Below are positions 1 to 64,000 of a stretch of DNA of 64,000 nucleotides, one piece after another. The first letter of the stretch is position 1. Every line of letters begins with the position of its first letter. This DNA comes from Pigmentiphaga sp. NML030171 (GTDB taxonomy: Bacteria > Pseudomonadota > Gammaproteobacteria > Burkholderiales > Burkholderiaceae_B): NCBI RefSeq assembly GCF_002188635.1, contig NZ_NINX01000033.1:186001-250000 (forward strand), in the 5' to 3' direction. The translations under genes and the position numbers were made by a program. Under the pieces are notes generated by a model. That model did no database searches. It was not told the origin of the DNA and was given only the letters and a program-made list of their open reading frames with translations.

Positions 1-470
1 AGGCTGCCCTCCACGTCGGGCAGCGGCACGGCCGCGAACATGCCGAACCGGCCGGGATGATCGGCGATCATCTTCGCGCCGTATTCGTTGCACTCGCGCG
101 CCAGGCGCCGGCCCTGCGCCACGTCGCCGAAGAACACGCCCGGCGTGGAAATCGACACGATGGCCGTGACCACGCCCTGCCTGTCCATGTCGTCCAGCGA
201 CTTGCGCGGCGACCACTTGTCGAACATGTCGGCGGGCGCGCCGGGCGACGAATCGACCACGCCGTCGCGCGCGGCCGCCAGGTAGGCGGGCGGAAAGATG
301 TGATGGTGCGTATCGATGCGATGAGGGGCGGCGCCCTGCGCACCGGCGCGGCCCGACAACGCCAGGCATCCGGCGCACAGCGAGGCGTAGCCCGCCAGTC
401 CCTTCAGCGCGCGCCGGCGGCCCGGCTGCGCGAGCGTCGGCGCGGCGATTGCATGGTGGTCGGTCGGCAT
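1..470 (-). CDS. Exported amidohydrolase-2 family protein, C-terminus cut by window edge
   Basis: Reading the minus strand from the ATG at 470 gives about 156 residues that run off the window. The N-terminus carries a twin-arginine-like segment (GRRRALKG) and a hydrophobic stretch ending near AGAQG, so export, probably by Tat, is likely. The mature part opens with RIDTHHHIFPP, the metal-binding His-x-His of the amidohydrolase-2 (ACMSD-like) superfamily. That family hydrolyses or non-oxidatively decarboxylates ring acids. It lies 173 bp downstream of the IclR gene on the same strand and may be co-transcribed. Picolinate pathways use a decarboxylase of this family upstream of 2,5-dihydroxypyridine, but those enzymes are cytoplasmic, so the signal peptide argues against a direct equivalent. 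Substrate unknown. Confidence 0.75.
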   Translation of the reverse strand, partial: MPTDHHAIAAPTLAQPGRRRALKGLAGYASLCAGCLALSGRAGAQGAAPHRIDTHHHIFPPAYLAAARDGVVDSSPGAPADMFDKWSPRKSLDDMDRQGVVTAIVSISTPGVFFGDVAQGRRLARECNEYGAKMIADHPGRFGMFAAVPLPDVEGS

Positions 471-643
471 TGCCCGGTTCCTCGTTCGGTCATCGACGGG
501 CGCATCTTATGCCGCGGCTCCACGCGTGTCGCATTGCAAATAATCATGGATCTATGAGCAAAAACGGGGGCGGAAAAACGCGGGCGCGAGCGCGTCCGGG
601 CGTCGCGGACGAACGACGGCGACGCGTGGCGACAAGGGGGGAA

Positions 644-1477
644 TCAGCCGCGGAACTTCAGGCCCTGGCGAATCTGCGCGGCCAGTTCGGCCAGCCGGGG
701 GCCGACGTGTTCCACCAGGCGCTGGCGATCGACCACATAGGAAGAACCGCCCAGGATCAGGGCCATGGGCGGGTTGCCGTCGTTCAGTTCCAGCGGCACG
801 CCCACGGCGTTGATTTCCTTTTCCCAGTCGCCCAGGGACAGCGTGAAACCACGCGCCTGGTAATCCTTCAGCCCTTCCTGGATGCCCTTCAGGATCCTGG
901 GCCACTGCGCGCCGTAACGGACCTTCTCGGCGGCGAACAGCTTGTCGCGCTCGCCGCGGTCCATGACCGCGATCAAAGCGCGGCCCATGGCGGTCGTCAC
1001 CAGGGGAGTGCGCGATCCCGATTGCACGCTCATGATCAGCGCGCCGGAACCGCGCGTATGTTCCAGGTACACCGCGTCGGCCTCGTCCCGGTAGCCCAGG
1101 GCGCAGCACAGGTTCAATTCTTCGGACACCCGCTCCATCAACGGCTTGGCGACCTGCCGGATGTAGGACCCGGCCATCGCCCAATACCCGAGCGCCAACG
1201 CCGACGTGCCCAGTTCGTAGCGGCCGGTCTGCGGCGAACAGGCCAGGTAGCCCAGGCGGGTCAGGGTATAGGTCAGGCGCGACACCGTGGGCTTGGTCAG
1301 GCCCGTGCGCTCGGCCAGCTCCTGGTTGCCCAGCGACGTGTCGCCCTGGGTGAAGGCCTTGAGGATGCTCAGCCCCCGGGCCAGCGCGGTCACGAATTGC
1401 CTGCCCGGATCCTCGTCGGCATCCGGCTCGGCAAATGGCACCGGGCTGATCGCCCTCGATTGGGAAGTTCCTCTCAT
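644..1477 (-). CDS. IclR-family transcriptional regulator of the hydroxypyridine cluster
   Basis: About 277 residues from the ATG at 1477 (MRGTSQSR). The frame stays open to 1591, but that extension would cover the operator. An N-terminal winged helix (roughly 25-85, with the recognition region LAERTGLTKPTVSRLTYTL) is followed by an IclR effector domain (about 100-275, with TTAMGRALIAVM). It is divergent from the Bug-nicE-nicF-nicX operon. The intergenic 1540-1560 palindrome recurs upstream of the monooxygenase at 7390-8655, so this protein is the obvious candidate to control both promoters and itself. The ligand is probably a pathway pyridine; whether it activates or represses is not visible. 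Confidence 0.9.
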   Translation of the reverse strand: MRGTSQSRAISPVPFAEPDADEDPGRQFVTALARGLSILKAFTQGDTSLGNQELAERTGLTKPTVSRLTYTLTRLGYLACSPQTGRYELGTSALALGYWAMAGSYIRQVAKPLMERVSEELNLCCALGYRDEADAVYLEHTRGSGALIMSVQSGSRTPLVTTAMGRALIAVMDRGERDKLFAAEKVRYGAQWPRILKGIQEGLKDYQARGFTLSLGDWEKEINAVGVPLELNDGNPPMALILGGSSYVVDRQRLVEHVGPRLAELAAQIRQGLKFRG

Positions 1478-1539
1478 CCGAGCTGCTCGCAAACTTCGTT
1501 GACACGCGCAAAAGTTGTTGGGTAGGATACCCCAAAAGT

Positions 1540-1560
1540 TTGCGAAACTTAGTTTCGCAT
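1540..1560. promoter_or_regulatory. IclR operator palindrome, copy 1
   Basis: Left half TTGCGAAACT, a central T and right half AGTTTCGCAT form a 21-bp inverted repeat with 9 of 10 bases paired. It sits between the divergent IclR gene (ATG at 1477) and the Bug gene (ATG at 1662). A matching copy lies at 8712-8732. Binding by the adjacent IclR protein is inferred. Confidence 0.8.
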
Positions 1561-1661
1561 TACGAACCACCAGGGAGACTAGGCCGCCCACGGCCTGGAA
1601 TGCATAACCGTCCCGCGGGCAGGGGAGCCGCGGGCTTCGTCACGACAATGAAGGGTCGAGC

Positions 1662-2636
1662 ATGAATGTCAAAGCTGTCTTGAAGGCCGCCATCGGGACC
1701 ATCGCGCTGGCAACCAGCCTGGGCGCCCACGCCGAATGGCCGGAACGCCCCATCACCCTGGTCGTGCCGTGGCCGCCGGGCGGCGGCGTGGATGCGGCCG
1801 CGCGCGTGGCCGGTCCCATGCTGGCCAAGCAGCTCGGCCAGCAGGTCGTCGTGGTCAACCGGCCCGGCGCCACCGGCAGCATAGGCGCGGAGTCCGTCGC
1901 CAAGGCCGAGCCCGACGGCTACACCTTGCTGTGGAGCTCCCTGACCAGCCATGCGATCTACGCCTCGCTGTACGAACGCTCCACGCCCTTCGACCTGGAG
2001 AAAAGCTTCACGCCGGTCTCGGTGTTCGGCAGCATTCCGTTCGTTATCGTGGTCAATCCCGGCGTCAAGGCGAACTCCGTCCAGGAACTCGTCGCGCTGG
2101 CCAAGGCCAGGCCGGGCGCGCTGACCTTCGCCTCCAGCGGCAATGGCTCGGTGCAGCATCTGGCCGGGGAAATGTTCAAGCGCGCGGCGGGCGTGGACCT
2201 GCTGCATGTCCCGTACAAGGGCATCGCGCCGTCGCTGCTCGACCTGGTGGGCGGCCAGGTGAACATGAGCATCGAAAGCCTGGCGGCCACGCTGCCCCAC
2301 ATCCGCAACCAGAAGCTGCGCGCGCTGGCCGTCGCCTCGCCCGAGCGCATCAGTCTCCTGCCCGACGTGCCGACCGCCGCCGAGGCCGGCCTCAAGGGCT
2401 ACGACGTCAGCGCCAAGCTGTTCGCGCTGGCGCCCGCCGGCACGCCCGCGTCCGTCATCGACAAGCTCGACCGCGCCTTCAAGCAGGTCTTCTCCGACAA
2501 GGCGGTGCAGGAACCGCTGCTGGCCCAGTCCATCATCACGCGCTACGCGTCGCCGGCTGAATCGGCCAAGCTCATCCACGATGAACTGGCCACCTTCAAG
2601 ACCGTCATCCGCGAAGCCAACATCCGCCCCGAGTGA
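1662..2636 (+). CDS. Bug/TctC-family periplasmic solute receptor
   Basis: 324 residues. A signal peptide ends near residue 24 (LGAHA then EWPERP). The receptor core shows the Bug motifs VVPWPPGGGVDAAAR, VVVNRPGATGSIG, AEPDGYTLLW and LLHVPYKG. Bug proteins bind carboxylated solutes in the periplasm and usually serve tripartite tricarboxylate (TctABC) carriers, but no TctA or TctB gene is near. It is first in the operon with nicE, nicF and nicX and lies behind the IclR operator, so a pyridine carboxylate is a reasonable ligand. An AAGGG stretch sits at 1650-1654 before the ATG. The stop overlaps the GTG of the flavin reductase remnant. Confidence 0.92.
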   Translation: MNVKAVLKAAIGTIALATSLGAHAEWPERPITLVVPWPPGGGVDAAARVAGPMLAKQLGQQVVVVNRPGATGSIGAESVAKAEPDGYTLLWSSLTSHAIYASLYERSTPFDLEKSFTPVSVFGSIPFVIVVNPGVKANSVQELVALAKARPGALTFASSGNGSVQHLAGEMFKRAAGVDLLHVPYKGIAPSLLDLVGGQVNMSIESLAATLPHIRNQKLRALAVASPERISLLPDVPTAAEAGLKGYDVSAKLFALAPAGTPASVIDKLDRAFKQVFSDKAVQEPLLAQSIITRYASPAESAKLIHDELATFKTVIREANIRPE

Positions 2637-2918
2637 CCGCCAAGATCCGCTACCTTCCCGAGCAGACCGATCCGGCGCACCTGTACAAGCTGGTGGCCGG
2701 CCTGGTCGTGCCCCGGCCCATCGCGCCGCAGCTACACCCTGGTCCTGGGCGAGGCCGTCGCCATCCACGTGGATCCCGACGTGGTCGACCCGGAAGGCCG
2801 CATCGACATGGCCGCATTGCGCGGCGTGGGGCGGCTGGCCGGCCGCGAATACTGCCGGCTGGGCGATGCCTTCCGCCTGGAACACGATTCGTTCAACCGC
2901 TACGGACGGCGGCCATGA
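2633..2918 (+). pseudogene. Flavin reductase family remnant with internal deletion and frame change
   Basis: A GTG at 2633 overlaps the Bug stop codon. It opens about 31 residues matching the start of flavin reductase-like proteins (LYKLVAGLVVPRPIA). The reading frame then changes near 2724-2730. From 2730 a different frame encodes about 62 residues resembling the C-terminus of the same family (YTLVLGEAVAIHVDPD to FRLEHDSFNRYG), ending at TGA 2916-2918. About 100 central residues, including the flavin-binding part, are missing, so the gene is dead. Such reductases accompany two-component monooxygenases, so an ancestral oxygenase partner may have been lost. Confidence 0.75.
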
Positions 2919-2953
2919 CCGCGTCCCAAGCCCACCATGGAAACTTCATCGAC

Positions 2954-3709
2954 ATGAGCAAGCCGGTGTACCGCATCGGACAGATCGTCCCCAGCTCCAA
3001 CACCACCATGGAGACCGAGGTGCCGGCCATGTTCCGCGCGCGCGAGACCGTGGCTCCGGAACGCTTCACCTTCCATTCCAGCCGGATGAGAATGATGAAG
3101 GTCAACAAGGAGGAACTGGCCGCCATGGACGCGCAGGCCGACCGCTGTGCGGCCGAGCTCAGCGACGCCGCCGTCGACGTCATCGGCTATGCCTGCCTGG
3201 TCGCCATCATGTCCATGGGCAAGGGCTACCATCGGGTTTCCGAAGAAAAGCTGACGCGCATCGCCGCGGCGGGCCATCCCGATACGCGGGTCGTGACCAG
3301 CGCCGGCGCGCTGCTCAACGGCATCCGGGCGATCGGTGCCCGCAAGGTGTCCGTCGTCACGCCCTACATGAAGCCGCTGACCCAGCTCGTGGTGGACTAC
3401 ATCGAATCCGAAGGCATCGAGGTGCTGGACGCGATCTCGCTGGAGATCGACGACAACCGCGCCGTCGGCAACCGCGACCCGCTGGCCCTGGTGGAAATCG
3501 CCGACAGGCTCGATGTCCGGGGCGCCGATGCCATCGTACTGTCGGCTTGCGTGCAGATGCCGTCGCTGGCCGCGATCCCGGAGGTCGAGGCTCGCCGCGG
3601 CCTGCCGGTCCTGTCGGCCGCGGTGGCCACGACCTACACCATGCTGCAGCGCCTGGACCTGCCCCGACATGTCCCGCGGGCCGGCGCGCTGCTCAACGGC
3701 TCCTATTAG
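2954..3709 (+). CDS. nicE: Maleate cis-trans isomerase (maleate to fumarate)
   Basis: 251 residues from MSKPVYRIGQIVPSSN, very close to nicotinate-pathway NicE. The Asp/Glu racemase-like fold carries its catalytic cysteine pair at Cys81 (GYACLVA) and Cys199 (LSACVQMP). It catalyses the last step, maleate to fumarate, in the cytoplasm. An alternative in-frame ATG at 2915 overlaps the stop of the flavin reductase remnant. I prefer 2954 because the homology begins there, although neither start has a strong ribosome binding site. nicF follows 10 bp later. Confidence 0.93.
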   Translation: MSKPVYRIGQIVPSSNTTMETEVPAMFRARETVAPERFTFHSSRMRMMKVNKEELAAMDAQADRCAAELSDAAVDVIGYACLVAIMSMGKGYHRVSEEKLTRIAAAGHPDTRVVTSAGALLNGIRAIGARKVSVVTPYMKPLTQLVVDYIESEGIEVLDAISLEIDDNRAVGNRDPLALVEIADRLDVRGADAIVLSACVQMPSLAAIPEVEARRGLPVLSAAVATTYTMLQRLDLPRHVPRAGALLNGSY

Positions 3710-3719
3710 GGCGCGAACG

Positions 3720-4355
3720 ATGAACAACAACGCCGCGGCGGTCTATCGCAAACAGGGCCTGGGCGCCCGCAGTGGCTGGGGCCGGAAGCCGGCCCTGGTC
3801 GTGGTCGATTTCGTCAATGGTTTCAACGATCCCGACGTGCTGGGCGGCGGCAATATCCCGGCCGCCATCGCGGCCACGGTCACGCTGCTGGCCGCCGCCC
3901 GGCGCGCGAAGCTGCCCGTGGCATTCACCCGCATCGTCTACGCCCCGGGCGCCGACAGCGTCTTCTGCATGAAGATACCGGCCCTGGCCTCGCTGCACGA
4001 GGAGAACCCGCAAAGCCACGTCGTCCCGCAGCTGGCAGTCCGGCCCGAGGATGCCGTCATCCGCAAGACTCAGCCGTCGGCCTTCTTCGGCACCGACCTG
4101 GCGGGATGGCTGATCCGGCGCGGCGTGGACACCGTGCTGGTGGCCGGCAGCACCACTAGCGGCTGCGTGCGCGCCACCGTGGTGGATGCGATGAGCTTCA
4201 ACTTCCGCCCCGTGGTGGTGGCCGACTGCGTCGGCGACCGCGCGCTGGCCCCGCACGACGCCAGTCTCTTCGACATCGGCCAGAAGTACGGCGAGGTGCA
4301 ATCCCTGGCCGAGGTGCTGGCCACGCTCGACACCCTGGAGGCCCCATGCCACTGA
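3720..4355 (+). CDS. nicF: Maleamate amidohydrolase (isochorismatase-like cysteine hydrolase)
   Basis: 211 residues. The isochorismatase-fold triad is visible as Asp30 (LVVVDFVNGF), Lys116 (IRKTQPSAF) and Cys149 (STTSGCVRAT). The family removes ammonia from maleamate to give maleate, the substrate of the upstream nicE. N-carbamoylsarcosine amidases share the fold, but the position between nicE and nicX makes maleamate the likely substrate. The 3' end overlaps the nicX start by 10 bp, which suggests translational coupling. Confidence 0.9.
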   Translation: MNNNAAAVYRKQGLGARSGWGRKPALVVVDFVNGFNDPDVLGGGNIPAAIAATVTLLAAARRAKLPVAFTRIVYAPGADSVFCMKIPALASLHEENPQSHVVPQLAVRPEDAVIRKTQPSAFFGTDLAGWLIRRGVDTVLVAGSTTSGCVRATVVDAMSFNFRPVVVADCVGDRALAPHDASLFDIGQKYGEVQSLAEVLATLDTLEAPCH

Positions 4356-5398
4356 GTCCTTCGCAACTGACCCGCTGCTGGACGGAAGTCCTGGAGCTCT
4401 CGAAACTGGCCCCCGGCGAGAACGTGCTGATCCTGACCTCGCAGAACTCCGACCCGCGCGTGGTCGATGCCGCCGCCCGGGCGGCCGCCGCGCTGCAGGC
4501 GCGGGTGGTCAAGCTGGACATCGCGCCCAACTGGGATACCTGCGAAGTGGGCGCCGATCCCACCGTGGTCAGCGGCGCCTCGCCCATCGACGACGACCCC
4601 ATGGCGCTGGCCGCGATGAAGGCGGCCGACCTGGTCATCGACACCGTATTCCTGCTGTTCACGCCGGGCCAGCGCGCGGTGCTGGAGTCCGGCACCCGCA
4701 TGCTGCTGGCCTACGAACCCCCGGAAGTCCTCGCGCGCGTGATGCCGTCGCCGGACGACCGGCGCCGCGTGCTGGCCGCGCGCGACGCCTATGCGCGGGG
4801 ACGCCGGATCACCGTCACCTCCGCGGCGGGCACGCGGCTGACGGCGTCCATCGGCGCCTATCCGATCACGGCGGAGTACGGCTACGTGGATAGCCCCGGC
4901 CGCTGGGACCACTGGCCCAGCGGCTTCGTCGCCCGCCTGCCCGACGACGGCACGGCCGAGGGCGTGGTCGTGCTGGCGCCCGGCGACATCATCCTGCCGT
5001 TCAAGAACTACGTGCAGTCACCCATCACCCTCGAGATCGAGCGCGGAACCATCGTGCGCATCTCGGGCGGGCTGGATGCCGAATTCCTGGACACCTACCT
5101 GCGCGGCTTCGACGATCCCGACGCCTACGCCGTATCGCACCTGGGCTGGGGCCTGCAGCCCAAGGCCCGCTGGACCTCGCTCGGGCTGTACGACAAGGCG
5201 GCCACCATCGGCATGGAAGCCCGGTCGTTCTACGGCAACTTCCTGTTTTCCACCGGCCCCGGCGGCAGCCGCCGCACCAAGGCGCACCTGGACATTCCCA
5301 TGCGCAAATGCTCGTTCCACGTCGATGGCCAACCCATGGTCGTGGACGGCGACGTCGTGGCCCCCGACCAGCGCGTCGACGGCGCGCGGCCGCAGTAG
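4346..5398 (+). CDS. nicX: 2,5-dihydroxypyridine 5,6-dioxygenase
   Basis: 350 residues, the same length as Pseudomonas putida NicX and clearly homologous throughout (EPPEVLAR, GRWDHWPSGF, GDIILPFKNY, HLGWGLQP, FYGNFLFSTGP). The iron ligands reported for NicX are conserved as His265, His314 and Asp316 (AHLDIP). The enzyme cleaves 2,5-dihydroxypyridine with O2 to N-formylmaleamate in the cytoplasm. It is the committed ring-opening step shared by nicotinate, picolinate and hydroxypicolinate routes. Its start overlaps nicF and an amidase gene follows 33 bp downstream. Confidence 0.95.
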   Translation: MPLSPSQLTRCWTEVLELSKLAPGENVLILTSQNSDPRVVDAAARAAAALQARVVKLDIAPNWDTCEVGADPTVVSGASPIDDDPMALAAMKAADLVIDTVFLLFTPGQRAVLESGTRMLLAYEPPEVLARVMPSPDDRRRVLAARDAYARGRRITVTSAAGTRLTASIGAYPITAEYGYVDSPGRWDHWPSGFVARLPDDGTAEGVVVLAPGDIILPFKNYVQSPITLEIERGTIVRISGGLDAEFLDTYLRGFDDPDAYAVSHLGWGLQPKARWTSLGLYDKAATIGMEARSFYGNFLFSTGPGGSRRTKAHLDIPMRKCSFHVDGQPMVVDGDVVAPDQRVDGARPQ

Positions 5399-5431
5399 CG
5401 TGCCATCGACCAACCCAGGATTTCCCACAGC

Positions 5432-6829
5432 ATGCCAGACCTGCCGTTCCTATCCCTAGCGCAACTTGCCCGCTCCTTCGAACGCAAGGAAATATCCCCG
5501 GTCGAGGCGCTCGAGGCGCAACTCGACCGCATCGCCGCGCTGAACGAACGCATCAACGCGTTCACGATCCTGGATGAAGACCGCGCCCGCGCGGCGGCAC
5601 GCGCCAGCGAGGCGCGATGGCTGCGCGGGGCGCCGCTCGGGCCGCTGGACGGAGCACCCTTCACCGCCAAGGACAACCTGATGGTGGCCGGGCTGCCCCA
5701 TCGGCGCGGCTCGCGCGCGATGCCCGCCGATCCCGTGCCGGACACCGCGCCCGCGGTACTGCGCTGCCAGGAAGGCGGCGCGGTGCTGCTGGGCCTGACC
5801 ACCATGCCGGAACTGGGCGCGGGCCCCGTCACCATCAGCCCACTCACCGGCGCCACCACCAACCCCTGGGACACGAGCAAGCAGGCCGGCGGCTCCTCGG
5901 GCGGCGGCGCGGCCTCGGTGTCGGCCGGCTTCTGCCCCTTCGCGCTGGGTTCCGACGCGGGCGGATCGCTGCGCATCCCCGCGGCCCTGACCGGCGTGGT
6001 TGGCTTCAAGGCCACTGGCGGCCTGGTACCCATGTATCCGCCCAACGTGGCCGGCGGCCTGTCCTGCGTCGGCCCGCTGGCCCGCAACGTGCGGGACACC
6101 GCCACGGTGCTGGACATCATCGCCCGGCCCGACGCGCGGGACGCCATGGCGCTGCCTTGGCGGCCCGACAGCCTGGGCGGAAATCTCGAACAGGGCGTGC
6201 GCGGCAAGCGCGTCGCCCTCAGCCTGACCCTGGGCTACGCCCCCCGGGTGGATCCCGAGATCGCCGGGGCCTTCCGGCAGGCGGGGCAACGCCTGGCGGC
6301 GCTCGGCGCCATCGTCGAGGAAGCCGATCCTGACATCGACAACCCTATCGACGACTACCTGGTCCTGCTGCAGGCGGGATACCGGTACGCGCTGCAGCAC
6401 ATGCCGGCGGAGCGGCGCGCGCTGCTGTCGCCCGTCATGGCGGGCATCCTGGAGGACGGCGCCGGCCTGGCGCTGGAGGACTACATGGGCGCGCAAGCGC
6501 GCTGCCAGGACCTGGCACGGCGTCTGCACGCCTTTCACCAGCGCTTCGACCTGCTGCTGACGCCCACCGTCGCGGCCCCCGCCTTCGACGCGAACCTGAG
6601 CTATCCGAAGGAATTCGAGGAATTTCCCAACCGGCGCGCCTGGACGCCCTACACCTCGCTGTTCAACCTGACGCAGCAGCCCGCCATCAGCATCCCGATG
6701 GGACTGACCGCCGCCGGCCTGCCCATGGGCCTGCACATCGCCGCACCGCGGGGCCACGATGCCCAGGTATTGCAAGCGGCGCACGCGCTGGAGGCGGTGT
6801 TGGGATTCGAGGCACGCCCGCCGATCTGA
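5432..6829 (+). CDS. Amidase-signature enzyme, candidate N-formylmaleamate deformylase
   Basis: 465 residues of the amidase-signature family. The Ser-cisSer-Lys triad can be read as Lys80 (PFTAKDN), Ser155/156 (GGSSGGG) and Ser179 (GSDAGGSLRIP). These enzymes hydrolyse small amides in the cytoplasm. It is the last gene of the nicE-nicF-nicX operon. The alpha/beta-hydrolase NicD, which normally turns N-formylmaleamate into maleamate and formate, is absent from the operon. I infer this amidase may fill that step, or may release a pyridine acid from an amide upstream. Confidence 0.82.
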   Translation: MPDLPFLSLAQLARSFERKEISPVEALEAQLDRIAALNERINAFTILDEDRARAAARASEARWLRGAPLGPLDGAPFTAKDNLMVAGLPHRRGSRAMPADPVPDTAPAVLRCQEGGAVLLGLTTMPELGAGPVTISPLTGATTNPWDTSKQAGGSSGGGAASVSAGFCPFALGSDAGGSLRIPAALTGVVGFKATGGLVPMYPPNVAGGLSCVGPLARNVRDTATVLDIIARPDARDAMALPWRPDSLGGNLEQGVRGKRVALSLTLGYAPRVDPEIAGAFRQAGQRLAALGAIVEEADPDIDNPIDDYLVLLQAGYRYALQHMPAERRALLSPVMAGILEDGAGLALEDYMGAQARCQDLARRLHAFHQRFDLLLTPTVAAPAFDANLSYPKEFEEFPNRRAWTPYTSLFNLTQQPAISIPMGLTAAGLPMGLHIAAPRGHDAQVLQAAHALEAVLGFEARPPI

Positions 6830-6865
6830 TCTCCGCCGGACTGGCCAGTGCGCACGCCATCGAAT

Positions 6866-6898
6866 AAAAAGGTGCCTGGATGTGAAGGACACCTTTTT
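6866..6898. terminator. Bidirectional hairpin with A/T flanks, overlapping the next gene's SD
   Basis: AAAAAGGTG at 6866-6874 pairs perfectly with CACCTTTTT at 6890-6898 around a 15-nt loop. It lies 36 bp after the amidase stop and fits a rho-independent terminator. The loop contains GAAGGA (6884-6889), the ribosome binding site of the gene starting at 6900, so the structure could also affect that gene's translation. Confidence 0.6.
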
Positions 6899-6899
6899 C

Positions 6900-7427
6900 A
6901 TGAAGCTTGCGAGCCTGGGGCCGCGCATCTGCATCGTCGGGCCCTCCAACAGCGGGAAGTCCACGCTGGCCGAGGCGATCGCCCGCAAATGCGCCCTGGA
7001 GCCGGTCCACCTCGACCGGCTCTACCACCTGCCCCACACTGACTGGGAACCCCGCCCCACGCAGGAATTCACCGCCCTGCACGACGCGGCCATCGCAGGC
7101 GAGCGCTGGGTCATGGACGGCAACTATTCCAGCTGCATGCCGCAGCGCCTGCGGCGCGCCACCGGCGTGATCCTGCTGGACATCTCCACGCCGCTGAGCC
7201 TGCTGCGCTACCTGCGCCGGACCTGGTTCGAGCGCGACCGTCGCGGCGCCCTGGACGGCGGCCGCGACAGCGTCAAGTGGGCGATGATCCACCATATCGC
7301 CGTGGTCACGCCGCGCAACCGCCGACGCTATGTCGAGATGATCGAAGGGCTCGACCTGCCCACGGTGATGCTGCCGTCGGCGGCGGCGATCAGGCGATGC
7401 TATCGGCGGTGGGAGCTGGCACGCTAG
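6900..7427 (+). CDS. Small P-loop nucleotide-binding protein (adenylate kinase/FlaR-like)
   Basis: 175 residues. A Walker A motif lies near the N-terminus (GPSNSGKST, about residues 14-22). It is followed by the pattern of small kinase-like 'topology modulation' proteins: HLDRLYHLP, WVMDGNYSS, and LRYLRRTWFERDRRG resembling a lid. Such proteins bind ATP, but their substrate is generally unknown. It sits between the nic operon and the monooxygenase and shows no obvious link to pyridine metabolism. Its 3' end overlaps the convergent monooxygenase gene by 38 bp. Confidence 0.8.
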   Translation: MKLASLGPRICIVGPSNSGKSTLAEAIARKCALEPVHLDRLYHLPHTDWEPRPTQEFTALHDAAIAGERWVMDGNYSSCMPQRLRRATGVILLDISTPLSLLRYLRRTWFERDRRGALDGGRDSVKWAMIHHIAVVTPRNRRRYVEMIEGLDLPTVMLPSAAAIRRCYRRWELAR

Positions 7428-8655
7428 CGGACACGGTGCCCAGCTTCGCGGCCACGGCCTCCCGACAATCGTAGCTGTACAGCCAGTCGACCCGGCGCCA
7501 TTTCTCCTGGCTGTTGGTCAGAGCGGCCCAGCGGAACTTCAGGTTGCGCATGAACTTCTTCAGCGGATCGGTCTGGTGGAACATGCGACCCGCCTCGCGC
7601 GAGCCCAGTTGCACGCGCGCCGTGCGCGCGGTGCGCAGCTCCTCGTAGGCCTTGAGCGCGGCGGCCGGATCGTGCGGCAGCCCGGCCAGGCACAGCGCCA
7701 GCACAAGGCCGTCCTCGATACTTTGCGAACCGCCCTGCGACAGGAAAGGCACCATGGGATGGGCCGCGTCGCCCAGCAGCGTCACCCGGCCCCGGGTCCA
7801 CACCGGCCAGGGATCGCGGTCGTACAGCGCCCACTTGAACACCTCGTCGGTCGCCTCTATCAGGCCACGCACGATGGGGTGCCAGCCTTCGAACTCCTTC
7901 AGCACCTCGGCCTTGTCGCCGCGCGCCGACCACGATTCGAGCCGCCATTCCCCCGCCGGCACGATACCTATCCAATTGATGCGCCGGCCCGCCGACACGT
8001 AGTAGTTCACGAAGTGCCGGTGCGGCCCCCACCAGGCGTTGACGTTCTTCTCGATGCCCAGGTGGCGGGCGCGGTCCGCATCCGCCATGCCCCGCCAGGC
8101 AAGCAGCCCGGTGAAGCGCGGATCCTGCCCTTCCAGCAACTGGCCGCGCACGACCGAGTGCACGCCGTCGGCCCCGACCAGCACGTCGCCTTCCACGGTC
8201 TCGCCCGACTCCAGCACCACGCGCACACCCGCCGCGTCCTGCGCATACGTCTTGACGCGCTGCGCCAGCCGCACGTTCTCGCGCCCGTACGCATCGATCA
8301 AGGCATTGTGCAGATCGGCGCGGTGCACATGGTAGTAGGGCGCGCCGTAGCGCTGCGCGCACTCCGGCCCCAGCGGGAAATCGCGGATGGTGCGGCCGCT
8401 GGCCCAGTCGCGCGACCGGGTGGCAAGCGGCGCCACCGCCACGGCTTCCAGCGCCGGGGCGATGCCCAGGTCGTGCAGGACCTTGACGGCATTGGGGCCG
8501 AGTTGGATGCCCGCGCCGACCTCCTTCAGTACCGCTGTCTGTTCCAGCACCTCGACGTGGCGAAAGCCCAGTTTCCTGAGAGCCAGGGCCGTCGTCAGCC
8601 CTCCTATGCCCGCGCCGGCGATCAGGATGCGCGGTTGGTCGTATGAGGCTTTCAT
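7390..8655 (-). CDS. FAD-dependent aromatic monooxygenase (NicC/PicB/HpaM type)
   Basis: 421 residues from the ATG at 8655. The Rossmann FAD motif GAGIGG is at residues 14-19, followed by VGADGVHS and GDAAHPMVPFLSQGG, typical of the p-hydroxybenzoate/salicylate hydroxylase group. Group members hydroxylate, sometimes decarboxylating, hydroxy-aromatic acids with NAD(P)H and O2. The palindrome at 8712-8732 matches the one in front of the nicX operon, so it belongs to the same regulon. The product is expected to be 2,5-dihydroxypyridine or its carboxylate. Whether the substrate is 6-hydroxynicotinate, 6-hydroxypicolinate or 5-hydroxypicolinate cannot be decided. No pyridine-acid dehydrogenase (NicAB or PicA) gene is in the window. 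Confidence 0.85.
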   Translation of the reverse strand: MKASYDQPRILIAGAGIGGLTTALALRKLGFRHVEVLEQTAVLKEVGAGIQLGPNAVKVLHDLGIAPALEAVAVAPLATRSRDWASGRTIRDFPLGPECAQRYGAPYYHVHRADLHNALIDAYGRENVRLAQRVKTYAQDAAGVRVVLESGETVEGDVLVGADGVHSVVRGQLLEGQDPRFTGLLAWRGMADADRARHLGIEKNVNAWWGPHRHFVNYYVSAGRRINWIGIVPAGEWRLESWSARGDKAEVLKEFEGWHPIVRGLIEATDEVFKWALYDRDPWPVWTRGRVTLLGDAAHPMVPFLSQGGSQSIEDGLVLALCLAGLPHDPAAALKAYEELRTARTARVQLGSREAGRMFHQTDPLKKFMRNLKFRWAALTNSQEKWRRVDWLYSYDCREAVAAKLGTVSASVPAPTADSIA

Positions 8656-8711
8656 GCGTGCTGTTTCTCGCTGTAGGACATGGGGTGATGACCGGATACG
8701 ATATGTTCGCA

Positions 8712-8732
8712 TTGCGAAACTAAGTTTCGCAA
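8712..8732. promoter_or_regulatory. IclR operator palindrome, copy 2
   Basis: Half-sites TTGCGAAACT and AGTTTCGCAA around a single A form a perfect 21-bp palindrome 57 bp upstream of the monooxygenase ATG. It differs from the 1540-1560 copy only at the centre and the last base. It is taken as the second operator of the IclR protein at 644-1477. Confidence 0.8.
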
Positions 8733-8868
8733 ATAGTGTACGAGCGTAGCCAAGCGGCGTCAACGCGGTAAGAGCCCGATACGGAACGCGGACGAAATGA
8801 AAGCGGAGAGAAGAAAACGATGGCACGCGCCGCCGAACCGCGCAGGCAGTCCGGCGGCGCGGGGAGAC

Positions 8869-10353
8869 TCAGCCCTGGGGCTTGGGCGTGAAGAGGGCGG
8901 GGCGGCGGGCGCCGCCGTTGCGGGCTTCGCCGGCGGGGCGCGCCGCGCCCTGGGAAGCCGGCGCGGCATGGCGCGGCTGGGCTGGCCGGGCCTGGCTGGG
9001 TTGGGACGCGGCCGGCCGGCTGGCCGGGCCTTGCCCGCGCGCGGCGCCCTGTCCACGGCCACTCCCGGACGGCTGGCGGCCGCCTGAACCATGTGCTGAC
9101 TGTCCACGACCGCCGTCACGCGGCGCGCCCTGGCGTCCCTGGCCTTGGCGCGGCGCATGCGAGCGCGGCGGGCGTTCGGCGCGCTCGTCGCGATCGGGCG
9201 CCGACACGGTGAAGGCGGGCAGGGGCTCTCGATCGATCTTGCGCTTGATCAGCTTCTCGATGTCGGCCAGCAGCTTGCCTTCCTCGCCGTCGACCAGGGA
9301 CACCGCCGCGCCCGTCGCACCCGCGCGGCCGGTGCGGCCGATGCGGTGCACGTAGTCCTCGGGCACGTTGGGCAGTTCGAAATTCACCACCTGCGGCAGT
9401 TGGTCGATGTCCAGGCCGCGCGCCGCGATGTCGGTCGCCACCAGCACTTCCACCGAGCCGTCCTTGAATCCGGCCAGCGCCTTGGTGCGGGCGGACTGGC
9501 TCTTGTTGCCATGGATGGCGGCGGCGGGAACGCCGTCCTTGACCAGTTTCTCGGCCAGGCGATTGGCGCCGTGCTTGGTGCGCGTGAACACCAGCACCTG
9601 CTTCCAGCCGTTGCTACGCACCAGGTGGCTGAGCAGGTCGCGCTTCTGTTCCTTCTGCACCAGCAGCACCGACTGACGCACCAGCTCGGACGCGGTGTTG
9701 CGCCGCGCGACCGAGACCTCGCCCGGATCGTTCAGCACGCCCTTGGCGAGCGCGCGGATGTCATCGGAGAAGGTGGCCGAGAACAACAGGTTCTGGCGCT
9801 TGGCCGGCAGCAGCGCGAGGATCTTGCGGATGTCGCGGATGAAGCCCATGTCCAGCATGCGGTCGGCTTCGTCCAGCACCAGGATCTCGACGCCGGACAG
9901 GTCCAGCGTCTTCTGGCCCACGTGGTCCAGCAGGCGGCCGGGGGTGGCGACCAGGATGTCCACCGGCTTCTTCAGCGCGCTGATCTGCGGATTGATGTTC
10001 ACGCCGCCGAACATCACCATGGATTTAAGCGGCAGGTACTTGCCGTAGATCTGGACGGATTCCTCGACCTGCGCGGTCAGTTCGCGCGTGGGCGTCAGGA
10101 TCAGGCAGCGCGGCCGGCCCGGGCGCATCTGCGCGGGCCGGTTCGACGACAGCAGGTGCAGCAGGGGCAGGGTGAAGCCCGCGGTCTTGCCGGTGCCGGT
10201 CTGCGCGGCGGCCAGCAGGTCGCCGCCCTTGAGCACCTGGGGAATGGCCTGGGCCTGGATGGGGGTGGGATGGGTATAGCCGGCATCGGCGATGGCGCGC
10301 ATCAGCGGCTCGGCCAGGCCGAGGTCGGCAAACGAAATATCGGAAGTAATCAA
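8869..10353 (-). CDS. rhlE: DEAD-box ATP-dependent RNA helicase, RhlE type
   Basis: 494 residues if the TTG at 10353 is the start. That start gives a protein beginning (M)[16 protein letters not shown], with GGAG five bases upstream. The open frame extends to 10497 without similarity. The domains are a Q motif (FADLGL...[10 protein letters not shown]), AQTGTGKT, a DEAD box ([10 protein letters not shown]), a SAT motif (FSATFSDD), and a second RecA domain with [10 protein letters not shown]. The C-terminal ~110 residues are rich in Arg, Gly, Pro and Ala, as in RhlE proteins that bind structured RNA. It acts in ribosome or RNA remodelling. It is a housekeeping gene with no functional link to its neighbours. 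Confidence 0.93.
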
Positions 10354-10727
10354 GACAACTCCAGCGACGGCCCGTCGCTCAAGCTGAGTGACTCCAATCG
10401 AGGCTGACGTACGTATTAACTGGGGATAGGCCGGCCGGAAAACGGCTGTCCGGGTGGAGCCCGGAAGACATGGCGCGCGGCGCCTGGCCGGATGCACGCC
10501 TGGATTGGAGCCAGGCGCGAGCCGCGATTGTACCCGGTAATGGCGACCTAGTGTTTACCCTAGTGACGATTTCACCAAGAGGGCGTATATTTACCCTTGT
10601 TTCACTATTAAATCCGCGTTTTAAATATAAAACGCGTGGCAGTGACAGCGAACACACCGCGGCGGGCCCTCCCGGACCCGCCTCCACCCGCTCTCGCGGC
10701 GCCTAGCCGCCCATGCAGGAGTACACC
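10354..10727. promoter_or_regulatory. Intergenic divergent promoter region with palindrome and repeated boxes
   Basis: This 374-bp gap between rhlE and the cupin gene has no coding signal. An AT-rich patch at 10550-10636 holds a perfect 9-bp inverted repeat: CGCGTTTTA at 10615-10623 and TAAAACGCG at 10628-10636 around AATA. It also holds two direct repeats TTTACCCT at about 10554 and 10590. These are candidate operator sites for the cupin gene. The IclR encoded at 12499-13299 is the nearest candidate binder. Confidence 0.5.
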
Positions 10728-11264
10728 ATGACGGATATGTCCGAACAACAGCAAGTCGCCCGCAGCTGGGACCGCCCCGAAGGCGCTGACTTCGAGACCT
10801 GGATGAACTCGCGCGTCGCGCGGTTCTCGACCCGTAAGTACGACTGGGATGCCCTGAAGTTCCAGGCCGACTTCGATCCCAAGTACCGCCGTGCGCAAAT
10901 GCGCTATGTCGGCACGGGCGGCACCGGCGTCGCCGCCGATTCGAACACCGTGCCTTCCGAGCACTTCACGTTCTCGACCATGGTGATCCCGGCCGGCCAC
11001 GAAGGCCCCCCGCACCTGCACACCGACGTCGAGGAAATCTTCTTCGTCATCCGTGGCAAGCTCAAGGTGATCCTGGAGAAGGACGGCGAGCGCTTCGAAA
11101 CCATCCTGACCGACCGCGACCTGGTGTCGGTTCCCCCGGGCGTGTACCGCGAGGAAATCAACATCGGCGACGAAGACGCCCTGATGTGTGTGATGCTGGG
11201 CGCCAAGAAGCCCATCACCCCGACCTACCCGCCCGAGCACCCGCTGGCGAAGATCAAACGGTAA
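10728..11264 (+). CDS. Cupin-domain protein
   Basis: 178 residues from the ATG at 10728, chosen because GGAG lies seven bases upstream; an ATG at 10713 is also in frame. A single cupin barrel shows the metal-binding signature PPHLHTDVEEIFFVIRGK (His-x-His, then Glu) and a second motif around SVPPGVYREE, where the usual His is not obvious. It could be a metal-dependent dioxygenase, isomerase or binding protein. It precedes the alpha/beta hydrolase, IclR and aspartate dehydrogenase genes but is separated from them by a large palindromic repeat. Catalytic role unknown. Confidence 0.85.
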   Translation: MTDMSEQQQVARSWDRPEGADFETWMNSRVARFSTRKYDWDALKFQADFDPKYRRAQMRYVGTGGTGVAADSNTVPSEHFTFSTMVIPAGHEGPPHLHTDVEEIFFVIRGKLKVILEKDGERFETILTDRDLVSVPPGVYREEINIGDEDALMCVMLGAKKPITPTYPPEHPLAKIKR

Positions 11265-11268
11265 TAGG

Positions 11269-11582
11269 CCCCCCTACGCGCTTACGCGCGCCCCCCAAGG
11301 GGGCGATGCGGGTGGACCGGCGGAGCCGGATCCACCGCATCCTGGGTCTAGTGCCGCTCTCTTGGGTTGTGGCACCGTTGCTATCGCTGGCTGCCAGCGG
11401 TAGCAACGATGTGGCGTACCAAGAAACCGGTACTAGACCCAGGGCGCCGCGGATCCGGCTTTGCCGGTCCGCCAGCGCCGCCCCTCGAGGGGAGCGGCCA
11501 TAGGCCGCGTGGGGTGGGCTTTCCCTCCGGTCCGCCAGCGCCGCCCCCTTGAGGGGGCCCGCGTAAGCGGGTACGGGGTGGA
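11269..11582. repeat. Composite palindromic intergenic repeat, copy A
   Basis: A left arm (about 11269-11341) contains GGACCGG/CCGGATCC and CCCCCC/GGGGG stems. A right arm (about 11443-11582) repeats the same motifs in inverse orientation, twice. Between them, 11342-11442 is itself an imperfect palindrome: two 50-base arms match at 39 positions around one central base. It contains no open reading frame of note. The same arms recur at 14135-14466 and 63628-63705. Confidence 0.75.
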
Positions 11583-11602
11583 TTTTTTCTGGATTTAGGA
11601 CG

Positions 11603-12496
11603 ATGCAGACCGATACGTTGGCGCCGGAACCGTCGCCGGAAACGCTGGAGTTGCTCAATAGCCGTTTCGCCGAAAAATCGGTGCAAACGGCCGGGGGCGT
11701 GCAGTGTTATCGCGAGGCGGGCACGCCGGGCGCGGACGGCATGGCCATCGTGCTGTTGCATGGCATCGGCTCGGGCGCGGGCTCGTGGCTGCATGCGGCG
11801 CTGAAGTTGGCCGAACGCGCGCGCGTGGTCGCCTGGGACGCTCCGGGCTACGGCAATTCGGCGCGGCTGGCGCCGGCCTCGCCGGGCGCGGAAGACTATG
11901 CCGGTCGGCTGGACCAGATGCTCGATGCGCTGGGCATCGATCGCTGCGTGCTGGTCGGCCATTCGCTCGGCACGCTCATGGCCACCGCCTATGCGCATGA
12001 CCTGGGCAAGCAGCGGGTCGCGCGCCTGGTGCTGCTGAGCCCCACGCGCGGCTACGGCAATCCCGCGCTGGCCGAGCGCCAGGAAGCGGTGCGCGCCGAG
12101 CGGCTGCGCACGCTGGAACAGGTCGGCATCGCCGGCATGGCGCGCACGCGCCCGGCCAAGATGCTGTCGTCCGAACCCAGCGCCGAGGCCCTGGCCTGGG
12201 TCCGCTGGAACATGGAGCGCCTGGATACCGCCGGCTACCGCCAGGCGATCGAGATGCTGTGCAATGCCGACATGGCCGCCTACGCGCCGGCCGCGATGCC
12301 GGTCGAGGTCCATTCCGGCGACCAGGACACCGTCACGATCCCGGCCAACTGCCGCGCCATCGCCGAGATGTTCGGCGCGCCCTACGGCTCCATCGCCGTG
12401 GCCGGCCACGCCTGCCACATCGAGCGGCCGGAGGCCGTCGCGGCCATACTGGAAGGCGCGCACGCCGCGGCCATCGCCGACGCCACGCCCCGCTGA
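11603..12496 (+). CDS. Alpha/beta-hydrolase
   Basis: 297 residues. The hydrolase fold shows an oxyanion region LLHGIGSG, nucleophile elbow GHSLG, a C-terminal Asp region (HSGDQDTV) and a His (AGHACHIE). It is cytoplasmic, with no signal peptide. The size and layout fit ring-cleavage-product or enol-lactone hydrolases. The stop is followed after 2 bp by the IclR gene, so it is probably part of one operon with IclR and aspartate dehydrogenase. A role as N-formylmaleamate deformylase for the cluster 5 kb upstream is possible but not specifically supported. Confidence 0.85.
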   Translation: MQTDTLAPEPSPETLELLNSRFAEKSVQTAGGVQCYREAGTPGADGMAIVLLHGIGSGAGSWLHAALKLAERARVVAWDAPGYGNSARLAPASPGAEDYAGRLDQMLDALGIDRCVLVGHSLGTLMATAYAHDLGKQRVARLVLLSPTRGYGNPALAERQEAVRAERLRTLEQVGIAGMARTRPAKMLSSEPSAEALAWVRWNMERLDTAGYRQAIEMLCNADMAAYAPAAMPVEVHSGDQDTVTIPANCRAIAEMFGAPYGSIAVAGHACHIERPEAVAAILEGAHAAAIADATPR

Positions 12497-12498
12497 CC

Positions 12499-13299
12499 AT
12501 GAACGACGCCGCCATCAGCGAAGACATTCCCGAGCGCTACATCGTCCCGGGCCTGGAGCGAGGCCTGCGGCTGCTCAGCCACTTCAGCCGCCAGAACCGG
12601 ACACTGTCGGCGCCCGAGTTCGCTCGAAAGATGGGGCTTCCACGCTCCACCGTGTTCCGGCTGCTGACCACGCTGGAAGCGCTGGGCTTCATCGAGCGCA
12701 CCGAGGGCGGACGCAACTACCGCCTGGGCATGGCGGTGCTGAGCCTGGGCTTCGAATACCTGGCCTCGCTGGAGCTGACCGAACTGGGATCGCCGCTGCT
12801 GCAGCGCCTGCGTGACGAGATCGGCTATTCGTGCAACCTGGTGGTGCGCGACGGCCGTTCCATCGTCTACGTGGCGAAGGTCTCGGCGCCCACGCTGTTC
12901 CCCAGCGCGGTCAACCTGGGCACGCGCCTGCCCGCGCACGCCACCGTGCTCGGCCGCGTGATGCTGACCGACCTGGACCATCGGGAAATGAGCGAGCTCT
13001 ATCCCGACGAGGAACTGGAAGTCTATTCGCCCAGCACCCCGTCCACCCTGACCGCGCTGCAGGGCCTGCTGGCGCAGGACCGGGCCAATGGCTACGCCAT
13101 GGGCGCCGGCTTCTACGAACCCAGCATCACCAGCATCGCCACGCCGGTGCGCGACCACACCGGCCGCGTGGTCGCGGCGCTGGGCGCCGCCCTGCCGTCG
13201 TCGCGCGTCGAGCAAGCGCGCGTATCCGAGCTGATCGGCCGCGTGCGCGGCACCGCCGACGAGCTGTCGCGCCTGCTCAACTATTCACCGTCCCATTGA
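12499..13299 (+). CDS. IclR-family transcriptional regulator
   Basis: 266 residues. The N-terminal winged helix (about 17-75) has the recognition region FARKMGLPRSTVFRLLTTLE. The effector domain (about 90-260) includes ATVLGRVMLTDL and SITSIATPVRD, as in regulators of aromatic acid catabolism. It starts 2 bp after the hydrolase stop and is followed by aspartate dehydrogenase, so it lies inside the operon it may control. The palindrome at 10615-10636 in front of the cupin gene is a possible target. Confidence 0.9.
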   Translation: MNDAAISEDIPERYIVPGLERGLRLLSHFSRQNRTLSAPEFARKMGLPRSTVFRLLTTLEALGFIERTEGGRNYRLGMAVLSLGFEYLASLELTELGSPLLQRLRDEIGYSCNLVVRDGRSIVYVAKVSAPTLFPSAVNLGTRLPAHATVLGRVMLTDLDHREMSELYPDEELEVYSPSTPSTLTALQGLLAQDRANGYAMGAGFYEPSITSIATPVRDHTGRVVAALGAALPSSRVEQARVSELIGRVRGTADELSRLLNYSPSH

Positions 13300-13327
13300 C
13301 CGGGCAACGCATCGCCCAGGAGCCAAC

Positions 13328-14134
13328 ATGCTACGAATCACGATGATAGGGTCGGGGGCCATCGGCCTCTCCGTCCTGTCGCTGCTGAAGAACGATTCCG
13401 ACGTGTCGATCGACAGCGTCATCGTCGCCCCCGACACGCTGGACCAGGCCCGCGAGCAGGTCGCCGCGATCGCTCCCAAGGCCCAGGTCGTGACCGGCCT
13501 GGCCGAGGTCGCCCAGCGCCCCGACCTGCTGGTCGAATGCGCCGGCCACGGCGCGCTGCGTGCCCACGTGCTGCCCGCGCTCGAACAAGGCATCCCCTGC
13601 GTGGTGGTGTCCATCGGCGCGCTGTCGGATGTCGAACTGGCGCGCCAGCTGGAAGATGCCGCCAAGCGCGGCAAGACCCAGGTGCAGCTGCTGTCGGGCG
13701 CCATCGGCGGCATCGACGCGCTGGCCGCGGCCAAGATCGGTGGCCTGGACTCGGTGGTGTACACCGGCCGCAAGCCGGCCCTGGCCTGGAAGGACACGCC
13801 GGCCGACGGCCAGTTCAAGCTCGAGGCGCTGACCGAGCCCACGGTGATCTTCGAAGGCCCCGCCGGCGAAGCCGCCCGGCTCTTCCCGAAGAACGCCAAC
13901 GTCGCCGCCACGCTGTCGCTGGCCGGCCTCGGCCTGGACCGCACCCAGGTGCGCCTGATTGCCGACCCCTCCAGCAAGGAAAACGTGCACCACGTGGAAG
14001 CCAGCGGCGCCTTCGGCAGCTTCGAGATCACCATGCGGGGCAAGCCGCTCGCGGCCAACCCCAAGACTTCCGCCCTGACTGTCTATAGCGTCGTGCGCGC
14101 CATCGGCAATCAGGCGCATGCAGTGGCCATATAA
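13328..14134 (+). CDS. nadX: L-aspartate dehydrogenase
   Basis: 268 residues, the usual size. A Rossmann motif GSGAIG opens the protein. ECAGHGALRAHVLPAL and the C-terminal NVHHVEASGAFGSFEI, with the presumed catalytic His, match NAD(P)-dependent aspartate dehydrogenases of betaproteobacteria. It interconverts aspartate with iminoaspartate or oxaloacetate and ammonia. In a degradative operon it may remove the amino group of aspartate or a related amino acid rather than supply NAD synthesis; no nadA or nadC gene is nearby. A palindromic repeat follows directly. Confidence 0.88.
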   Translation: MLRITMIGSGAIGLSVLSLLKNDSDVSIDSVIVAPDTLDQAREQVAAIAPKAQVVTGLAEVAQRPDLLVECAGHGALRAHVLPALEQGIPCVVVSIGALSDVELARQLEDAAKRGKTQVQLLSGAIGGIDALAAAKIGGLDSVVYTGRKPALAWKDTPADGQFKLEALTEPTVIFEGPAGEAARLFPKNANVAATLSLAGLGLDRTQVRLIADPSSKENVHHVEASGAFGSFEITMRGKPLAANPKTSALTVYSVVRAIGNQAHAVAI

Positions 14135-14466
14135 CCCCCCTACGCGCTGACGCGCGCCCCCCAGGGGGCGATGCGGGTGGACCGGCAAAGCCGGATCCAC
14201 CGCATCCTGGGGTAACAATAGGCAGACGGAGAACAGTGTTTTTCTTGTCGAGGCCTATATGCGAGAGGGTCGGAGGAGCAGATCCATCTCGCCCTGTCTG
14301 AAGCTCATTACTCGGCGTAAGACTGAGCTCGGTCAGGTTATTCAAGGCGGGAAAAACGCCATTTTCCGCCAGCCTGGTTTTACCCCTGGGCGCCGCGGAT
14401 CCGGCTTTGCCGGTCCGCCAGCGCCGCCCCCTTGAGGGGGCGCCCGTCAGGGCGTAGGGGGTGGGC
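14135..14466. repeat. Composite palindromic intergenic repeat, copy B
   Basis: The left arm (14135-14213) closely matches the left arm of copy A. The right arm (14383-14466) is its inverse and matches the right arm of copy A. The 170-bp interior differs from copy A but also begins and ends with complementary bases (GGGGTAA and TTACCCC). It fills the gap between nadX and the next Bug gene and has no convincing coding frame. Confidence 0.75.
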
Positions 14467-14494
14467 ACTTATTGTCATGGAGTAGTAGTTCATT

Positions 14495-15499
14495 ATGTTT
14501 AAGACTAGCACTCGCCTGGCTGCCGGCGCGCTGTTCGCGGCGGTCGCCACCGCTTCTTTCGCCCAGGCTCCCGCGGCCGACGACGCCGCCGCCAAGGCCT
14601 CGCTCAAGCACGGCCAGTTCCGCATCATCGCCCCGTTCCCGCCGGGCGGCCCCGTCGACGTGCTGGCCCGCCTGCTGGGCACCGGCCTGCAGAATGAATA
14701 CGGCCAGAGCGCCGTCGTGGACAACCGTCCCGGCGCCAACGGCAACATCGGCATCGACGCCGTCAAGCGCGCCGCCGGCGACGGCCACACGCTGCTGGTC
14801 GTGCCGGCCGGCAACATGACCATCAACCCGACGCTGATGGCCAACCTGCCTTACAACGTGGACAAGGACTTCACCGCGGTTGCGATGATGGCCAAGGCGC
14901 CCAACGTGGTCGCCGTGTTCCCCTCGGTTCCCGCCAAGAACATCCAGGAACTGATCGCGCTGACCAAGTCCAAGCCCGGCACCATGGCCTACGGCTCGCC
15001 CGGCGTGGGCAGCGGCCTGCACCTGGCCGGCGAACTGTTCAAGGAAGCCACCGGCGCCGACCTGCTGCACGTTCCGTACAAGGGCACGACCCAGGCGCTG
15101 AATGACGCGCTGGGCGGCCAGATCCAGGTCATCTTCGGCGCGCTGCCGACCCTGATGCCCCAGATCAAGTCCGGCAAGCTGCGCGCGCTGGCCCTGACCG
15201 GCTCCGAGCGTTCGCCCATCATGCCCGAGATCCCCACCCTGGCCGAGACCGGCGTGAAGGGCGTGAACGTGGTGTCGTGGTATGGCCTGTACGTGCCCAG
15301 CTCGACGCCGGCCAACATCTCGGGCCAGCTCGCGCGCGACGTGACCAAGATCCTGAACGAACCCGCCACGCTGGAGACGTTGAAGGCCCAGGGCCTGGAG
15401 CTGTCGCCGCTGCGCCTGGAAGCCTTCCGCAAGTTCCAGGCCGACGAGACCAAGACCTGGGAAAAGGTGATCAAGTCGCAAGGCATCACCGCCGGCTGA
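14495..15499 (+). CDS. Bug/TctC-family periplasmic solute receptor
   Basis: 334 residues with an N-terminal signal peptide (ALFAAVATASFAQA). Bug motifs are present: IIAPFPPGGPVDVLAR, VVDNRPGANGNIG and LLHVPYKG. A distinctive insert-like segment AADDAAAKASLKHG separates the signal from the first strand. It is the last gene of the aspartate dehydrogenase cluster, isolated by a composite repeat upstream and a strong terminator downstream (15543-15572). Ligand unknown; an amino or carboxylic acid handled by this cluster is the natural guess. No TctAB genes are adjacent. Confidence 0.92.
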   Translation: MFKTSTRLAAGALFAAVATASFAQAPAADDAAAKASLKHGQFRIIAPFPPGGPVDVLARLLGTGLQNEYGQSAVVDNRPGANGNIGIDAVKRAAGDGHTLLVVPAGNMTINPTLMANLPYNVDKDFTAVAMMAKAPNVVAVFPSVPAKNIQELIALTKSKPGTMAYGSPGVGSGLHLAGELFKEATGADLLHVPYKGTTQALNDALGGQIQVIFGALPTLMPQIKSGKLRALALTGSERSPIMPEIPTLAETGVKGVNVVSWYGLYVPSSTPANISGQLARDVTKILNEPATLETLKAQGLELSPLRLEAFRKFQADETKTWEKVIKSQGITAG

Positions 15500-16751
15500 C
15501 GAGCGCTTCGGGGCTTGCGCCCCGCACATGCATCACCGACGACCCCTCGCCCCGGCGAGGGGTTTTGTTTTTGCGCCGCGGCCCGGCGTGGCCCGCTTCG
15601 GGCGGGGGTCCGACATAGCGGGCCCGCGGCCGGATCAGGTGGCCGGACCCGGCCTGCTCCAGCGCGTGGGCCAGCCATCCCACGCAACGTCCCATGGCGA
15701 ACAGCGCCAGGGGCGCGTGCGGCGGCAGGTCGTGCACGTCGGCCAGCACCGCCAGCGCGAAATCGATATTGGGCGATTCGCCCACCAGCCGCTCGACCTG
15801 GCGCGCAAGATGCCGGTAGGCGGCCGGCACGGCCAGGCTATCAAGCAGCGCGGCCGCGCGGGGATCGCCTTCGGGATACAGCGGATGCCCGAAGGCCGGG
15901 AATCCCTGTCCCAGCCGCAGTCGCTCGCGCACCTCGGTCTCCATGTCGCCGCCGGCCGCCGCATCCATCCACGCCTTCAGGGCCATGGGCGCGCGGCCAT
16001 GCAAGGGGCCGGTCAGGGTGGCCAGTCCAGACAGCACGCCCGCCGCCAGGCTCGCGCCGGTCGAGATCGCGACGCGCGCGGCGAAGGTGGAAGCATTGAG
16101 TTCATGGTCCGCCATCAGGCACAGCGCCTGGCGGATGGCGGGCTCGGCGCGCGGCCGCTCCCACGCGGCGGCCACCTGCTCGCTGATGGTGCCGCCCGCG
16201 CGCAGTACCCGCGCGCCGAACATCGCTCCGGCCAGCGTTGCCAGCACGGCCCGCGCCTCGTCCTTCAAGGCCGCGGCCGCCCGGCCATGCGTAGGCAGGT
16301 CGGCGGCGGCGCGCGTGGCCATGGCAACCAGCCCCAGGTGCACGGCGCCGGCTTCGTCCCGTGCCGGCGCCGCGCGCGCACGCGTTCCGGCCATGCCAGG
16401 CGCCGCATCGGCGTCCCACAGCAGCCTGGCCACGTCTTCGAGCTGGCTGCCCCGCGCAAGCTCGACGGCGTCCAGGCCGCGGTACCACAACTGGCCATCC
16501 TGGACGGTGGAAACGGCGGAGGGCAGCACCGGCGCTCCCCATTCCAGCGTCTCGCCCGCGATGGCTTGCGCATTGCGCTGGCCACGCGGCCGGCCCGCCA
16601 TGCGCACCACGTCGTCGCGATGATAGAGGCTGCGGCGCGGGTCCTTGCCGTCGCGCTTGCAGCGGACCTTGCCCCGGCTGACATAGGCATACAGCGTCTG
16701 CGCGCGCACCCCGGTCAGTTCGATCGCTTCCTGCGCCGTCATCCAGGCCAT
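15486..16751 (-). CDS. Citrate synthase-family protein with N-terminal helix-turn-helix
   Basis: 421 residues. Residues 1-60 form a MerR/excisionase-like DNA-binding unit (MTAQEAIELTGVRAQTLYAYVSRGKVRCKR). The rest is a citrate synthase fold with apparent catalytic His in PLHGRAP, His in GFGHPLYPEGD and Asp in PNIDFALAVL. Such fusions could be autoregulated enzymes or metabolite-sensing regulators. Homology ends near RYVGP. The final ~45 residues are read through the terminator of the convergent Bug gene and overlap its stop by 14 bp, so the tail is probably recent extension. The gene is divergent from a plain citrate synthase across an 83-bp promoter with a 12-bp palindrome. Confidence 0.85.
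   Translation of the reverse strand: MAWMTAQEAIELTGVRAQTLYAYVSRGKVRCKRDGKDPRRSLYHRDDVVRMAGRPRGQRNAQAIAGETLEWGAPVLPSAVSTVQDGQLWYRGLDAVELARGSQLEDVARLLWDADAAPGMAGTRARAAPARDEAGAVHLGLVAMATRAAADLPTHGRAAAALKDEARAVLATLAGAMFGARVLRAGGTISEQVAAAWERPRAEPAIRQALCLMADHELNASTFAARVAISTGASLAAGVLSGLATLTGPLHGRAPMALKAWMDAAAGGDMETEVRERLRLGQGFPAFGHPLYPEGDPRAAALLDSLAVPAAYRHLARQVERLVGESPNIDFALAVLADVHDLPPHAPLALFAMGRCVGWLAHALEQAGSGHLIRPRARYVGPPPEAGHAGPRRKNKTPRRGEGSSVMHVRGASPEALVSRR
15543..15572 (+). terminator. Rho-independent terminator after the Bug gene
   Basis: CCCCTCGC pairs with GCGAGGGG around a CCCG loop and is followed by TTTTGTTTTT. It lies 44 bp after the Bug stop codon. On the other strand it falls inside the C-terminal tail of the citrate synthase-like gene. 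Confidence 0.85.
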
Positions 16752-16783
16752 GGCTTGCCTTTATATTGACAAAATAAATCAAG

Positions 16784-16795
16784 ATTGACGTCAAT
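16784..16795. promoter_or_regulatory. 12-bp palindrome in divergent citrate synthase promoter
   Basis: ATTGACGTCAAT is a perfect palindrome in the AT-rich 83-bp gap between the two citrate synthase-type genes. A second TTGAC half occurs 20 bp to the left (16765-16769). The DNA-binding domain of the minus-strand citrate synthase is the obvious candidate ligand. This is an inference. Confidence 0.5.
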
Positions 16796-16834
16796 ACTAT
16801 TGCATACCAACATCCAGCCAGCAACAAGGAGAGC

Positions 16835-17926
16835 ATGATGACGATTGGTCTGGATGATGTGATTGCGGCGGAAACGGTGCTGTCGGACGTGGACGGCCTA
16901 CAGGGCAGGCTGGTCATGCGGGGCCGCTCGCTGGACGACCTTGCCGGGCACGCCGGCTATGAGGCGGTGATGGCGCTGCTGTTCGACGGATTCTTCGAGC
17001 GCGCCCCGGCCTCGTGGCAGGCGGCGCTGGGCGCGGCGCGCCGGGAAGTGTTCGAACATCTGTCCTTCGCCGATCCGGCGTTGGTCGCTCAGGAGCCCAT
17101 CGACGCGATGCGCGCCCTGACCGCCAGGATCGCCGATGGCGACGAACCCGCGACCGCACTGCGGCTGGTGGCGGCACCGGCGGTGTTCACGACCGGCCTG
17201 GTCCGGCTGCGCAACGGCCTGCGTCCCATTGCTCCGGATGCCAGCCTCGGCCACGCCGCCGACATCCTGCGCATGGCCGGACTTCCCGCGGAGCCTCTGC
17301 AGGCCCGCGCGCTGGACACGTACCTGGTTACCGTGGCCGATCATGGCCTGAACGCATCCACGTTCGCGAGCCGGGTCGTCGCATCCACCCGCGCCGGGCT
17401 GGTGTCGTCGGTGCTGGCGGCCATCAGCGCCCTGAAGGGCCCCTTGCACGGCGGCGCGCCCGGACCCGTGCTGGACATGCTCGACGCCATCGGACGAGCG
17501 GACCATGCGCGCGCATGGCTGGAGGCCGCGCTGGACCGCGGGGACAGGCTGATGGGCTTCGGACACCGGGTCTATCGGGTCCGCGATCCGCGCGCCGACG
17601 CGCTCAAGGCCGCCTTGGGCCCGCTGCTCCGGGACGGCCGCGCCGACCGCGAACGCGCCGCGCTCGCGCAGGCGATCGAAGCGGCGGCCCTGGATACGCT
17701 GCGCCGGCGCAAGCCCGGCCGCGCCCTGGAGACGAACGTGGAGTTCTACACCGCGCTGCTGCTGGATGCGCTGGGATTCCAACGCGATACCTTCACCTGC
17801 GTCTTCGCGATGGGGCGCGTCGCCGGATGGATCGCGCATGCGCGCGAGCAGGCCTCGACGGGACGCTTGATCCGCCCGCAGTCCCGCTACGTGGGCCCGC
17901 CGGTAGGCGAGGCGCAAGAACGCTGA
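16835..17926 (+). CDS. Citrate synthase / methylcitrate synthase family protein
   Basis: 363 residues. The family pattern includes GLNASTFASRV, LHGGAPG, GFGHRVYRVRDPR, the region TNVEFYTALLLDALG and the CoA-binding C-terminus LIRPQSRYVGP. In classical citrate synthases the third catalytic residue is Asp in an NVDFY motif. Here it reads NVEFY, a Glu, a variant I believe also occurs in some family members. The reaction is expected to join acetyl- or propionyl-CoA to a 2-oxo acid. AAGGAG lies just before the paired ATGATG start; the second ATG (16838) has better spacing. Divergent from the helix-turn-helix citrate synthase. Confidence 0.85.
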   Translation: MMTIGLDDVIAAETVLSDVDGLQGRLVMRGRSLDDLAGHAGYEAVMALLFDGFFERAPASWQAALGAARREVFEHLSFADPALVAQEPIDAMRALTARIADGDEPATALRLVAAPAVFTTGLVRLRNGLRPIAPDASLGHAADILRMAGLPAEPLQARALDTYLVTVADHGLNASTFASRVVASTRAGLVSSVLAAISALKGPLHGGAPGPVLDMLDAIGRADHARAWLEAALDRGDRLMGFGHRVYRVRDPRADALKAALGPLLRDGRADRERAALAQAIEAAALDTLRRRKPGRALETNVEFYTALLLDALGFQRDTFTCVFAMGRVAGWIAHAREQASTGRLIRPQSRYVGPPVGEAQER

Positions 17927-17996
17927 CGCATGGACGTCGCGGCTCCTCGTCTCGCGCATCCTGGTGGGTTGGGGTAGACTCGGCCATTTTGCCCAG

Positions 17997-18014
17997 CCGT
18001 TCCGCAAGGAACGG
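17997..18014 (+). promoter_or_regulatory. GNRA-type hairpin in speD-speE leader
   Basis: CCGTTCC pairs with GGAACGG around a GCAA tetraloop about 100 nt upstream of the fusion gene. It lies in a 184-bp region (17927-18110) with no other coding signal. It could be part of a 5' leader structure. No known riboswitch is recognised. Confidence 0.35.
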
Positions 18015-18110
18015 GCCGTTGTCACTCGAATCGGAGGCCGTTGGTCTTCCGGGCTTTCGTTGTGCCCATCCCCTTGGTCGCAAGACTCTTTTCCAAGGAG
18101 CATCGACACC

Positions 18111-19349
18111 ATGCAAGGCCTGCACCTTACCGCAGATCTTTATCACTGCGCCTGCGAGTCCGCCCTGATGACGGACTCCGACACGCTGGCGCGCCTTTGC
18201 CGCCGCCACACGCTCGAAGCCGGCCTTACGCTGGTCGACGAAAAGTGGCACACCTTCCCCGACTTCCAGGGCCAGCCCGGCGGCGTGACGGGCATGCTGC
18301 TGCTGGCCGAATCGCACCTGGCCGTCCATACCTGGCCGGAACGAAACGGCGTGACGCTGGACGTCTATGTCTGCAACTTCCAGGAAGACAATTCGCGCAA
18401 GGCCGAGGCCCTCATGAAGGCCATCGTGGAAGCCTTCCGGCCGAGCGACATGCAGCGCCAGCATCTGAACCGCGGCGACGTCGACGGGCCCGCGGACGCG
18501 GGCGAACTGGTGCTCGAGGACGTGGCCGGCCAGGCGTACTTCGGCTTCCGGTTCGAGCGCCGCATCCTCAACCGTCAGACCGCGTACCAAAGACTGGAAC
18601 TGCTGGAGTCGGCAACGCTGGGCCGCACCCTGCGACTGGACGGACGCTACATGACGTCCGAGGCCGAGGAATTCTTCTATCACGAAGCCCTGGTGCATCC
18701 GGCCGCCACGGCGCATCCCGCGCCCCGGAACGCCCTCATCATAGGCGGAGGCGACGGCGGCGCGCTGGAGGAATTGCTCAAGCACCGCGGCATCGAACGC
18801 GTCACGCTGGTCGACCTGGACGGCGAGGTCATCGACGCGGCACGCCGCTACCTCGAGAAGATCCATCGGGGCGCCCTGGACGATCCACGCGCCACGGTAC
18901 TGGTCGAGGACGGCGTTGCCTTTCTCGCACGCACGTCCGACCGCTACGACCTGATCCTGCTGGACCTGACCGATCCGGACACGCCGGCCGGCCCGCTCTA
19001 CACGCCCGGATTCTTCCGCCGTTGCAAGCACGCCCTCGCGCCCGGGGGGGCGCTGGTGCTGCACATGGGCTCGCCCTTCCACCAGCCCGAGCAGGTTCGC
19101 GAGCTTTGCGGCACGCTGCGCGGCCAGTTCGCGCACGTGCGGCCCTACGGCGTGCACATCCCGTTGTACGGCACGTACTGGGGCCTGGCGGTGGCGTCGG
19201 ATGCGCTGGACCCGGACACGGTGCCGGGCGAGACGATCCACGCCCGCCTGGAGGAACGCCGGATCGGCGACCTGGAGTACTACAACGCGCGGGTGCACGG
19301 CGCGCTGTTCGCGCTGCCGAACTTCTACCGCCGGCTTACCGCGAACTGA
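18111..19349 (+). CDS. S-adenosylmethionine decarboxylase - spermidine synthase fusion (SpeD-SpeE)
   Basis: 412 residues from the ATG at 18111, with AAGGAG ten bases upstream. Residues 1-125 are a class 1B SpeD. The self-cleavage Ser68 (AESHLAVHTWPE) gives the pyruvoyl group. His73 and Cys88 keep the +5 and +20 spacing of Ser63/His68/Cys83 in the Thermotoga enzyme. Residues ~130-412 are a SpeE aminopropyltransferase with EEFFYHEALVHP, GGGDGGALEELL and LLDLTDPDTPAGPLY. Together they would make decarboxylated SAM and transfer its aminopropyl group to putrescine. SpeD can also have neofunctionalised as an ornithine or arginine decarboxylase. It is monocistronic, with a Bug operon convergent on it. 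Confidence 0.92.
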   Translation: MQGLHLTADLYHCACESALMTDSDTLARLCRRHTLEAGLTLVDEKWHTFPDFQGQPGGVTGMLLLAESHLAVHTWPERNGVTLDVYVCNFQEDNSRKAEALMKAIVEAFRPSDMQRQHLNRGDVDGPADAGELVLEDVAGQAYFGFRFERRILNRQTAYQRLELLESATLGRTLRLDGRYMTSEAEEFFYHEALVHPAATAHPAPRNALIIGGGDGGALEELLKHRGIERVTLVDLDGEVIDAARRYLEKIHRGALDDPRATVLVEDGVAFLARTSDRYDLILLDLTDPDTPAGPLYTPGFFRRCKHALAPGGALVLHMGSPFHQPEQVRELCGTLRGQFAHVRPYGVHIPLYGTYWGLAVASDALDPDTVPGETIHARLEERRIGDLEYYNARVHGALFALPNFYRRLTAN

Positions 19350-19367
19350 GCCGCGCGCTGGCGCCCG

Positions 19368-20342
19368 TCATTGCTTGACCCACCCCGAGGCGGCAATGAT
19401 GGGCTCCCATTGCTCCAGCTCCGCCGCAATGCGCTGCCGCAAGGCCGACGGCGAGCCCGGCCGGGGATCGAACACCACCGCCGCCATGCGCTCGCGCACC
19501 TTGGGCACGTCCAGCGCCTTGTTCAACGCGGCGTTGTAGCGGGCGATCAGGGGTTGCGGCGTTCCGGCCGGCGCGAACAGGCCGACCCAGAAATCCAGCC
19601 GCAGCGGATAGCCCGACTCGGCGGCCGTGGGGATCTCGGACAGCAGCCCGGAGCGGCGCTCGCCCGTCACGGCGATCACGCGCAGCTTGCCGGCGCGATG
19701 GAACTCCAGGAAATCGCCCAGCGCCGTGATGCCCGCCGCGATGTGCCCGCCGGCCAGGTCCTGGACCATGGGCACCGAACCGCGATAGGGCACCGCGGAC
19801 AGCGGCAGTTTCTGCGACCTCGCCAGCGCGTCCAGCTGGAATTGCGGCTTGCTGCCAGGCGCGGACACGCCCACGCCGCCCGACGCCGGATGGGCCTGCA
19901 CGTAGCGCATCAGGCCGGGCAAGTCCTTGATGCCGCTAGCCTGGCTGACGGCCAGCGCGCCCGCGTAGTCGGCCACCATGCCGACCGGCGCGAAATCCGT
20001 CCGGCTGTCGAAGCCGGGCCTGGCCACGGTCAGTGGCACGATGACGGCGGTGTGGTCGGGCGCGACCATCAGCGTGCGGCCATCCGGCGCGGCACGCTTG
20101 AGCGCCTGGGCCGCCAGTTGTCCGCCGGCGCCGGCCAGGGTCTCGACCACCACGGGCACTCCCAGGTCGCCCTGCATCTGCTCGGCCACCAGCCGCGCGA
20201 CCACGTCTATGGTGCCGCCGGCGGGAAAGCCGACCAGTATCCTGACCGGCCCCGGCACCTCGGGGCCGGCGGCCGCGACGGCGCAAGGCAGCGCCAGCAG
20301 GGTCGTGGCAAGCAGGTGACGCAATGCGCGCAGCGATTTCAT
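19368..20342 (-). CDS. Bug/TctC-family periplasmic solute receptor
   Basis: 324 residues from the ATG at 20342; the open frame reaches 20441 but the signal peptide begins MKSLRALRHLL. Signal cleavage is expected after LPCAVAAAG. The core has ILVGFPAGGTIDVVAR, VVVETLAGAGGQLA, RAAPDGRTLMVAP and SAVPYRGS. These are more divergent than in the other Bugs here, with Gly-Arg replacing the usual GYT. The start overlaps the stop of the upstream uncharacterised gene by 4 bp, implying coupled translation. No transport permease is adjacent. Confidence 0.9.
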   Translation of the reverse strand: MKSLRALRHLLATTLLALPCAVAAAGPEVPGPVRILVGFPAGGTIDVVARLVAEQMQGDLGVPVVVETLAGAGGQLAAQALKRAAPDGRTLMVAPDHTAVIVPLTVARPGFDSRTDFAPVGMVADYAGALAVSQASGIKDLPGLMRYVQAHPASGGVGVSAPGSKPQFQLDALARSQKLPLSAVPYRGSVPMVQDLAGGHIAAGITALGDFLEFHRAGKLRVIAVTGERRSGLLSEIPTAAESGYPLRLDFWVGLFAPAGTPQPLIARYNAALNKALDVPKVRERMAAVVFDPRPGSPSALRQRIAAELEQWEPIIAASGWVKQ

Positions 20343-21109
20343 GAGGCACTCCGGGTGGATGACAGCAGCACCTGGCGCGACACGCGCCGGGCATCGACTT
20401 CTATCTCGATGTCGCGCACCGGCGGCCGTACCCAGTGCCATTCCAGCCCGCCCGCCAGCAGGCCGCGGCGCGCGAACTCCGACGCGATGGCCGGATACAG
20501 GTCATGGACGGTGTACAGGTTCATGCCCGTGACATCGTGCGCCGACATCCCCAGCGCGTCGAATCGCGATTGCAGGTCGCCCAGCGCGAAGCGCAGCTTG
20601 TCGAGCAACGCGTCGGGCGAGGTTTCCCCCAGCCGCACGATGCTTGCGCGGTAGTTGGGCCGGTCCGGGCATTCGGCCGCGCCCGAGGTCACGAAGTCGG
20701 GCGGACCCTCCGTTTGCGCGGGCACGGTATAGCTGAACGCGTAGAAACCCGGTTCGGCGGGCGCATCGGCCTCCGGTATCAGGTTGCAGCGCGCGACGGG
20801 ATTGGCCTCGTCCTTGAAAAGCCCCCATTCGGCCAGCGGCTGCACGTAGCGGCGATTGAAGGCGATGAACTCGGGCTCGCTCATGGGCGCGGGCGAGCGC
20901 AGTTCGCAGGCGCAGAGCGCGGCAGGCGGCCGGCCCACGGCGGCCAGGTGGTCGCGGATGCGGGCGAAGCCCTCGGCCAGCGGCACCGGCCGGGCAAAGC
21001 GCGCACGCTCGATGACATGGCCCGCGTCGGCGATGACGGCGGCGCTGTACTGGAATCCCCCTGGCAGGTAGCGATAGTTGCCGGGAGCGAATGCAATGAG
21101 TTCCGCCAT
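20339..21109 (-). CDS. Uncharacterised 256-residue protein, weakly RidA-like
   Basis: I do not recognise a named family. The protein begins MAELIAFAPGNYRYLPGGFQYS. It contains FARIRDHLAAVGRPPAALCACELRSP followed by EFIAFNRRYVQPLAEW, which is loosely reminiscent of RidA/YjgF subunits (GQYS, then ...FNRRYVQPL). A Cys-containing segment (SGAAECPDRPNYRASIVR) follows. No signal peptide or membrane segment is seen, so it is probably cytoplasmic. It is translationally coupled (ATGA) to the downstream Bug receptor and lies below a MarR gene on the same strand. Co-occurrence with a receptor suggests it processes the imported compound. Confidence 0.7.
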   Translation of the reverse strand: MAELIAFAPGNYRYLPGGFQYSAAVIADAGHVIERARFARPVPLAEGFARIRDHLAAVGRPPAALCACELRSPAPMSEPEFIAFNRRYVQPLAEWGLFKDEANPVARCNLIPEADAPAEPGFYAFSYTVPAQTEGPPDFVTSGAAECPDRPNYRASIVRLGETSPDALLDKLRFALGDLQSRFDALGMSAHDVTGMNLYTVHDLYPAIASEFARRGLLAGGLEWHWVRPPVRDIEIEVDARRVSRQVLLSSTRSAS

Positions 21110-21204
21110 GGATGCGAGCCCTTCGTCGAAGACATGCGATGCCGCATTTAATACGAATACGTAGTTTCTTGCGATCAGGAAAATCCCGGAAACGCCGGCG
21201 GCTG

Positions 21205-21639
21205 CTAGTCATCGAAACCCAGCATCTTGCGCAGCAGGGCGGTAAGCTGTTCGCGTTCGTCCTTGTCCAGCCGCTGGGCCAGCCGGGCCTGGTAGCGGGG
21301 CGCGACCGCGACCGAGGCCGCCATGACCTCGCGGCCGGTTTCCGTCAGGTCCAGGCAGAAGGTTCGCCGGTCGGTTTCCGAGCGGCGGCGGACCAGGTAG
21401 CCCTTGGCGGCGGTGCGCGCCACGAGATCGCTGCACGTGTTCAAGTCCAGCCCGATGGCCTGCGCGACCTGGCTTTGCGAGGCGCCGGGCATCTGGTGGA
21501 CGGCCACCAGCAGCGCCATCTGGCGTGACGTCGCGCCCTCGTCGGACATGCTGGCGAACAGCGCCTCGGCCTCGAAATGGGCGCGGCGCAGCAGATGGGG
21601 GAGATGGCGGCGCAGGTCGAAATGCTTGGGGGATTTCAG
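21205..21639 (-). CDS. MarR-family transcriptional regulator, probable CTG start
   Basis: The first ATG (21549) would give only 114 residues and cut off helix 1 of the MarR fold. The frame continues upstream as KSPKHFDLRRHLPHLLRRAHFEAEALFAS, typical MarR sequence. The only plausible initiation codon there is CTG at 21639, preceded by GGAGG with six bases of spacing, giving 144 residues. The winged helix has QSQVAQAIGLDLNTCSDLVART and the wing RRSETDRRTFCLDLT. It lies 95 bp upstream of the uncharacterised gene and Bug on the same strand and probably represses that operon in response to a phenolic or acid ligand. Confidence 0.82.
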   Translation of the reverse strand: MKSPKHFDLRRHLPHLLRRAHFEAEALFASMSDEGATSRQMALLVAVHQMPGASQSQVAQAIGLDLNTCSDLVARTAAKGYLVRRRSETDRRTFCLDLTETGREVMAASVAVAPRYQARLAQRLDKDEREQLTALLRKMLGFDD

Positions 21640-21700
21640 GGCGGGCCTCCGGGTGGCAATGCGCAGGCATTGTAGAGGACGGGTCCGGGCGTTCGCGCCG

Positions 21701-22645
21701 TCATGCCGCGCGCCATGGCGGCCGGGGCCGGAAGGCCTTCTTCAGCATGTCGACGAACAAGCGGGCCCGTGCCGAGGCGATGCGCGACTGCGGCACCAGC
21801 GCCGTCACGTCGGCGTCGGGCAGCCGATGACGCGGCAGCAACGCCACCAGCGATCCGTCGGCCACCGCGGAGGCGACGTCCCATTCCGAGCGCACCATGA
21901 TGCCCCGCCCGGCCAGGCACCACTGGCGGATGACTTCGCCGTCGTTGCTTTCCATGGCCGGATGCACGCGCACCGTGTGCAGGCGGGGTTCGCCCCTGCC
22001 TTCGCGCTGGGTGAAGCGCCACAACGTCACGTCCTCGTCGTTCTCGCGCAGCACCAGGCAGGCGTGGCGCGCCAGGTCGGCAGGACTGTCGATGGGGGGC
22101 GCGCCGCGCAGATAGGCCGGCGCGGCGCACAGGATGCGCCGGTTGGGCGCGAGGCGGTGCGCCACCCAGCGCGAATCGGGCATCTCGCCGATGCTGACCA
22201 GCACATCGAAGGCATCGCGTCCGTGCACGGGCTGGCTGGGCAGCATGAGGTTGTCGGACAGAAAGAGCTGGACCTCGACCTGCGGATGGCTGGCTCGAAA
22301 CGCATCCAGCAGCGGCGCGAGATGCCGGCGGCCGAAACCGAACGGCCCATGCACCTTCAGCTTGCCCGCCACCACCTGGCTGCGCTGCTGCAAGGCTTCC
22401 TCGATGGCCTGCATGCGTTCGATGACTCCGGTGGCATGCTGGGCCAGCAGGTGTCCCTCGTGCGTCAGCTGCAGGCGGCGCGTGGTGCGCATTGCCAGCC
22501 GCACGCCCAGCCGCGCCTCGAGCTGGCCGAGGCGCTTGGTGACCGCGGGCGGAGTGACGTTCTCCTCGCGCGCCAGGGCGGCCAGGCTGCCTACCCGGTC
22601 CAGCGCCAGGACGAAGCGCAGGTCGTCGATGTCCAGCTTCATCAT
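21701..22645 (-). CDS. LysR-family transcriptional regulator
   Basis: 314 residues. The N-terminal helix-turn-helix (about 3-62) includes LAALAREENVTPPAVTKRLGQLEARLG. The periplasmic-binding-like effector domain spans about 90-300. It is divergent from the HAD-Bug-PLP enzyme-RidA operon, with 96 bp between starts. That gap carries the direct repeat CATTAACC at 22643-22650 and 22677-22684, a possible recognition element. It may begin at either of two adjacent ATGs. Most likely it regulates the divergent operon. Confidence 0.9.
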   Translation of the reverse strand: MMKLDIDDLRFVLALDRVGSLAALAREENVTPPAVTKRLGQLEARLGVRLAMRTTRRLQLTHEGHLLAQHATGVIERMQAIEEALQQRSQVVAGKLKVHGPFGFGRRHLAPLLDAFRASHPQVEVQLFLSDNLMLPSQPVHGRDAFDVLVSIGEMPDSRWVAHRLAPNRRILCAAPAYLRGAPPIDSPADLARHACLVLRENDEDVTLWRFTQREGRGEPRLHTVRVHPAMESNDGEVIRQWCLAGRGIMVRSEWDVASAVADGSLVALLPRHRLPDADVTALVPQSRIASARARLFVDMLKKAFRPRPPWRAA

Positions 22646-22741
22646 TAACCTTTTGGTGAATGAAGAAATTCTATTCCATTAACCACAGATGACCTTGGGG
22701 CTCCTACACTGGCCATCACTCACCGACCTTGCCCGACTGCC

Positions 22742-23380
22742 ATGACCCGCCAATACGACTTCGTCCTGTTCGACCTGCTGACCGCGCTGCTGGACTCCTG
22801 GACGCTGTGGAACAGCGCCGCCGGCGGCGAGGAAGCGGGCCGCGCCTGGCGCGCCGCCTACCTGAAGCGAACCTATGCCTGCGGCGCCTACCGTCCCTAC
22901 GAAACCCTGGTGCGGGAAGCCGCGGCCGAGACCGGCCTGCCGCTGGCCGTCGCCGACGCGCTGGAGGAACGCTGGTCCGAACTCGCCCCCTGGGACGGCG
23001 TGGCGACGGTGCTGGAAAGCCTGCGCGGCACGCACCGCCTGGGCGTGGTGACCAATTGCTCGGAACGGCTGGGCCACCTGGCCGCCGGCCTCCTGAACGT
23101 TCCCATGGACGTGGTCGTGACCTCGGAACGGGCCGGTTACTACAAGCCCGATCCCCGCCCCTACCGCATGGCGTTGCAGGAACTGGGCGCCCGGCCCGGC
23201 AACACGCTATTCGTGGCCGGGTCGGGCTACGACCTCTTCGGCACCTCGGCTGTCGGCATGGACACCTTCTGGCACAACCGCGTAGGCCTGGCGCTGCCCG
23301 ACGGCGCGCCGGCCGCGCGCCAGGAAGCGCACGGCATCCTGCCGGTGCTGGAACTCGCCAACAGCCCCCGGCGCGGCTGA
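22742..23380 (+). CDS. HAD-superfamily hydrolase (haloacid dehalogenase-type motif I)
   Basis: 212 residues. Motif I is FDLLTALLD with nucleophile Asp11. The second Asp of phosphatase-type DxD motifs is Leu13, a pattern nearer to L-2-haloacid dehalogenases than to phosphatases. Motif II is VVTNCSE, motif III YYKPDPRPY with Lys, and motif IV GSGYDLFGTSAVGMDTFWHNR with its acidic residue. It is cytoplasmic and first in the operon with a Bug receptor, a type III PLP enzyme and RidA. The role could be dehalogenation or cleavage of an imported substituted acid. Not resolved. Confidence 0.85.
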   Translation: MTRQYDFVLFDLLTALLDSWTLWNSAAGGEEAGRAWRAAYLKRTYACGAYRPYETLVREAAAETGLPLAVADALEERWSELAPWDGVATVLESLRGTHRLGVVTNCSERLGHLAAGLLNVPMDVVVTSERAGYYKPDPRPYRMALQELGARPGNTLFVAGSGYDLFGTSAVGMDTFWHNRVGLALPDGAPAARQEAHGILPVLELANSPRRG

Positions 23381-23422
23381 CAACCCCAACGCCGCCGGAC
23401 CTTTCCCCTTCCAGGAGTCCCC

Positions 23423-24400
23423 ATGAGAATCGCCGCCATCGCCGCGGGGGCGCTGTTCGCGCTCGCCGCCACCTCTTCCGCCCGCGCCCAGGCCTGGCCC
23501 GAGAAGCCCATCACCCTGATCATGCCCTTCCCCGCGGGCGGTCCCAGCGACGCGCTGGGGCGGGCCGTGGCGGCCAGGCTGGGGCCTCGGCTGGGCGTCC
23601 CGGTCGTGGTCGAGAACGTCGGCGGCGCAGGCGGCTCGATCGGCATGCAGAAGCTGGCGCGCGCCGCCGCCGACGGCTATACCATAGGCTTCGGCACCAT
23701 AGGCACGCATGCGGCCAACATGATCATGTATCGCAAGCCGCTGTACGACGCACGCAAGGATTTCGAACCCCTGGGCCAGGTCGGGTCGGCCCCGCTGTTG
23801 CTGCTGGTCAAGCAGAGCCTGCCGGTCAACGACTTCCCGCAGTTCGCCGACTACCTCCAGGCCCACAAGACCACGATGTCGTACGGCAGCGCGGGCGTAG
23901 GCTCGATCGCGCACCTGGCCTGCCTGCTGCTGCTGAGCGACATGAAGGCCGAAGTCATGCACGTGCCCTACAAGGGCGTGGCGCCCGCCATGACCGGACT
24001 GATGGGTGGCGAGACCGACTTCATGTGCGACCAGACCACTACCTCGCTGGCTCAAGCGGCCAGCGGACGCGTGCGCGCCGTGGCCGTGCTGACGCGCGAA
24101 CCCTTCCCCGGCCTGCCCAAGGTCGCCACGGCGCAAAGCAGCGGCAGGACCACCATCGACTTCCGCTCGTGGAACGCGCTGTTCGCGCCCCGCGGCACGC
24201 CACCCGCCATCGTGGACAAGCTCAACGCCGCCATCAACGACGCCCTGGCCGACCCCGCGCTGGTCAGGCAGATGCGCGACGTGGGCGTGGAATTCCCCGC
24301 CCGCGCCGACAATACGCCCGGCCACCTCGCCCGGCTGGTGGACAGCGAGATCGCCCGCCTGCGCCCCATACTCCAGGCCAAGAACGTCTACATCGATTGA
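23423..24400 (+). CDS. Bug/TctC-family periplasmic solute receptor
   Basis: 325 residues with a signal peptide ending at TSSARAQA. The core motifs are LIMPFPAGGPSDALGR, VVVENVGGAGGSIG, RAAADGYTIGFG and VMHVPYKG. The segment LACLLLLSDMKAE and the cysteine in TDFMCDQTT distinguish it from the other Bugs. It lies between the HAD hydrolase and the PLP enzyme in one operon with short gaps (42 and 13 bp), so it likely captures the substrate of those enzymes, perhaps a hydroxylated or substituted amino dicarboxylic acid. No TctAB is adjacent. Confidence 0.92.
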   Translation: MRIAAIAAGALFALAATSSARAQAWPEKPITLIMPFPAGGPSDALGRAVAARLGPRLGVPVVVENVGGAGGSIGMQKLARAAADGYTIGFGTIGTHAANMIMYRKPLYDARKDFEPLGQVGSAPLLLLVKQSLPVNDFPQFADYLQAHKTTMSYGSAGVGSIAHLACLLLLSDMKAEVMHVPYKGVAPAMTGLMGGETDFMCDQTTTSLAQAASGRVRAVAVLTREPFPGLPKVATAQSSGRTTIDFRSWNALFAPRGTPPAIVDKLNAAINDALADPALVRQMRDVGVEFPARADNTPGHLARLVDSEIARLRPILQAKNVYID

Positions 24401-24413
24401 ACCCAGGCACATC

Positions 24414-25547
24414 ATGCAACTGAACGAACTCGAAACCCCGGTCCTGGTGCTGGACCGGAACAGGATGGACCGCAACATCGCGCGGCTGCGCGAGCGGCTG
24501 GCTCCCTTCGGCGTCGCGCTGCGGCCGCACGTCAAGACCAACAAGTCCGCCGACGTCGCTCGGCGCCTGGGTCCGCCCGGCACACCCATCACCGTCTCCA
24601 CGCTGAAGGAAGCCGAATACTTCCTGGACCACGGCTGGACCGACATCCTCTATGCCGTCGGCATAGCCCCTTCCAAGCTGCCCCACGTGGAGCGCCTGGC
24701 GCGGCGGGGAGCCAGGCTGACGCTCATCCTGGACAACGCCGAGGCGGCGGTGGCCACCAGCGCCTACGCGCGCGACCACGGGCTGGAACTACCCGTGCTG
24801 GTCGAGATCGATACCGACGGACACCGGTCCGGCGTCAAACCCGAGGACCCGGCGCTGCTGGAGATCGCCGCCCGCCTGTCCGCGCGCGAAGGCGAGGGCG
24901 CCTGGGTCGCGGGCGTGCTGGCCCATGCCGGCGATTCCTACAACTGCCGCTCCACCGAGGCCATCGTCGCCATGGCCGAGCAGGAGCGCGCGGGGGCGGT
25001 CCGGGCCGCGCAGCGCCTGCGCGAGGCCGGCCACGCGGCGCCGGTGGTCAGCGTGGGCAGCACCCCCACCGCGCATTTCGCGCGCTCGCTGGACGGCATC
25101 ACCGAAGTGCGGGCCGGCGTGTTCGTGTTCTTCGACCTGGTCATGAACGGCCTGGGCGTCTGCCGGACCGACGACATCGCCCTGTCCGTGCTGTGCACCG
25201 TGATCGGCCATCAAGAGGAAAAGGGCTGGCTGATCACCGACGCGGGCTGGATGGCCATGTCGCGCGACCGCGGCACGGCCCGGCAACCGGTGGACCAGGG
25301 CTATGGCCTGGTGTGCGACCTGGATGGCAAGCCGCTGCAGGACCTGATCATGATCGATGCGAACCAGGAACACGGCATCGTCCGCCACCGCGCCGACCCC
25401 GCCGCCACGCCCATGCTGCCGGTGGGCACCCTGCTGCGCATCCTGCCCAACCACGCCTGCGCCACCGCCGCCCAGCACGGCGCCTATGCCGTGGTGGCGG
25501 GAGACACCCGCGTCGAGGCCCGCTGGCCGCGCTTCGGAGGATGGTGA
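24414..25547 (+). CDS. Type III PLP enzyme: D-serine / D-threo-3-hydroxyaspartate dehydratase-like
   Basis: 377 residues with an alanine-racemase-like N-terminal barrel. The PLP lysine is Lys41 (RPHVKTNKS). The family includes D-threonine aldolase, D-serine dehydratase and D-3-hydroxyaspartate dehydratase or aldolase. The C-terminal metal site reads His347-Ala-Cys349 (PNHACAT). His-x-Cys is the dehydratase type, whereas D-threonine aldolase has His-x-Asp. Dehydration would produce an enamine, which fits the RidA gene overlapping this stop by one base. Cytoplasmic; the substrate is presumably delivered by the upstream Bug. Confidence 0.85.
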   Translation: MQLNELETPVLVLDRNRMDRNIARLRERLAPFGVALRPHVKTNKSADVARRLGPPGTPITVSTLKEAEYFLDHGWTDILYAVGIAPSKLPHVERLARRGARLTLILDNAEAAVATSAYARDHGLELPVLVEIDTDGHRSGVKPEDPALLEIAARLSAREGEGAWVAGVLAHAGDSYNCRSTEAIVAMAEQERAGAVRAAQRLREAGHAAPVVSVGSTPTAHFARSLDGITEVRAGVFVFFDLVMNGLGVCRTDDIALSVLCTVIGHQEEKGWLITDAGWMAMSRDRGTARQPVDQGYGLVCDLDGKPLQDLIMIDANQEHGIVRHRADPAATPMLPVGTLLRILPNHACATAAQHGAYAVVAGDTRVEARWPRFGGW

Positions 25548-25939
25548 TGGGCGAGGTCGCGTCACCGGCCGTGGCGGGTCTTGCCGCGCCGCGCGGCCAT
25601 TACTCGCACGTGGCCACGGGCGGTGGCCTGGCCTTCGTATCGGGACAACTGCCGCTGGACGCCTCGGGCGAACCGCGCGCCGACCTGCCGCTGGACGAGC
25701 AGGCCGCCCTGGCCCTGTGCAACGTCGAAGCCGCGCTGGCCGCGGCGGGCTGCGGCTGGCGCGACGTGATGAAGGTCACCGTCTACCTGGCCGGGGTGGA
25801 ACATTGGCCGGCCTTCGACCAGGCCTATCGCCGGATGCTGGGCGATGCGCGGCCGGCGCGGGCGGTCGTGCCCGTGCCGGCGCTGCACTATGGCGTGCTG
25901 GTGGAGGTCGAGGCCGTGGCGCTGCGGCCCGCGCCATAG
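25547..25939 (+). CDS. RidA-family enamine/imine deaminase
   Basis: 130 residues. RidA/YjgF features are GGLAFVSGQLPLD, the central ALCNVEAALAAAGCGWRDVMKVTVYLAG, and the C-terminal catalytic region ARPARAVVPVPALHYGVLVEVEAVA with the expected Arg. RidA proteins hydrolyse reactive 2-aminoacrylate-type enamines released by PLP dehydratases. The start overlaps the preceding stop (TGATG), with GGAGG just upstream. It ends 7 bp before the convergent Bug gene stop. The context strongly suggests clean-up of the upstream enzyme's product. Confidence 0.9.
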   Translation: MGEVASPAVAGLAAPRGHYSHVATGGGLAFVSGQLPLDASGEPRADLPLDEQAALALCNVEAALAAAGCGWRDVMKVTVYLAGVEHWPAFDQAYRRMLGDARPARAVVPVPALHYGVLVEVEAVALRPAP

Positions 25940-25946
25940 CCGTCCT

Positions 25947-26936
25947 TCAATCCAGCACGATATTGGCCTCGGCCGCGATCCGGCGGAACTTCGCGATGTC
26001 CTGCACGACCTGCCTGGCCAGGACATCGGCCGGTTCGTACTGCACGTTCAGCCCGATGTCGTAGGCCTTGGCGCGGAAGGCCTCGTCCCTGGCCAGGGCC
26101 TGCGTGGCGCGCGCCAGCCGCTCCACCACGGCGGGCGGCGTGCCGGCCAGCGCCATCAAACCTTGCCACCAGGTCATGTCGTAACCCTTCAGGCCCGCCT
26201 CGTCCACCGTGGGGACGCCGGGCAGGCGCGGATCGCGCGCGATCCCGGTGGTGGCGATGGCCTTGACCTTGCCCGCATCGACGTAGGGCTTGGCCGCGCC
26301 GTCGTGGGTACAGCTGACCTGCCCGGCGATCACGTCCTGCAGCGCCGGGCCGCTGCCGCGATAGGGCACGTGCACGATCTTCACGCCGGCCATCACGTTG
26401 AACAGCTCGCTGGAGAAATGATTGCCCGTGCCCGGACCGGCGCTGGCATAGCTCAGCTTGCCCGGATGGCCCTTGGCGTAGGCCACGAGCTCGGCCACGG
26501 TATTGGCCGGCACCGAAGGGTGGCAGACGATGGTGCTGGCATACCAGAACAGCTTGGCGATGGGCGTGAAGTCCTTGACCGGATCGAACGGCAGCGAGAC
26601 GGCCGTGGCCGGCAGGGTGCCATGCGTGATGGAATTGGCGTACAGCAGGGTATAGCCGTCGGGCGCGGCGCGCGCCGCTTCCGACGCCCCGATGCGCGTG
26701 CCGCCGCCGCCCTTGTTCTCCACGTACACCGTCTGGCCCAGCAGCTCGCCCAGCTTCTGCGCGACCAGCCGCGCGGAAACGTCGGTCACGCCGCCCGGTG
26801 CATAGGGCACGATCAGCTTGATGGGCTTGGCCGGATACGGCTGGGCATCCGCCCGTCCGGCGGCCAGCGCCAGGCCCGCCGCGAACAACGCGGCCAGGTG
26901 CCGCCTGCGTCCCGACACGACAAGTCCTTGCTTCAT
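25947..26936 (-). CDS. Bug/TctC-family periplasmic solute receptor
   Basis: 329 residues from the ATG at 26936, with AGGAGGAGT directly upstream. A signal peptide ends at GRADAQ. The core shows LIVPYAPGGVTDVSAR, VYVENKGGGGTRIG, RAAPDGYTLLYA and IVHVPYRG, with VSCTHDGAAKPY later. It is the last gene of a minus-strand operon with the alpha/beta hydrolase and bicupin genes and is convergent with the RidA gene. It presumably supplies the substrate of the bicupin enzyme. No permease is adjacent. Confidence 0.92.
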   Translation of the reverse strand: MKQGLVVSGRRRHLAALFAAGLALAAGRADAQPYPAKPIKLIVPYAPGGVTDVSARLVAQKLGELLGQTVYVENKGGGGTRIGASEAARAAPDGYTLLYANSITHGTLPATAVSLPFDPVKDFTPIAKLFWYASTIVCHPSVPANTVAELVAYAKGHPGKLSYASAGPGTGNHFSSELFNVMAGVKIVHVPYRGSGPALQDVIAGQVSCTHDGAAKPYVDAGKVKAIATTGIARDPRLPGVPTVDEAGLKGYDMTWWQGLMALAGTPPAVVERLARATQALARDEAFRAKAYDIGLNVQYEPADVLARQVVQDIAKFRRIAAEANIVLD

Positions 26937-26989
26937 CTCCACTCCTCCTTTGCCGCGCGGCCTCTCTGCGGAGGCTGGCGGATCATGGT

Positions 26990-28093
26990 TCAGGCGCGTT
27001 CGGCGTCGAAAGTGATGTTGACCTTGCGGAAGGCCTCGACCACCTCGGGGCCGAAGCGCCGGCTCACCTCTTTCCCCACCTCGGGGGAATAGACGACGGT
27101 ATCGCTCATCCGCTCCTGCCCCTGGATGATGACGAACAGCCGCGCGGTCTCCTTGCCCGTGTTGCGAAAGGACCGCATCGCGCCGGTGGGCACGCCGACC
27201 AGGTCGAAAGCGCGCACCGGCAGGCGATACTCGTCCTCGAAGCCCCAGGTGATGTCCCATTCGCCGTCCAGCACGAAGAACGATTCCTGCGTGTCGAAAT
27301 GCGCATGCGGCAACGGCCCGTCGTCCGGTACGCATTCGGCGATCGCCACGTACAGGCCGGGGCCGCCCTTGAGCGGCGCATCCTGCGAGCGGCCGACGTG
27401 TCCCTCCGGCACCAGCAGCGGGAACACCGAACTGGCGGTCAGCCATTCGGTGGCCTCGGCGGGGATGGCGCTGCGCGCGTTCAGGGCGCGCTTGTACGGC
27501 ACCAGCGTGGCGAAGCGCGTCACGCGCTGCGCCATCATGTCCGGATCGACCTCTCGTCCCCGCCCCGGCTCGACGCGCGCATTCAGCGCGGCCAGTTCCC
27601 GCGCATCGACCGCCGTGGGCAACGGCCCGGGGAATACCGCGGGATAGGCGCAATCGGGTTCGCCGTTGAGCAGCAGCAGCGCTTTGGCGCCGTCCGCGCC
27701 ATGGCAGGAAACCTCGTGCAGCACGTCGGCGGGTATCGACAGCATGTCGAAGCGTCCCAGGCGGATCTCGTGCGTCAGGTCGGGTCCGAAGCGCACGCGC
27801 AGCGTGCCCGCCAGGCACAGGATGTTCTCCATGGCGTCGGGGTTGCGATAGGGCAGCGAGCCGCGGCCCGCCTCCCACGCCGCATAGCCTGTGCAGGCTC
27901 GGGCGGGGCTGGGCACGCGGGGCTCGGCGAAGCGGCCGTGCGTGTTGCGGGCCCCCATCAAGGCCACCAGTTGCCCGCCCCACAGCGCCCGCACGGCGTC
28001 GGCACGCGCGCCTTCGCGCTCCGCGCCGGCATAGTCGTCGAACCGCGCCGTGCGGGCGCCCATGGCTTCGTACGAGACATCCAGGGTTTTCAT
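26990..28093 (-). CDS. Bicupin protein, dioxygenase-like
   Basis: 367 residues from the ATG at 28093. There are two cupin barrels. The first (about 75-140) has YRNPDAMENILCLAGTLRVRFGP and SIPADVLHEVSC. The second (about 255-335) has LPHAHFDTQESFFVLDGEWDITWGFEDEYRL with His-x-His, and PTGAMRSFRNTGKETARLFVIIQG. The layout recalls gentisate- or homogentisate-type ring-cleavage dioxygenases, but I cannot assign a substrate. It lies between an alpha/beta hydrolase (40 bp upstream) and a Bug (53 bp downstream), a plausible uptake, oxygenation and hydrolysis unit. LysR 28922-29872 lies just upstream on the same strand. Confidence 0.8.
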   Translation of the reverse strand: MKTLDVSYEAMGARTARFDDYAGAEREGARADAVRALWGGQLVALMGARNTHGRFAEPRVPSPARACTGYAAWEAGRGSLPYRNPDAMENILCLAGTLRVRFGPDLTHEIRLGRFDMLSIPADVLHEVSCHGADGAKALLLLNGEPDCAYPAVFPGPLPTAVDARELAALNARVEPGRGREVDPDMMAQRVTRFATLVPYKRALNARSAIPAEATEWLTASSVFPLLVPEGHVGRSQDAPLKGGPGLYVAIAECVPDDGPLPHAHFDTQESFFVLDGEWDITWGFEDEYRLPVRAFDLVGVPTGAMRSFRNTGKETARLFVIIQGQERMSDTVVYSPEVGKEVSRRFGPEVVEAFRKVNITFDAERA

Positions 28094-28133
28094 CCAGGCT
28101 CCATCGAAAGGGAATAGGGCCGGCCACGGCCGG

Positions 28134-28865
28134 CTAACAGGCGGCGCGCAGCCGCGAGACGAGAAAGGCGGCGGCATCGTCCAGCCTCTCTCCGGAAAGT
28201 TCCAGGTGGGGGCCCGGGTAGGCCACCAGCCGCTTGTCCTGGCTGCCCAGCGCGTCGAACAATTCGGCCACGCCCGCGCGGTCGAAGACCTCGTCGTCCC
28301 ACTGCTGGGTGAACCAGACCGGGATGCGCAGTCGCCGCGCGGCGGGTGCCAGGTGCTCGCTGGCGGGATACGAAGCGCCCCACAACCCCAGCACGGCAGC
28401 GCGCACCCGTCCGTCCGCGGCCAGGTAGGGCAATCCGTAGGCCGTGCCCATGGAAACGCCGATGTAGCCCACAGGCCGGCCCGCCAGCGTCGGCCACGCC
28501 AGCAGGGCATCCAGGAAGGCGCGCCAGTCGGCCGTCATGCCGTCGCGCGCGAAACCCTCGCGCCACGCGGTGCGGAAATCGGCCTTCGCCTTGCCCGGAT
28601 CGCGCGAGCCGTCGGCGCGGCGCTCGCCATGCGCCGGGCCGTCGATGGCGGCGACCGCATAGCCCTCGGGCAACAGGCGGTCGCGAATGGCGAGCACGGC
28701 CGCCGATTCCTTATGGCCACTGCCGCCATGACAGGCCAGGACCAGCCCGGCACAGGAGGTCTCGGGCAGCCAGGCGATGCCCGGCACGGCGCGGCCCTGG
28801 ACGGCAAGCCGCAGCCGCTCTTCCCGCCACGGACGGTCCACAGGAGAAATCAGGTGATCTTGCAT
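28134..28865 (-). CDS. Alpha/beta-hydrolase, dienelactone-hydrolase-like
   Basis: 243 residues. The nucleophile elbow is GVSMG (YIGVSMGTAYGLPYL), with an oxyanion region LACHGGSGHK, an acidic region QQWDDEVFD and a C-terminal His (YPGPHLEL). No signal peptide, so cytoplasmic. The compact size and the region before the elbow suggest esterase or dienelactone hydrolase-type activity on a ring-cleavage product. It is first in the operon with the bicupin and Bug genes, 56 bp after the end of a LysR gene on the same strand. Confidence 0.83.
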   Translation of the reverse strand: MQDHLISPVDRPWREERLRLAVQGRAVPGIAWLPETSCAGLVLACHGGSGHKESAAVLAIRDRLLPEGYAVAAIDGPAHGERRADGSRDPGKAKADFRTAWREGFARDGMTADWRAFLDALLAWPTLAGRPVGYIGVSMGTAYGLPYLAADGRVRAAVLGLWGASYPASEHLAPAARRLRIPVWFTQQWDDEVFDRAGVAELFDALGSQDKRLVAYPGPHLELSGERLDDAAAFLVSRLRAAC

Positions 28866-28921
28866 GCCGGCGATTACAGCAAGCCGGCCCCGCGCGGCAC
28901 AATCGCGCGCCGCCGATACCG

Positions 28922-29872
28922 CTATTGAGGACCGTCGATCGCCGCGTCCTGCCGCAGCTGCGCGGCCACGTCGCGCATCACGCCTCGCAGCCAGATATGC
29001 GCGGGCTCGCGGTGCACGCGCTCGTGCCACAGCATGCTCAGGTCGGCGCGATCGGTGTCGAAGGGCAGGGGTAGTATCTGCAGCGGCAGGGTGCGCGCCG
29101 CGTCGCAGGCGATGCGCTGGGGCACGATGGCCAGCATGTCGGTCACCGCCACGACATCGGCCGACAGCAGCACGTTGGGCACCCGCAGTCCCACGTCGCG
29201 GGCCAGGCCGCGCCGCTCCAGGATGTCGTCCACCATGACCTCGATGGTCGGATAGGGCACCGGCCCCGTCCCCCACACCACGTGCGGATAGGCCAGGAAC
29301 TGCTCGAGCGTGAGCGAGCCCCGGATGCCGGCGTGGCCGGCCGCGGCGATGCAGACGATGCTCTGCGGATACAGTACGGTCTGGTGCAGGTCCTGCGGCA
29401 CCTGGCGGACATAGCCGATGACGAGATCGCCTTCGGCGTCGCGCAGGTACTCGTGGGTACGGCGGATGTCCACCGGCCGCGAGGTGAAGCGCAGCCGCGG
29501 CGCCTCGCGCCGGGCGCGGGTCATCAGGCCCGGCAGGAACTGGCGCGCCACGCCCTCGGACGCCAGGATGCGGAAATGCCCCTCGGCCACAGCGGGCACG
29601 AACTCGTCGGTGCCGCGCGTGGCCGCATCGATCAGCTCCAGCGCCTCGTGCACCTTGCGCGCGAGCTCCATGCCTCGCGCGGTGGGCTCCATGCCCGACG
29701 AGGTCTTGACCAGCAGCGGGTCGTGGAAGATCTCGCGCAGCCGGGCCAGCGCGCTCGACATGGCCGACTGGCCGATGCCCACCCGCTCGGCCGCGCGCGT
29801 CACGTGCCGCTCGCGCATCAGGGCGTCGAGATAGGTCAGCAGCTGGAGGTTGATTCGCTTGTGGTCGGACAT
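28922..29872 (-). CDS. LysR-family transcriptional regulator, NodD-like subgroup
   Basis: 316 residues beginning MSDHKRINLQLLTYLDALMRERHVTRAAERVGIGQSAMSSALARLREIF, typical of the NodD/NahR-like branch that responds to aromatic ligands. The effector domain follows from about residue 95 (HFRILASEGVARQFLPGL). It is on the same strand and immediately upstream of the hydrolase-bicupin-Bug operon, which it probably regulates. The LysR 29913-30821 is upstream, with a 40-bp gap. Confidence 0.9.
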   Translation of the reverse strand: MSDHKRINLQLLTYLDALMRERHVTRAAERVGIGQSAMSSALARLREIFHDPLLVKTSSGMEPTARGMELARKVHEALELIDAATRGTDEFVPAVAEGHFRILASEGVARQFLPGLMTRARREAPRLRFTSRPVDIRRTHEYLRDAEGDLVIGYVRQVPQDLHQTVLYPQSIVCIAAAGHAGIRGSLTLEQFLAYPHVVWGTGPVPYPTIEVMVDDILERRGLARDVGLRVPNVLLSADVVAVTDMLAIVPQRIACDAARTLPLQILPLPFDTDRADLSMLWHERVHREPAHIWLRGVMRDVAAQLRQDAAIDGPQ

Positions 29873-29912
29873 GCGGCTGGGGTGTTCCGGATCCGGGAAC
29901 CGGCGATGCCTG

Positions 29913-30821
29913 TCATTGTAGCCATCGGGCCTCCTTGCGGCCGCGCAATCCCAGGACCGCTTCGCTGACCAAGCCCAGGGCGCGGTTGAGCGGCTTGTCG
30001 CGCCGCATCACCCAGGCCAGCGTGCGTTCCAGGCCGGGCGCGAGGCGGATCACGTCCAGTCCGCCGTGTCGGCCGGGCGGCGCCACCGCAAGCCCGGGCA
30101 GGATGGACCATCCCAGGCCGGCGGCGACCATTTCCTTGATCGCCTCGACGCTGCCCAGTTCCATGACCGGCTTCACGCGGCAGCCCGCGCGCGCGAACCA
30201 CTCATCGATCAGCCGCCGGGTGTTGGCGCCCGTCTCGAACAGCACCAGCGGCCGACGCGCCAGCGCCTGGGGCGAGATTCGCCGTACCGGCGCCTCGCCC
30301 TTCGGGGCGATGGCAACGAAGGCGTCCTGGACGACGGGCGTGATGTCCAGGCTGCGTCCGGTGGCGGGCAAGGTCACCAGCGCGGCATCCAACGCATTGT
30401 CCTCCACCCGCCTCAGGATCTCGGGCGTGTTCCCGGTACTGACCACGATATCGATGGCCGGCATCCTGCGCTTGAGCTGGCGCAGCACTGGCGGAAGCAG
30501 ATGGATGCACGCCGTGGCGCCGGTACCCACGCGCACCAGCCCGCCCGGCGTGCTGGCATGGCGCTGCATGGCCGCCTCGGCATCGTCCAGCGCCAGCTTG
30601 ATGCGCGCCGCATGCTCCAGCAGCAGTGCGCCGGCCTGCGTCGGCGCCACCCGGCGTCCCACCCGCTCGACCAGTCGCAATTGCAGGCGTCGTTCCAGTT
30701 CGCGGATCTGGTGGCTGACGGCGGGTTGGGTCATGCCCGCCCGTTCGGCGGCGGCGGTGAAGCTGCCCAGTTCCATCGCGCTGCTGAAAGTCAGCAGATA
30801 GGCGGGATTCAGCGATTTCAT
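29913..30821 (-). CDS. LysR-family transcriptional regulator
   Basis: 302 residues. The helix-turn-helix (about 3-62) is AYLLTFSSAMELGSFTAAAERAGMTQPAVSHQIRELE. The effector domain includes VRVGTGATACIHLLPPVL and AAGLGWSILPGLAV, resembling CysB/CynR-like regulators. It is divergent from the MFS-SDR operon. A perfect 17-bp palindrome (30830-30846) begins 9 bp before its start codon, consistent with autoregulation and control of the transporter. Confidence 0.9.
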   Translation of the reverse strand: MKSLNPAYLLTFSSAMELGSFTAAAERAGMTQPAVSHQIRELERRLQLRLVERVGRRVAPTQAGALLLEHAARIKLALDDAEAAMQRHASTPGGLVRVGTGATACIHLLPPVLRQLKRRMPAIDIVVSTGNTPEILRRVEDNALDAALVTLPATGRSLDITPVVQDAFVAIAPKGEAPVRRISPQALARRPLVLFETGANTRRLIDEWFARAGCRVKPVMELGSVEAIKEMVAAGLGWSILPGLAVAPPGRHGGLDVIRLAPGLERTLAWVMRRDKPLNRALGLVSEAVLGLRGRKEARWLQ

Positions 30822-30829
30822 AGAAGTCG

Positions 30830-30846
30830 TTTATGCATTGCATAAA
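30830..30846. promoter_or_regulatory. 17-bp palindrome, probable LysR box
   Basis: TTTATGCA and TGCATAAA flank a single T, a perfect inverted repeat in the 97-bp gap between a LysR gene (start 30821) and the MFS gene (start 30919). A further TTTATG occurs about 20 bp on. It fits the T-N11-A LysR consensus. Binding is inferred. Confidence 0.65.
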
Positions 30847-30918
30847 GGGATGTCGATTCATTTATGTAACGCCTGACGCTAGAGTTCGGCAACGACCTGC
30901 CTCATTTCCTCCGCCACG

Positions 30919-32133
30919 ATGTCCGATCCCGCCGCCAGGCCCCTTCGCCCGTCCGCCACCGGCGGCATCACGGCCACCCTGGTCGTGTGCCTGGGATGCG
31001 CACAGATCGTTTCCTGGGGAACCATGCATTACCTGGTGTCCGTGTTCGGGCCGGCGATACAGGCGGAACTGGGCTGGAGCGCCGGTTTCGTCCACGGCGG
31101 CTTCTCGTGCGCGCTGGCCGTCATGGGCCTGTCCTCGGTCTGGGTAGGCCGCAGGATCGACAGACATGGCGGCCGCGCCCCGATGATGGCCGGCTGCGCG
31201 CTGGGCGCCGCCGGCTGCGTCACGCTGGCCGCCGCCCACCATGGCGCCGTCTACTACATGGGCTGGGTGCTGCTGGGGCTCGGCATGCGGCTCGCCCTGT
31301 ACGACGCCGCCTTTGCCGCGCTCGCCCACCTGGGCGGCCCGGCGTCGCGCCAGACCATGTCCCAGGTCACGCTGTTCGGCGGACTGTCTTCCACCATCTT
31401 CTGGCCATTGGGCCAGTGGCTGGGACAGGAATGGGGCTGGCGCAGCGCGCTGGCCGTCTACGCCTTGCTGCTGCTGGCCTCGTCGCTGTTGTACCTGGCC
31501 CTGCCGCGCGGCCACGGGCCGGATACCGCCGGCACCGCACCGGGCCGGGACGCACCGGATCGGCCGGCGGTCCGCGCGGACGTGCTGTTGTACGGCTGCA
31601 TCGCCACCCTGGCCCTGTTCATCCAGACCGGCATGTCGGCGCACCTGCCCGGCATCCTGCGCGGGCTGGGCTGGACGCCCGGCATGGCGGTCTCGCTGTC
31701 CGCGCTGTTCGGCATCGGCCAGGTCGCGGGCCGGGTGGGCATCGCCGCGATGGGACGCCGCGCCCGGACGCTGACGGTCAACCTGCTGCCATGCCTGTTG
31801 TTGTGCCTGTGCTTCGCCGCCGCCCTGGCGGCGGGCGCGACGCTGCCGGGCGCACTGGCCTTCACGCTGCTGTATGGCGCCGGCAACGGCATGGCCACCA
31901 TCATGCGCGGCGCCATTCCGCTCGCCCTGTTCGACGCGCGCAATTATGGACGTATCGTGGGGGGCGTGCTGCGCCCCGCGTTCATGCTGAGCGCCGCCGC
32001 GCCGGTATGCTTCGCCCTCGTCATCGGGCATGTCGGCCACGCCGGGCTGCTGGCCGCGGCGCTGGCCATGGCCACGGCGCAGCTCGCGGCAGCCCTCTTC
32101 CTTCGTCACCGCCACCAGGATTCCCCATCATGA
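30919..32133 (+). CDS. Major facilitator superfamily transporter
   Basis: 404 residues with about twelve hydrophobic segments and the MFS loop motif near residue 75 (VGRRIDRHGGRAPMM). The second half begins around VLLYGCIATLALFIQTG. This is an inner-membrane secondary carrier, either an oxalate/formate-type exchanger or a CynX-like importer; the substrate is not readable. Its stop overlaps the start of the SDR gene (ATGA), so transport and oxidation or reduction of the same compound are coupled. Divergent from the LysR at 29913-30821. Confidence 0.88.
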   Translation: MSDPAARPLRPSATGGITATLVVCLGCAQIVSWGTMHYLVSVFGPAIQAELGWSAGFVHGGFSCALAVMGLSSVWVGRRIDRHGGRAPMMAGCALGAAGCVTLAAAHHGAVYYMGWVLLGLGMRLALYDAAFAALAHLGGPASRQTMSQVTLFGGLSSTIFWPLGQWLGQEWGWRSALAVYALLLLASSLLYLALPRGHGPDTAGTAPGRDAPDRPAVRADVLLYGCIATLALFIQTGMSAHLPGILRGLGWTPGMAVSLSALFGIGQVAGRVGIAAMGRRARTLTVNLLPCLLLCLCFAAALAAGATLPGALAFTLLYGAGNGMATIMRGAIPLALFDARNYGRIVGGVLRPAFMLSAAAPVCFALVIGHVGHAGLLAAALAMATAQLAAALFLRHRHQDSPS

Positions 32134-32876
32134 CTCATCCCGGCACCCTCATCGTCACCGGCGGCAGCCGAGGCATCGGCGCGGCCGTCGTGCGGCTCGC
32201 CGCGGCCTCGGGCTACGACGTCTGCTTGACCTACCGCGAACAGGCCGACGCGGCCCGCGCTCTGGTCCAGGACATCCGGGCCATGGGGCGGCAGGCGTGC
32301 TGCGTCCAGGCCGATGTCGCGGACGAGGCGGCGCCCGGACTGGCCTTCGACGCGGCGGCCGCGCTGCCCCATCCGGTGACCGCTCTCGTGAACAACGCCG
32401 GCACGACCGGCCCCATCGGAGCGTTTTCCGCCGTCGAGACGTCGGTGTTGCGGCGCGTACTCGACGTCAACGTCCTTGGCACCATGCTGTTCAGCCGACA
32501 GGCCGTGCGGTACTGGGCGGGCAGGAGCATGGGCGGAAGCATCGTCAACATTTCCTCCGTCGCGGCCACGCTGGGCGCGCCTCACGAATACGTGCACTAT
32601 GCCGCGTCGAAGGCGGCGGTGGAGGGCTTCACGGCCGGGCTCGCGCGCGAGACGGCAGGCCTGGGCATACGGGTCAACGCCGTGTCCCCGGGTACCACGC
32701 TGACGGACATCCATGCGGCCGCGGGCGAACCGGACCGGCCTTCGCGCATCGCCGCCCGGGTGCCCATGGGAAGGGTGGCGCGGCCGGAGGAAATCGCCGA
32801 GGCGGTCGTCTGGCTGCTGTCTGAAAAGGCCGGCTACGTCTCCGGCGAGATCCTCAAGGTGGCCGGCGGCCTGTAG
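32130..32876 (+). CDS. Short-chain dehydrogenase/reductase
   Basis: 248 residues. Classical SDR motifs are present: the coenzyme motif TGGSRGIG, NNAG, the catalytic Ser in NISSVA and the Tyr-x-x-x-Lys in YAASKAAVEG. The end (YVSGEILKVAGGL) is the usual FabG-like C-terminus. It would use NAD(P)H to oxidise or reduce a hydroxy or oxo group. It is translationally coupled to the upstream MFS carrier. Its last 43 bp overlap the convergent hydrolase gene. Confidence 0.92.
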   Translation: MTHPGTLIVTGGSRGIGAAVVRLAAASGYDVCLTYREQADAARALVQDIRAMGRQACCVQADVADEAAPGLAFDAAAALPHPVTALVNNAGTTGPIGAFSAVETSVLRRVLDVNVLGTMLFSRQAVRYWAGRSMGGSIVNISSVAATLGAPHEYVHYAASKAAVEGFTAGLARETAGLGIRVNAVSPGTTLTDIHAAAGEPDRPSRIAARVPMGRVARPEEIAEAVVWLLSEKAGYVSGEILKVAGGL

Positions 32877-33823
32877 ACACCGACGGGCACAGGCCGTGCT
32901 GCGTGATCGCCGCCGGCGCGCAGCCACTCCAGGGCCAGCGGCCACAACAGGTCCTGGTAGTCGCTGTGGAAGAACGCGAAATGCCCGATCGCCTTGCTGC
33001 CCACGTCCTCGGGCGCGATGCGCAGGTGCGTGCGTTCGCTGCGCGTGAAGTAATCCAGGGTGCGCTCGATGGCCGCCACCGTGCCGAAGGGATCGTCGGT
33101 CAGGCTGATCGCCAGGATGCCGGCCCGCGCGGAGGCGGCAGGCAGCGCGGCGCCGCCGAAGGCCCGGCGGGCGCTGGGCCGGTCTTCGTAGCGTGGCGTG
33201 GGCGTGCTCCAGTCCAGCGCGACACCTGTGGGCGTATCTTCCAGCCAGCCCAGCCTGCGGCCGGGGAAATAGCCACATGCCCGGGCCAGCAGCGGCATGG
33301 CCAGATGCCACTTGGCCACCATGCGCCAGCGTACCGAGGCATCATAGTCCCGCCAGTACGCGAACTGGGCGCCCACGGTAACCATCCTGCCGATCCGCGA
33401 ACAGGACGCGGCCAGCGCGGGGGCCCAGCCGCCGAAGCTGTGCCCCACGAGATGGATATCGCGGCCCGGCCACATGGCCGCGGCATAGCCCAGCACGGCC
33501 TCGCAGTCCTTCGCGCCCCAGTCGGTCCAGCTTGCCTGGAAACCGCGCAGGCGGTCCGGACGCGACTCGCCTATGCCGCGGTAGTCGTAGGCGACGACGT
33601 CCATGCCGTTGTCATGCAGGTACTGGGCGAAGCGGAAGTAATAGCGGCACTTGACCGAGGTGGCCGCGTTGATGATCACCACCGGCCTCGTCACCGCGCC
33701 CACGTCGACCCCGCGCCAGACAAAGCCGCCCAACGGATAGCCGTCGGCGGCATGAATGACGACGGGCAGCGCGGCGGCGGGCCGGTCGAAGCCGGCGGGC
33801 GGGGGCTTGGGCAGGGCGCTCAT
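32834..33823 (-). CDS. Alpha/beta-hydrolase
   Basis: 329 residues. A YheT-like serine hydrolase fold shows VVIINAATSVKCRYY in the oxyanion region, the motif DYRGIGESRP, the nucleophile elbow GHSFGG and a C-terminal His in IGHFAFFHSDY. No signal peptide is evident. The C-terminal ~14 residues are encoded in the overlap with the convergent SDR gene. It is probably a free-standing gene, ending the minus-strand series with the amidase upstream (77 bp gap). Substrate unknown. Confidence 0.83.
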   Translation of the reverse strand: MSALPKPPPAGFDRPAAALPVVIHAADGYPLGGFVWRGVDVGAVTRPVVIINAATSVKCRYYFRFAQYLHDNGMDVVAYDYRGIGESRPDRLRGFQASWTDWGAKDCEAVLGYAAAMWPGRDIHLVGHSFGGWAPALAASCSRIGRMVTVGAQFAYWRDYDASVRWRMVAKWHLAMPLLARACGYFPGRRLGWLEDTPTGVALDWSTPTPRYEDRPSARRAFGGAALPAASARAGILAISLTDDPFGTVAAIERTLDYFTRSERTHLRIAPEDVGSKAIGHFAFFHSDYQDLLWPLALEWLRAGGDHAARPVPVGVYRPPATLRISPET

Positions 33824-33900
33824 GGTGGCTTTGGATCGAACAACGCCCTACGATACCCCGCTCGCCCGGACCGCACCAGCCCGCAAGGCGTGCGGTCCGC

Positions 33901-35169
33901 TCAATCCGCGGCGGCGCATCCTTCGGCGAACGCCGCCGCGGCCAGCAGCTCGAGATCGCGGCCAGGCGCGCCTATCAGTTGCGCCCCCAGCGGCAGACCC
34001 GCCGGCCCACGCCCCATCGGTAGGGACAAGGCGGGCAGGTGAAGGAAGGTCCACAGCCCGCCGTAGCGCGGCGAGCCGGTCTCCGTGCCGACCTCGGCTT
34101 CGCCGTCGGCCGCCGGATACAGCAGGACGTCGGCGTCGTCGAACAGGCTGGCGGCCTCCTGCTGCGCGGCGCGCATCGACTCCCGCAGTCCGGCATACCC
34201 GGCCATGGACAGGTCCGCCTCGGCCTCGACCCGCTGTTGCAGGCGCGGGCTGAGCCGATCGTGGTGCCACCGGCGTTCGTGCGCCAGCGAATGCCGCAAC
34301 TCGAACGCCGACAACCGTGCCTGGAGCGCGACGGCGGCTTCCAGTCCCGGCGGCAGATGCACGGTCCGCAGCCGGGCGCCCCCACGCTCGAGCCGACGGG
34401 CGAAAGCCAGCAGCGCCTCGACGGTTTCGGGCCGGGCGGCCGCCCACAGGCTCGATTCGCATACCGCGACCCGGGGCAACCCGGGCTCGCGCGCAGGCGC
34501 GGGGCCGAATACGGCATGTCGCGCATCGGCCACCGTCCTCGCCAACACGCCTATCGTGTCCAGGCTGGGGCTCGCGTGCTTGAGGCCGGACGTGTTGATC
34601 AAGCCGTAGGACGGCTTGTAGCCGACGACGCCGCAGTAGGCCGCGGGGCGGATGATCGACGCGCTGGTCTGGGTCCCGAATGCCAGCGGCACCATGCCGT
34701 CTGCCACGGCGGCGGCCGAACCGCTGGACGAGCCGCCCGGGGTGCGCGACGGATCCAGCGGATGGCGCGTGGCGCACGGTGTCAGCGTGGCGAACTCGCA
34801 GGTCTCGGTCTTGCCGAGCAGGATGCCGCCCGCCTGGCGGGCCGCCGCTATGCAGGCGGCATCGGCCGCCGGACGATGGCCGGCATAGATGGGCGAACCG
34901 TAGGCGGTTGGTAGATCGGCGGAATCCAGGATATCTTTGGCGGCGAACGGCAAGCCGCGCAGGGGCCCGGCCGCGGCGCCACGATCGGCCTGCCGGGCGT
35001 GGGCGATCGCCCGCTCCCGGTCGATGTGCGCGAACGCGCGCACCGTGGCCTCCCGCTCGTCGATGCGGTCCAGGCAGGCCCGCACCAGGGCCTCGCTGGT
35101 GAGACTGCCTTCCTCGATTGCCCGCAGGGCGGACAGCGCGCTAAGAAAATTGGGGGCTGGGGTCTTCAT
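33901..35169 (-). CDS. Amidase-signature family protein
   Basis: 422 residues. The triad positions are Lys78 (PFAAKDI), Ser147-149 (GGSSSGSAAA) and Ser171 (GTQTSASIIRP). It is shorter than the 465-residue amidase at 5432-6829 and clearly a different subgroup; the usual GG before the nucleophile Ser reads SA here. It hydrolyses an unknown amide in the cytoplasm. Divergent from a LysR regulator across a gap of at most 78 bp, which is the likely control region. Confidence 0.86.
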   Translation of the reverse strand: MKTPAPNFLSALSALRAIEEGSLTSEALVRACLDRIDEREATVRAFAHIDRERAIAHARQADRGAAAGPLRGLPFAAKDILDSADLPTAYGSPIYAGHRPAADAACIAAARQAGGILLGKTETCEFATLTPCATRHPLDPSRTPGGSSSGSAAAVADGMVPLAFGTQTSASIIRPAAYCGVVGYKPSYGLINTSGLKHASPSLDTIGVLARTVADARHAVFGPAPAREPGLPRVAVCESSLWAAARPETVEALLAFARRLERGGARLRTVHLPPGLEAAVALQARLSAFELRHSLAHERRWHHDRLSPRLQQRVEAEADLSMAGYAGLRESMRAAQQEAASLFDDADVLLYPAADGEAEVGTETGSPRYGGLWTFLHLPALSLPMGRGPAGLPLGAQLIGAPGRDLELLAAAAFAEGCAAAD

Positions 35170-35247
35170 GCCGGGTCAACCATGTCAATAGAACGAACGG
35201 CCTTCGGGGCCGCTCCATACATCGGGAAAAAAGTGCCACTGCTTTCC

Positions 35248-36147
35248 ATGCGCCTGCTCCACACGTTCTCGGTCGTCGCGGAAGAGCTGCATTTCGGCCG
35301 GGCCGCCGAGCGGCTCCACATGACCCAGCCGCCGCTCAGCCAGCAGATCCGCCAGCTGGAGCAGCTGATCGGAGCCGAGCTTTTCCATCGCACGACGCGC
35401 TCGGTCAGCCTGACGCCCGCCGGCCGCATCCTGCATGACCGCGCGAAAAAGATCCTGCAGGACGCCGAAGCGGCGGCGGACGCGGCCCGGCGCGCCGCCA
35501 GCGGATCGGCCGGCAGCGTCGCCGTCGGCTTCACCGCCAGCTCCATCTACCGCACGCTGCCGCGCCTGGTCTCGGCCTTCCGCCGCCAGTACCCCGAGGT
35601 CGAATTGCGGCTGGAGGAAATGCGGCCCGAGCCCATGCTCGATGCGCTGCACGCCGACAAGCTGGACGTCGCGCTGCTGCGGCCGCCGGAAAAGTCCCTC
35701 GCCGACCCGCGCCTGGCGCACAGCGTCATCGCGCGGGAGCGGCTGGTGCTGGCACTGCCCGCCGATCATGCCCTGGCGCATCTCGAACAAGTGCCGGTCA
35801 GCAACCTGGACGGGCTGCACCTGATTGGATTTTCTCCCGATCAGGCACCGTACTCGTATGAACTGTGCCAACGGCTCTTCCATGCGGCGCAAGTCGTGCC
35901 GCACGTGGTCCAGGCGAGCATCCTGCCGACCATGCTGGCGCTGGTCGAGGCGGGCATGGGCGCGGCGCTGGTGCCGGCCTCGGCCCAGGCTACCTGGAGC
36001 GGCGCCTTGCACTACCGGCCACTGGCGGACACGCAGGAAAACATCACCACGCTGTACGCGGTCCGCAGGCAGGACATGCGCAACCCGGCGGCCGAGAAAT
36101 TCGTCGACCTGGCCGCAATGCAGGGCGGCGTGCCGCGCGAACCGTAG
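35248..36147 (+). CDS. LysR-family transcriptional regulator
   Basis: 299 residues from the ATG at 35248 (MRLLHTFSVVAEELHFGRAAERLHM), where LysR homology begins. An in-frame ATG at 35182 would add 22 residues and leave only 12 bp to the divergent amidase, so I prefer the shorter form. Neither start has a clear SD. The DNA-binding domain (1-60) has MTQPPLSQQIRQLEQ; the effector domain follows with AVGFTASSIYRTLPRL. It resembles BenM/CatR-type regulators of aromatic catabolism and probably controls the divergent amidase. It ends 12 bp before the convergent Bug stop. Confidence 0.88.
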   Translation: MRLLHTFSVVAEELHFGRAAERLHMTQPPLSQQIRQLEQLIGAELFHRTTRSVSLTPAGRILHDRAKKILQDAEAAADAARRAASGSAGSVAVGFTASSIYRTLPRLVSAFRRQYPEVELRLEEMRPEPMLDALHADKLDVALLRPPEKSLADPRLAHSVIARERLVLALPADHALAHLEQVPVSNLDGLHLIGFSPDQAPYSYELCQRLFHAAQVVPHVVQASILPTMLALVEAGMGAALVPASAQATWSGALHYRPLADTQENITTLYAVRRQDMRNPAAEKFVDLAAMQGGVPREP

Positions 36148-36159
36148 CACGCGTCCGGC

Positions 36160-37143
36160 CTATTGGGCCGTGATCTTGGCGGCGCGGATCACCTTCTCCC
36201 ACTTGGTGTTCTCGTTGGCGATGAATTTGCCGAACGCCTCCGGCGAATCGCCCACCACGCGCGCGCCCATGTCCTCGAGCTTGCGCCGGATATCGGGTTG
36301 CCCCAGCACCTGGCGCACGGCACCGTTCAACTTTTCGACCACCGGCTGCGGCGTGCCTGCCGGCGCGACCAGCCCGTACCAGTTGGTGAACTCATAGCCC
36401 GGCACGCCGGCTTCGGCCACGGTGGGCGCGTCCGGCAGCAGCGGCGAGCGTTCGCTGCCCAGTATCGCCAGCGCGCGCAGCCGTCCGTCCCGCACGTAGG
36501 GCAGCGCCTGGAGCAGGCTGTCGAACGACGCCGACACCTGCCCGCCTATCAGGTCCGACAGGCTCTGCCCGCTACCCTTGTAGGGCACGTGCGTCAGCTT
36601 GGTACCAGCCAGGCTGTCGAACAACTCGCCGGCCAGGTGCGGTCCGCCGCCTATGCCCGACGACGAATAGGTCAGATGGCCGGGGCGCGCCTTGGCCAGG
36701 TCGATGAATTCGCGCAGAGTCTTGGCCGGCACCGACGGATGCACCAACAGCGCGAACTGCACTTCCACCACCTTGCTGACCGGCTTCAGGTCGCGCTGGA
36801 CGTCGACGCGCATCGAATACAGGTACGGATTGACCGCCAGGTTGCCCATCGTCGCCATCAGGGTGGTGTAGCCATCGGGCGCGGCCTTCGCCACGTTCTC
36901 GGTGCCGATCACGCCGCCTGCGCCGGCCCGGTTCTCGACCACGACCGATTGGCCCAGCAATTCGGCCATGCGGGGAGCCACCAGCCGGGCGACGATGTCC
37001 GTCCCGCCCGCCGGGGCGAATGCGACGACCATGCGGACCGGCTTGTCGGGATAGGTCTGCGCGCTGGCCGGACCGGCCGCGGCCGCCGCGGCCATGGCCC
37101 ACGCGGCGTGGCGGAAGGGGGAAGAAGAAAGGATCTTGCGCAT
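36160..37143 (-). CDS. Bug/TctC-family periplasmic solute receptor
   Basis: 327 residues from the ATG at 37143; a signal peptide ends around AAGPASAQ. Core motifs are MVVAFAPAGGTDIVAR, VVVENRAGAGGVIG, KAAPDGYTTLMA and LTHVPYKG. It follows the LysR gene at 37270-38193 on the same strand after 126 bp. It has no enzyme partner in the same operon, making it an orphan receptor. Its ligand and permease are not identifiable. Confidence 0.92.
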   Translation of the reverse strand: MRKILSSSPFRHAAWAMAAAAAAGPASAQTYPDKPVRMVVAFAPAGGTDIVARLVAPRMAELLGQSVVVENRAGAGGVIGTENVAKAAPDGYTTLMATMGNLAVNPYLYSMRVDVQRDLKPVSKVVEVQFALLVHPSVPAKTLREFIDLAKARPGHLTYSSSGIGGGPHLAGELFDSLAGTKLTHVPYKGSGQSLSDLIGGQVSASFDSLLQALPYVRDGRLRALAILGSERSPLLPDAPTVAEAGVPGYEFTNWYGLVAPAGTPQPVVEKLNGAVRQVLGQPDIRRKLEDMGARVVGDSPEAFGKFIANENTKWEKVIRAAKITAQ

Positions 37144-37269
37144 GGCGTGCTGTCCTGGACGGAATAATGAGACCGGGAAACAGCCGTTCCCGGAGCGACG
37201 CCGCACTCTAGCCCTGGCCGGCGGCACCGTCCAATTCGAAAACACGCATCGATTGAGTCGCTCCGGCAC

Positions 37270-38193
37270 TCAATCGGCGCGGCGCGCCACGGTCAGCCCG
37301 GAGGTCTTGTCGTAGACGATCTGCCGCAGCCAGCGGTACGCCGGTTCGGCATGCAGGCGCTCGTGCCAGTACTGGTGTATCTGGAAATTGGCCAGTTCCA
37401 GCGGCGGCGTGAAGATCCTCACGTCCAGCAGCCGCGAGAACAGCGTGCCCAGGTCCTCGGGCACGGTCGCGATCAGGTCGGCCTGCGCCACCAGGAAGGG
37501 CAGGGCCGAGAAGCGCGGCACGTGCAGGATGACGTCGCGCGTCAGGCCCCGCTCGGCCAGAGCCTGTTCCATGGCGTAGTACTGCGAGCCGCTGTTCACG
37601 TACATGGCATGGCGGCAACGCAGGAATTGCTCCAGCGACAGCGAGTCCCGAATCTCGGGATGATGGCCGGCGACCATGCAGACGTAGCGCGTGGTGCGCA
37701 GGTTCTGCTGGCGCGCCCAGTTGGGCATGCCCAGGAAGTAGCCGATGGCCAGGTCGATGTTGCCGCTGTCCAGGGCGTCGACCACCTCGTCGGGACGCAG
37801 GTCCACGATGGTCAGGCGCGCGTGGGGCGCGTGCTTGCGCAGATGCGCGAGCACCTGGGGCATCGCGACGATCATGCCGACGTCGTTGATGTAGACGCGG
37901 AAATTGATGGTGGTGCTGGCGGGCGTGAATTCCGACGAAAGGTCCACCCCCTTGAGCACTTCCAGCACCTGCGCGATCTTGGGCGCGATGCCGTCCGAGA
38001 ACGGCGTGGGCCGCATGCCGCGCGAGGTGCGCACGAACAGCGGATTGTCGAAATGGGCGCGCAGGCGCTTGAGCGCGGCGCTGACCGCCGGCTGGGTGAG
38101 ATTGAGTTCGTCGGCCGCGGCCGACAGGCGCTGGTGCCGGTAGATGGCGTCGAAGCACAGCAGCAGATTCAGGTCGAAGCGCAGCAGGTCCAT
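37270..38193 (-). CDS. LysR-family transcriptional regulator, NodD-like subgroup
   Basis: 307 residues beginning MDLLRFDLNLLLCFDAIYRHQRLSAAADELNLTQPAVSAALKRLRAHF, the NodD/NahR/LinR-type branch. The effector domain follows (TTINFRVYINDVGMIVAMPQVL). It is divergent from the FMN reductase / ABC importer operon with 130 bp between starts. The palindrome at 38203-38221 plus a third half-site at 38247-38255 fits LysR-type regulation of that operon. Confidence 0.9.
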   Translation of the reverse strand: MDLLRFDLNLLLCFDAIYRHQRLSAAADELNLTQPAVSAALKRLRAHFDNPLFVRTSRGMRPTPFSDGIAPKIAQVLEVLKGVDLSSEFTPASTTINFRVYINDVGMIVAMPQVLAHLRKHAPHARLTIVDLRPDEVVDALDSGNIDLAIGYFLGMPNWARQQNLRTTRYVCMVAGHHPEIRDSLSLEQFLRCRHAMYVNSGSQYYAMEQALAERGLTRDVILHVPRFSALPFLVAQADLIATVPEDLGTLFSRLLDVRIFTPPLELANFQIHQYWHERLHAEPAYRWLRQIVYDKTSGLTVARRAD

Positions 38194-38202
38194 GCCGGAG
38201 TG

Positions 38203-38221
38203 ATATCAACGCCGTTGATAT
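38203..38221. promoter_or_regulatory. LysR-type operator with third half-site
   Basis: ATATCAAC and GTTGATAT flank GCC in the divergent gap, 9 bp from the LysR start. A third TTGATATCG lies at 38247-38255. The arrangement resembles recognition plus activation sites of LysR promoters. Binding by the protein encoded at 37270-38193 is inferred. Confidence 0.65.
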
Positions 38222-38323
38222 TGAAGATAAACCATTTTGCTAGGAATTGATATCGCTCGGTCATAGACTGGCTTCGCCATCACGAAAACAGGCGCCCACG
38301 AAGGCGCCACGGGAGACAGACGC

Positions 38324-38929
38324 TTGGACGCTCATACGACGCCTGGCGCGCATCAGGCCGGCCGCCTCCAGATCCTGGGGATATGCGGCAGCCTGCGGCG
38401 CCGTTCCTACAACCGCATGGCGCTGCTCGCCGCGCACGACCTGATGCCGGTCGAGTTGTCGCTGGAACTGGCCGAACTCGACGGCATTCCCATCTACAAC
38501 GGCGACATGGAGGCCGAAGGCATTCCCGGGCCGGTGCGGCAACTGGCCGATCGCCTGCGCGCCGCGGACGGACTGCTCATCGCCAGTCCCGAATACAACT
38601 TCTCGGTCAGCGGCGCGCTCAAGAACGCCATCGACTGGCTCTCGCGGCTGGATCCCCAGCCCTTCCGCCACAAGCCGGTGGCCCTGCTGTCCGCCACCCA
38701 GGGGCCGGTGGGAGGGGCGCGCAACCAGTACGACCTGCGCAAGATCCTCGGCTGCCTGGAGGCGCAGGTGCTGCTGCGGCCCGAGGTATTCATCGGTTCC
38801 TGCCACACCAAGTTCGACGCCAAGGGCCGGCTGGCCGACGAAGCCACGCGCAAGGTGCTGGGCGACCAGATGACGGCCTTCGCCCATTGGGTCCGGCGCC
38901 TGCGCGCGCTGGACCAGGCGCGCGCCTAG
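38324..38929 (+). CDS. NADPH-dependent FMN reductase family protein
   Basis: 201 residues from a TTG at 38324, chosen because GGGAG lies eight bases upstream and homology (LQILGICGSLRRRSYNRMAL) starts soon after. The flavodoxin-like fold shows the FMN phosphate loop and SPEYNFSVSGALKNAIDWLSR. It reduces FMN or quinones using NAD(P)H in the cytoplasm. It is the first gene of the importer operon, 19 bp before the binding protein. It could supply reduced flavin to an oxygenase or act directly on the imported compound. Confidence 0.9.
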   Translation: MDAHTTPGAHQAGRLQILGICGSLRRRSYNRMALLAAHDLMPVELSLELAELDGIPIYNGDMEAEGIPGPVRQLADRLRAADGLLIASPEYNFSVSGALKNAIDWLSRLDPQPFRHKPVALLSATQGPVGGARNQYDLRKILGCLEAQVLLRPEVFIGSCHTKFDAKGRLADEATRKVLGDQMTAFAHWVRRLRALDQARA

Positions 38930-38948
38930 AACAACAGGAGGAGACACC

Positions 38949-40118
38949 ATGAAAATCGCATCCCCCCGGTCCGGCCGCATGGCCGGATTCGCCCTGTGCG
39001 CGGCCCTGGCCGCCGCCGCCCTGGCCATGGCCCCCGCCATGGCCCAGCCCATCAAGATAGGCATCATCACCGACAAGGTCGGTCCCGCCAAGCCCTATGC
39101 CGAACCGGTAACGGCCGGCGCCGTCTTCGCCGCCAAGGAGCTCAACGCCAAGGGCGGCATCCTGGGCCGCCAGGTCGAGCTGCTGATCGAGGACGACCAG
39201 GCCCGACCCGACATCTCGGCCACGGCCGCGCGCAAGCTGGTGGAGGCCGGCGCCACCTTCATCCTGTCGCTGTCGCTGACACCGTCGACCCAGCAGGTGC
39301 AGACCGTCACGCTGGAAACCAAGACGCCGCAGCTCACGCCGTCCAACAGCGGCGACACCCTGACCACGCAGATCGACAATCCCTATTTCTGGCAGACCGG
39401 CCCCCTGGGCTCGACCCAGATCGCCACCCTGCTGGCCTACGCCGCCAACCGCAACTTCAAGCGCGTGGCGCTGGTGGGGGAAAACTCCGACCTGGGCCAG
39501 CTGACCAACCGCTCGTTCAAGGCCGGACTGGAGAAATCCGGCGCGCAGATCGTGGCCGAGGAAGTGGTCCCGCGCGGCTCGACCACCGCCGACCCGCAGA
39601 TGCAGAAGGTGCGCGCGGCCAAGCCGGACGCCATCTTCCTGACCGGCGTCACCACGCCCGAGAACGTGCTCATCCTGCGTTCATACCGCCAGCTCGGCCT
39701 GAAGATGCCGGTGCTGGGCAATTTCAACCTGTCGGTACCGCAGACCGCGGTGGTGGCCAAGGGACTGCTGGACGGCGTGGTGTTCGTCGACGCCTTCGAC
39801 CCGGCCAAGCCGGAAGCGCGCCGCTTCATCGAGGCCTACAAGAAAGAGAACGGCGTCGAGCCCTACAACCTGAACGGCTACGGCTACGACGGGCTGATGC
39901 TGGTGGCCGACGCCATCAAGCGCGCCGGCGGCACCGACAAGGAAAAGGTGCGCGCGGCCATGCAAGCCACGCAGGGCTACGTGGGCGTGCTGGGCGCGGT
40001 GGGGTCTTCCTATGGGTTCTCCGGGGGCAAGCGCACGGGCTTCGACCGCAACGGCATGGTGGTGCGGGTGTACGAGGGCGACAAGCAGGGCAAGGTCGTC
40101 TTCTCGGGCGCGCAGTGA
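38949..40118 (+). CDS. Branched-chain-amino-acid-type ABC transporter substrate-binding protein
   Basis: 389 residues with AGGAGGA just before the ATG. A signal peptide ends near PAMAQP. The Leu/Ile/Val-binding type I fold shows IKIGIITDKVGPAKPYAEPVTAGAVFAAKELNAKGG, IEDDQARPDISATAARKLVE and GYGYDGLMLVADAIKRAGG. In aromatic-degrading bacteria, such proteins often carry aromatic or dicarboxylic acids rather than amino acids. It delivers ligand to the LivHMGF-type complex encoded downstream. Confidence 0.92.
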   Translation: MKIASPRSGRMAGFALCAALAAAALAMAPAMAQPIKIGIITDKVGPAKPYAEPVTAGAVFAAKELNAKGGILGRQVELLIEDDQARPDISATAARKLVEAGATFILSLSLTPSTQQVQTVTLETKTPQLTPSNSGDTLTTQIDNPYFWQTGPLGSTQIATLLAYAANRNFKRVALVGENSDLGQLTNRSFKAGLEKSGAQIVAEEVVPRGSTTADPQMQKVRAAKPDAIFLTGVTTPENVLILRSYRQLGLKMPVLGNFNLSVPQTAVVAKGLLDGVVFVDAFDPAKPEARRFIEAYKKENGVEPYNLNGYGYDGLMLVADAIKRAGGTDKEKVRAAMQATQGYVGVLGAVGSSYGFSGGKRTGFDRNGMVVRVYEGDKQGKVVFSGAQ

Positions 40119-40136
40119 CGCGGGTGCAGGGGCCTC

Positions 40137-41021
40137 ATGACCGATCTACTCGAACTTCTCGTCAGCGCCGCCGCCAGCGGCTGTATCTACGGACTGGTGG
40201 CGCTGGCCTACCTGCTGATCACGCGCCCGACCGGCATCATCAACTTCGGCGTGGGTGAATGGGCCATGGTGGCGGCCTTCGGCGCCTATGTGGCGCTGTC
40301 CCGCGTGGAGCTGCCCTATGCCGTGTCGATTGCGCTGGTGGCCGCGCTGATGGTGGCCGTGGGCTGGCTGACCGAACGGCTGGCCGTGCGGCCGCTGGTG
40401 GTCAAGGGCGCGCCGCCGCTGGCGCCCGTGCTCGCGCTGCTGGGCATGCTGGTGGTGTTCCGCGAAGTGGTATCGCTGGGCTTCGGCCCCGATCCGCAAC
40501 CCGTGCCGCCGGCCTTCGGCTTCGGCCGGCTGGAACTCGGGTTGCTTGCCGGCTCGTACCAGAGCTTCTTCATCATCGCGGTGGCCCTGGCGGTGTTCGG
40601 GGGCGCCTGGTACTTCTTCGAACGTACCCTGACCGGCCGGTCGTTCGAGGCGGTCGCGCTGGACCGCCGCGCCGCCGCGCTGATGGGCATCAACCTGTCG
40701 CGCGTGACGGCCCTGTCCTTCTCGGCCGGGGCGGTGGTGGCCGGACTGGCCGGCGTGCTGGTGGCGCCCAACGTCTCGGCCCACTACCTGATGGGCATGC
40801 CGCTGGCCATACAGGGCTTCACCGCGCTGGTCATAGGCGGGGCGACACGGGTCGAGGGCGCCCTGCTGGGCGGCCTGATCCTGGCCTTCGCCGAGCAGTT
40901 CACGGTGCGCTACGCGCCGGTGCCGCCGGGCCTTGCCATGGGCGTGCCGCTGGTGCTGCTGATCGCCTTCCTGCTGGTGCGCCCGGCGGGCCTGCTGCGT
41001 CCCCGGGAGGCCCGCGCATGA
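40137..41021 (+). CDS. livH: ABC transporter permease, LivH type
   Basis: 294 residues with about eight hydrophobic segments. Typical LivH stretches are LVALAYLLITRPTGIINFGVGEWAMV near the start and MALIGGATRVEGALLGGL-like sequence (VIGGATRVEGALLGGLILAFAEQ) near the end. It forms the inner-membrane channel with LivM. Its stop overlaps the livM start (ATGA). Substrate specificity is set by the binding protein; the liv name denotes family only. Confidence 0.92.
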   Translation: MTDLLELLVSAAASGCIYGLVALAYLLITRPTGIINFGVGEWAMVAAFGAYVALSRVELPYAVSIALVAALMVAVGWLTERLAVRPLVVKGAPPLAPVLALLGMLVVFREVVSLGFGPDPQPVPPAFGFGRLELGLLAGSYQSFFIIAVALAVFGGAWYFFERTLTGRSFEAVALDRRAAALMGINLSRVTALSFSAGAVVAGLAGVLVAPNVSAHYLMGMPLAIQGFTALVIGGATRVEGALLGGLILAFAEQFTVRYAPVPPGLAMGVPLVLLIAFLLVRPAGLLRPREARA

Positions 41022-42009
41022 AGTCCTTTCTTTCCTACGCCGTGGCGGCCGTGGTGCTGTCGGCCATCGCCTTCGCGCTGGGGGCCTACCAGACCGACAT
41101 CTACCGCAAGATGCTGCTGTGGATCGCGCTGGCCATCAGCTACAACTTCCTGTTCGGCATCTCGGGCCAGATCGCCTTCTCCCACTTCAGCTTCTATGGC
41201 ATCGGCGCCTACACCATCGTCATCCTCGTCACGCAGGCGGGCCTGTCCCTGCCGCTGGCGGTGCTGGCCACGGTGGCGGTCTGCGTGGCGCTGGCGCTGG
41301 TGGTGGCCATACCCGCCACCCGCCTCGAAGGCTTCTACCTGGCCCTGGCCACGCTGGCCTTCGCCCAGCTCTTCATCGTCGTGCTGAACGAGGGCGGCGC
41401 GATCACCGGCGGCACCGGCGGGCTCGCCAGCTACCGGCTGCCGGACATCTTCGGCGTGCATGTCACGGGCCCCTGGTACACGGTGGTGATCGTGGTGCTG
41501 ATGCTGGCGACCATGGCCATCATCGGCCGGCTGGACCGTTCATGGTTCGGCCGCGCCTGCCGCGCGGTGCGCGACAACCCCGAAGCCGCCGCGGCCATGG
41601 GCGTGGACGTGCGGCGCACCAAGGTCATCGCCTATGCCGTCACCAGCGCGCTGGCGGGCGTGGCCGGCATGGTCTACGCCTTCGTCGACAACACCGTGAA
41701 CCCGCACATCTTCGGTCTGGAGAACGCCTTCCTGCTGCTGTTCATGGTGATCGTCGGCGGCAGCGGCCGCATGGCGGGCGCCATCCTGGGCGCGGTGCTG
41801 CTCTACCTGATGCCGCTGGTGCTCTCGCCCATCATCGGGCACCACCATGCCCTGGTGTTCGGCGTGTTCATGGTACTGGCGGTGCTGTTCCAGCCGCGTG
41901 GCCTGATCGGGCTGTGGGACCGGCTGCAAGCCCGTCGCCACCCGTCTCCCTCGGCCCTGCCTCGCGTGCCGGCGGTCGAGCCCAAGGCAGTGAAACGGGA
42001 GGGCCTGGC

Positions 42010-42013
<4 letters not shown>
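41018..42013 (+). CDS. livM: ABC transporter permease, LivM type
   Basis: 331 residues. Hydrophobic segments alternate with the conserved cytoplasmic loop SWFGRACRAVRDNPEAAAAMGVDVRRTKVIAYAVTSALAGVAG, the docking element for the ATPases. The N-terminal region ISYNFLFGISGQIAFSHFSFYGIGAYT is characteristic. It pairs with LivH in the inner membrane. It is translationally coupled at both ends: it overlaps livH by 4 bp, and its stop overlaps the livG ATG. Confidence 0.93.
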
Positions 42014-42784
<771 letters not shown>

Positions 42785-42792
<8 letters not shown>

Positions 42793-43510
42793 ACTACGCA
42801 ATGTCAGCGGCGGCTATGGCCACGCACCCGTGGTGCGCAACGTCGACCTGCGGGTCGAACGGGGCGAGACCGTCGCGCTGCTGGGGCCCAACGGCGCGGG
42901 CAAGACCACGCTCCTGGCGGCGCTGTCGGGCATCCTCGTGCAGCGCTCGGGCACGGTGAAGCTGGCCGGCGCCGACATAGGCGGACTGCCCAGCCACCGC
43001 ATCGTCGAATGCGGGCTGGTCCAGGTTCCCGAGGGCCGGCATGTGTTCGCGCCGCTGTCGGTGGAAGACAACCTGCGCCTGGGCTCGGTCACGCTGGTCC
43101 GGCGCGACCGTTCGCGTGCCGAGGAACGCTTCGATTTCGTCTACCGGCTGTTTCCCCGGCTGGCCGAGCGGCGCCGGCAGCTTGCCGGCACCCTGTCGGG
43201 CGGCGAGCAGCAGATGGTGGCGATCGGCCGGGCGCTGATGTCCGCGCCGCGCGTGCTGCTGCTGGACGAACCCTTCCTGGGCCTGGCGCCGCGCGTGGTG
43301 GACGAGATCCTGGCGGTGCTGGACCGGCTGCGGGCCGATGGCCTGACCATGCTGCTGGTCGAGCAGAAGCTGGACATCGCGCTGCCCTTCACGCGCCGCG
43401 CCTATGTCCTGATGAAGGGCGGTATCGCGCTGGCCGCCGACAGCGCCGAGCTGGCCCGCCGCGACGACCTCGCCCAACTCTATTTCGATCTGGCGCGGCA
43501 GGCGGCATGA
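42785..43510 (+). CDS. livF: ABC transporter ATP-binding protein, LivF type
   Basis: 241 residues. Walker A is GPNGAGKTT, the Q-loop region VQVPEGRHVFAPLSVEDNL, the signature LSGGEQQMVAIGRAL and Walker B VLLLDEPFLGLAP, then LLVEQKLDIAL. It is the second ATPase of the importer. It completes the transporter set binding protein-LivH-LivM-LivG-LivF. The VOC gene follows 37 bp later in the same direction. Confidence 0.94.
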
Positions 43511-43547
43511 GCCCGACGCGACCCCACGTTTCATCCGGAGCAACACC

Positions 43548-44075
43548 ATGACATCTTTCGTACCCATCCGCGGCCTGCACCACTTCGCCTACCGATGCCG
43601 CGACGCCGAGGAAACCCGCCGTTTCTACGAGGACATCCTGGGCCTGCCGCTCACGCACCTGGTGCGAGCCGAGACTATCCCCAGCACCGGCGAAGACTGC
43701 CCCTACGTCCATCTGTTCTTCGAGATGACCGACGGCAGCAACGTCGCCTTCTTCGACCTGGGCGACAACCAGGCGGCCGACCCCTCGCCCAATACGCCGC
43801 GCTGGGCCAACCACCTGGCGCTGCGCGTGGACTCGGTACAGGCGGTGGAAGAAGCGCGTGCCCGCCTGCTGGCCGCCGGCGTGGAAGTCCTGGGTCCCGT
43901 CGATCACGAGGGCTTCGTGCAATCCATCTACTTCTTCGATCCCAACGGCGTGCGGCTGGAGCTGACCACCACCGTGGCCAGCGACGAGGAAATGGCCGGC
44001 TACCGGGCCACGGCGCGCGCCCAGTGCGATGCCTGGACCCGCGAGAAGGCCGCTCGCCTGGCCGCCGCGGGCTGA
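43548..44075 (+). CDS. VOC superfamily (glyoxalase/extradiol dioxygenase-like) protein
   Basis: 175 residues with two beta-alpha-beta-beta-beta modules. Candidate metal ligands are His in GLHHFAYRC, His in WANHLALRV and Glu in GVRLELTTTV. The family includes glyoxalases, fosfomycin-resistance enzymes and extradiol dioxygenases. Placement behind an importer and before a large hydrolase suggests an isomerase or ring-cleavage step on the imported compound. The C-terminal ~25 residues are a charged helix beyond the VOC core. Confidence 0.86.
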   Translation: MTSFVPIRGLHHFAYRCRDAEETRRFYEDILGLPLTHLVRAETIPSTGEDCPYVHLFFEMTDGSNVAFFDLGDNQAADPSPNTPRWANHLALRVDSVQAVEEARARLLAAGVEVLGPVDHEGFVQSIYFFDPNGVRLELTTTVASDEEMAGYRATARAQCDAWTREKAARLAAAG

Positions 44076-44097
44076 CCACAGGGAGATCTCGCACAGC

Positions 44098-45276
44098 ATG
44101 AGCAAGGACAGCCCCCTCCACGACACCCAGGCCGAATGGGTGCACGTCGAATTCCCCGAACAGGCCGCCTTCAAGTCGGTATACGGTTTCGCAGGCTCGC
44201 TCGGCACCATCCACCTCGAAGGCGTCCGCTACGTCCCCAAGGGCGTGAAATCGCGGACCCTGCTGGTCTTCATGCATCCGGCCACCACGCTGCAGCTGCT
44301 GCCCATGCCGCGCGCCCTGGCCGCCCGCGGCCTGCACGTGCTGTGCGCCGGCAGCCGGTATGCGCGCAACGACAGCGCCCTCATCATGGAGAACGTGGCG
44401 GTGGACCTGGGCGCCTACATCCGCCATGCCCGCGAAACATGGGGCTACGAGAAGATCGTGCTGATGGGCTGGTCGGGCGGCGGCTCGCTGTCGCTGTTCT
44501 ACCAGTCGCAGGCCGAACGGCCCACCATCACCCACACGCCGGCGGGCGATCCCTGCGCCATCACCACCGCCGGACTGATACCGGCCGACGCGATGATCTT
44601 CCAGGCGGCGCACGTCTCGCGCGCCGTCACCTTCGCCGACTGGATCGACCCCAGCGTCGTCGACGAGAACGATCCCGATCGCCGGGACCCGGAGCTCGAC
44701 CTCTACCACCCCGATCGCAAGCCGCCCTATTCGGCCGAATTCCTCGCGCGCTTCCGCGCCGCGCAGCTGGCCCGCATCCGCCGCCGCACGGCATGGGTGA
44801 AGGAAACGCTGGAGACCTTGAAGAAGCGCGGCGGCAAGGAAATGGAGCGCGGTTTCGTCACCCACAGGACGATGGCCGAACCCCGATTCCTGGATGGCGC
44901 CATCGACCCCAACGACCGCCCCATCGGCACCTGCTTCATGGGCGTGCCCGAGACCGCCAACAACGGCCCCATCGGGCTGGCGCGATTTTCCACGCTGCGC
45001 TCGTGGTTGTCGCAATGGTCGCCGGACGACACCAACGCGCACGGCGAGAAATGCGCCGCCGGCATCCACGTGCCGCTGCTGGCGATCGAGCATTCGGCCG
45101 ACGACGCCGTGCCGCAGCCTCACACCCGCCGCATCTTCGATGCGGCGGCAAGCGCCGACAAGAGCATGACCGTGATCCGGGGTGCCAACCACTATTTCGT
45201 CGGCCAACCCGAACATCTGCAACAGGCGGGGGACCTATGCATGGACTGGCTTAGGCAGCGCGGACTGCTTGACTGA
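44098..45276 (+). CDS. Large alpha/beta-hydrolase of the importer operon
   Basis: 392 residues from the ATG at 44098. The nucleophile elbow is GWSGGGSLSLFYQ. The oxyanion area LLVFMHPATTLQLLPMPRALAARG lies before it, with an acidic region (IEHSADDAVPQPHTRR) and a C-terminal His (RGANHYFVGQPEH). A lid-like insert of about 130 residues separates the elbow from the Asp. The protein is cytoplasmic and resembles hydrolases of unknown substrate found with importer operons. It ends the 38324-45276 operon; a hairpin at 45299-45319 follows. Confidence 0.84.
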   Translation: MSKDSPLHDTQAEWVHVEFPEQAAFKSVYGFAGSLGTIHLEGVRYVPKGVKSRTLLVFMHPATTLQLLPMPRALAARGLHVLCAGSRYARNDSALIMENVAVDLGAYIRHARETWGYEKIVLMGWSGGGSLSLFYQSQAERPTITHTPAGDPCAITTAGLIPADAMIFQAAHVSRAVTFADWIDPSVVDENDPDRRDPELDLYHPDRKPPYSAEFLARFRAAQLARIRRRTAWVKETLETLKKRGGKEMERGFVTHRTMAEPRFLDGAIDPNDRPIGTCFMGVPETANNGPIGLARFSTLRSWLSQWSPDDTNAHGEKCAAGIHVPLLAIEHSADDAVPQPHTRRIFDAAASADKSMTVIRGANHYFVGQPEHLQQAGDLCMDWLRQRGLLD

Positions 45277-45298
45277 CCGGCGCGCCCTCCGCCGGTCG

Positions 45299-45319
45299 CA
45301 GGCCCGGGGCACGGGCCTG
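45299..45319 (+). terminator. Hairpin after importer operon
   Basis: CAGGCCCG pairs with CGGGCCTG around GGGCA, 22 bp after the operon's last stop codon. No T-run follows, so it may be a weak or Rho-assisted terminator or an mRNA 3'-end stabiliser. Confidence 0.45.
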
Positions 45320-45439
45320 TCCTGACCGTCCGGCGCGCCACCACACCTGACGACGGGTTTCGCATCCGGACGCCCCCGCGCGCCTGGAGGACCCTGCTTT
45401 GCCCATCGCCAGGCCATCACCAACAAGAGGGGAGACACC

Positions 45440-46567
45440 ATGAAGACACGCATCGCGGCCTCCGCCGCGGCAGGCTGCGGACTGCTGGCAGCGGCCCTGG
45501 CCGGCACCGCCCAGGCCCAGACCAGCGTCACGCTGTACGGCATCATTTCCGAGGGCCTGTCCTACACCAATAACATCGGCGGCAAGAGCCTGACCGAACT
45601 CAAGGCCAACGTCATGCAGGTCTCGCGCTGGGGGCTGCGCGGCACCGAGGACCTGGGCGGCGGCACGCGCGCGCTGTTCAACCTGGAAAGCGGCTTCTCG
45701 CCCGACACCGGCACCTGGACCCAGGGCCGCCTGTTCGGCCGCACCGCGATCGTCGGCCTGGCCAACGACACCTGGGGCCAGGTCACCATCGGCCGGCAGA
45801 TGGACGCCATGTCGCAGACCCTGGTGGGCTACGAATCGGCCATCCAGTTCGCGTCGATCGGCACCCACATCGGCGACAACGACAACCTGTTCCCGGTGGC
45901 CCGCATCAGCAACTCCGTGCAGTACATGAACAAGTTTGGAGGATTCCAGTTCATCGGCGTCTACGGCGCCGCCGAGAAACCCGGCGACTCCACCGACAAC
46001 CGAAGCATCAGCGCCGGCCTGGGCTATACCCAGGGGCCCTGGTCGGTGGGCGTGGCCTACCACGACATGCGCCGGCCCAACAGCGCCACCAACCCCAACG
46101 GCGCGATCTACGGCGACTGGGGCATCACCTCGCCCTTCGTCACCAGCCCCGGCGGCGCGGGCGTGAACCGCCAGTCCATGTACGGCGCGGGCGGATCCTA
46201 CTCCATCACGCCGGCGCTGAAGGTCTCGGCCCTGTACACCCACAGCAAGTTCGACTACTTCGACAACAGCGACCTGAAGCTGTCCAACTACGAGGGCACA
46301 ATCACCTACTTCATCAACCCCAGCACCCTGGTGGGCGCCGGCTATATCTTCACCGACGGCAAGTACAGCAGCAACGGCAACAAACCCAAGTGACACCAGC
46401 TGAACCTGGGCGTGGACTACTTCCTGTCCAAGCGCACCGACGTCTTCCTGGTGGGCATCTACCAGAAGGCCGCCGGCGACGCCCGCTACGCGCAGATCTT
46501 CAGCAACCTGCCGTCGGACTCGAAGACGCAGATGTCCGTCATCGCCGGGATACGGCACAAGTTCTGA
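45440..46567 (+). pseudogene. Outer-membrane porin (trimeric, OmpC-like), broken by in-frame TGA
   Basis: A signal peptide (to TAQAQ) and a 16-strand porin typical of betaproteobacteria (SVTLYGIISEGLSY, SRWGLRGTEDLGGG, GQVTIGRQ) run for 317 residues to TGA at 46391-46393. The same frame then continues for 57 residues (HQLNLGVDYFLSKRTDV to IRHKF) to a natural stop at 46565-46567. The interrupted position is normally an aromatic residue, so TGG to TGA is a likely change. Without readthrough the product lacks its last strands and the C-terminal Phe needed for outer-membrane insertion. It follows the ABC importer operon after 163 bp and probably served it. Confidence 0.85.
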
Positions 46568-46652
46568 AGCTGTCCCCGCGCCGGTGTGGCACGCCGGCGC
46601 GGGCCGGTCTCGGCCGGGCGGATAGTGGCCAGGGCCGTGCCCTTCGGCGCGC

Positions 46653-47696
46653 TCAGCGGCGAGGAATGGCGGAACCTCTCGCGATCAGTTCGGGCCGGAT
46701 GCGGATCTTGCGCAGCGCGGGCGCGGGACCGCCTGGCTTTGCCTGCGCGCCGATGCGCGTGAAGACCAGCTCGGCCGTGGACGCCGCCAACGCATCGATG
46801 GGCAGCCGGATGGCCGCCAGCGGCGGGGTCGTCAGTTCGTACCACTTGGGATCGCCATAGCCCACGACCGAGATGTCCGACGGAATGGACAGGCCATGCT
46901 CGCGGATGACCGCCAGCGCGACGATGGTCAGCTCGGAACTGCCAATGACCACCGCGGTGGGCCGCTCTCGCGCGGCCAACAGCCGGCGCATGGCCTCGGC
47001 ACCGTACTCCTGGCGCGGTGGCACCTGCACGACCAGATCGGGGTCCGCTTCCAGCCCCGCCTCGGCATGCGCCTTCACGAAGCCGCGCAGGCGGTCGCGC
47101 CCCGGCTTGATGCGCGCGTATCCGCCCACGTAGCCGATGCGCCGGTGGCCCAGCGCCAGCAGGTGGGCCGCCGCGTCATGCGCCGCCGCGGCATCGTCCA
47201 TCGCCACCACGTCGGTGGCCAGCGCCGCGACGCTGCGTATCAGTTGCACCGCGGGCGTGCCGGCCAGCAGTTCGACCGTGCGGGGCAGGGGCGCCGGCGA
47301 AGGCGTGATGACGATCCCGGCGGCGCGGGCCTGGATCAGCGCCTGGACTTCGCCGCACTCGGCGTCGGGATCGTCCTCGGTGATCGCCAGCACCATCTGG
47401 AAGCCCGCGTCCCGGCAGCGCTCCGCCAGGCGCTTGGCGATCGCGCTGTAGAAATCGTTCTGGATGTCGGGGATGACCAGCCCCACCAGCGGACTGGCGC
47501 CGCCGCGCAGGATGCGCCCCGAGGCGTTCAGCACGTAGCCCAGTTCCCGCGCCACCTGCCGCACCCGCGCCTTGGTGTCGTCGCTGAGCTTGGGATGATC
47601 GTTCAGCGCGCGCGAGACGGTGGTGTGCGAAATGCCCAGCGCGGCGGCGATGTCCTTGATGGTGACGGGACCGTGGGCGGGCTTGGAACTGGCCAT
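46653..47696 (-). CDS. LacI/GalR-family transcriptional regulator
   Basis: 347 residues from the ATG at 47696. The N-terminal helix-turn-helix and hinge helix (VTIKDIAAALGISHTTVSRALNDHPKLSDDTKARVRQVARELGYV) are followed by a periplasmic-binding-like domain (VGLVIPDIQNDFYSAIAKRL, VVGYGDPKWYELTTPPLAAIRLP), GntR(gluconate)-like. It is the last gene of the minus-strand series below Bug 47779-48792 and probably regulates the tartrate dehydratase operon upstream. The gap to Bug is 82 bp. Confidence 0.92.
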   Translation of the reverse strand: MASSKPAHGPVTIKDIAAALGISHTTVSRALNDHPKLSDDTKARVRQVARELGYVLNASGRILRGGASPLVGLVIPDIQNDFYSAIAKRLAERCRDAGFQMVLAITEDDPDAECGEVQALIQARAAGIVITPSPAPLPRTVELLAGTPAVQLIRSVAALATDVVAMDDAAAAHDAAAHLLALGHRRIGYVGGYARIKPGRDRLRGFVKAHAEAGLEADPDLVVQVPPRQEYGAEAMRRLLAARERPTAVVIGSSELTIVALAVIREHGLSIPSDISVVGYGDPKWYELTTPPLAAIRLPIDALAASTAELVFTRIGAQAKPGGPAPALRKIRIRPELIARGSAIPRR

Positions 47697-47778
47697 GGGC
47701 TTCCTGTGGGCATCCGGTGCCCAGAGTGTACCCGTCCGCCTGTCCGTGCGCGGGCAGGCGGCCACCCCAGGCGCGCGG

Positions 47779-48792
47779 CTATTGCACGCTAATGCCGGCG
47801 TCCTTGACGATGCGCGCCCACTTGGCGAGATCCTCCTTGATCACGCCGGCGAAGGCCTGCGGCGTGTCGCCGATGGGTTCGCCGCCCAGTTCCCGGAAAC
47901 GGCGCCGCACGTCGTCGGCCTGCAGAATGCGCGCCAGTTCGGCATGCAGCTTATCGATGACGGGCGCGGGCGTGCGGGCGGGCGCCAGGATGCCGTACCA
48001 CGACGAGACATCGAAGCCGGGCACGCCGCCCTCGGCCACGGTGGGAATGTCGGGCGCCCCGGCCGCGCGCTTGCCCGAGGTCATCGCGATGGCCCTGAGC
48101 TTGCCGCTCTTGATGAAGGGGTCCGCGGTGGCCAGCGCCGTCACCAGCAGCGGCACCTGTCCGCCCACCACGTCCGTGACCGCCTGCCCGCCGCCCTTGT
48201 AGGCCACGTGCGACATGCGTATGCCCGTGCGCGACTTCAGCAGTTCGCCCGCCAGGTGGCCGGTGCTGCCCAATCCCGCGGACGAGAAATCCAGGTCGGC
48301 GTCGGCGCGCTTGCCCAGGGCCACGAGCTCGGGCAGCGTGGAGGCCTTCAGCTGCGGATTGGCGACGATGATCAGCGGTACCAGCACCACCCGCGACACT
48401 GGCGCGAGGTCGCGCTCGACGTTGAACGGCAGCTTCTCGTACAGGCTGGGATTGATCACCATGGTGCCATCGGCGGCGAACAGCAGCGTGTAGCCGTCCG
48501 GCTCGGCCTTGGCGACGATGTCCGTGCCGATGTTGCCGTTGGCGCCGGGCCGGTTCTCGACCACGACCTGCTGGCCGAAGGCGGTGGAGAGTTTCTGGCC
48601 CACCAGCCGCGCGAACACGTCGCTGGTGCCGCCCACCGCGAACGGCACGATCAGGCGGATGGGCTTGTCGGGATAGCGGGCGGCGGGCTGGGCGGACGCC
48701 GGTCCGGGATTTGCCAGCAGCAGGGCGGAAAGCAGGCTGGCGGCAAGCGCGAGGCGCCGCCCGCGGCCGCATCGTCGGGTATCGGGGTCCAT
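47779..48792 (-). CDS. Bug/TctC-family periplasmic solute receptor
   Basis: 337 residues. A long signal region (RCGRGRRLALAASLLSALLLANPGPASAQ) is followed by the core LIVPFAVGGTSDVFAR, VVVENRPGANGNIG, KAEPDGYTLLFA and MSHVAYKG. An AGGAGA-type site precedes the ATG. It lies 40 bp below leuD in a minus-strand operon with leuC, a ketopantoate reductase-like gene and tarD, so a hydroxylated dicarboxylate such as tartrate or a methylmalate is the likely ligand. Confidence 0.92.
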   Translation of the reverse strand: MDPDTRRCGRGRRLALAASLLSALLLANPGPASAQPAARYPDKPIRLIVPFAVGGTSDVFARLVGQKLSTAFGQQVVVENRPGANGNIGTDIVAKAEPDGYTLLFAADGTMVINPSLYEKLPFNVERDLAPVSRVVLVPLIIVANPQLKASTLPELVALGKRADADLDFSSAGLGSTGHLAGELLKSRTGIRMSHVAYKGGGQAVTDVVGGQVPLLVTALATADPFIKSGKLRAIAMTSGKRAAGAPDIPTVAEGGVPGFDVSSWYGILAPARTPAPVIDKLHAELARILQADDVRRRFRELGGEPIGDTPQAFAGVIKEDLAKWARIVKDAGISVQ

Positions 48793-48832
48793 ATGCAGGT
48801 CTCCTCTGGCGTCTGTGCGCCTTGATGGTGAG

Positions 48833-49336
48833 TCAGTCCGGACCGGTCTCGGCCAGTCGCCGCCTGACGTATTCCACCAGCCCGCCCTGCCGGATCATGT
48901 CGGCCAGGAAGGGCGGATGGACGGGAAACGGGTAGGCGCGCGCCCCCAGCCAGACCTGTCCGCCGTCCAGGTCCACCCGGATCGCGTCGCCTTCGCGGGC
49001 ATCGCGGACCGCGTCCGGGCAGGCCACCAGCGGCAGCCCGTTGTTGAGCGCGTTGCGAAAAAAGATGCGGGCGAAGCTCTCGGCCACGATGCACGAGATG
49101 CCTGCCGCCTGCAGCGCCAGCACCGCATGCTCGCGCGAGGAACCACAGCCGAAGTTGCGGCCCGCGACCAGCACGTCGCCGGGCCGGACCCGTGCGGCGA
49201 ATCCGGGGTCCAGCGGTTCCATGCAATGGCGGGCCAGCACTTCCGGACGATGCGAGGTCAGGTAGATGGCGGGAATGATCACGTCGGTGTCGATGTCGTC
49301 GCCGAAACGGCGCACCGTTGCGCTGGCTTGCGTCAC
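48833..49336 (-). CDS. leuD: 3-isopropylmalate dehydratase-like small subunit
   Basis: 167 residues from a GTG at 49336 that overlaps the leuC stop. The small-subunit swivel domain shows GDDIDTDVIIPA, GRNFGCGSSREHAVLALQ, FARIFFRNALNNGLP. With the large subunit it forms a hydro-lyase of the aconitase family that moves a hydroxyl group on a malate derivative. The catabolic neighbourhood (Bug, tarD) suggests a paralogue for a methyl- or alkylmalate rather than the leucine biosynthetic copy. Confidence 0.9.
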   Translation of the reverse strand: MTQASATVRRFGDDIDTDVIIPAIYLTSHRPEVLARHCMEPLDPGFAARVRPGDVLVAGRNFGCGSSREHAVLALQAAGISCIVAESFARIFFRNALNNGLPLVACPDAVRDAREGDAIRVDLDGGQVWLGARAYPFPVHPPFLADMIRQGGLVEYVRRRLAETGPD

Positions 49337-50592
49337 AACGCCTCCGGATGGATGAGTTCGCCCGCCACGGCGCTGGCCGCCGCGACGTGGGCGTTGGCCA
49401 GGTAGACCTGGGAACCCGGATCCCCCATGCGGCCGCGGTAGTTGCGGTTGGTGGTCGCCACGCAGACCTGGCCTTCGGCCAGCACGCCCGTGCTCAGCCC
49501 GGCGCAGGCGCCGCAGGTCGAGGGCGACACCAGCGCGCCGGCCTCGGCGAAGATATCGATCAACCCCTCGGCCAATGCCTGCCGATAGATGTCCCGCGTG
49601 GCCGGCACGACCACGCAGCGCACGCCGCGCGCCACCTTGCGTCCGCGCAGGATGGCCGCGGCCTGGCGCAGGTCGGTCAGGGTACCGTTGGCGCAGTTGC
49701 CGATGTAGGCCTGGTCCACCCGCACGCCGCGCACCTCGGCCACGGGCGCCACGTTGCCTGGCGAGTAGGGCTTGGCGCACAGGACCGGCAGCGTCTCCAG
49801 CGCCACCTGCAGGCGGCCGGCATAGTCGGCGTCCGCGTCCCCGTGCTCGATCATGCCTGCGCCGCCGGTTGCGCGCCGTGCCCATGCCCGCGTCGTGTCG
49901 TCGGGCGGCACGATGCAGGTCTTGGCGCCGGCTTCCACCGCCATGTTGCACAAGGCCATGCGCTCGTCCATGGTCACTCCGCCCATGCCGGGGCCGCCGA
50001 ACTCCATGCTTTGGTAAGCCGCCCCGTCCACGCCCAGGCGCTGGAGCAGGTGCAGGATCAGGTCCTTGCCGGTCACATAGGGCTGCCGCTCGCCGCGGAA
50101 CTCGATGCGCAACGTGGCCGGAACGGTGAACCACAGCTCGCCCATCGCCAGCGCCGCCGCGATGTCGGTGGAACCCATGCCTATGCCGATCGCCCCGAAG
50201 GCGCCATAGGTGCAGGTATGGGAATCGCCGCCGACGATCAGGTCGCCGGGCCGCACCAGCCCCAGCTCGGGAAGCAGGGTGTGCTCGATCCCGCCCGTGC
50301 CGATGTCGTAGTGGTGCCGCACGCCGTGCTCGTCGGCGAAACGCTGGAGCGACCGCAGCGCGCGCGCCGAGGCCACGTCCTTGGGCGGCGCGAAATGATC
50401 GCCCACCAGCACCGCCAGGTCCGGTTCGCGCAGCCGCGCCACGCCCATCTGCGCCAGCCGCTCGAAGGCGATCGGCCCGCTGACGTCGTTCAACAGCGCG
50501 CGGTCGATCCGGGCCGTGACGATCTCGCCGGGGCGCACCCGGTCGCGCCCGGCGTGGCGGGCGAAGATCTTCTCGGTGGCGGTCATGCCCAT
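49333..50592 (-). CDS. leuC: 3-isopropylmalate dehydratase/homoaconitase-like large subunit
   Basis: 419 residues. The 4Fe-4S ligands are the Cys in YIGNCANGTL and the two in SPSTCGACAGL. VGGDSHTCTYGAFGAIGIGMGSTD is the substrate-binding stretch. The length matches the archaeal/bacterial short LeuC-HacA type rather than the ~470-residue enterobacterial LeuC. It works with the overlapping small subunit in the cytoplasm. It lies 19 bp below the ketopantoate reductase-like gene in the tarD operon. Confidence 0.9.
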   Translation of the reverse strand: MGMTATEKIFARHAGRDRVRPGEIVTARIDRALLNDVSGPIAFERLAQMGVARLREPDLAVLVGDHFAPPKDVASARALRSLQRFADEHGVRHHYDIGTGGIEHTLLPELGLVRPGDLIVGGDSHTCTYGAFGAIGIGMGSTDIAAALAMGELWFTVPATLRIEFRGERQPYVTGKDLILHLLQRLGVDGAAYQSMEFGGPGMGGVTMDERMALCNMAVEAGAKTCIVPPDDTTRAWARRATGGAGMIEHGDADADYAGRLQVALETLPVLCAKPYSPGNVAPVAEVRGVRVDQAYIGNCANGTLTDLRQAAAILRGRKVARGVRCVVVPATRDIYRQALAEGLIDIFAEAGALVSPSTCGACAGLSTGVLAEGQVCVATTNRNYRGRMGDPGSQVYLANAHVAAASAVAGELIHPEAL

Positions 50593-50611
50593 GGGCGGCT
50601 CCCGGATGCCA

Positions 50612-51532
50612 TCAGCGCGCCGCCCGGCGCTCGCGCTGGCGGACCAGCGCCGTCAACGTCGCGTTGACCGGGGCCTGCATGCCCGCCAGCGCCGCTTCCC
50701 GGGGCACGGCGCCGTTGATGACATCGATCTCGCTGGGCCTGCCATTCTCGAGATCCTGCAGCAGCGACGGCTTGGCATTGGGGATCTTGGCACCGAACGC
50801 GCGCACATGGGCCACCGGATCCTGCACCGCCAACGCAACGCCGCGCGCCCGCGCGACTTCCCAGGCCTCGACCGCCGCGGCCCGGCTGACCGGCCCCATG
50901 TCGGCATCGTCCATGACCTCGCCCACCGTCATGCCGGTCAGCGCGCACGGCGCGCTATAGGCCACGTTGCAGATCAGCTTCTCCCACTGCATGGCGGCGA
51001 TGTTGTCCACGGCCTCGGCCTTGAAGCCGGCCGCCCGCCACAGGGCCGCGATGGCGTCCACCTGCTCGCGCGCCAGCGTCGAGTAGGCGCCCATGCGGAT
51101 GATCTCCATCCCGTTGTGGAAAGTGTGGCCGGGACCGCGCATCTGCGCGCCGAAGCCGCCGGCGATACCGACCGCCACCCGCTCCGCGCCCACCGCCCGC
51201 GCCACCATGTCCGCGCTGCCCATGCCGTTCTGGATGGTCAGTACGCGGGTGTCCGGCCCCACGGCCGGAACCAGCCGGCCTGCCGCCTCGGCCACGTGCG
51301 CGGCCTTGACCGCCACCACGACCAGGCCCATGGCTTCGTCCGGCACCTGTTCCAGCGCGCGTACCTTCACCACCCGGTCGCCGCTCGCGCCTTCCACCCG
51401 CAAGCCACGGTCGCGCATGGCTGCAACGTGCTCGCGCCAGGTGTCCACCGCCACCACTTCGTTGCCGCCCGCCGCCAGCAGGCCGGCATAGATGGAGCCC
51501 ATGGCCCCGCAGCCCATCACCAGGATCTTCAT
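50612..51532 (-). CDS. Ketopantoate reductase (PanE/ApbA) family protein
   Basis: 306 residues from the ATG at 51532. The Rossmann motif is GCGAMGSIYAGLL; the hinge helix has NIAAMQWEKLICNVAYSAPCALTG with the conserved catalytic Lys; and ENGRPSEIDVINGAV is the C-terminal signature. The family reduces 2-oxo acids such as ketopantoate with NADPH. Inside an operon with tarD and leuCD it more likely handles another branched 2-oxo/2-hydroxy acid than pantothenate synthesis. tarD ends 11 bp upstream. Confidence 0.88.
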   Translation of the reverse strand: MKILVMGCGAMGSIYAGLLAAGGNEVVAVDTWREHVAAMRDRGLRVEGASGDRVVKVRALEQVPDEAMGLVVVAVKAAHVAEAAGRLVPAVGPDTRVLTIQNGMGSADMVARAVGAERVAVGIAGGFGAQMRGPGHTFHNGMEIIRMGAYSTLAREQVDAIAALWRAAGFKAEAVDNIAAMQWEKLICNVAYSAPCALTGMTVGEVMDDADMGPVSRAAAVEAWEVARARGVALAVQDPVAHVRAFGAKIPNAKPSLLQDLENGRPSEIDVINGAVPREAALAGMQAPVNATLTALVRQRERRAAR

Positions 51533-51543
51533 GCGCGTCTCCT

Positions 51544-52710
51544 TCACGCCAGCAGTTGTCCGATCGCCTCGCGCAGCTCCGGCTTGCGCTCCAGCCCGAA
51601 GCCGGGCGCGCTCGACGGCGCGATGCGGCCGTCGCCCGCCACGCAATCGTCGCAGTAGCCGCCGAAGGGCTGGAACACGCCGGGATAGGCCTCGCAGCCG
51701 CCCAGTTGCAGTCCCACGGCGATATGCAGGTTGATCAGGTGGCCGCCATGGGGATAGAGCTGCGCCCGCCGGTAGCCATGCGCGTCCATCTCGGCCAGGA
51801 TGCGGCCATATTCCGTCAGGCCGTAGCTCAGCCCCGCGTCCATCTGGAAGATGTCACGGTCCGCCCGCATGCCGCCGAAGCGCAGCAGGTTGCGCACGTC
51901 GGCGGCCGAGAACAGGTTCTCGCCCGTGGCCACCGCACCCGGATAGCCTTCGATGAAACGACGGTTGGCATCGAAATCCAGCGGATCGCAGGCTTCCTCG
52001 AACCAGCGCAGCCCGTACTGCGCCATGGCCTTCCCATAGGCCGCCGCCTCGTCCACCGAGAAGCGGCCGTTGGCATCGACCGCCAGCCTGGACCCGTCGC
52101 CGGCCACCTCCAGCGCCGCCTCGACCCGCGCGACGTCGGTGGCCAGGTCGGCGCCGCCTATCTTCATCTTGAAGGCCGAGAAGCCCATGTCACGGTAGCG
52201 CAGCAATTCGTCGCGCAGGATGGCGCACGGATCGCCGGGATAGTAGTAGCCCCCCGCGGCATAGACGTCCACATCGTCGCGCAGGCGCGAGACCCCATGG
52301 GCGCGGCTTATGGTCTGGAACGCCGGTTCGTCGTCCAGCTTGGCGTTCAGGTCCCAGAACGCCAGCTCCAGCGCGCCCACCGCGGCGGCCCGGTCGCCGT
52401 GGCCGCCGGGTTTTTCGTTGCGCATCGCGCAGGCGTGCACCTTGGCGGGATCGAAGCGGCGGCCCAATGCATCCAGCAGGGATTCCGGGCGGGCGGCCAG
52501 CAGGCGCGGGAAGAAGCGCTCGCGCAGCAGTCCGCCCTGGGCGTAGCGGCCGATGGAGTCGAAGGCGATGCCGGTGACCGGCTTGCCGTTGCGCACCACG
52601 TCGGTGACGACCGCCACCAGCGAGACGGTGTGCTCCGAGAAATTGACCAGGGCGTTGGAGATGTTGCCGCGCAGCGGGACCGTGAGTTCCCGCAGCTCCT
52701 TGATGATCAT
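51544..52710 (-). CDS. tarD: D(-)-tartrate dehydratase (enolase superfamily)
   Basis: 388 residues from the ATG at 52710. The mandelate-racemase-like barrel has Lys181/Lys183 (KMKIG), Asp212, Glu238 and Glu264 as metal ligands, Asp291, and His321 (YPHGGHL). All are offset by one from the residues I recall for Bradyrhizobium TarD (Lys184, Asp213, Glu239, Glu265, Asp292, His322), with nearly identical length. The reaction is D-tartrate to oxaloacetate plus water in the cytoplasm. It is first in the operon tarD / KPR-like / leuC / leuD / Bug / LacI, divergent from pcaB across the palindrome 52787-52804. Confidence 0.87.
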   Translation of the reverse strand: MIIKELRELTVPLRGNISNALVNFSEHTVSLVAVVTDVVRNGKPVTGIAFDSIGRYAQGGLLRERFFPRLLAARPESLLDALGRRFDPAKVHACAMRNEKPGGHGDRAAAVGALELAFWDLNAKLDDEPAFQTISRAHGVSRLRDDVDVYAAGGYYYPGDPCAILRDELLRYRDMGFSAFKMKIGGADLATDVARVEAALEVAGDGSRLAVDANGRFSVDEAAAYGKAMAQYGLRWFEEACDPLDFDANRRFIEGYPGAVATGENLFSAADVRNLLRFGGMRADRDIFQMDAGLSYGLTEYGRILAEMDAHGYRRAQLYPHGGHLINLHIAVGLQLGGCEAYPGVFQPFGGYCDDCVAGDGRIAPSSAPGFGLERKPELREAIGQLLA

Positions 52711-52786
52711 GGTGCCTGTTTCCTGTGGATGGCCCTTGTCGCCCGGCGACGCCGGCCGCTTCTTTTTCATACCGGCCGCCAGCATA

Positions 52787-52804
52787 AATGCACACGTGTG
52801 CATT
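52787..52804. promoter_or_regulatory. 18-bp perfect palindrome between tarD and pcaB
   Basis: AATGCACAC is followed directly by its reverse complement GTGTGCATT. It is the most symmetrical site in the 194-bp gap and is positioned to control both divergent operons. The regulator is not obvious: candidates are the LacI protein at 46653-47696 or a GntR encoded elsewhere. Confidence 0.7.
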
Positions 52805-52904
52805 CGTCAAGGGAGCGCATGGCCGGGGGAAAACCCGTGGCCCGCCATGCTATCGTCATGCCCAGTCCGGCCGCCGCCGCGGCCCCTCCGATACGGCCTT
52901 CCTC

Positions 52905-54266
52905 ATGGACGCTCTCAACGCCTTCTTCTCGACCCCGGCCATCCGGGCCATCTGGACCGACCAGGCGGTGATCGCCGCCATGATCCGCTTCGAATCCGAA
53001 CTGGCCGCCGCGCAGCGCGACTGCGGCGTCATCCCGGCCGACGCAGCCGCGGCCATCATCGATACCTGCTCGTCCTTCTCGCTCGACGCCGGCAAGCTGG
53101 CGGCCGATGCCCGCGTGGCCGGCACCCTGGCCATCCCGCTGGTCAAGATGCTCAAGGCCGCGGTAGGCGGGCGCAACGAAGGCGCCGCCGCGTACGTGCA
53201 CTACGGCTCGACCAGCCAGGACCTGGCCGACACCGCGATGGTCACGCTGGCCCGGCAGTCGCTGGACCTGCTGCGGACCGAGCTGGTCCGGCTGGGCGAT
53301 GCGCTGGCCGGGCAGGTCGAGGCCCATCGGCGCACGCCGCTGCTGGGCCGCACGCTGATCCAGCCCGCCGCGCCCGTCACCTTCGGCTGGAAGGTCGCAG
53401 GCTGGCTCGACGCCGCGGGGCGCAGCAGCGTGGCCCTGAAACGCGCGGGCGACGAAGCCTGCACGCTGCAGTTCGGCGGCGCCAACGGCACGCTGGCCAC
53501 CCACTACGGCGAAGGCCAGCGCGTCGCGCGGGCGCTGGCCGACCGGCTGGGCCTGCGCGTGCCCGCCATCTCGTGGCAGGGCGGACGCGACCGGCTGGCG
53601 CGGCTGGGCAGCGAGCTGGCCATCCTGTGCGGCGCACTGGGCAAGATCGGCCGCGACATCTCCCTGCTCATGCAGGCCGAAGTGGCCGAGGCCTTCGAAC
53701 CCACCGGCGAAGGACGCGGCGGCTCGTCGGCCATGCCGCACAAGCGCAACCCCGTCTCCAGCATGTACCTGATGGATGCCGCGTATCGCGCCCCGGCGCT
53801 CGCGTCCATCCTGGCCGGAGAGCTCGCTTCCGAGCACGAACGCGGCCTGGGCACCTGGCCCAATTCGCTGCCGGTGCTGGCCGACCTGTTCAGCCTTGCC
53901 GCCAGCAGCATCGCCGCGGCGGTCGACATCGCCGAGGGCGTGCGCGTCGATGCGCAGGCCATGCAGGCCAACATCGACCGCCTGTACGGCGTCGTCTATT
54001 CGGAAGGCATTTCGCTGCGGTTGTCGGCTCTGCTGGGCCCGGCGCAGGCGCAGCGCATCATCGGCCAGGTGTGCGAACAGGCCATTTCGCAGCGCACGCC
54101 GGTGGCCGAACTGCTCAAGCAGATTCCCGAAGTCACCGCCGTGCTCGGCGCGCAGGACATCGATACCCTGGCCGGCCCGCAGCCGCAGATCGCCGCGTGC
54201 CAGCCCATGTGCAGCGCCGTGCTGTACCAATGGCAGGAACAGAAGACCCTTATCCAGGAGGACTAG
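52905..54266 (+). CDS. pcaB: 3-carboxy-cis,cis-muconate cycloisomerase
   Basis: 453 residues from the ATG at 52905. It belongs to the fumarase/aspartase superfamily, with the signature GSSAMPHKRNP and YVHYGSTSQDLADTA near the start. PcaB converts 3-carboxymuconate to 4-carboxymuconolactone in the protocatechuate branch of the beta-ketoadipate pathway. pcaL follows after 3 bp, confirming the assignment over adenylosuccinate lyase. The ring-cleaving pcaGH genes are not in the window. Confidence 0.93.
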   Translation: MDALNAFFSTPAIRAIWTDQAVIAAMIRFESELAAAQRDCGVIPADAAAAIIDTCSSFSLDAGKLAADARVAGTLAIPLVKMLKAAVGGRNEGAAAYVHYGSTSQDLADTAMVTLARQSLDLLRTELVRLGDALAGQVEAHRRTPLLGRTLIQPAAPVTFGWKVAGWLDAAGRSSVALKRAGDEACTLQFGGANGTLATHYGEGQRVARALADRLGLRVPAISWQGGRDRLARLGSELAILCGALGKIGRDISLLMQAEVAEAFEPTGEGRGGSSAMPHKRNPVSSMYLMDAAYRAPALASILAGELASEHERGLGTWPNSLPVLADLFSLAASSIAAAVDIAEGVRVDAQAMQANIDRLYGVVYSEGISLRLSALLGPAQAQRIIGQVCEQAISQRTPVAELLKQIPEVTAVLGAQDIDTLAGPQPQIAACQPMCSAVLYQWQEQKTLIQED

Positions 54267-54269
54267 AAC

Positions 54270-55436
54270 ATGCCCCACGTTGTCAGCGGCGACGCCCGCA
54301 TCTACTGGCGCAGCGACGGCGACGAAAACCTGCCGCCGCTGGTGCTGGGCAATTCCATCGGCACCGACTTCGCGGTCTGGGACGACGTGCTGCCGCGCCT
54401 GATGCGCCATTTCCGCGTGATCCGCTTCGATGCGCGCGGCCATGGCGCCTCGGACGCGCCGGCCGGCGACTACACGCTGGAGCAGCTGGGCAACGACCTG
54501 GACGCCGTCGCCACGGCTGCCGGCGCCGAAAGCTTCGACTACGCCGGCGTCTCGCTGGGCGGCATGGTGGGCATGTGGTACGGCATCAACAAGCCGGGGC
54601 GCCTGCGCCGCCTGGTGTTGTGCAACACCTCGTGCCAGATGGACCCCAAGGCCTGGCAGACCCGCATCGACACCGTGCGCGCCAACGGCATGCAAAGCAT
54701 CGTCGACATGGCCATGGGCCGCTTCTTCACGCCGGAATACGTCGAACGCAACGGCATCCCCTACCAGCGCGTGCGCACTACCTTCCTGCAGACGTCGGCG
54801 ACCGGCTACACCGGCTGCTGCGCGGCCATCCGCGACATGCAGGTGGCCGACGATCTGCACCGCATCACCGTCCCCACGCTGGTCGTCACCGGCGAGCGCG
54901 ATGTCTCGACGCCGCCGGCCGCGGGCGAATTCATCGCCGGCCGGATCCCGGGCGCCACGGCCCGCATGCTGCCCGCCGCCCATATCGCGGCCAGCGAGGT
55001 GCCGCTGCAGTTCTGCGACACGCTGATCGAGTTCCTGACCGATCCGCCGGTCGAGACCGAGCAGGACCGCTACGATTACGGCATGGCGCGCCGTCGCCAG
55101 GTGCTCAGCCCGGCCTACGTCGATGCCCGCAACGCCGCGATCACGCCCTTCAACCGCCGCTTCCAGGCCTTCATCACGCGCTACGCCTGGGGCGAGGTCT
55201 GGACTTCCAGCCGCTTCGAGGACACCACCCGGCGCATCGCCGTGCTGTCCATGATGCTGGCGCTGGGCCGCTGGGAAGAGTTCGAGATGCACGTGGCCGC
55301 CGCACTGCGCGCCGGCATCGAGCCCGCCGTCATCGAGGAAACCCTGGTGCAGGCCGCCATCTATGCCGGCGTACCCGCGGCCAACACCGGCTTCCACCTG
55401 GCCGGCAAGGTGATCGAGAAGCACAAGCAGGGCTAG
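54270..55436 (+). CDS. pcaL: Fused beta-ketoadipate enol-lactone hydrolase / 4-carboxymuconolactone decarboxylase
   Basis: 388 residues. Residues 1-255 are an alpha/beta hydrolase (PcaD) with nucleophile elbow GVSLGGMVG, Asp in GERDVSTPP and His in AAHIAASE. Residues 265-388 are a carboxymuconolactone decarboxylase (PcaC) with ITRYAWGEVWTSS, EFEMHVAAALRAG and QAAIYAGVPAANTGF. The fusion performs the two steps after PcaB, yielding beta-ketoadipate. It is a single operon with pcaB; the next plus-strand gene starts more than 4.7 kb later. Confidence 0.93.
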   Translation: MPHVVSGDARIYWRSDGDENLPPLVLGNSIGTDFAVWDDVLPRLMRHFRVIRFDARGHGASDAPAGDYTLEQLGNDLDAVATAAGAESFDYAGVSLGGMVGMWYGINKPGRLRRLVLCNTSCQMDPKAWQTRIDTVRANGMQSIVDMAMGRFFTPEYVERNGIPYQRVRTTFLQTSATGYTGCCAAIRDMQVADDLHRITVPTLVVTGERDVSTPPAAGEFIAGRIPGATARMLPAAHIAASEVPLQFCDTLIEFLTDPPVETEQDRYDYGMARRRQVLSPAYVDARNAAITPFNRRFQAFITRYAWGEVWTSSRFEDTTRRIAVLSMMLALGRWEEFEMHVAAALRAGIEPAVIEETLVQAAIYAGVPAANTGFHLAGKVIEKHKQG

Positions 55437-55527
55437 CGCCTGCTCCCGTCCGGGGCTCCGGGGGGGGGCGAAATTCCCCACGCCCCCCGCCTGGACCACG
55501 TATCGGCGCGGGACGCAGGAAAATGCC

Positions 55528-55558
55528 AAAAAAAACCCGGATGGCCAGGCCATCCGGG
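55528..55558 (-). terminator. Rho-independent terminator of the PhoX gene
   Basis: CCCGGATGGCC and GGCCATCCGGG form a strong stem. An A-run at 55528-55535 becomes a T-tail when read on the minus strand. It lies about 50 bp after the PhoX stop at 55609. Confidence 0.85.
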
Positions 55559-55608
55559 CTGTAAATGGGGGTGCGCCCGTACCGCGGCAACGCCCCCTCC
55601 TTGGTCGT

Positions 55609-57468
55609 TCAGGCGCCCACGGGCTTGCCGTCCTTCCGGCTGACCACGATCGTGGCGGACCGCGCGTCGCCGCCGCCGGCGCGCTTGGTGTTCCACACGC
55701 CGTTCGGGTGCTGGATGTTGATGAAGAAGGTCGCAAGGTCGGGCGTATAGGCGATGCCCGTGATCTCGCAGCCCTTGGGGCCTACCAGGAAGCGCTTGGA
55801 CTCGCCCGTTTCCTGATCGATGTAGTACATCGAGTTGTTGCCGAAGATGTCGGTGATGTTCGAGCCCGTGCCCGAATCGGTCTGCACCCACAGGCGGCCC
55901 TGCGGATCGACGCGGATGCCGTCGGGGCTGGAAAACTCGTCGCCCTTGATGTTGCCGGTCACGTTGGCCGCGGCGCCGTCCGCCGGGTCCTGGCCGGCCA
56001 GCAGCAGCAGTTCCCATTCGAACGTCGTGGCCAGCGGCGAATCGCCGCGTTCCTTCCAGCGCACGATGTGGCCGTGCGAGTTGCTGATGCGCGGATTGGC
56101 GGCGCTGGTGCGCTTGCGGCTGCCGTTGTTGGTCAGCGTGCAATAGACGGTCTTGTCCACGCCCACCGTGATCCACTCGGGACGGTCCATCAGCGTGGCG
56201 CCGGCCACGCGCGCGGCGACCTTGGTATTGATCAGCACGTCGGCCTGGCTGGCGAAATTGACGATGACGGGCGTGGGCGGCTGGTCCGGCGCGGTCTGCG
56301 TGTAGTTGCCCGGGTCGATGGCGTTCAGGGTGAGGTTGTTCTTGCCGTGCGTCAGCTCGACCCAGTTGCCGGTGCCGTCGTCGTTGAAGCGGGCGGCGTA
56401 CAGCGTGCCTTCGTCCAGCAGGTTCAGGTTGGCCGCGCGGTTCTTGGGGTCGTAGGCCTTGCTGGGAATGAACTTGTAGATGCAGCCCGGCGTGCCGTCG
56501 TCGCCCATGTAGAACGCGACGCGGTTGGCCTCGTCCGTCATGTACGCGGTGTTCTCGTGGTCGAAGCGGCCCATGGCGGTGCGCTTGACCGCGGTCGAGG
56601 TCGGCGTGTAGGGATCGATCTCGACCACCCAGCCGTAGCCCTTCTCGTCCTGCGTGGGATCCAGGTAGTTGTCCGTCGTCTCTTCGCAGGTCAGGTACGT
56701 GCCCCAGGGCGTCGGGCCGCTGGCGCAGTTGTTCAGCGTGCCCACCACCTTGCGGGTGCTGCTGACGGCCGAGGCGGCCGGGCCGCCGACGTTGTAGACG
56801 GTGTTGCCGGTATAGCGCTTGTTGTAGCGGGAGTTGGCCTTGACCGCCCACGTGCCGTCATCGCCGCGCGCGACCTCGACGACCGAGACGCCGACGTTCG
56901 ACAGACGCGTCTTGGTGCCTTCCACGGCCAGGTTCAGCGTGGCGTTGTCGGTGCTTTCATGGTTGATGGCCAGCAGGCCGCCCTTGTTGGGGTCGACGCC
57001 GTCCAGCGGATAGAAGTGCATGCCGTCGTGCTGGCCGCCGGCCTGCGTCTCGGTGTCCGGCCACGACTGGGGCGTACCGGCGTACCCGGCGGAACCCGTC
57101 TCGCACTTGTCGCCGGCCGAGTACAGGATCTGCACCTGGTAGTCCTTGGGCACGGTCACGGTGTCGGCCGTGATCTTGTCGGCCAGCCGTTCGAACTTCA
57201 CCGAGTAGTCGGGGCCGACCGGATCGGTGTCACCACCACCGCCACCTCCGCCGCCGCCCGGCGCGGGCGCGGAATCGCCGTCGCTGCCACAGGCGGCCAG
57301 CGTCGTGGCACCGAAGACCGACAGGATAGACAGGCCGAAGCTGTTCCTGAGCAGCGTGCGGCGAGCGGGGTTGGCGGCGACGATCTCGTCGAACATCTGG
57401 CCGGGGACGGTGACTTCTCCCTGCGCCTCGCGAGACGGAGCGCGCAATTTATCTGTCAGGTAGGACAT
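55609..57468 (-). CDS. PhoX-family phosphatase (DUF839), Tat-exported
   Basis: 619 residues. A twin-arginine signal (NPARRTLLRNSFG, about 34-46) precedes a hydrophobic stretch and a lipobox-like TTLAACGS near residue 60, so a Tat-exported lipoprotein is possible. A run of nine Gly follows as a flexible linker. The catalytic beta-propeller region shows HDGMHFYPLDG, TYLTCEETTDNYLD, GRFDHENTAYM and SPDGIRVDPQGRLWVQTDSG. PhoX enzymes are calcium/iron alkaline phosphatases releasing phosphate from organic esters outside the cytoplasm. Monocistronic, with its own terminator. No PHO box was confirmed in the upstream gap. Confidence 0.9.
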   Translation of the reverse strand: MSYLTDKLRAPSREAQGEVTVPGQMFDEIVAANPARRTLLRNSFGLSILSVFGATTLAACGSDGDSAPAPGGGGGGGGGDTDPVGPDYSVKFERLADKITADTVTVPKDYQVQILYSAGDKCETGSAGYAGTPQSWPDTETQAGGQHDGMHFYPLDGVDPNKGGLLAINHESTDNATLNLAVEGTKTRLSNVGVSVVEVARGDDGTWAVKANSRYNKRYTGNTVYNVGGPAASAVSSTRKVVGTLNNCASGPTPWGTYLTCEETTDNYLDPTQDEKGYGWVVEIDPYTPTSTAVKRTAMGRFDHENTAYMTDEANRVAFYMGDDGTPGCIYKFIPSKAYDPKNRAANLNLLDEGTLYAARFNDDGTGNWVELTHGKNNLTLNAIDPGNYTQTAPDQPPTPVIVNFASQADVLINTKVAARVAGATLMDRPEWITVGVDKTVYCTLTNNGSRKRTSAANPRISNSHGHIVRWKERGDSPLATTFEWELLLLAGQDPADGAAANVTGNIKGDEFSSPDGIRVDPQGRLWVQTDSGTGSNITDIFGNNSMYYIDQETGESKRFLVGPKGCEITGIAYTPDLATFFINIQHPNGVWNTKRAGGGDARSATIVVSRKDGKPVGA

Positions 57469-57563
57469 TCAAACCTCGTGGTGTGAAAAGACGGTATTAA
57501 GCTGCTTGTCAGCTTGACCGAGCGCGAGGTTAAAAGACCCAGATGACAGCCGGGTTACGGACG

Positions 57564-57590
57564 AAAAAAAGTCCGCCCCGCGAGGCGGAC
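57564..57590 (-). terminator. Rho-independent terminator of the citryl-CoA lyase operon
   Basis: GTCCGCC pairs with GGCGGAC around six bases. Seven A's at 57564-57570 form the T-tail on the minus strand. It sits 20 bp after the stop at 57611 and also shields the operon from the PhoX promoter region (57469-57563). Confidence 0.85.
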
Positions 57591-57610
57591 CCGGAAGCGG
57601 CGGATAGACA

Positions 57611-58384
57611 TCAGCGCAGGTGCGCGGTGGCTTCCTCCTCGACCATGGCCTTGATCTCGCGCGCCATCGGCTCGCGCAATTCTTCCAGCACGTGCGCCAC
57701 CAGCCCGATGGCCCGCGACATGACGCCTATGCCCCGGACCACGCGCCAGGGAATGCCCAGTTCGCTGGCCACCGCGGCGATGGCGCCGGTGGCGTTGACC
57801 GGCAGGCTCTTGCCCAGGCGCGACTGCGCCGCCTCGGCCACCGCCTGCATCAGCGCCACGTAGGGTCCGTCGAAGCCGTTGTCACGGGCGATCTCGAACA
57901 GGCGCGGGGCACGCGGGTCGACCGGCTTGTGGATGTGGTGGCCGATGCCCGGCACCGTGCGGGCGCGCGCCGCGTGTTCGTCGACGATGCGGGCCGCCAG
58001 GGCGGCGATGTCCCCGGGCCGGGCCGGATCCGGCAACGCCTCCTGCAGCATGCGGGCGGCATTCTCCATGCTGCCCACGAACACGCTGCCCAGGCCGCTG
58101 AGTCCGGCCGCCACCGCGGCCTGCATGGCTTCGGGCGCACCCGCCAGCGTCATGCGGGTCACGATGGCGCTGGGCGTCATCCCGTGCTCGACCAGGATCA
58201 CCGCCAGCGCGTTGAACACGCGTGACTCGCGCTCATTGGGCAGGCGGTCCATCATTTCCAGGAAGGCCATGTCGCCCAGCGACACCTTGCCCATGATGTC
58301 CTGGCACAGGTCCAGCCCCTTGATGGTGATCTTGTCTTCGGTGCTCCAGCAGATGTCGGTCCTGAGTTGCTTGCGCTTGGCCAT
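57611..58384 (-). CDS. Citryl-CoA lyase-like protein (short citrate synthase fold)
   Basis: 257 residues, the length of the truncated citrate synthase-like lyases. Motifs are RTDICWSTEDKITIKGLDLCQDIMG at the start, GSVFVGSMENAARML, GIGHHIHKPVDPRAPRLFEIA (equivalent to the GFGH catalytic loop) and RGIGVMSRAIGLVAHVLEE at the end. Expected chemistry is retro-aldol cleavage of a citryl- or citramalyl-CoA-like thioester to acetyl-CoA and an oxo acid. It is co-transcribed with the acyl-CoA synthetase 58 bp upstream, which would make the thioester. Confidence 0.86.
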   Translation of the reverse strand: MAKRKQLRTDICWSTEDKITIKGLDLCQDIMGKVSLGDMAFLEMMDRLPNERESRVFNALAVILVEHGMTPSAIVTRMTLAGAPEAMQAAVAAGLSGLGSVFVGSMENAARMLQEALPDPARPGDIAALAARIVDEHAARARTVPGIGHHIHKPVDPRAPRLFEIARDNGFDGPYVALMQAVAEAAQSRLGKSLPVNATGAIAAVASELGIPWRVVRGIGVMSRAIGLVAHVLEELREPMAREIKAMVEEEATAHLR

Positions 58385-58442
58385 GGGTCGTGTCTCCTTC
58401 GATGTCAGATTCGCATTGTGCCCGCGACGGCGGGGGATGGGT

Positions 58443-60035
58443 TCAGGCCTGCAGGTCCACGATCCGTTCCCTGACGGCGGGATCGTCGCGCAGCAGGTTC
58501 TTGGCGATCTTGTGCGTGGGCGTGTGCGGCAGCTCGGGCAGCAGCGCCACGTAGCGCGGCACCTTGATGGCGGCCAACCGGCCGCGGCACCACTCGGCCA
58601 CCTCGGCTTCGGCCAGCGTGGCGCCCGGGCGCGGCGCCACCACCACCAGGATCTCGTCCTCGCCCAGTTCGGACGGCACGGCCAGGGCCGCCGCCTCGAA
58701 CACGGCGGGGTGCTCGTTGATGACCATTTCGAGTTCGGCGGCGGCGATGTTTTCGCCGCGGCGGCGGATGATGTCCTTCTTGCGCGAGACGTGGAAGAAG
58801 AAGCCGTCGGCATCGCGCCGCACCAGGTCGCCGGTCTTGAGCCACTCGCCTTCGAAGGCCTGGCGGGTCTGTTCGGGATCGCGGAAGTACCCCTGCATGA
58901 CGATGGGCGTGGCCACCCAGAGCTCGCCGACCTCGTCCGCGCCCACGTCCCGGCCGGCATCGTCGACCACGCGGCATCGCGCCCAGGGCCGGGCCGGATC
59001 CGGATGCGCGGCCACCACGCCCATGCTGCCCGGCTTGTCGGGCCCGTCGTAGGGATTGCAGGTAACGCCGGGAATCTCGGTCATGCCGAAGCCCGAGAAC
59101 AGGTGCGGCACTCCGAATTCGTCGCGGAATGCGGGTGCCGACTTCCTGCGCACGCCGTATACCGCGCGCAGGCGGTGATCGGGCCGGTATTCACGCCGGT
59201 CGCGGGAAGCGAGGATGGTGCCGATGGCCTCGATGATGTTGACCACCGTGGCGCCGTTGTCGGCCGCCACCTGCCAGAACGTCGAGGCGGAAAAGCGCGG
59301 CACCAGGATCATCGCCGCGCCGCAAGCCAGCGCGCCGCCCACCGAGTAGAACAACGCATTCATGTGGAAGAACGGCAGGATGATCATCAGCCTGTCGTCG
59401 GGCTGCAGGTGCACGCGCGCGACGTTGGCCTCGCCAGCGGTCACGAGGTTGTACTGGCTGTGCATGACGCCCTTGGGAAATCCCGTGGTGCCGGACGTGT
59501 AGATGATGACGCAGGTATCGGTGGCCGCCGGGACGGGTAGCGGCGCCTGCCCCACCGGCTGTGCCAGCGCGGCGGCCAGCGACCCGGCATCGTCCTGCGG
59601 GCCGTCCATGGTCATCAGCCAGGGGGGGACCTGGAACCCGGCGGCGATCGGCCGCACCAGGTCGAGCAGGCGCGTTTCGGCCAGGATGCCCTGCACCTCC
59701 GCGTGCCGCAGCGCATAGTCCATCTCGCGCGGACCGAAATCGGGATTGACCGGCACCATGGTGGCGCCCAGCCGGGCCAGCGCGAACAGCGCCAGCACGT
59801 GCGCCTTGTCGTTGCGCCCGGCCACCGCCACGCGGGCGCCGGGCCCGATTCCCCGCGCGGCCAGCGCCCGCGCCAGGCGTTCGTAGCGCCGGCCGAACTC
59901 GGCCCAGGTCCAGCATTCGCCGTCCTGGATCAGGAAAGGCCGGGACGCTTGCTCGGCGCACCGGCTCAGGAAGGCGTCGTGCAGGGTTCCGTCGTGGGGG
60001 CGATAGCGGTTCAGGACTTCGAGCGGACTTTGCAT
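58443..60035 (-). CDS. AMP-forming acyl-CoA synthetase (ANL superfamily)
   Basis: 530 residues from the ATG at 60035. Adenylation motifs are YTSGTTGFPKGVMHSQ, GFGMTEIPG, WLKTGDLVRRD, RRGENIAAAELEMVINEHP, and the catalytic Lys near the end (PTHKIAKNLL). It activates a carboxylic acid with ATP and CoA. Resemblance is to crotonobetaine/carnitine-CoA ligase-like enzymes. Paired with a citryl-CoA lyase-like gene downstream and a divergent Bug receptor, it likely activates an imported di- or tricarboxylate. Confidence 0.88.
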   Translation of the reverse strand: MQSPLEVLNRYRPHDGTLHDAFLSRCAEQASRPFLIQDGECWTWAEFGRRYERLARALAARGIGPGARVAVAGRNDKAHVLALFALARLGATMVPVNPDFGPREMDYALRHAEVQGILAETRLLDLVRPIAAGFQVPPWLMTMDGPQDDAGSLAAALAQPVGQAPLPVPAATDTCVIIYTSGTTGFPKGVMHSQYNLVTAGEANVARVHLQPDDRLMIILPFFHMNALFYSVGGALACGAAMILVPRFSASTFWQVAADNGATVVNIIEAIGTILASRDRREYRPDHRLRAVYGVRRKSAPAFRDEFGVPHLFSGFGMTEIPGVTCNPYDGPDKPGSMGVVAAHPDPARPWARCRVVDDAGRDVGADEVGELWVATPIVMQGYFRDPEQTRQAFEGEWLKTGDLVRRDADGFFFHVSRKKDIIRRRGENIAAAELEMVINEHPAVFEAAALAVPSELGEDEILVVVAPRPGATLAEAEVAEWCRGRLAAIKVPRYVALLPELPHTPTHKIAKNLLRDDPAVRERIVDLQA

Positions 60036-60101
60036 GGTCGAGCGGCTCGGAACAGGATTCGACCTTGCCAGTTTACTTCCTGGATACGTGCGTGCACAAT
60101 T

Positions 60102-60117
60102 GTATTCAAACGAATAC
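60102..60117. promoter_or_regulatory. Inverted repeat in the acyl-CoA synthetase / Bug divergent promoter
   Basis: GTATTC and GAATAC flank AAAC in the 149-bp gap between starts 60035 and 60185. A partial GTGCGTGCAC symmetry lies just before it (60088-60098). GntR proteins commonly bind such sites; the GntR encoded at 61198-61926 is the natural candidate. Confidence 0.5.
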
Positions 60118-60184
60118 CGATAGTGCCCGACCCCGCCTGCGGCGGCGCCACGGGCACGAACCCCGGCCCCCCTCAGGAGGAGAC

Positions 60185-61159
60185 ATGAAGCACGCATTTG
60201 GCGCAGCGGTCTGTCTGGCCGCTTTCGCCCTGCCCGGCCACGCCGCGCCGGCCGACCACTATCCCGAAAAACCCGTCCGCATCGTGGTGCCGTTCGCCGC
60301 GGGCGGCGGCGGCGATTTCATCGCCCGTGCCTTCGCCGAGAAGCTGTCGGCCACCCTCAAGCAGCCCGTCATCATCGACAACCGCGGCGGCGGCAATACC
60401 GTGACGGGCACCGAGGCGGTGGCCAAGGCCGAACCCGACGGCTATACGCTGCTGATCGTCAGCCCCAGCTTCGCCACCAACCCCACGCTGCTGCCCAAGC
60501 TGCCCTACCGGACGCCCGACGATTTCGCGCCCATCGGCCTGGTCATCACCTACGCGATGGGACTGGCCGCGCGCGCCAACCTGCCCGCCAACGACATTCC
60601 ACAGTTGCTGGAACTGGCTGCCAGGCAACCGGGCAAGCTGACCATCGCCACCTCGGGCGAGGGATCCGCCTCGCACATGGCCACCGAACTCTTCAAGGCC
60701 GCCACCCACGCCAACATCCTGGACGTGCCGTATCGCGGCGCCGGTCCGGCCATGCTCGACGTCGCCAGCGGCCACGTGGATCTGGCGTTCACCGGCCTGT
60801 CGCAGATCAAGCCCCACCTGGACAGCAAGCGGGCCAAGCTGCTGGCCACCAGCGGACTGCGGCGCCTGCAGTCGGCGCCCGACGTCAAGACCATCGCCGA
60901 ACAGGGCGTCAAGGATTTCGAGGCCGTGGTGTGGTGGGGCATGTTCGCGCCGGCCGGCACGCCCAAGCCCATCATCGACAAGATCAACGGCGCGCTGCGC
61001 ACCAGTCTCGCGGACCCGGAGGTCGCCAAGCGATTCGACGTCATCGACGGCGAGGTACGCGTGTCGTCCCCGGAGGAATTCGGCCGTTTCGTGCGCGAGG
61101 AAATCACGCGCTGGAGCAAGCTGCTCAAGCCTTCCAAGGCGGCGACAGCCTCGCCTTGA
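60185..61159 (+). CDS. Bug/TctC-family periplasmic solute receptor
   Basis: 324 residues. An AGGAGGAG site directly precedes the ATG, and a signal peptide ends at PGHAAPA. Core motifs are IVVPFAAGGGGDFIAR, VIIDNRGGGNTVTG (with the unusual GGGN in place of GAGG), KAEPDGYTLLIV and ILDVPYRG. It is divergent from the acyl-CoA synthetase / citryl-CoA lyase pair and followed 38 bp later by GntR. The arrangement suggests it brings in the substrate of that pair. Confidence 0.92.
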   Translation: MKHAFGAAVCLAAFALPGHAAPADHYPEKPVRIVVPFAAGGGGDFIARAFAEKLSATLKQPVIIDNRGGGNTVTGTEAVAKAEPDGYTLLIVSPSFATNPTLLPKLPYRTPDDFAPIGLVITYAMGLAARANLPANDIPQLLELAARQPGKLTIATSGEGSASHMATELFKAATHANILDVPYRGAGPAMLDVASGHVDLAFTGLSQIKPHLDSKRAKLLATSGLRRLQSAPDVKTIAEQGVKDFEAVVWWGMFAPAGTPKPIIDKINGALRTSLADPEVAKRFDVIDGEVRVSSPEEFGRFVREEITRWSKLLKPSKAATASP

Positions 61160-61197
61160 ACCAGGGCGGCACGCGGGAGCAAGGCACGGACTTGGTT

Positions 61198-61926
61198 ATG
61201 ATCCTTGCTTTGCCACCCGCCATTCCGCCGTCCATGCCCAGAAAGAAAGCGGCGCCCGCCGTGCCCAGCGCGAAGAACCTGGGACAGACCTCGTGCTCGC
61301 GCGGCGAGCAGGCCTACCAGTATGTGCGCACCGCCATCCGCACCGGCGAACTCGCTCCCGGCACGCGCCTGCGCGAGATCGAGCTGGCCGAATTGCTGGG
61401 CCTGAGCCGCACGCCCGTACGCGAGGCCCTGAGCCGCCTGGAAAGCGAGGGGCTGGTGGCAAACGAGTCCGGACGCGGGCTCATCGTGACCGAGCTCGAC
61501 CAGAGCATGGTCAACGAACTGTATGTCATGCGCGAGGTGCTGGAAGGCACGGCCGCGCGGCTGGCCGCGCGCCATGCTTCCGACGTGGAGATCTCGGCCC
61601 TGAGGGAGATCGCCGACCGCGACGCACAACTGGTCGGCCAGCACGAACAGCTCGCGATCAACAATCGCTTCTTCCATGAGACGCTGTACCGCTGCGCCCA
61701 CAACCGCTATCTGCTGAAGACGCTCAATTCGCTGCAGGAGTCGATGGCGCTGCTGGGCCCCACCACGCTGGCCATACCCGAGCGTGCCGACGTCAGTTCA
61801 CGCGAGCACCAGGAAATGGTGGCGGCGCTGGAACAGCGCGATCCCGATCTTGCCGAGCGCATCACGCGGGAACACATCCGCGCCGCCTACAAGGTGAGGC
61901 TGACGCGCATGCTCCGCGCACTGTAA
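61198..61926 (+). CDS. GntR-family transcriptional regulator (FadR/FCD type)
   Basis: 242 residues from the ATG at 61198; an in-frame ATG at 61234 is an alternative, and neither has a strong SD. The N-terminal winged helix shows LREIELAELLGLSRTPVREALSRLESEGLV. The C-terminal FCD helical domain shows MREVLEGTAARLAA, NNRFFHETLYRCAHNRYL and the metal-ligand His of REHQEMVAALE. FCD domains bind carboxylic acids. It probably represses the flanking Bug and the divergent ligase-lyase operon until substrate is present. Confidence 0.9.
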   Translation: MILALPPAIPPSMPRKKAAPAVPSAKNLGQTSCSRGEQAYQYVRTAIRTGELAPGTRLREIELAELLGLSRTPVREALSRLESEGLVANESGRGLIVTELDQSMVNELYVMREVLEGTAARLAARHASDVEISALREIADRDAQLVGQHEQLAINNRFFHETLYRCAHNRYLLKTLNSLQESMALLGPTTLAIPERADVSSREHQEMVAALEQRDPDLAERITREHIRAAYKVRLTRMLRAL

Positions 61927-61933
61927 GGCGCCT

Positions 61934-61974
61934 GGCCCGATCCTAGTTGCCTCCCCGCAACTATCGTCCGGGCC
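61934..61974 (+). terminator. Two-part hairpin after the GntR gene
   Basis: GGCCCG (61934-61939) pairs with CGGGCC (61969-61974), and TAGTTGC (61944-61950) pairs with GCAACTA (61957-61963), giving a nested stem-loop with an internal bulge. No T-run follows. A terminator role is likely but not certain. Confidence 0.5.
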
Positions 61975-62276
61975 GCCAGACGCGGCCCGGTATCGGCGTA
62001 TCGGCCCGCTTGTTGTTGTAACGCAGCATCCTCCGGCGCGTGCGCGAACGGCGCGCGCCATGGCGCGCGCAAACCCTCTTCTCCATACCACAGCCCTACG
62101 GTGCGATGCTGCGTCGCATGATCGTTGCGATGCGCATCGACCCTTGCCGCGCCTTGCCCGCGCGGTCGCGAATGCGCCGCCCCGCGCGGCCCTCCGGGCC
62201 ACGCCGAGCGCCGTGCCGTGCTCAACCGGGCATACAATGTTCGTTCACGTGCCGCTACTGTTCTATATATAAAACA
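61975..62276. promoter_or_regulatory. Long GC-rich leader/promoter region of the malic enzyme gene
   Basis: This is 302 bp without a supported gene. It contains a perfect 20-bp palindrome at 62051-62070 (GCGCGCGCCA and its complement), a good -10-like TACAAT at about 62233, and a second AT-rich box (TATATAT, about 62264-62270) only a few bases before the ATG. No Shine-Dalgarno sequence precedes the start codon. Confidence 0.45.
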
Positions 62277-63542
62277 ATGGATTCTTCGCTTACCGATAAG
62301 GCGCTCGCCTATCATCAGTTCCCCATCGCCGGAAAGATCTCCGTCGTCCCCACCAAGCCGCTCGACAACCAGCACGACCTGTCGCTGGCCTATTCGCCGG
62401 GTGTCGCCGCCGCGTGCGAAGCCATCGCCAACGACCAGCAGGCCACGCGCTACTACACGTCGCGCTCGAACCTGGTGGCGGTCATCTCGAACGGCACCGC
62501 CGTGCTCGGCCTGGGCAACATCGGGCCGTACGCCGCCAAGCCGGTCATGGAAGGCAAGGCCTGCCTGTTCCAGAAGTTCGCAGGCATCAACGTCTTCGAC
62601 ATCGAGCTGGCCGAGACGGATCCCGACAAGCTGGTCGACGCCATCGCGATGATGGAGCCCACGTTCGGCGGCATCAATCTCGAGGACATCAAGGCGCCCG
62701 AGTGCTTCTACATCGAGCGCCGGCTGACCGAGCGCATGTCGATCCCGGTCTTCCACGACGACCAGCACGGCACGGCCATCGTCGCCTCCGCCGGCATCGT
62801 CAATGGCCTGAAGCTGGCCGAGAAGTCGCTGGACCAGGTCAAGCTGGTCTGCTCGGGCGCCGGCGCCGCGGCCATCGCCTGCCTGGACCTGCTGGTGCGC
62901 CAGGGGCTGAAGAAGGAAAACATCCTGCTGGTGGATTCCAAGGGCGTGGTCTACGAAGGCCGCGACGCGTCCATGGAGTTCAACAAGTCGCGCTATGCCA
63001 CCACCAGCACCGCGCGCACGCTGGCCGATGCGGTCAAGGACGCCGACGTCTTCCTGGGATGCTCCGCCGCCGGACTGCTGACCCCGGAGATGGTCTCGAC
63101 CATGGCGCTGCGCCCCCTGATCCTGGCGCTGGCCAATCCCGAACCCGAGATCCGTCCGGAAGTGGCCCGCGCCGTCCGCTCGGACTGCCTGATCGCGACG
63201 GGTCGTTCGGACTACCCGAACCAGGTCAACAACGTCCTCTGCTTCCCCTTCCTGTTCCGCGGTGCGCTGGACGTGGACGCCATGCGCATCACCGACGAGA
63301 TGAAGCTCGCCTGCGTGAACGCCATCGCCAATCTCGCGCAGCAGCCCATCCCGCCCGAAGTCGCCAAGGCCTATCCCAACCACAAGCTGGAATTCGGCCC
63401 CGACTACTTCATTCCCACGCCGTTCGATCCCCGCCTGATCAGCGAAGTCGCGTCCGCCGTCGCACTGGCCGCGATGGATTCGGGCGTCGCGCGCCGTCCC
63501 ATCGGCGACATCGACGCCTACCGCCAGTCGCTGCTGAAGTAG
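62277..63542 (+). CDS. NAD(P)-dependent malic enzyme, catalytic domain only
   Basis: 421 residues from the ATG at 62277. Malic enzyme motifs are [67 protein letters not shown] (cofactor site) and [13 protein letters not shown]. It decarboxylates malate to pyruvate with NAD(P)+ in the cytoplasm. MaeB-type enzymes of proteobacteria usually carry an additional ~320-residue phosphotransacetylase-like domain. Here the frame stops at AYRQSLLK, so this is either the short form or a natural truncation. No SD is visible. A composite-repeat arm follows. Confidence 0.9.
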
Positions 63543-63627
63543 TCTTCCCACACGCTGGCGCAGGAGCGGAACGGCAATTTGCCTTCCGCTCTGGCGGCGA
63601 GCGGATCATCACCTGCTGGATACCCAT

Positions 63628-63705
63628 CCGGGGCACAGCGGATCCGGCTCCGCCGGTCCGCCAGTGCCGCCCCTTGGGGGACGCGCGAAGCGCGTAGGGG
63701 GGATC
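63628..63705. repeat. Single arm of the composite palindromic repeat, copy C
   Basis: This segment matches the right arms of copies A and B (GGATCCGGC, GCCGGTCCGCCAG, GCCGCCCC then GGGGG, GCGTAGGGG). No left arm or interior is seen upstream, so it is a solo arm between the malic enzyme and the dehydrogenase genes. Confidence 0.7.
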
Positions 63706-63724
63706 CATCCATAGAGGGCTTCTC

Positions 63725-64000
63725 ATGTCGTCGTTCACGCACAAGATCGTCTTCCTGGACCGGGCCAGCCTGCAGGCCACCATCCGGCCGCCCGCCTTCT
63801 CCCACGCCTGGGTCGATCACGAGATCACTTCCCGCGATGAGGTCGTGGCGCGATTGAAGGATGCGTCCATCGCCGTCACCAACAAGGTGCCGCTGCGCCG
63901 CGCCGAGCTGGACCAGTTGCCCGCGCTGAAGATGATCGCCGTGGCGGCGACGGGCACGGACATCATCGACCTGGCCGCCTGCCAGGAACGCGGCATCGTC
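63725..64000 (+). CDS. D-2-hydroxyacid dehydrogenase (glycerate dehydrogenase-like), N-terminal part
   Basis: 92 residues to the window edge: MSSFTHKIVFLDRASLQATIRPP, EITSRDEVVARLKDASIAVTNKVPLRRAELDQLPALKMIAVAATGTDIIDLAACQERGIV. This is the substrate-binding half of the family (KMIAVAATGTDIIDL). The dinucleotide motif GxGxxG lies beyond the edge. Family members reduce hydroxypyruvate or glyoxylate, or act on other 2-hydroxy acids, with NAD(P)H. It lies just after a solo repeat arm. Confidence 0.88.
   Translation, partial: MSSFTHKIVFLDRASLQATIRPPAFSHAWVDHEITSRDEVVARLKDASIAVTNKVPLRRAELDQLPALKMIAVAATGTDIIDLAACQERGIV

Follow-up and report, generated by a model that had tools for sequence, protein, structure and literature searches.

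An IclR-family regulator and two three-box operators predicted to control a 2,5-dihydroxypyridine gene cluster in Pigmentiphaga

Taken together, the evidence assembled here suggests, with a probability that we place at about 0.7, that one IclR-family regulator represses two promoters in the window (the whole 64 kb stretch of Pigmentiphaga DNA analysed), and that the operon and the flavin monooxygenase gene behind these promoters constitute a route of uptake and 2,5-dihydroxypyridine breakdown. In the mechanism that we infer, one promoter serves the Bug-(flavin reductase)-nicE-nicF-nicX-amidase operon and the other a convergent FAD monooxygenase gene. At each of them, IclR would occupy a three-box operator located at the predicted transcription start and immediately downstream of it, and it would leave both promoters in response to an aromatic inducer, which is probably a hydroxypyridine or a pyridine carboxylate. 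The gene set would then take up the acid, and the monooxygenase would hydroxylate the ring to give a 2,5-dihydroxypyridine. NicX would cleave this compound to an N-formylmaleamate, from which the formyl group would be removed, probably by the amidase, with the remaining steps leading from maleamate via maleate to fumarate.

Results

The sequence confirms the two palindromes of the initial annotation, one before the operon and one before the FAD monooxygenase gene, at 1540-1560 (TTGCGAAACTTAGTTTCGCAT, 9/10 arm pairs) and at 8712-8732 (TTGCGAAACTAAGTTTCGCAA, 10/10 arm pairs), respectively. Searched at up to 3 mismatches in the organism's own genome (5,862,145 bases, 5.86 Mb), the 21-bp site occurs at these two places only, rather than at the many unrelated loci that would have spoken against a regulon. 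At equal base frequencies, about 0.17 chance matches per genome are expected if 3 mismatches are allowed and 0.0003 if 1 is allowed, and the reversed control had 0 matches. The looser TGCGAAAYNNNRTTTCGCA at up to 2 mismatches added two places only, with 2 mismatches each, and the half-site alone is uninformative (25 window matches at up to 2 mismatches vs 23.7 expected).

The annotation had equated the operator with the palindrome. The palindromes are present, but the full operator is a three-box element whose third box had been overlooked. The conserved element of 28 bp, TTGCGAAACTTAGTTTCGCA[T/A]TGCGAAC, carries the third box in identical orientation relative to the catabolic gene at both window sites (Table 1). 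Element orientation to the downstream catabolic gene is constant at all 12 places in six genomes and the third box is intact at 11 of them; window site 1 shows a G-to-A change there (TTACGAAC), so the third box may be dispensable. The three-box form was recognised by eye, from alternating boxes and from comparison of box pairs with GKTYCRYW3-4RYGRAMC and TGRAACAN1-2TGTTYCA. GTTTCGC-ATT/AAT-GCGAAC fits the first apart from the variable last base, and CGAAACT-N-AGTTTCG fits the second at only 5/7 positions per arm.

Table 1. Predicted features of the gene cluster, with positions in the window
Feature	Position	Strand	Basis or remark
IclR-family regulator, 277 aa	644..1477	-	PF01614 and PF09339 above cut-off
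Predicted sigma70 promoter of Bug operon, TTGACA-18-TAGGAT	1499..1528	+	only promoter-like site in 1440-1700
Three-box operator 1	1540..1567	+	palindrome 1540-1560 plus third box 1561-1567
Bug/TctC periplasmic receptor	1662..2636	+	PF03401, E 1.3e-65
Flavin-reductase-like gene remnant, frame lost	2633..2918	+	~353 bp missing inside; junction 2722-2726; two pieces match
Maleate cis-trans isomerase (NicE type)	2915..3709, alternative start 2954	+	PDB 4fq7, E 4.8e-97
Isochorismatase-fold amidohydrolase, maleamate amidase candidate (NicF type)	3720..4355	+	PF00857; PDB 3ot4 'putative isochorismatase', E 2.3e-64
2,5-dihydroxypyridine 5,6-dioxygenase (NicX type)	4346..5398	+	PDB 7cn3, E 5.8e-112
Amidase-signature enzyme directly after nicX, candidate NicD replacement	5432..6829	+	PF01425; PRK06169 509.7 bits, cut-off 506
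P-loop protein, 'DNA topology modulation' kind	6900..7427	+	PRK08118, 85.6 bits (cut-off 215, not reached)
Single-component FAD monooxygenase, own lineage, not NicC	7390..8655	-	PF01494; 36% to NicC; tree and residues
Three-box operator 2	8705..8732	-	palindrome 8712-8732 plus third box 8705-8711
Predicted sigma70 promoter of monooxygenase gene, TTGACG-17-TACACT	8735..8763	-	only promoter-like site in 8640-8880

The regulator gene is divergent from the operon, as annotated, and its product belongs to the IclR family by both domains (PF09339, 61.9 bits, cut-off 22; PF01614, 73.4 bits, cut-off 24); its best NCBIfam, TIGR02431 PcaR/PcaU/PobR, scores 130.9 bits, below the subfamily cut-off of 284.75. 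The protein and the sites also have a common distribution. At up to 2 mismatches, the site was found in 6/268 genomes of the family, all from one genus; every one of the six has exactly two places, separated by 6.1-7.2 kb, and the reversed control gave one match in each of 7/268 genomes. The regulator is encoded, at 85% identity or more, in 6 of the 11 Pigmentiphaga genomes, which are the same six that have the two sites; the other five have neither the sites nor an IclR at that identity. Among the IclR relatives listed from other genera, the highest identity is 51%. The distant relatives (33-51% identity) comprise 76 loci under 60% identity minus one with too little upstream DNA, and they are mutually non-independent. 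Of these 75, 23 have a near match to the site at their own iclR gene (at most 6/20 mismatches, in the 300 bp before the gene plus its first 60 bp) and 52 have none, as compared to 0/74 downstream stretches and 10/750 shuffles. This lends indirect support to the prediction that the IclR protein of the window reads both sites. From their translations alone, the genes adjoining five IclR relatives offered no clue to the inducer.

Judged from sequence alone, both predicted transcripts start with a near-perfect palindrome of 21 bases, which could also form a 5' hairpin and act in the RNA, stabilising or attenuating both messages with IclR uninvolved. This explanation is rendered very improbable by the sites and IclR co-occurring in 6/6 genomes, by the related palindromes at the distant iclR genes and by conservation of the third box, which lies outside the hairpin, at 11/12 sites. 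No terminator-like site was found in 1440-1700, and the one found in 8640-8880 (8640-8658, + strand) is away from the palindrome.

Binding by IclR being the preferred reading, the direction of control is suggested by operator position. The element comes just after the -10, with the predicted promoters ending 2-11 bp before it. Hexamers and spacing of the Bug-operon promoter are kept in 6/6 genomes and the monooxygenase promoter pattern TTGAC[AG]-17-TA[AC]ACT is present in all six; for iclR itself, the scan of 1440-1700 found no promoter. The site centres lie about 112 bp (site 1) and about 67 bp (site 2) before the respective gene starts. P. humi shares 27-28 of the 28 bp with the other five genomes at both sites, as compared to 14-20/60 positions in the next 60 bp downstream of the element. 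Upstream of site 2, the ungapped comparison gives 10-15/45, a figure that understates conservation because P. humi has 6 bp between -10 and operator where the other genomes have 2 bp. An operator just downstream of the predicted -10 suggests repression without proving it, since two regulators with operators of three-box form, PcaU and PobR, act as activators. The same regulon could therefore have an activator of PcaU/PobR type that recruits polymerase from the three-box element, as would agree with the three-box operators known for PcaU, PobR and HmgR (PMC8222616, main text) and with the best NCBIfam of the regulator, though far below its cut-off. We regard this as quite unlikely, given that score and given that in 6/6 genomes both promoters have a well-formed -35/-10 with the element downstream of it, where a bound protein would be an obstacle rather than a help.

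Among the enzymes, the annotated identities of NicX, maleate isomerase and isochorismatase hold up in PDB and Pfam matches (Table 1). NicX of the window is predicted from its sequence to cleave 2,5-dihydroxypyridine: by reference to the residues given in PMC7910607, the iron ligands H265, S302, H318 and D320 and the substrate contacts E177 and H189 are all kept in 11/11 rows of the clade. The position of E308 is absent from this clade; in the P. putida enzyme, E308A loses about half of the activity according to the same paper. His105 is replaced by Phe. Loss of a catalytic residue was considered for this replacement and dropped, since Phe occupies the position in 44/48 rows (top matches, some representing the same gene twice) and H105F of the P. 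putida enzyme retains activity (PMC7910607), so that position 105 is not diagnostic.

The initial annotation had passed over the amidase gene and the broken flavin-reductase gene. The latter is whole in loci L015, L016 and L018 (212 aa open frame), and the L015 protein matches PF01613. In L015 and L016, nicE and nicF are absent from the cluster, and L164 has no match to either, so that some clusters have an incomplete gene set. Locus L018 of P. humi has no match to the P-loop protein, which is probably outside the pathway.

For the monooxygenase, identity with NicC was considered and rejected: identity is 36%, the tree branch is separate and active-site residues differ. At H47, C202 and H302, which we take to be the NicC active-site positions and which were found conserved in two 63% identical relatives, the window-type proteins have Q, V and F (6/6); L132, L136 and PDB 5eow have H, C and H. 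H47 alone is not decisive, as PDB 8uiq, also called NicC, has Q47 (perhaps an engineered variant). The tree unites NicC, L132 and L136 in a starred branch without the window clade, with a long-branch warning. Use of 6-hydroxynicotinate through NicC-type chemistry appears unlikely. HpaM of Alcaligenes faecalis JQ135 is a 5-hydroxypicolinate 2-monooxygenase. One might suppose that the operator is IclR-bound but that the window enzyme uses a different aromatic acid and, with only the regulator in common, does not feed NicX. It forms a lineage of its own, equally similar monooxygenases (44-47%) occur without nicX nearby in L149-L155, and its best NCBIfam, below cut-off, is 3-hydroxybenzoate 6-monooxygenase. 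Against this stand the common operator, the convergent placement, at most about 600 bp away from the amidase gene, in 6/6 genomes, and the repeated presence of a monooxygenase of the same superfamily in nicX clusters of the family; we hold the supposition to be unlikely and favour a monooxygenase that feeds NicX.

The amidase is a candidate for the NicD step. All seven copies in the family at E <=1e-110 adjoin nicX, in two different cluster types, and the search for a NicD alpha/beta hydrolase in the 64 kb window returned nothing beyond one partial match (31-33%, 11657-12043), which lies outside the cluster. Hydrolysis of aromatic amides is common among amidase-signature enzymes, and the own genome holds NicD-type alpha/beta hydrolases in two further clusters, L125 and L126. 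Both points are in line with an entry enzyme acting on a pyridine carboxamide, with N-formylmaleamate left to the NicD of another cluster. Against this reading stand the position of all seven copies beside nicX, in two cluster types, the position of nicD beside nicX in L125 and L126 as well, and the search of the window with its one partial NicD match. We consider this alternative doubtful, if a serious one, and retain the amidase as the probable deformylating enzyme.

In 399 genomes drawn from the order, NicX (E <=1e-125) and the amidase (E <=1e-140) were found in one, the own genome; the five other known carriers were evidently outside the draw, so 1/399 does not show absence elsewhere. The NicX matches in 185 plasmid records were all under 60% identity.

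Discussion

Three-box operators of IclR-family regulators are described for PcaU, PobR and HmgR, and in 32/181 orthologous groups, in the main text of Suvorova and Gelfand 2021 (PMC8222616). The window sites resemble them in alternating half-sites, two overlapping palindromes and location at aromatic catabolism genes, and the centre of site 2 falls in the commonest zone, -20 to -80. They differ in the half-site TTGCGAAAC, in the distance of site 1 from the Bug start and in governing, by prediction, 2,5-dihydroxypyridine pathway genes; 'nicotin', 'pyridine' and 'maleate' are absent from that main text.

The nic cluster of Pseudomonas putida KT2440 (nicAB, nicCDEFTP, nicXR) shares with the window a flavin monooxygenase as well as enzymes of NicX, NicE and NicF type. 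The window differs in having IclR instead of a MarR or TetR regulator, in its Bug receptor and in a monooxygenase that lacks the NicC residues; neither a clear NicD nor a molybdenum-hydroxylase match was found within its 64 kb. COG3181 is presumably the TctC/Bug receptor group. In KT2440, the MarR-type NicR represses nicC and nicX, and NicS represses nicAB (PMC10269826). The initial annotation had called IclR control with a Bug receptor unusual at nic genes. COG3181 is listed among aromatic-metabolism genes in IclR regulons in the main text of PMC8222616, so the combination with the receptor is not unusual in itself. As for the nic genes, putative regulator genes of the IclR and TetR families near homologues of nicE/nicF are already reported for the nicotinate cluster of Bacillus niacini DSM 2923; most of its genes are described as radically different from known clusters, and the action of the regulators on it is called unclear (PMC4256190). 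What stands of the claim is the pairing of IclR with nicX or the 2,5-dihydroxypyridine pathway, not found in the mainly open-access literature searched. The switch type itself is already known.

Within the own genome, L125 (Rieske oxygenase, amidohydrolase, nicE-nicD-nicX-nicF, MarR) and L126 (FAD monooxygenase, nicE-nicD-nicX-nicF, TetR) contain the same lower pathway as the window, whose NicX is 51% and 48% and whose NicE is 65% and 63% identical to theirs, but have other regulators, a NicD-type hydrolase and another upper pathway. MarR, TetR and LysR genes lie beside three other nicX genes. With MarR and TetR genes adjoining the nicX clusters of L125 and L126, the window cluster appears to represent a separate route. 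We tentatively suggest, at somewhat less than even confidence, that it combines a three-box IclR operon, a new flavin hydroxylase lineage feeding NicX from a pyridine other than 6-hydroxynicotinate, an amidase-signature enzyme replacing NicD and a NicX without the E308 loop, and that it has so far been found in some Pigmentiphaga genomes only.

Lastly, the regulon would be small and bounded, with one regulator, two operators and about seven genes. Its operator form matches the general model of IclR sites, which makes alternative dimerisation on a three-box site testable at two natural promoters. The cluster holds a monooxygenase distinct from NicC and, in its amidase, a candidate for a second way of handling N-formylmaleamate. 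Agrochemicals are a source of pyridine acids, and the substrate of the pathway is therefore of practical interest.

Predicted operator sites of a probable IclR regulon

The initial annotation had proposed a regulon from two near-identical palindromes, one before the Bug receptor operon and one before the FAD monooxygenase gene, and both are present in the sequence at the positions claimed. By itself the half-site carries no information: it matches 25 times in the window against an expected 23.7. The 21-bp palindrome, at up to 3 mismatches, occurs at these two places only in the organism's own genome (5.86 Mb searched); a looser form of the motif brings in two further places, both at 2 mismatches. 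The site is present in 6 of 268 family genomes, in two copies each that lie 6.1 to 7.2 kb apart, and the reversed site, used as control, gave one match each in 7 of the 268. IclR of at least 85% identity is found in the 6 of 11 genus genomes that have the sites and is absent from the remaining 5, the genus label Pigmentiphaga being based on two named members, P. kullae K24 and P. humi dnA1. NicX of at least 84% identity occurs in those 6 of the 268 family genomes only, to which the amidase (E up to 1e-110) is likewise confined.

In the reading direction of the catabolic gene, both promoters of the six genomes carry the element TTGCGAAACTTAGTTTCGCA[T/A]TGCGAAC, with single differences at most; the third box TGCGAAC stands at 11 of the 12 places, the exception being site 1 of the window (TTACGAAC). 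When P. humi is compared with the five other genomes, the 28-bp element is identical at 27-28 of 28 positions, and the 60 bp 3' of it match at 14-20 of 60. The three-box operator type is already known from the IclR family: PcaU, PobR and HmgR were earlier examples, and Suvorova and Gelfand (PMC8222616) describe it for 32 of 181 orthologous groups. Each of the two regions has one promoter-like site only, and all six genomes have similar hexamers and spacing at both promoters; the promoter scan of the region returned none for iclR. The promoter ends 11 bp before the element at site 1 and either 2 or 6 bp before it at site 2. Protein binding at the element would mask the transcription start, and repression is therefore the simplest reading of the element's position.

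Among 75 distant IclR relatives (33-51% identity), 23 have a near-palindrome (up to 6 of 20 mismatches) between 300 bp upstream of their own iclR gene and 60 bp into it, and 52 have none in that stretch; one more relative was excluded for too little upstream DNA. The controls gave 0 of 74 downstream and 10 of 750 shuffled stretches, where shared ancestry of the relatives makes the counts non-independent and shuffling in two-base blocks is an approximation. Because of the site, its three-box form, its conservation, its position and its exclusive pairing with this IclR, control of both transcription units as one regulon is very likely.

Features of the window cluster and of other nicX loci
Feature	Position	Description
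Site 1	1540-1567	before Bug operon
Site 2	8705-8732	before FAD monooxygenase gene
Predicted promoter, Bug operon side	1499-1528	toward catabolic gene; TTGACA-18-TAGGAT
Predicted promoter, monooxygenase side	8763-8735	toward catabolic gene; TTGACG-17-TACACT
Gene set		IclR, Bug receptor, maleate isomerase, isochorismatase-type amidohydrolase, NicX, amidase-signature enzyme, P-loop protein, FAD monooxygenase
Flavin-reductase-like remnant	2633-2918	between Bug and nicE; ~353 bp gone, junction 2722-2726
Second IclR set	10713-15499 (+)	after helicase gene
L125, own genome		Rieske oxygenase, amidohydrolase, nicE, NicD-type hydrolase, nicX, nicF, MarR
L126, own genome		FAD monooxygenase, nicE, NicD-type hydrolase, nicX, nicF, TetR
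L131, P. humi		LysR gene adjoining Bug-monooxygenase-nicF-nicX
Paralogous amidase-nicX locus, L127, P. humi	7848-18796	
Alpha/beta hydrolase loci, L128, L129, L131	~7000-13600	
NicX-like protein, L135	9646-10671	

Regulator genes near other nicX clusters

Besides the six clusters, IclR-like matches in the 31 regions searched, not all of which carry nicX, are limited to L130 (29%), L135 (24%) and a second IclR (28-29%) that adjoins the window cluster and that of L164, the G196 locus. L128 and L129 have the gene order of L131, as read from translations. In P. putida, NicR (MarR) represses nicC and nicX (PMC10269826). The second IclR of the window (29% to the first) belongs to a separate set without the palindrome, together with a cupin, an alpha/beta hydrolase, an aspartate-dehydrogenase-like protein and another Bug receptor; names other than IclR and Bug are read from translations only.

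Gene loss and the deformylase step

Loss within the operon is reciprocal. The flavin-reductase-like gene, intact (212 aa) in P. kullae K24, Burkholderiales bacterium 67-32 and P. humi, is broken in the window and, by a different shortening deletion, in Alcaligenaceae bacterium SAGV5, whereas nicE and nicF are gone from the K24 (~1.4 kb) and 67-32 clusters; the P. humi cluster is complete for all three genes. The L164 cluster gave no nicE or nicF match. The genomes of K24, 67-32 and L164 each hold one other nicE copy (67-68%).

NicX of the window clade keeps the iron ligands and E177/H189. In pairwise alignments of 48 top matches, some genes appearing twice, E308 falls in a gap in 11 rows (7 distinct genes) and is Glu in the other 37; an amidase-signature gene adjoins all 7. 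A search of the window for NicD gave none but a weak partial match (11657-12043). With moderate confidence, we suggest from sequence that the amidase takes NicD's place. The seventh gene with the gap, from P. humi, is a paralogue (73%) at L127; there the amidase-nicX pair is accompanied by a molybdenum hydroxylase and a further FAD monooxygenase (46% to NicC), and three Bug-like receptor genes lie in between. In L128, L129 and L131, a different, 340 aa alpha/beta hydrolase follows nicX, possibly a third form of the deformylase step. The NicX-like protein of L135 has Y, Y, R and Q at 76, 104, 105 and 177, keeps the iron ligands and perhaps acts on another substrate.

The FAD monooxygenase

The window monooxygenase shares 36% identity with P. 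putida NicC, 34-38% with the L127, L132 and L136 enzymes and 39-47% with the other relatives compared, whether or not nicX is nearby. The NicC active-site residues H47, C202 and H302 are kept in L132 and L136 (63% to NicC) and replaced by Q, V and F in six window-type enzymes; the deposited NicC chain 8uiq has Q at 47 too. The tree groups NicC with L132, L136 and L127 and sets the window clade apart, its sister undecided and long branches flagged there. A NicC function is thus unlikely on grounds of identity, active-site residues and tree position.

The cluster is a new form of known kinds, not a new kind of system, and its interest would lie in biochemical novelty, namely the monooxygenase substrate and the role of the amidase.
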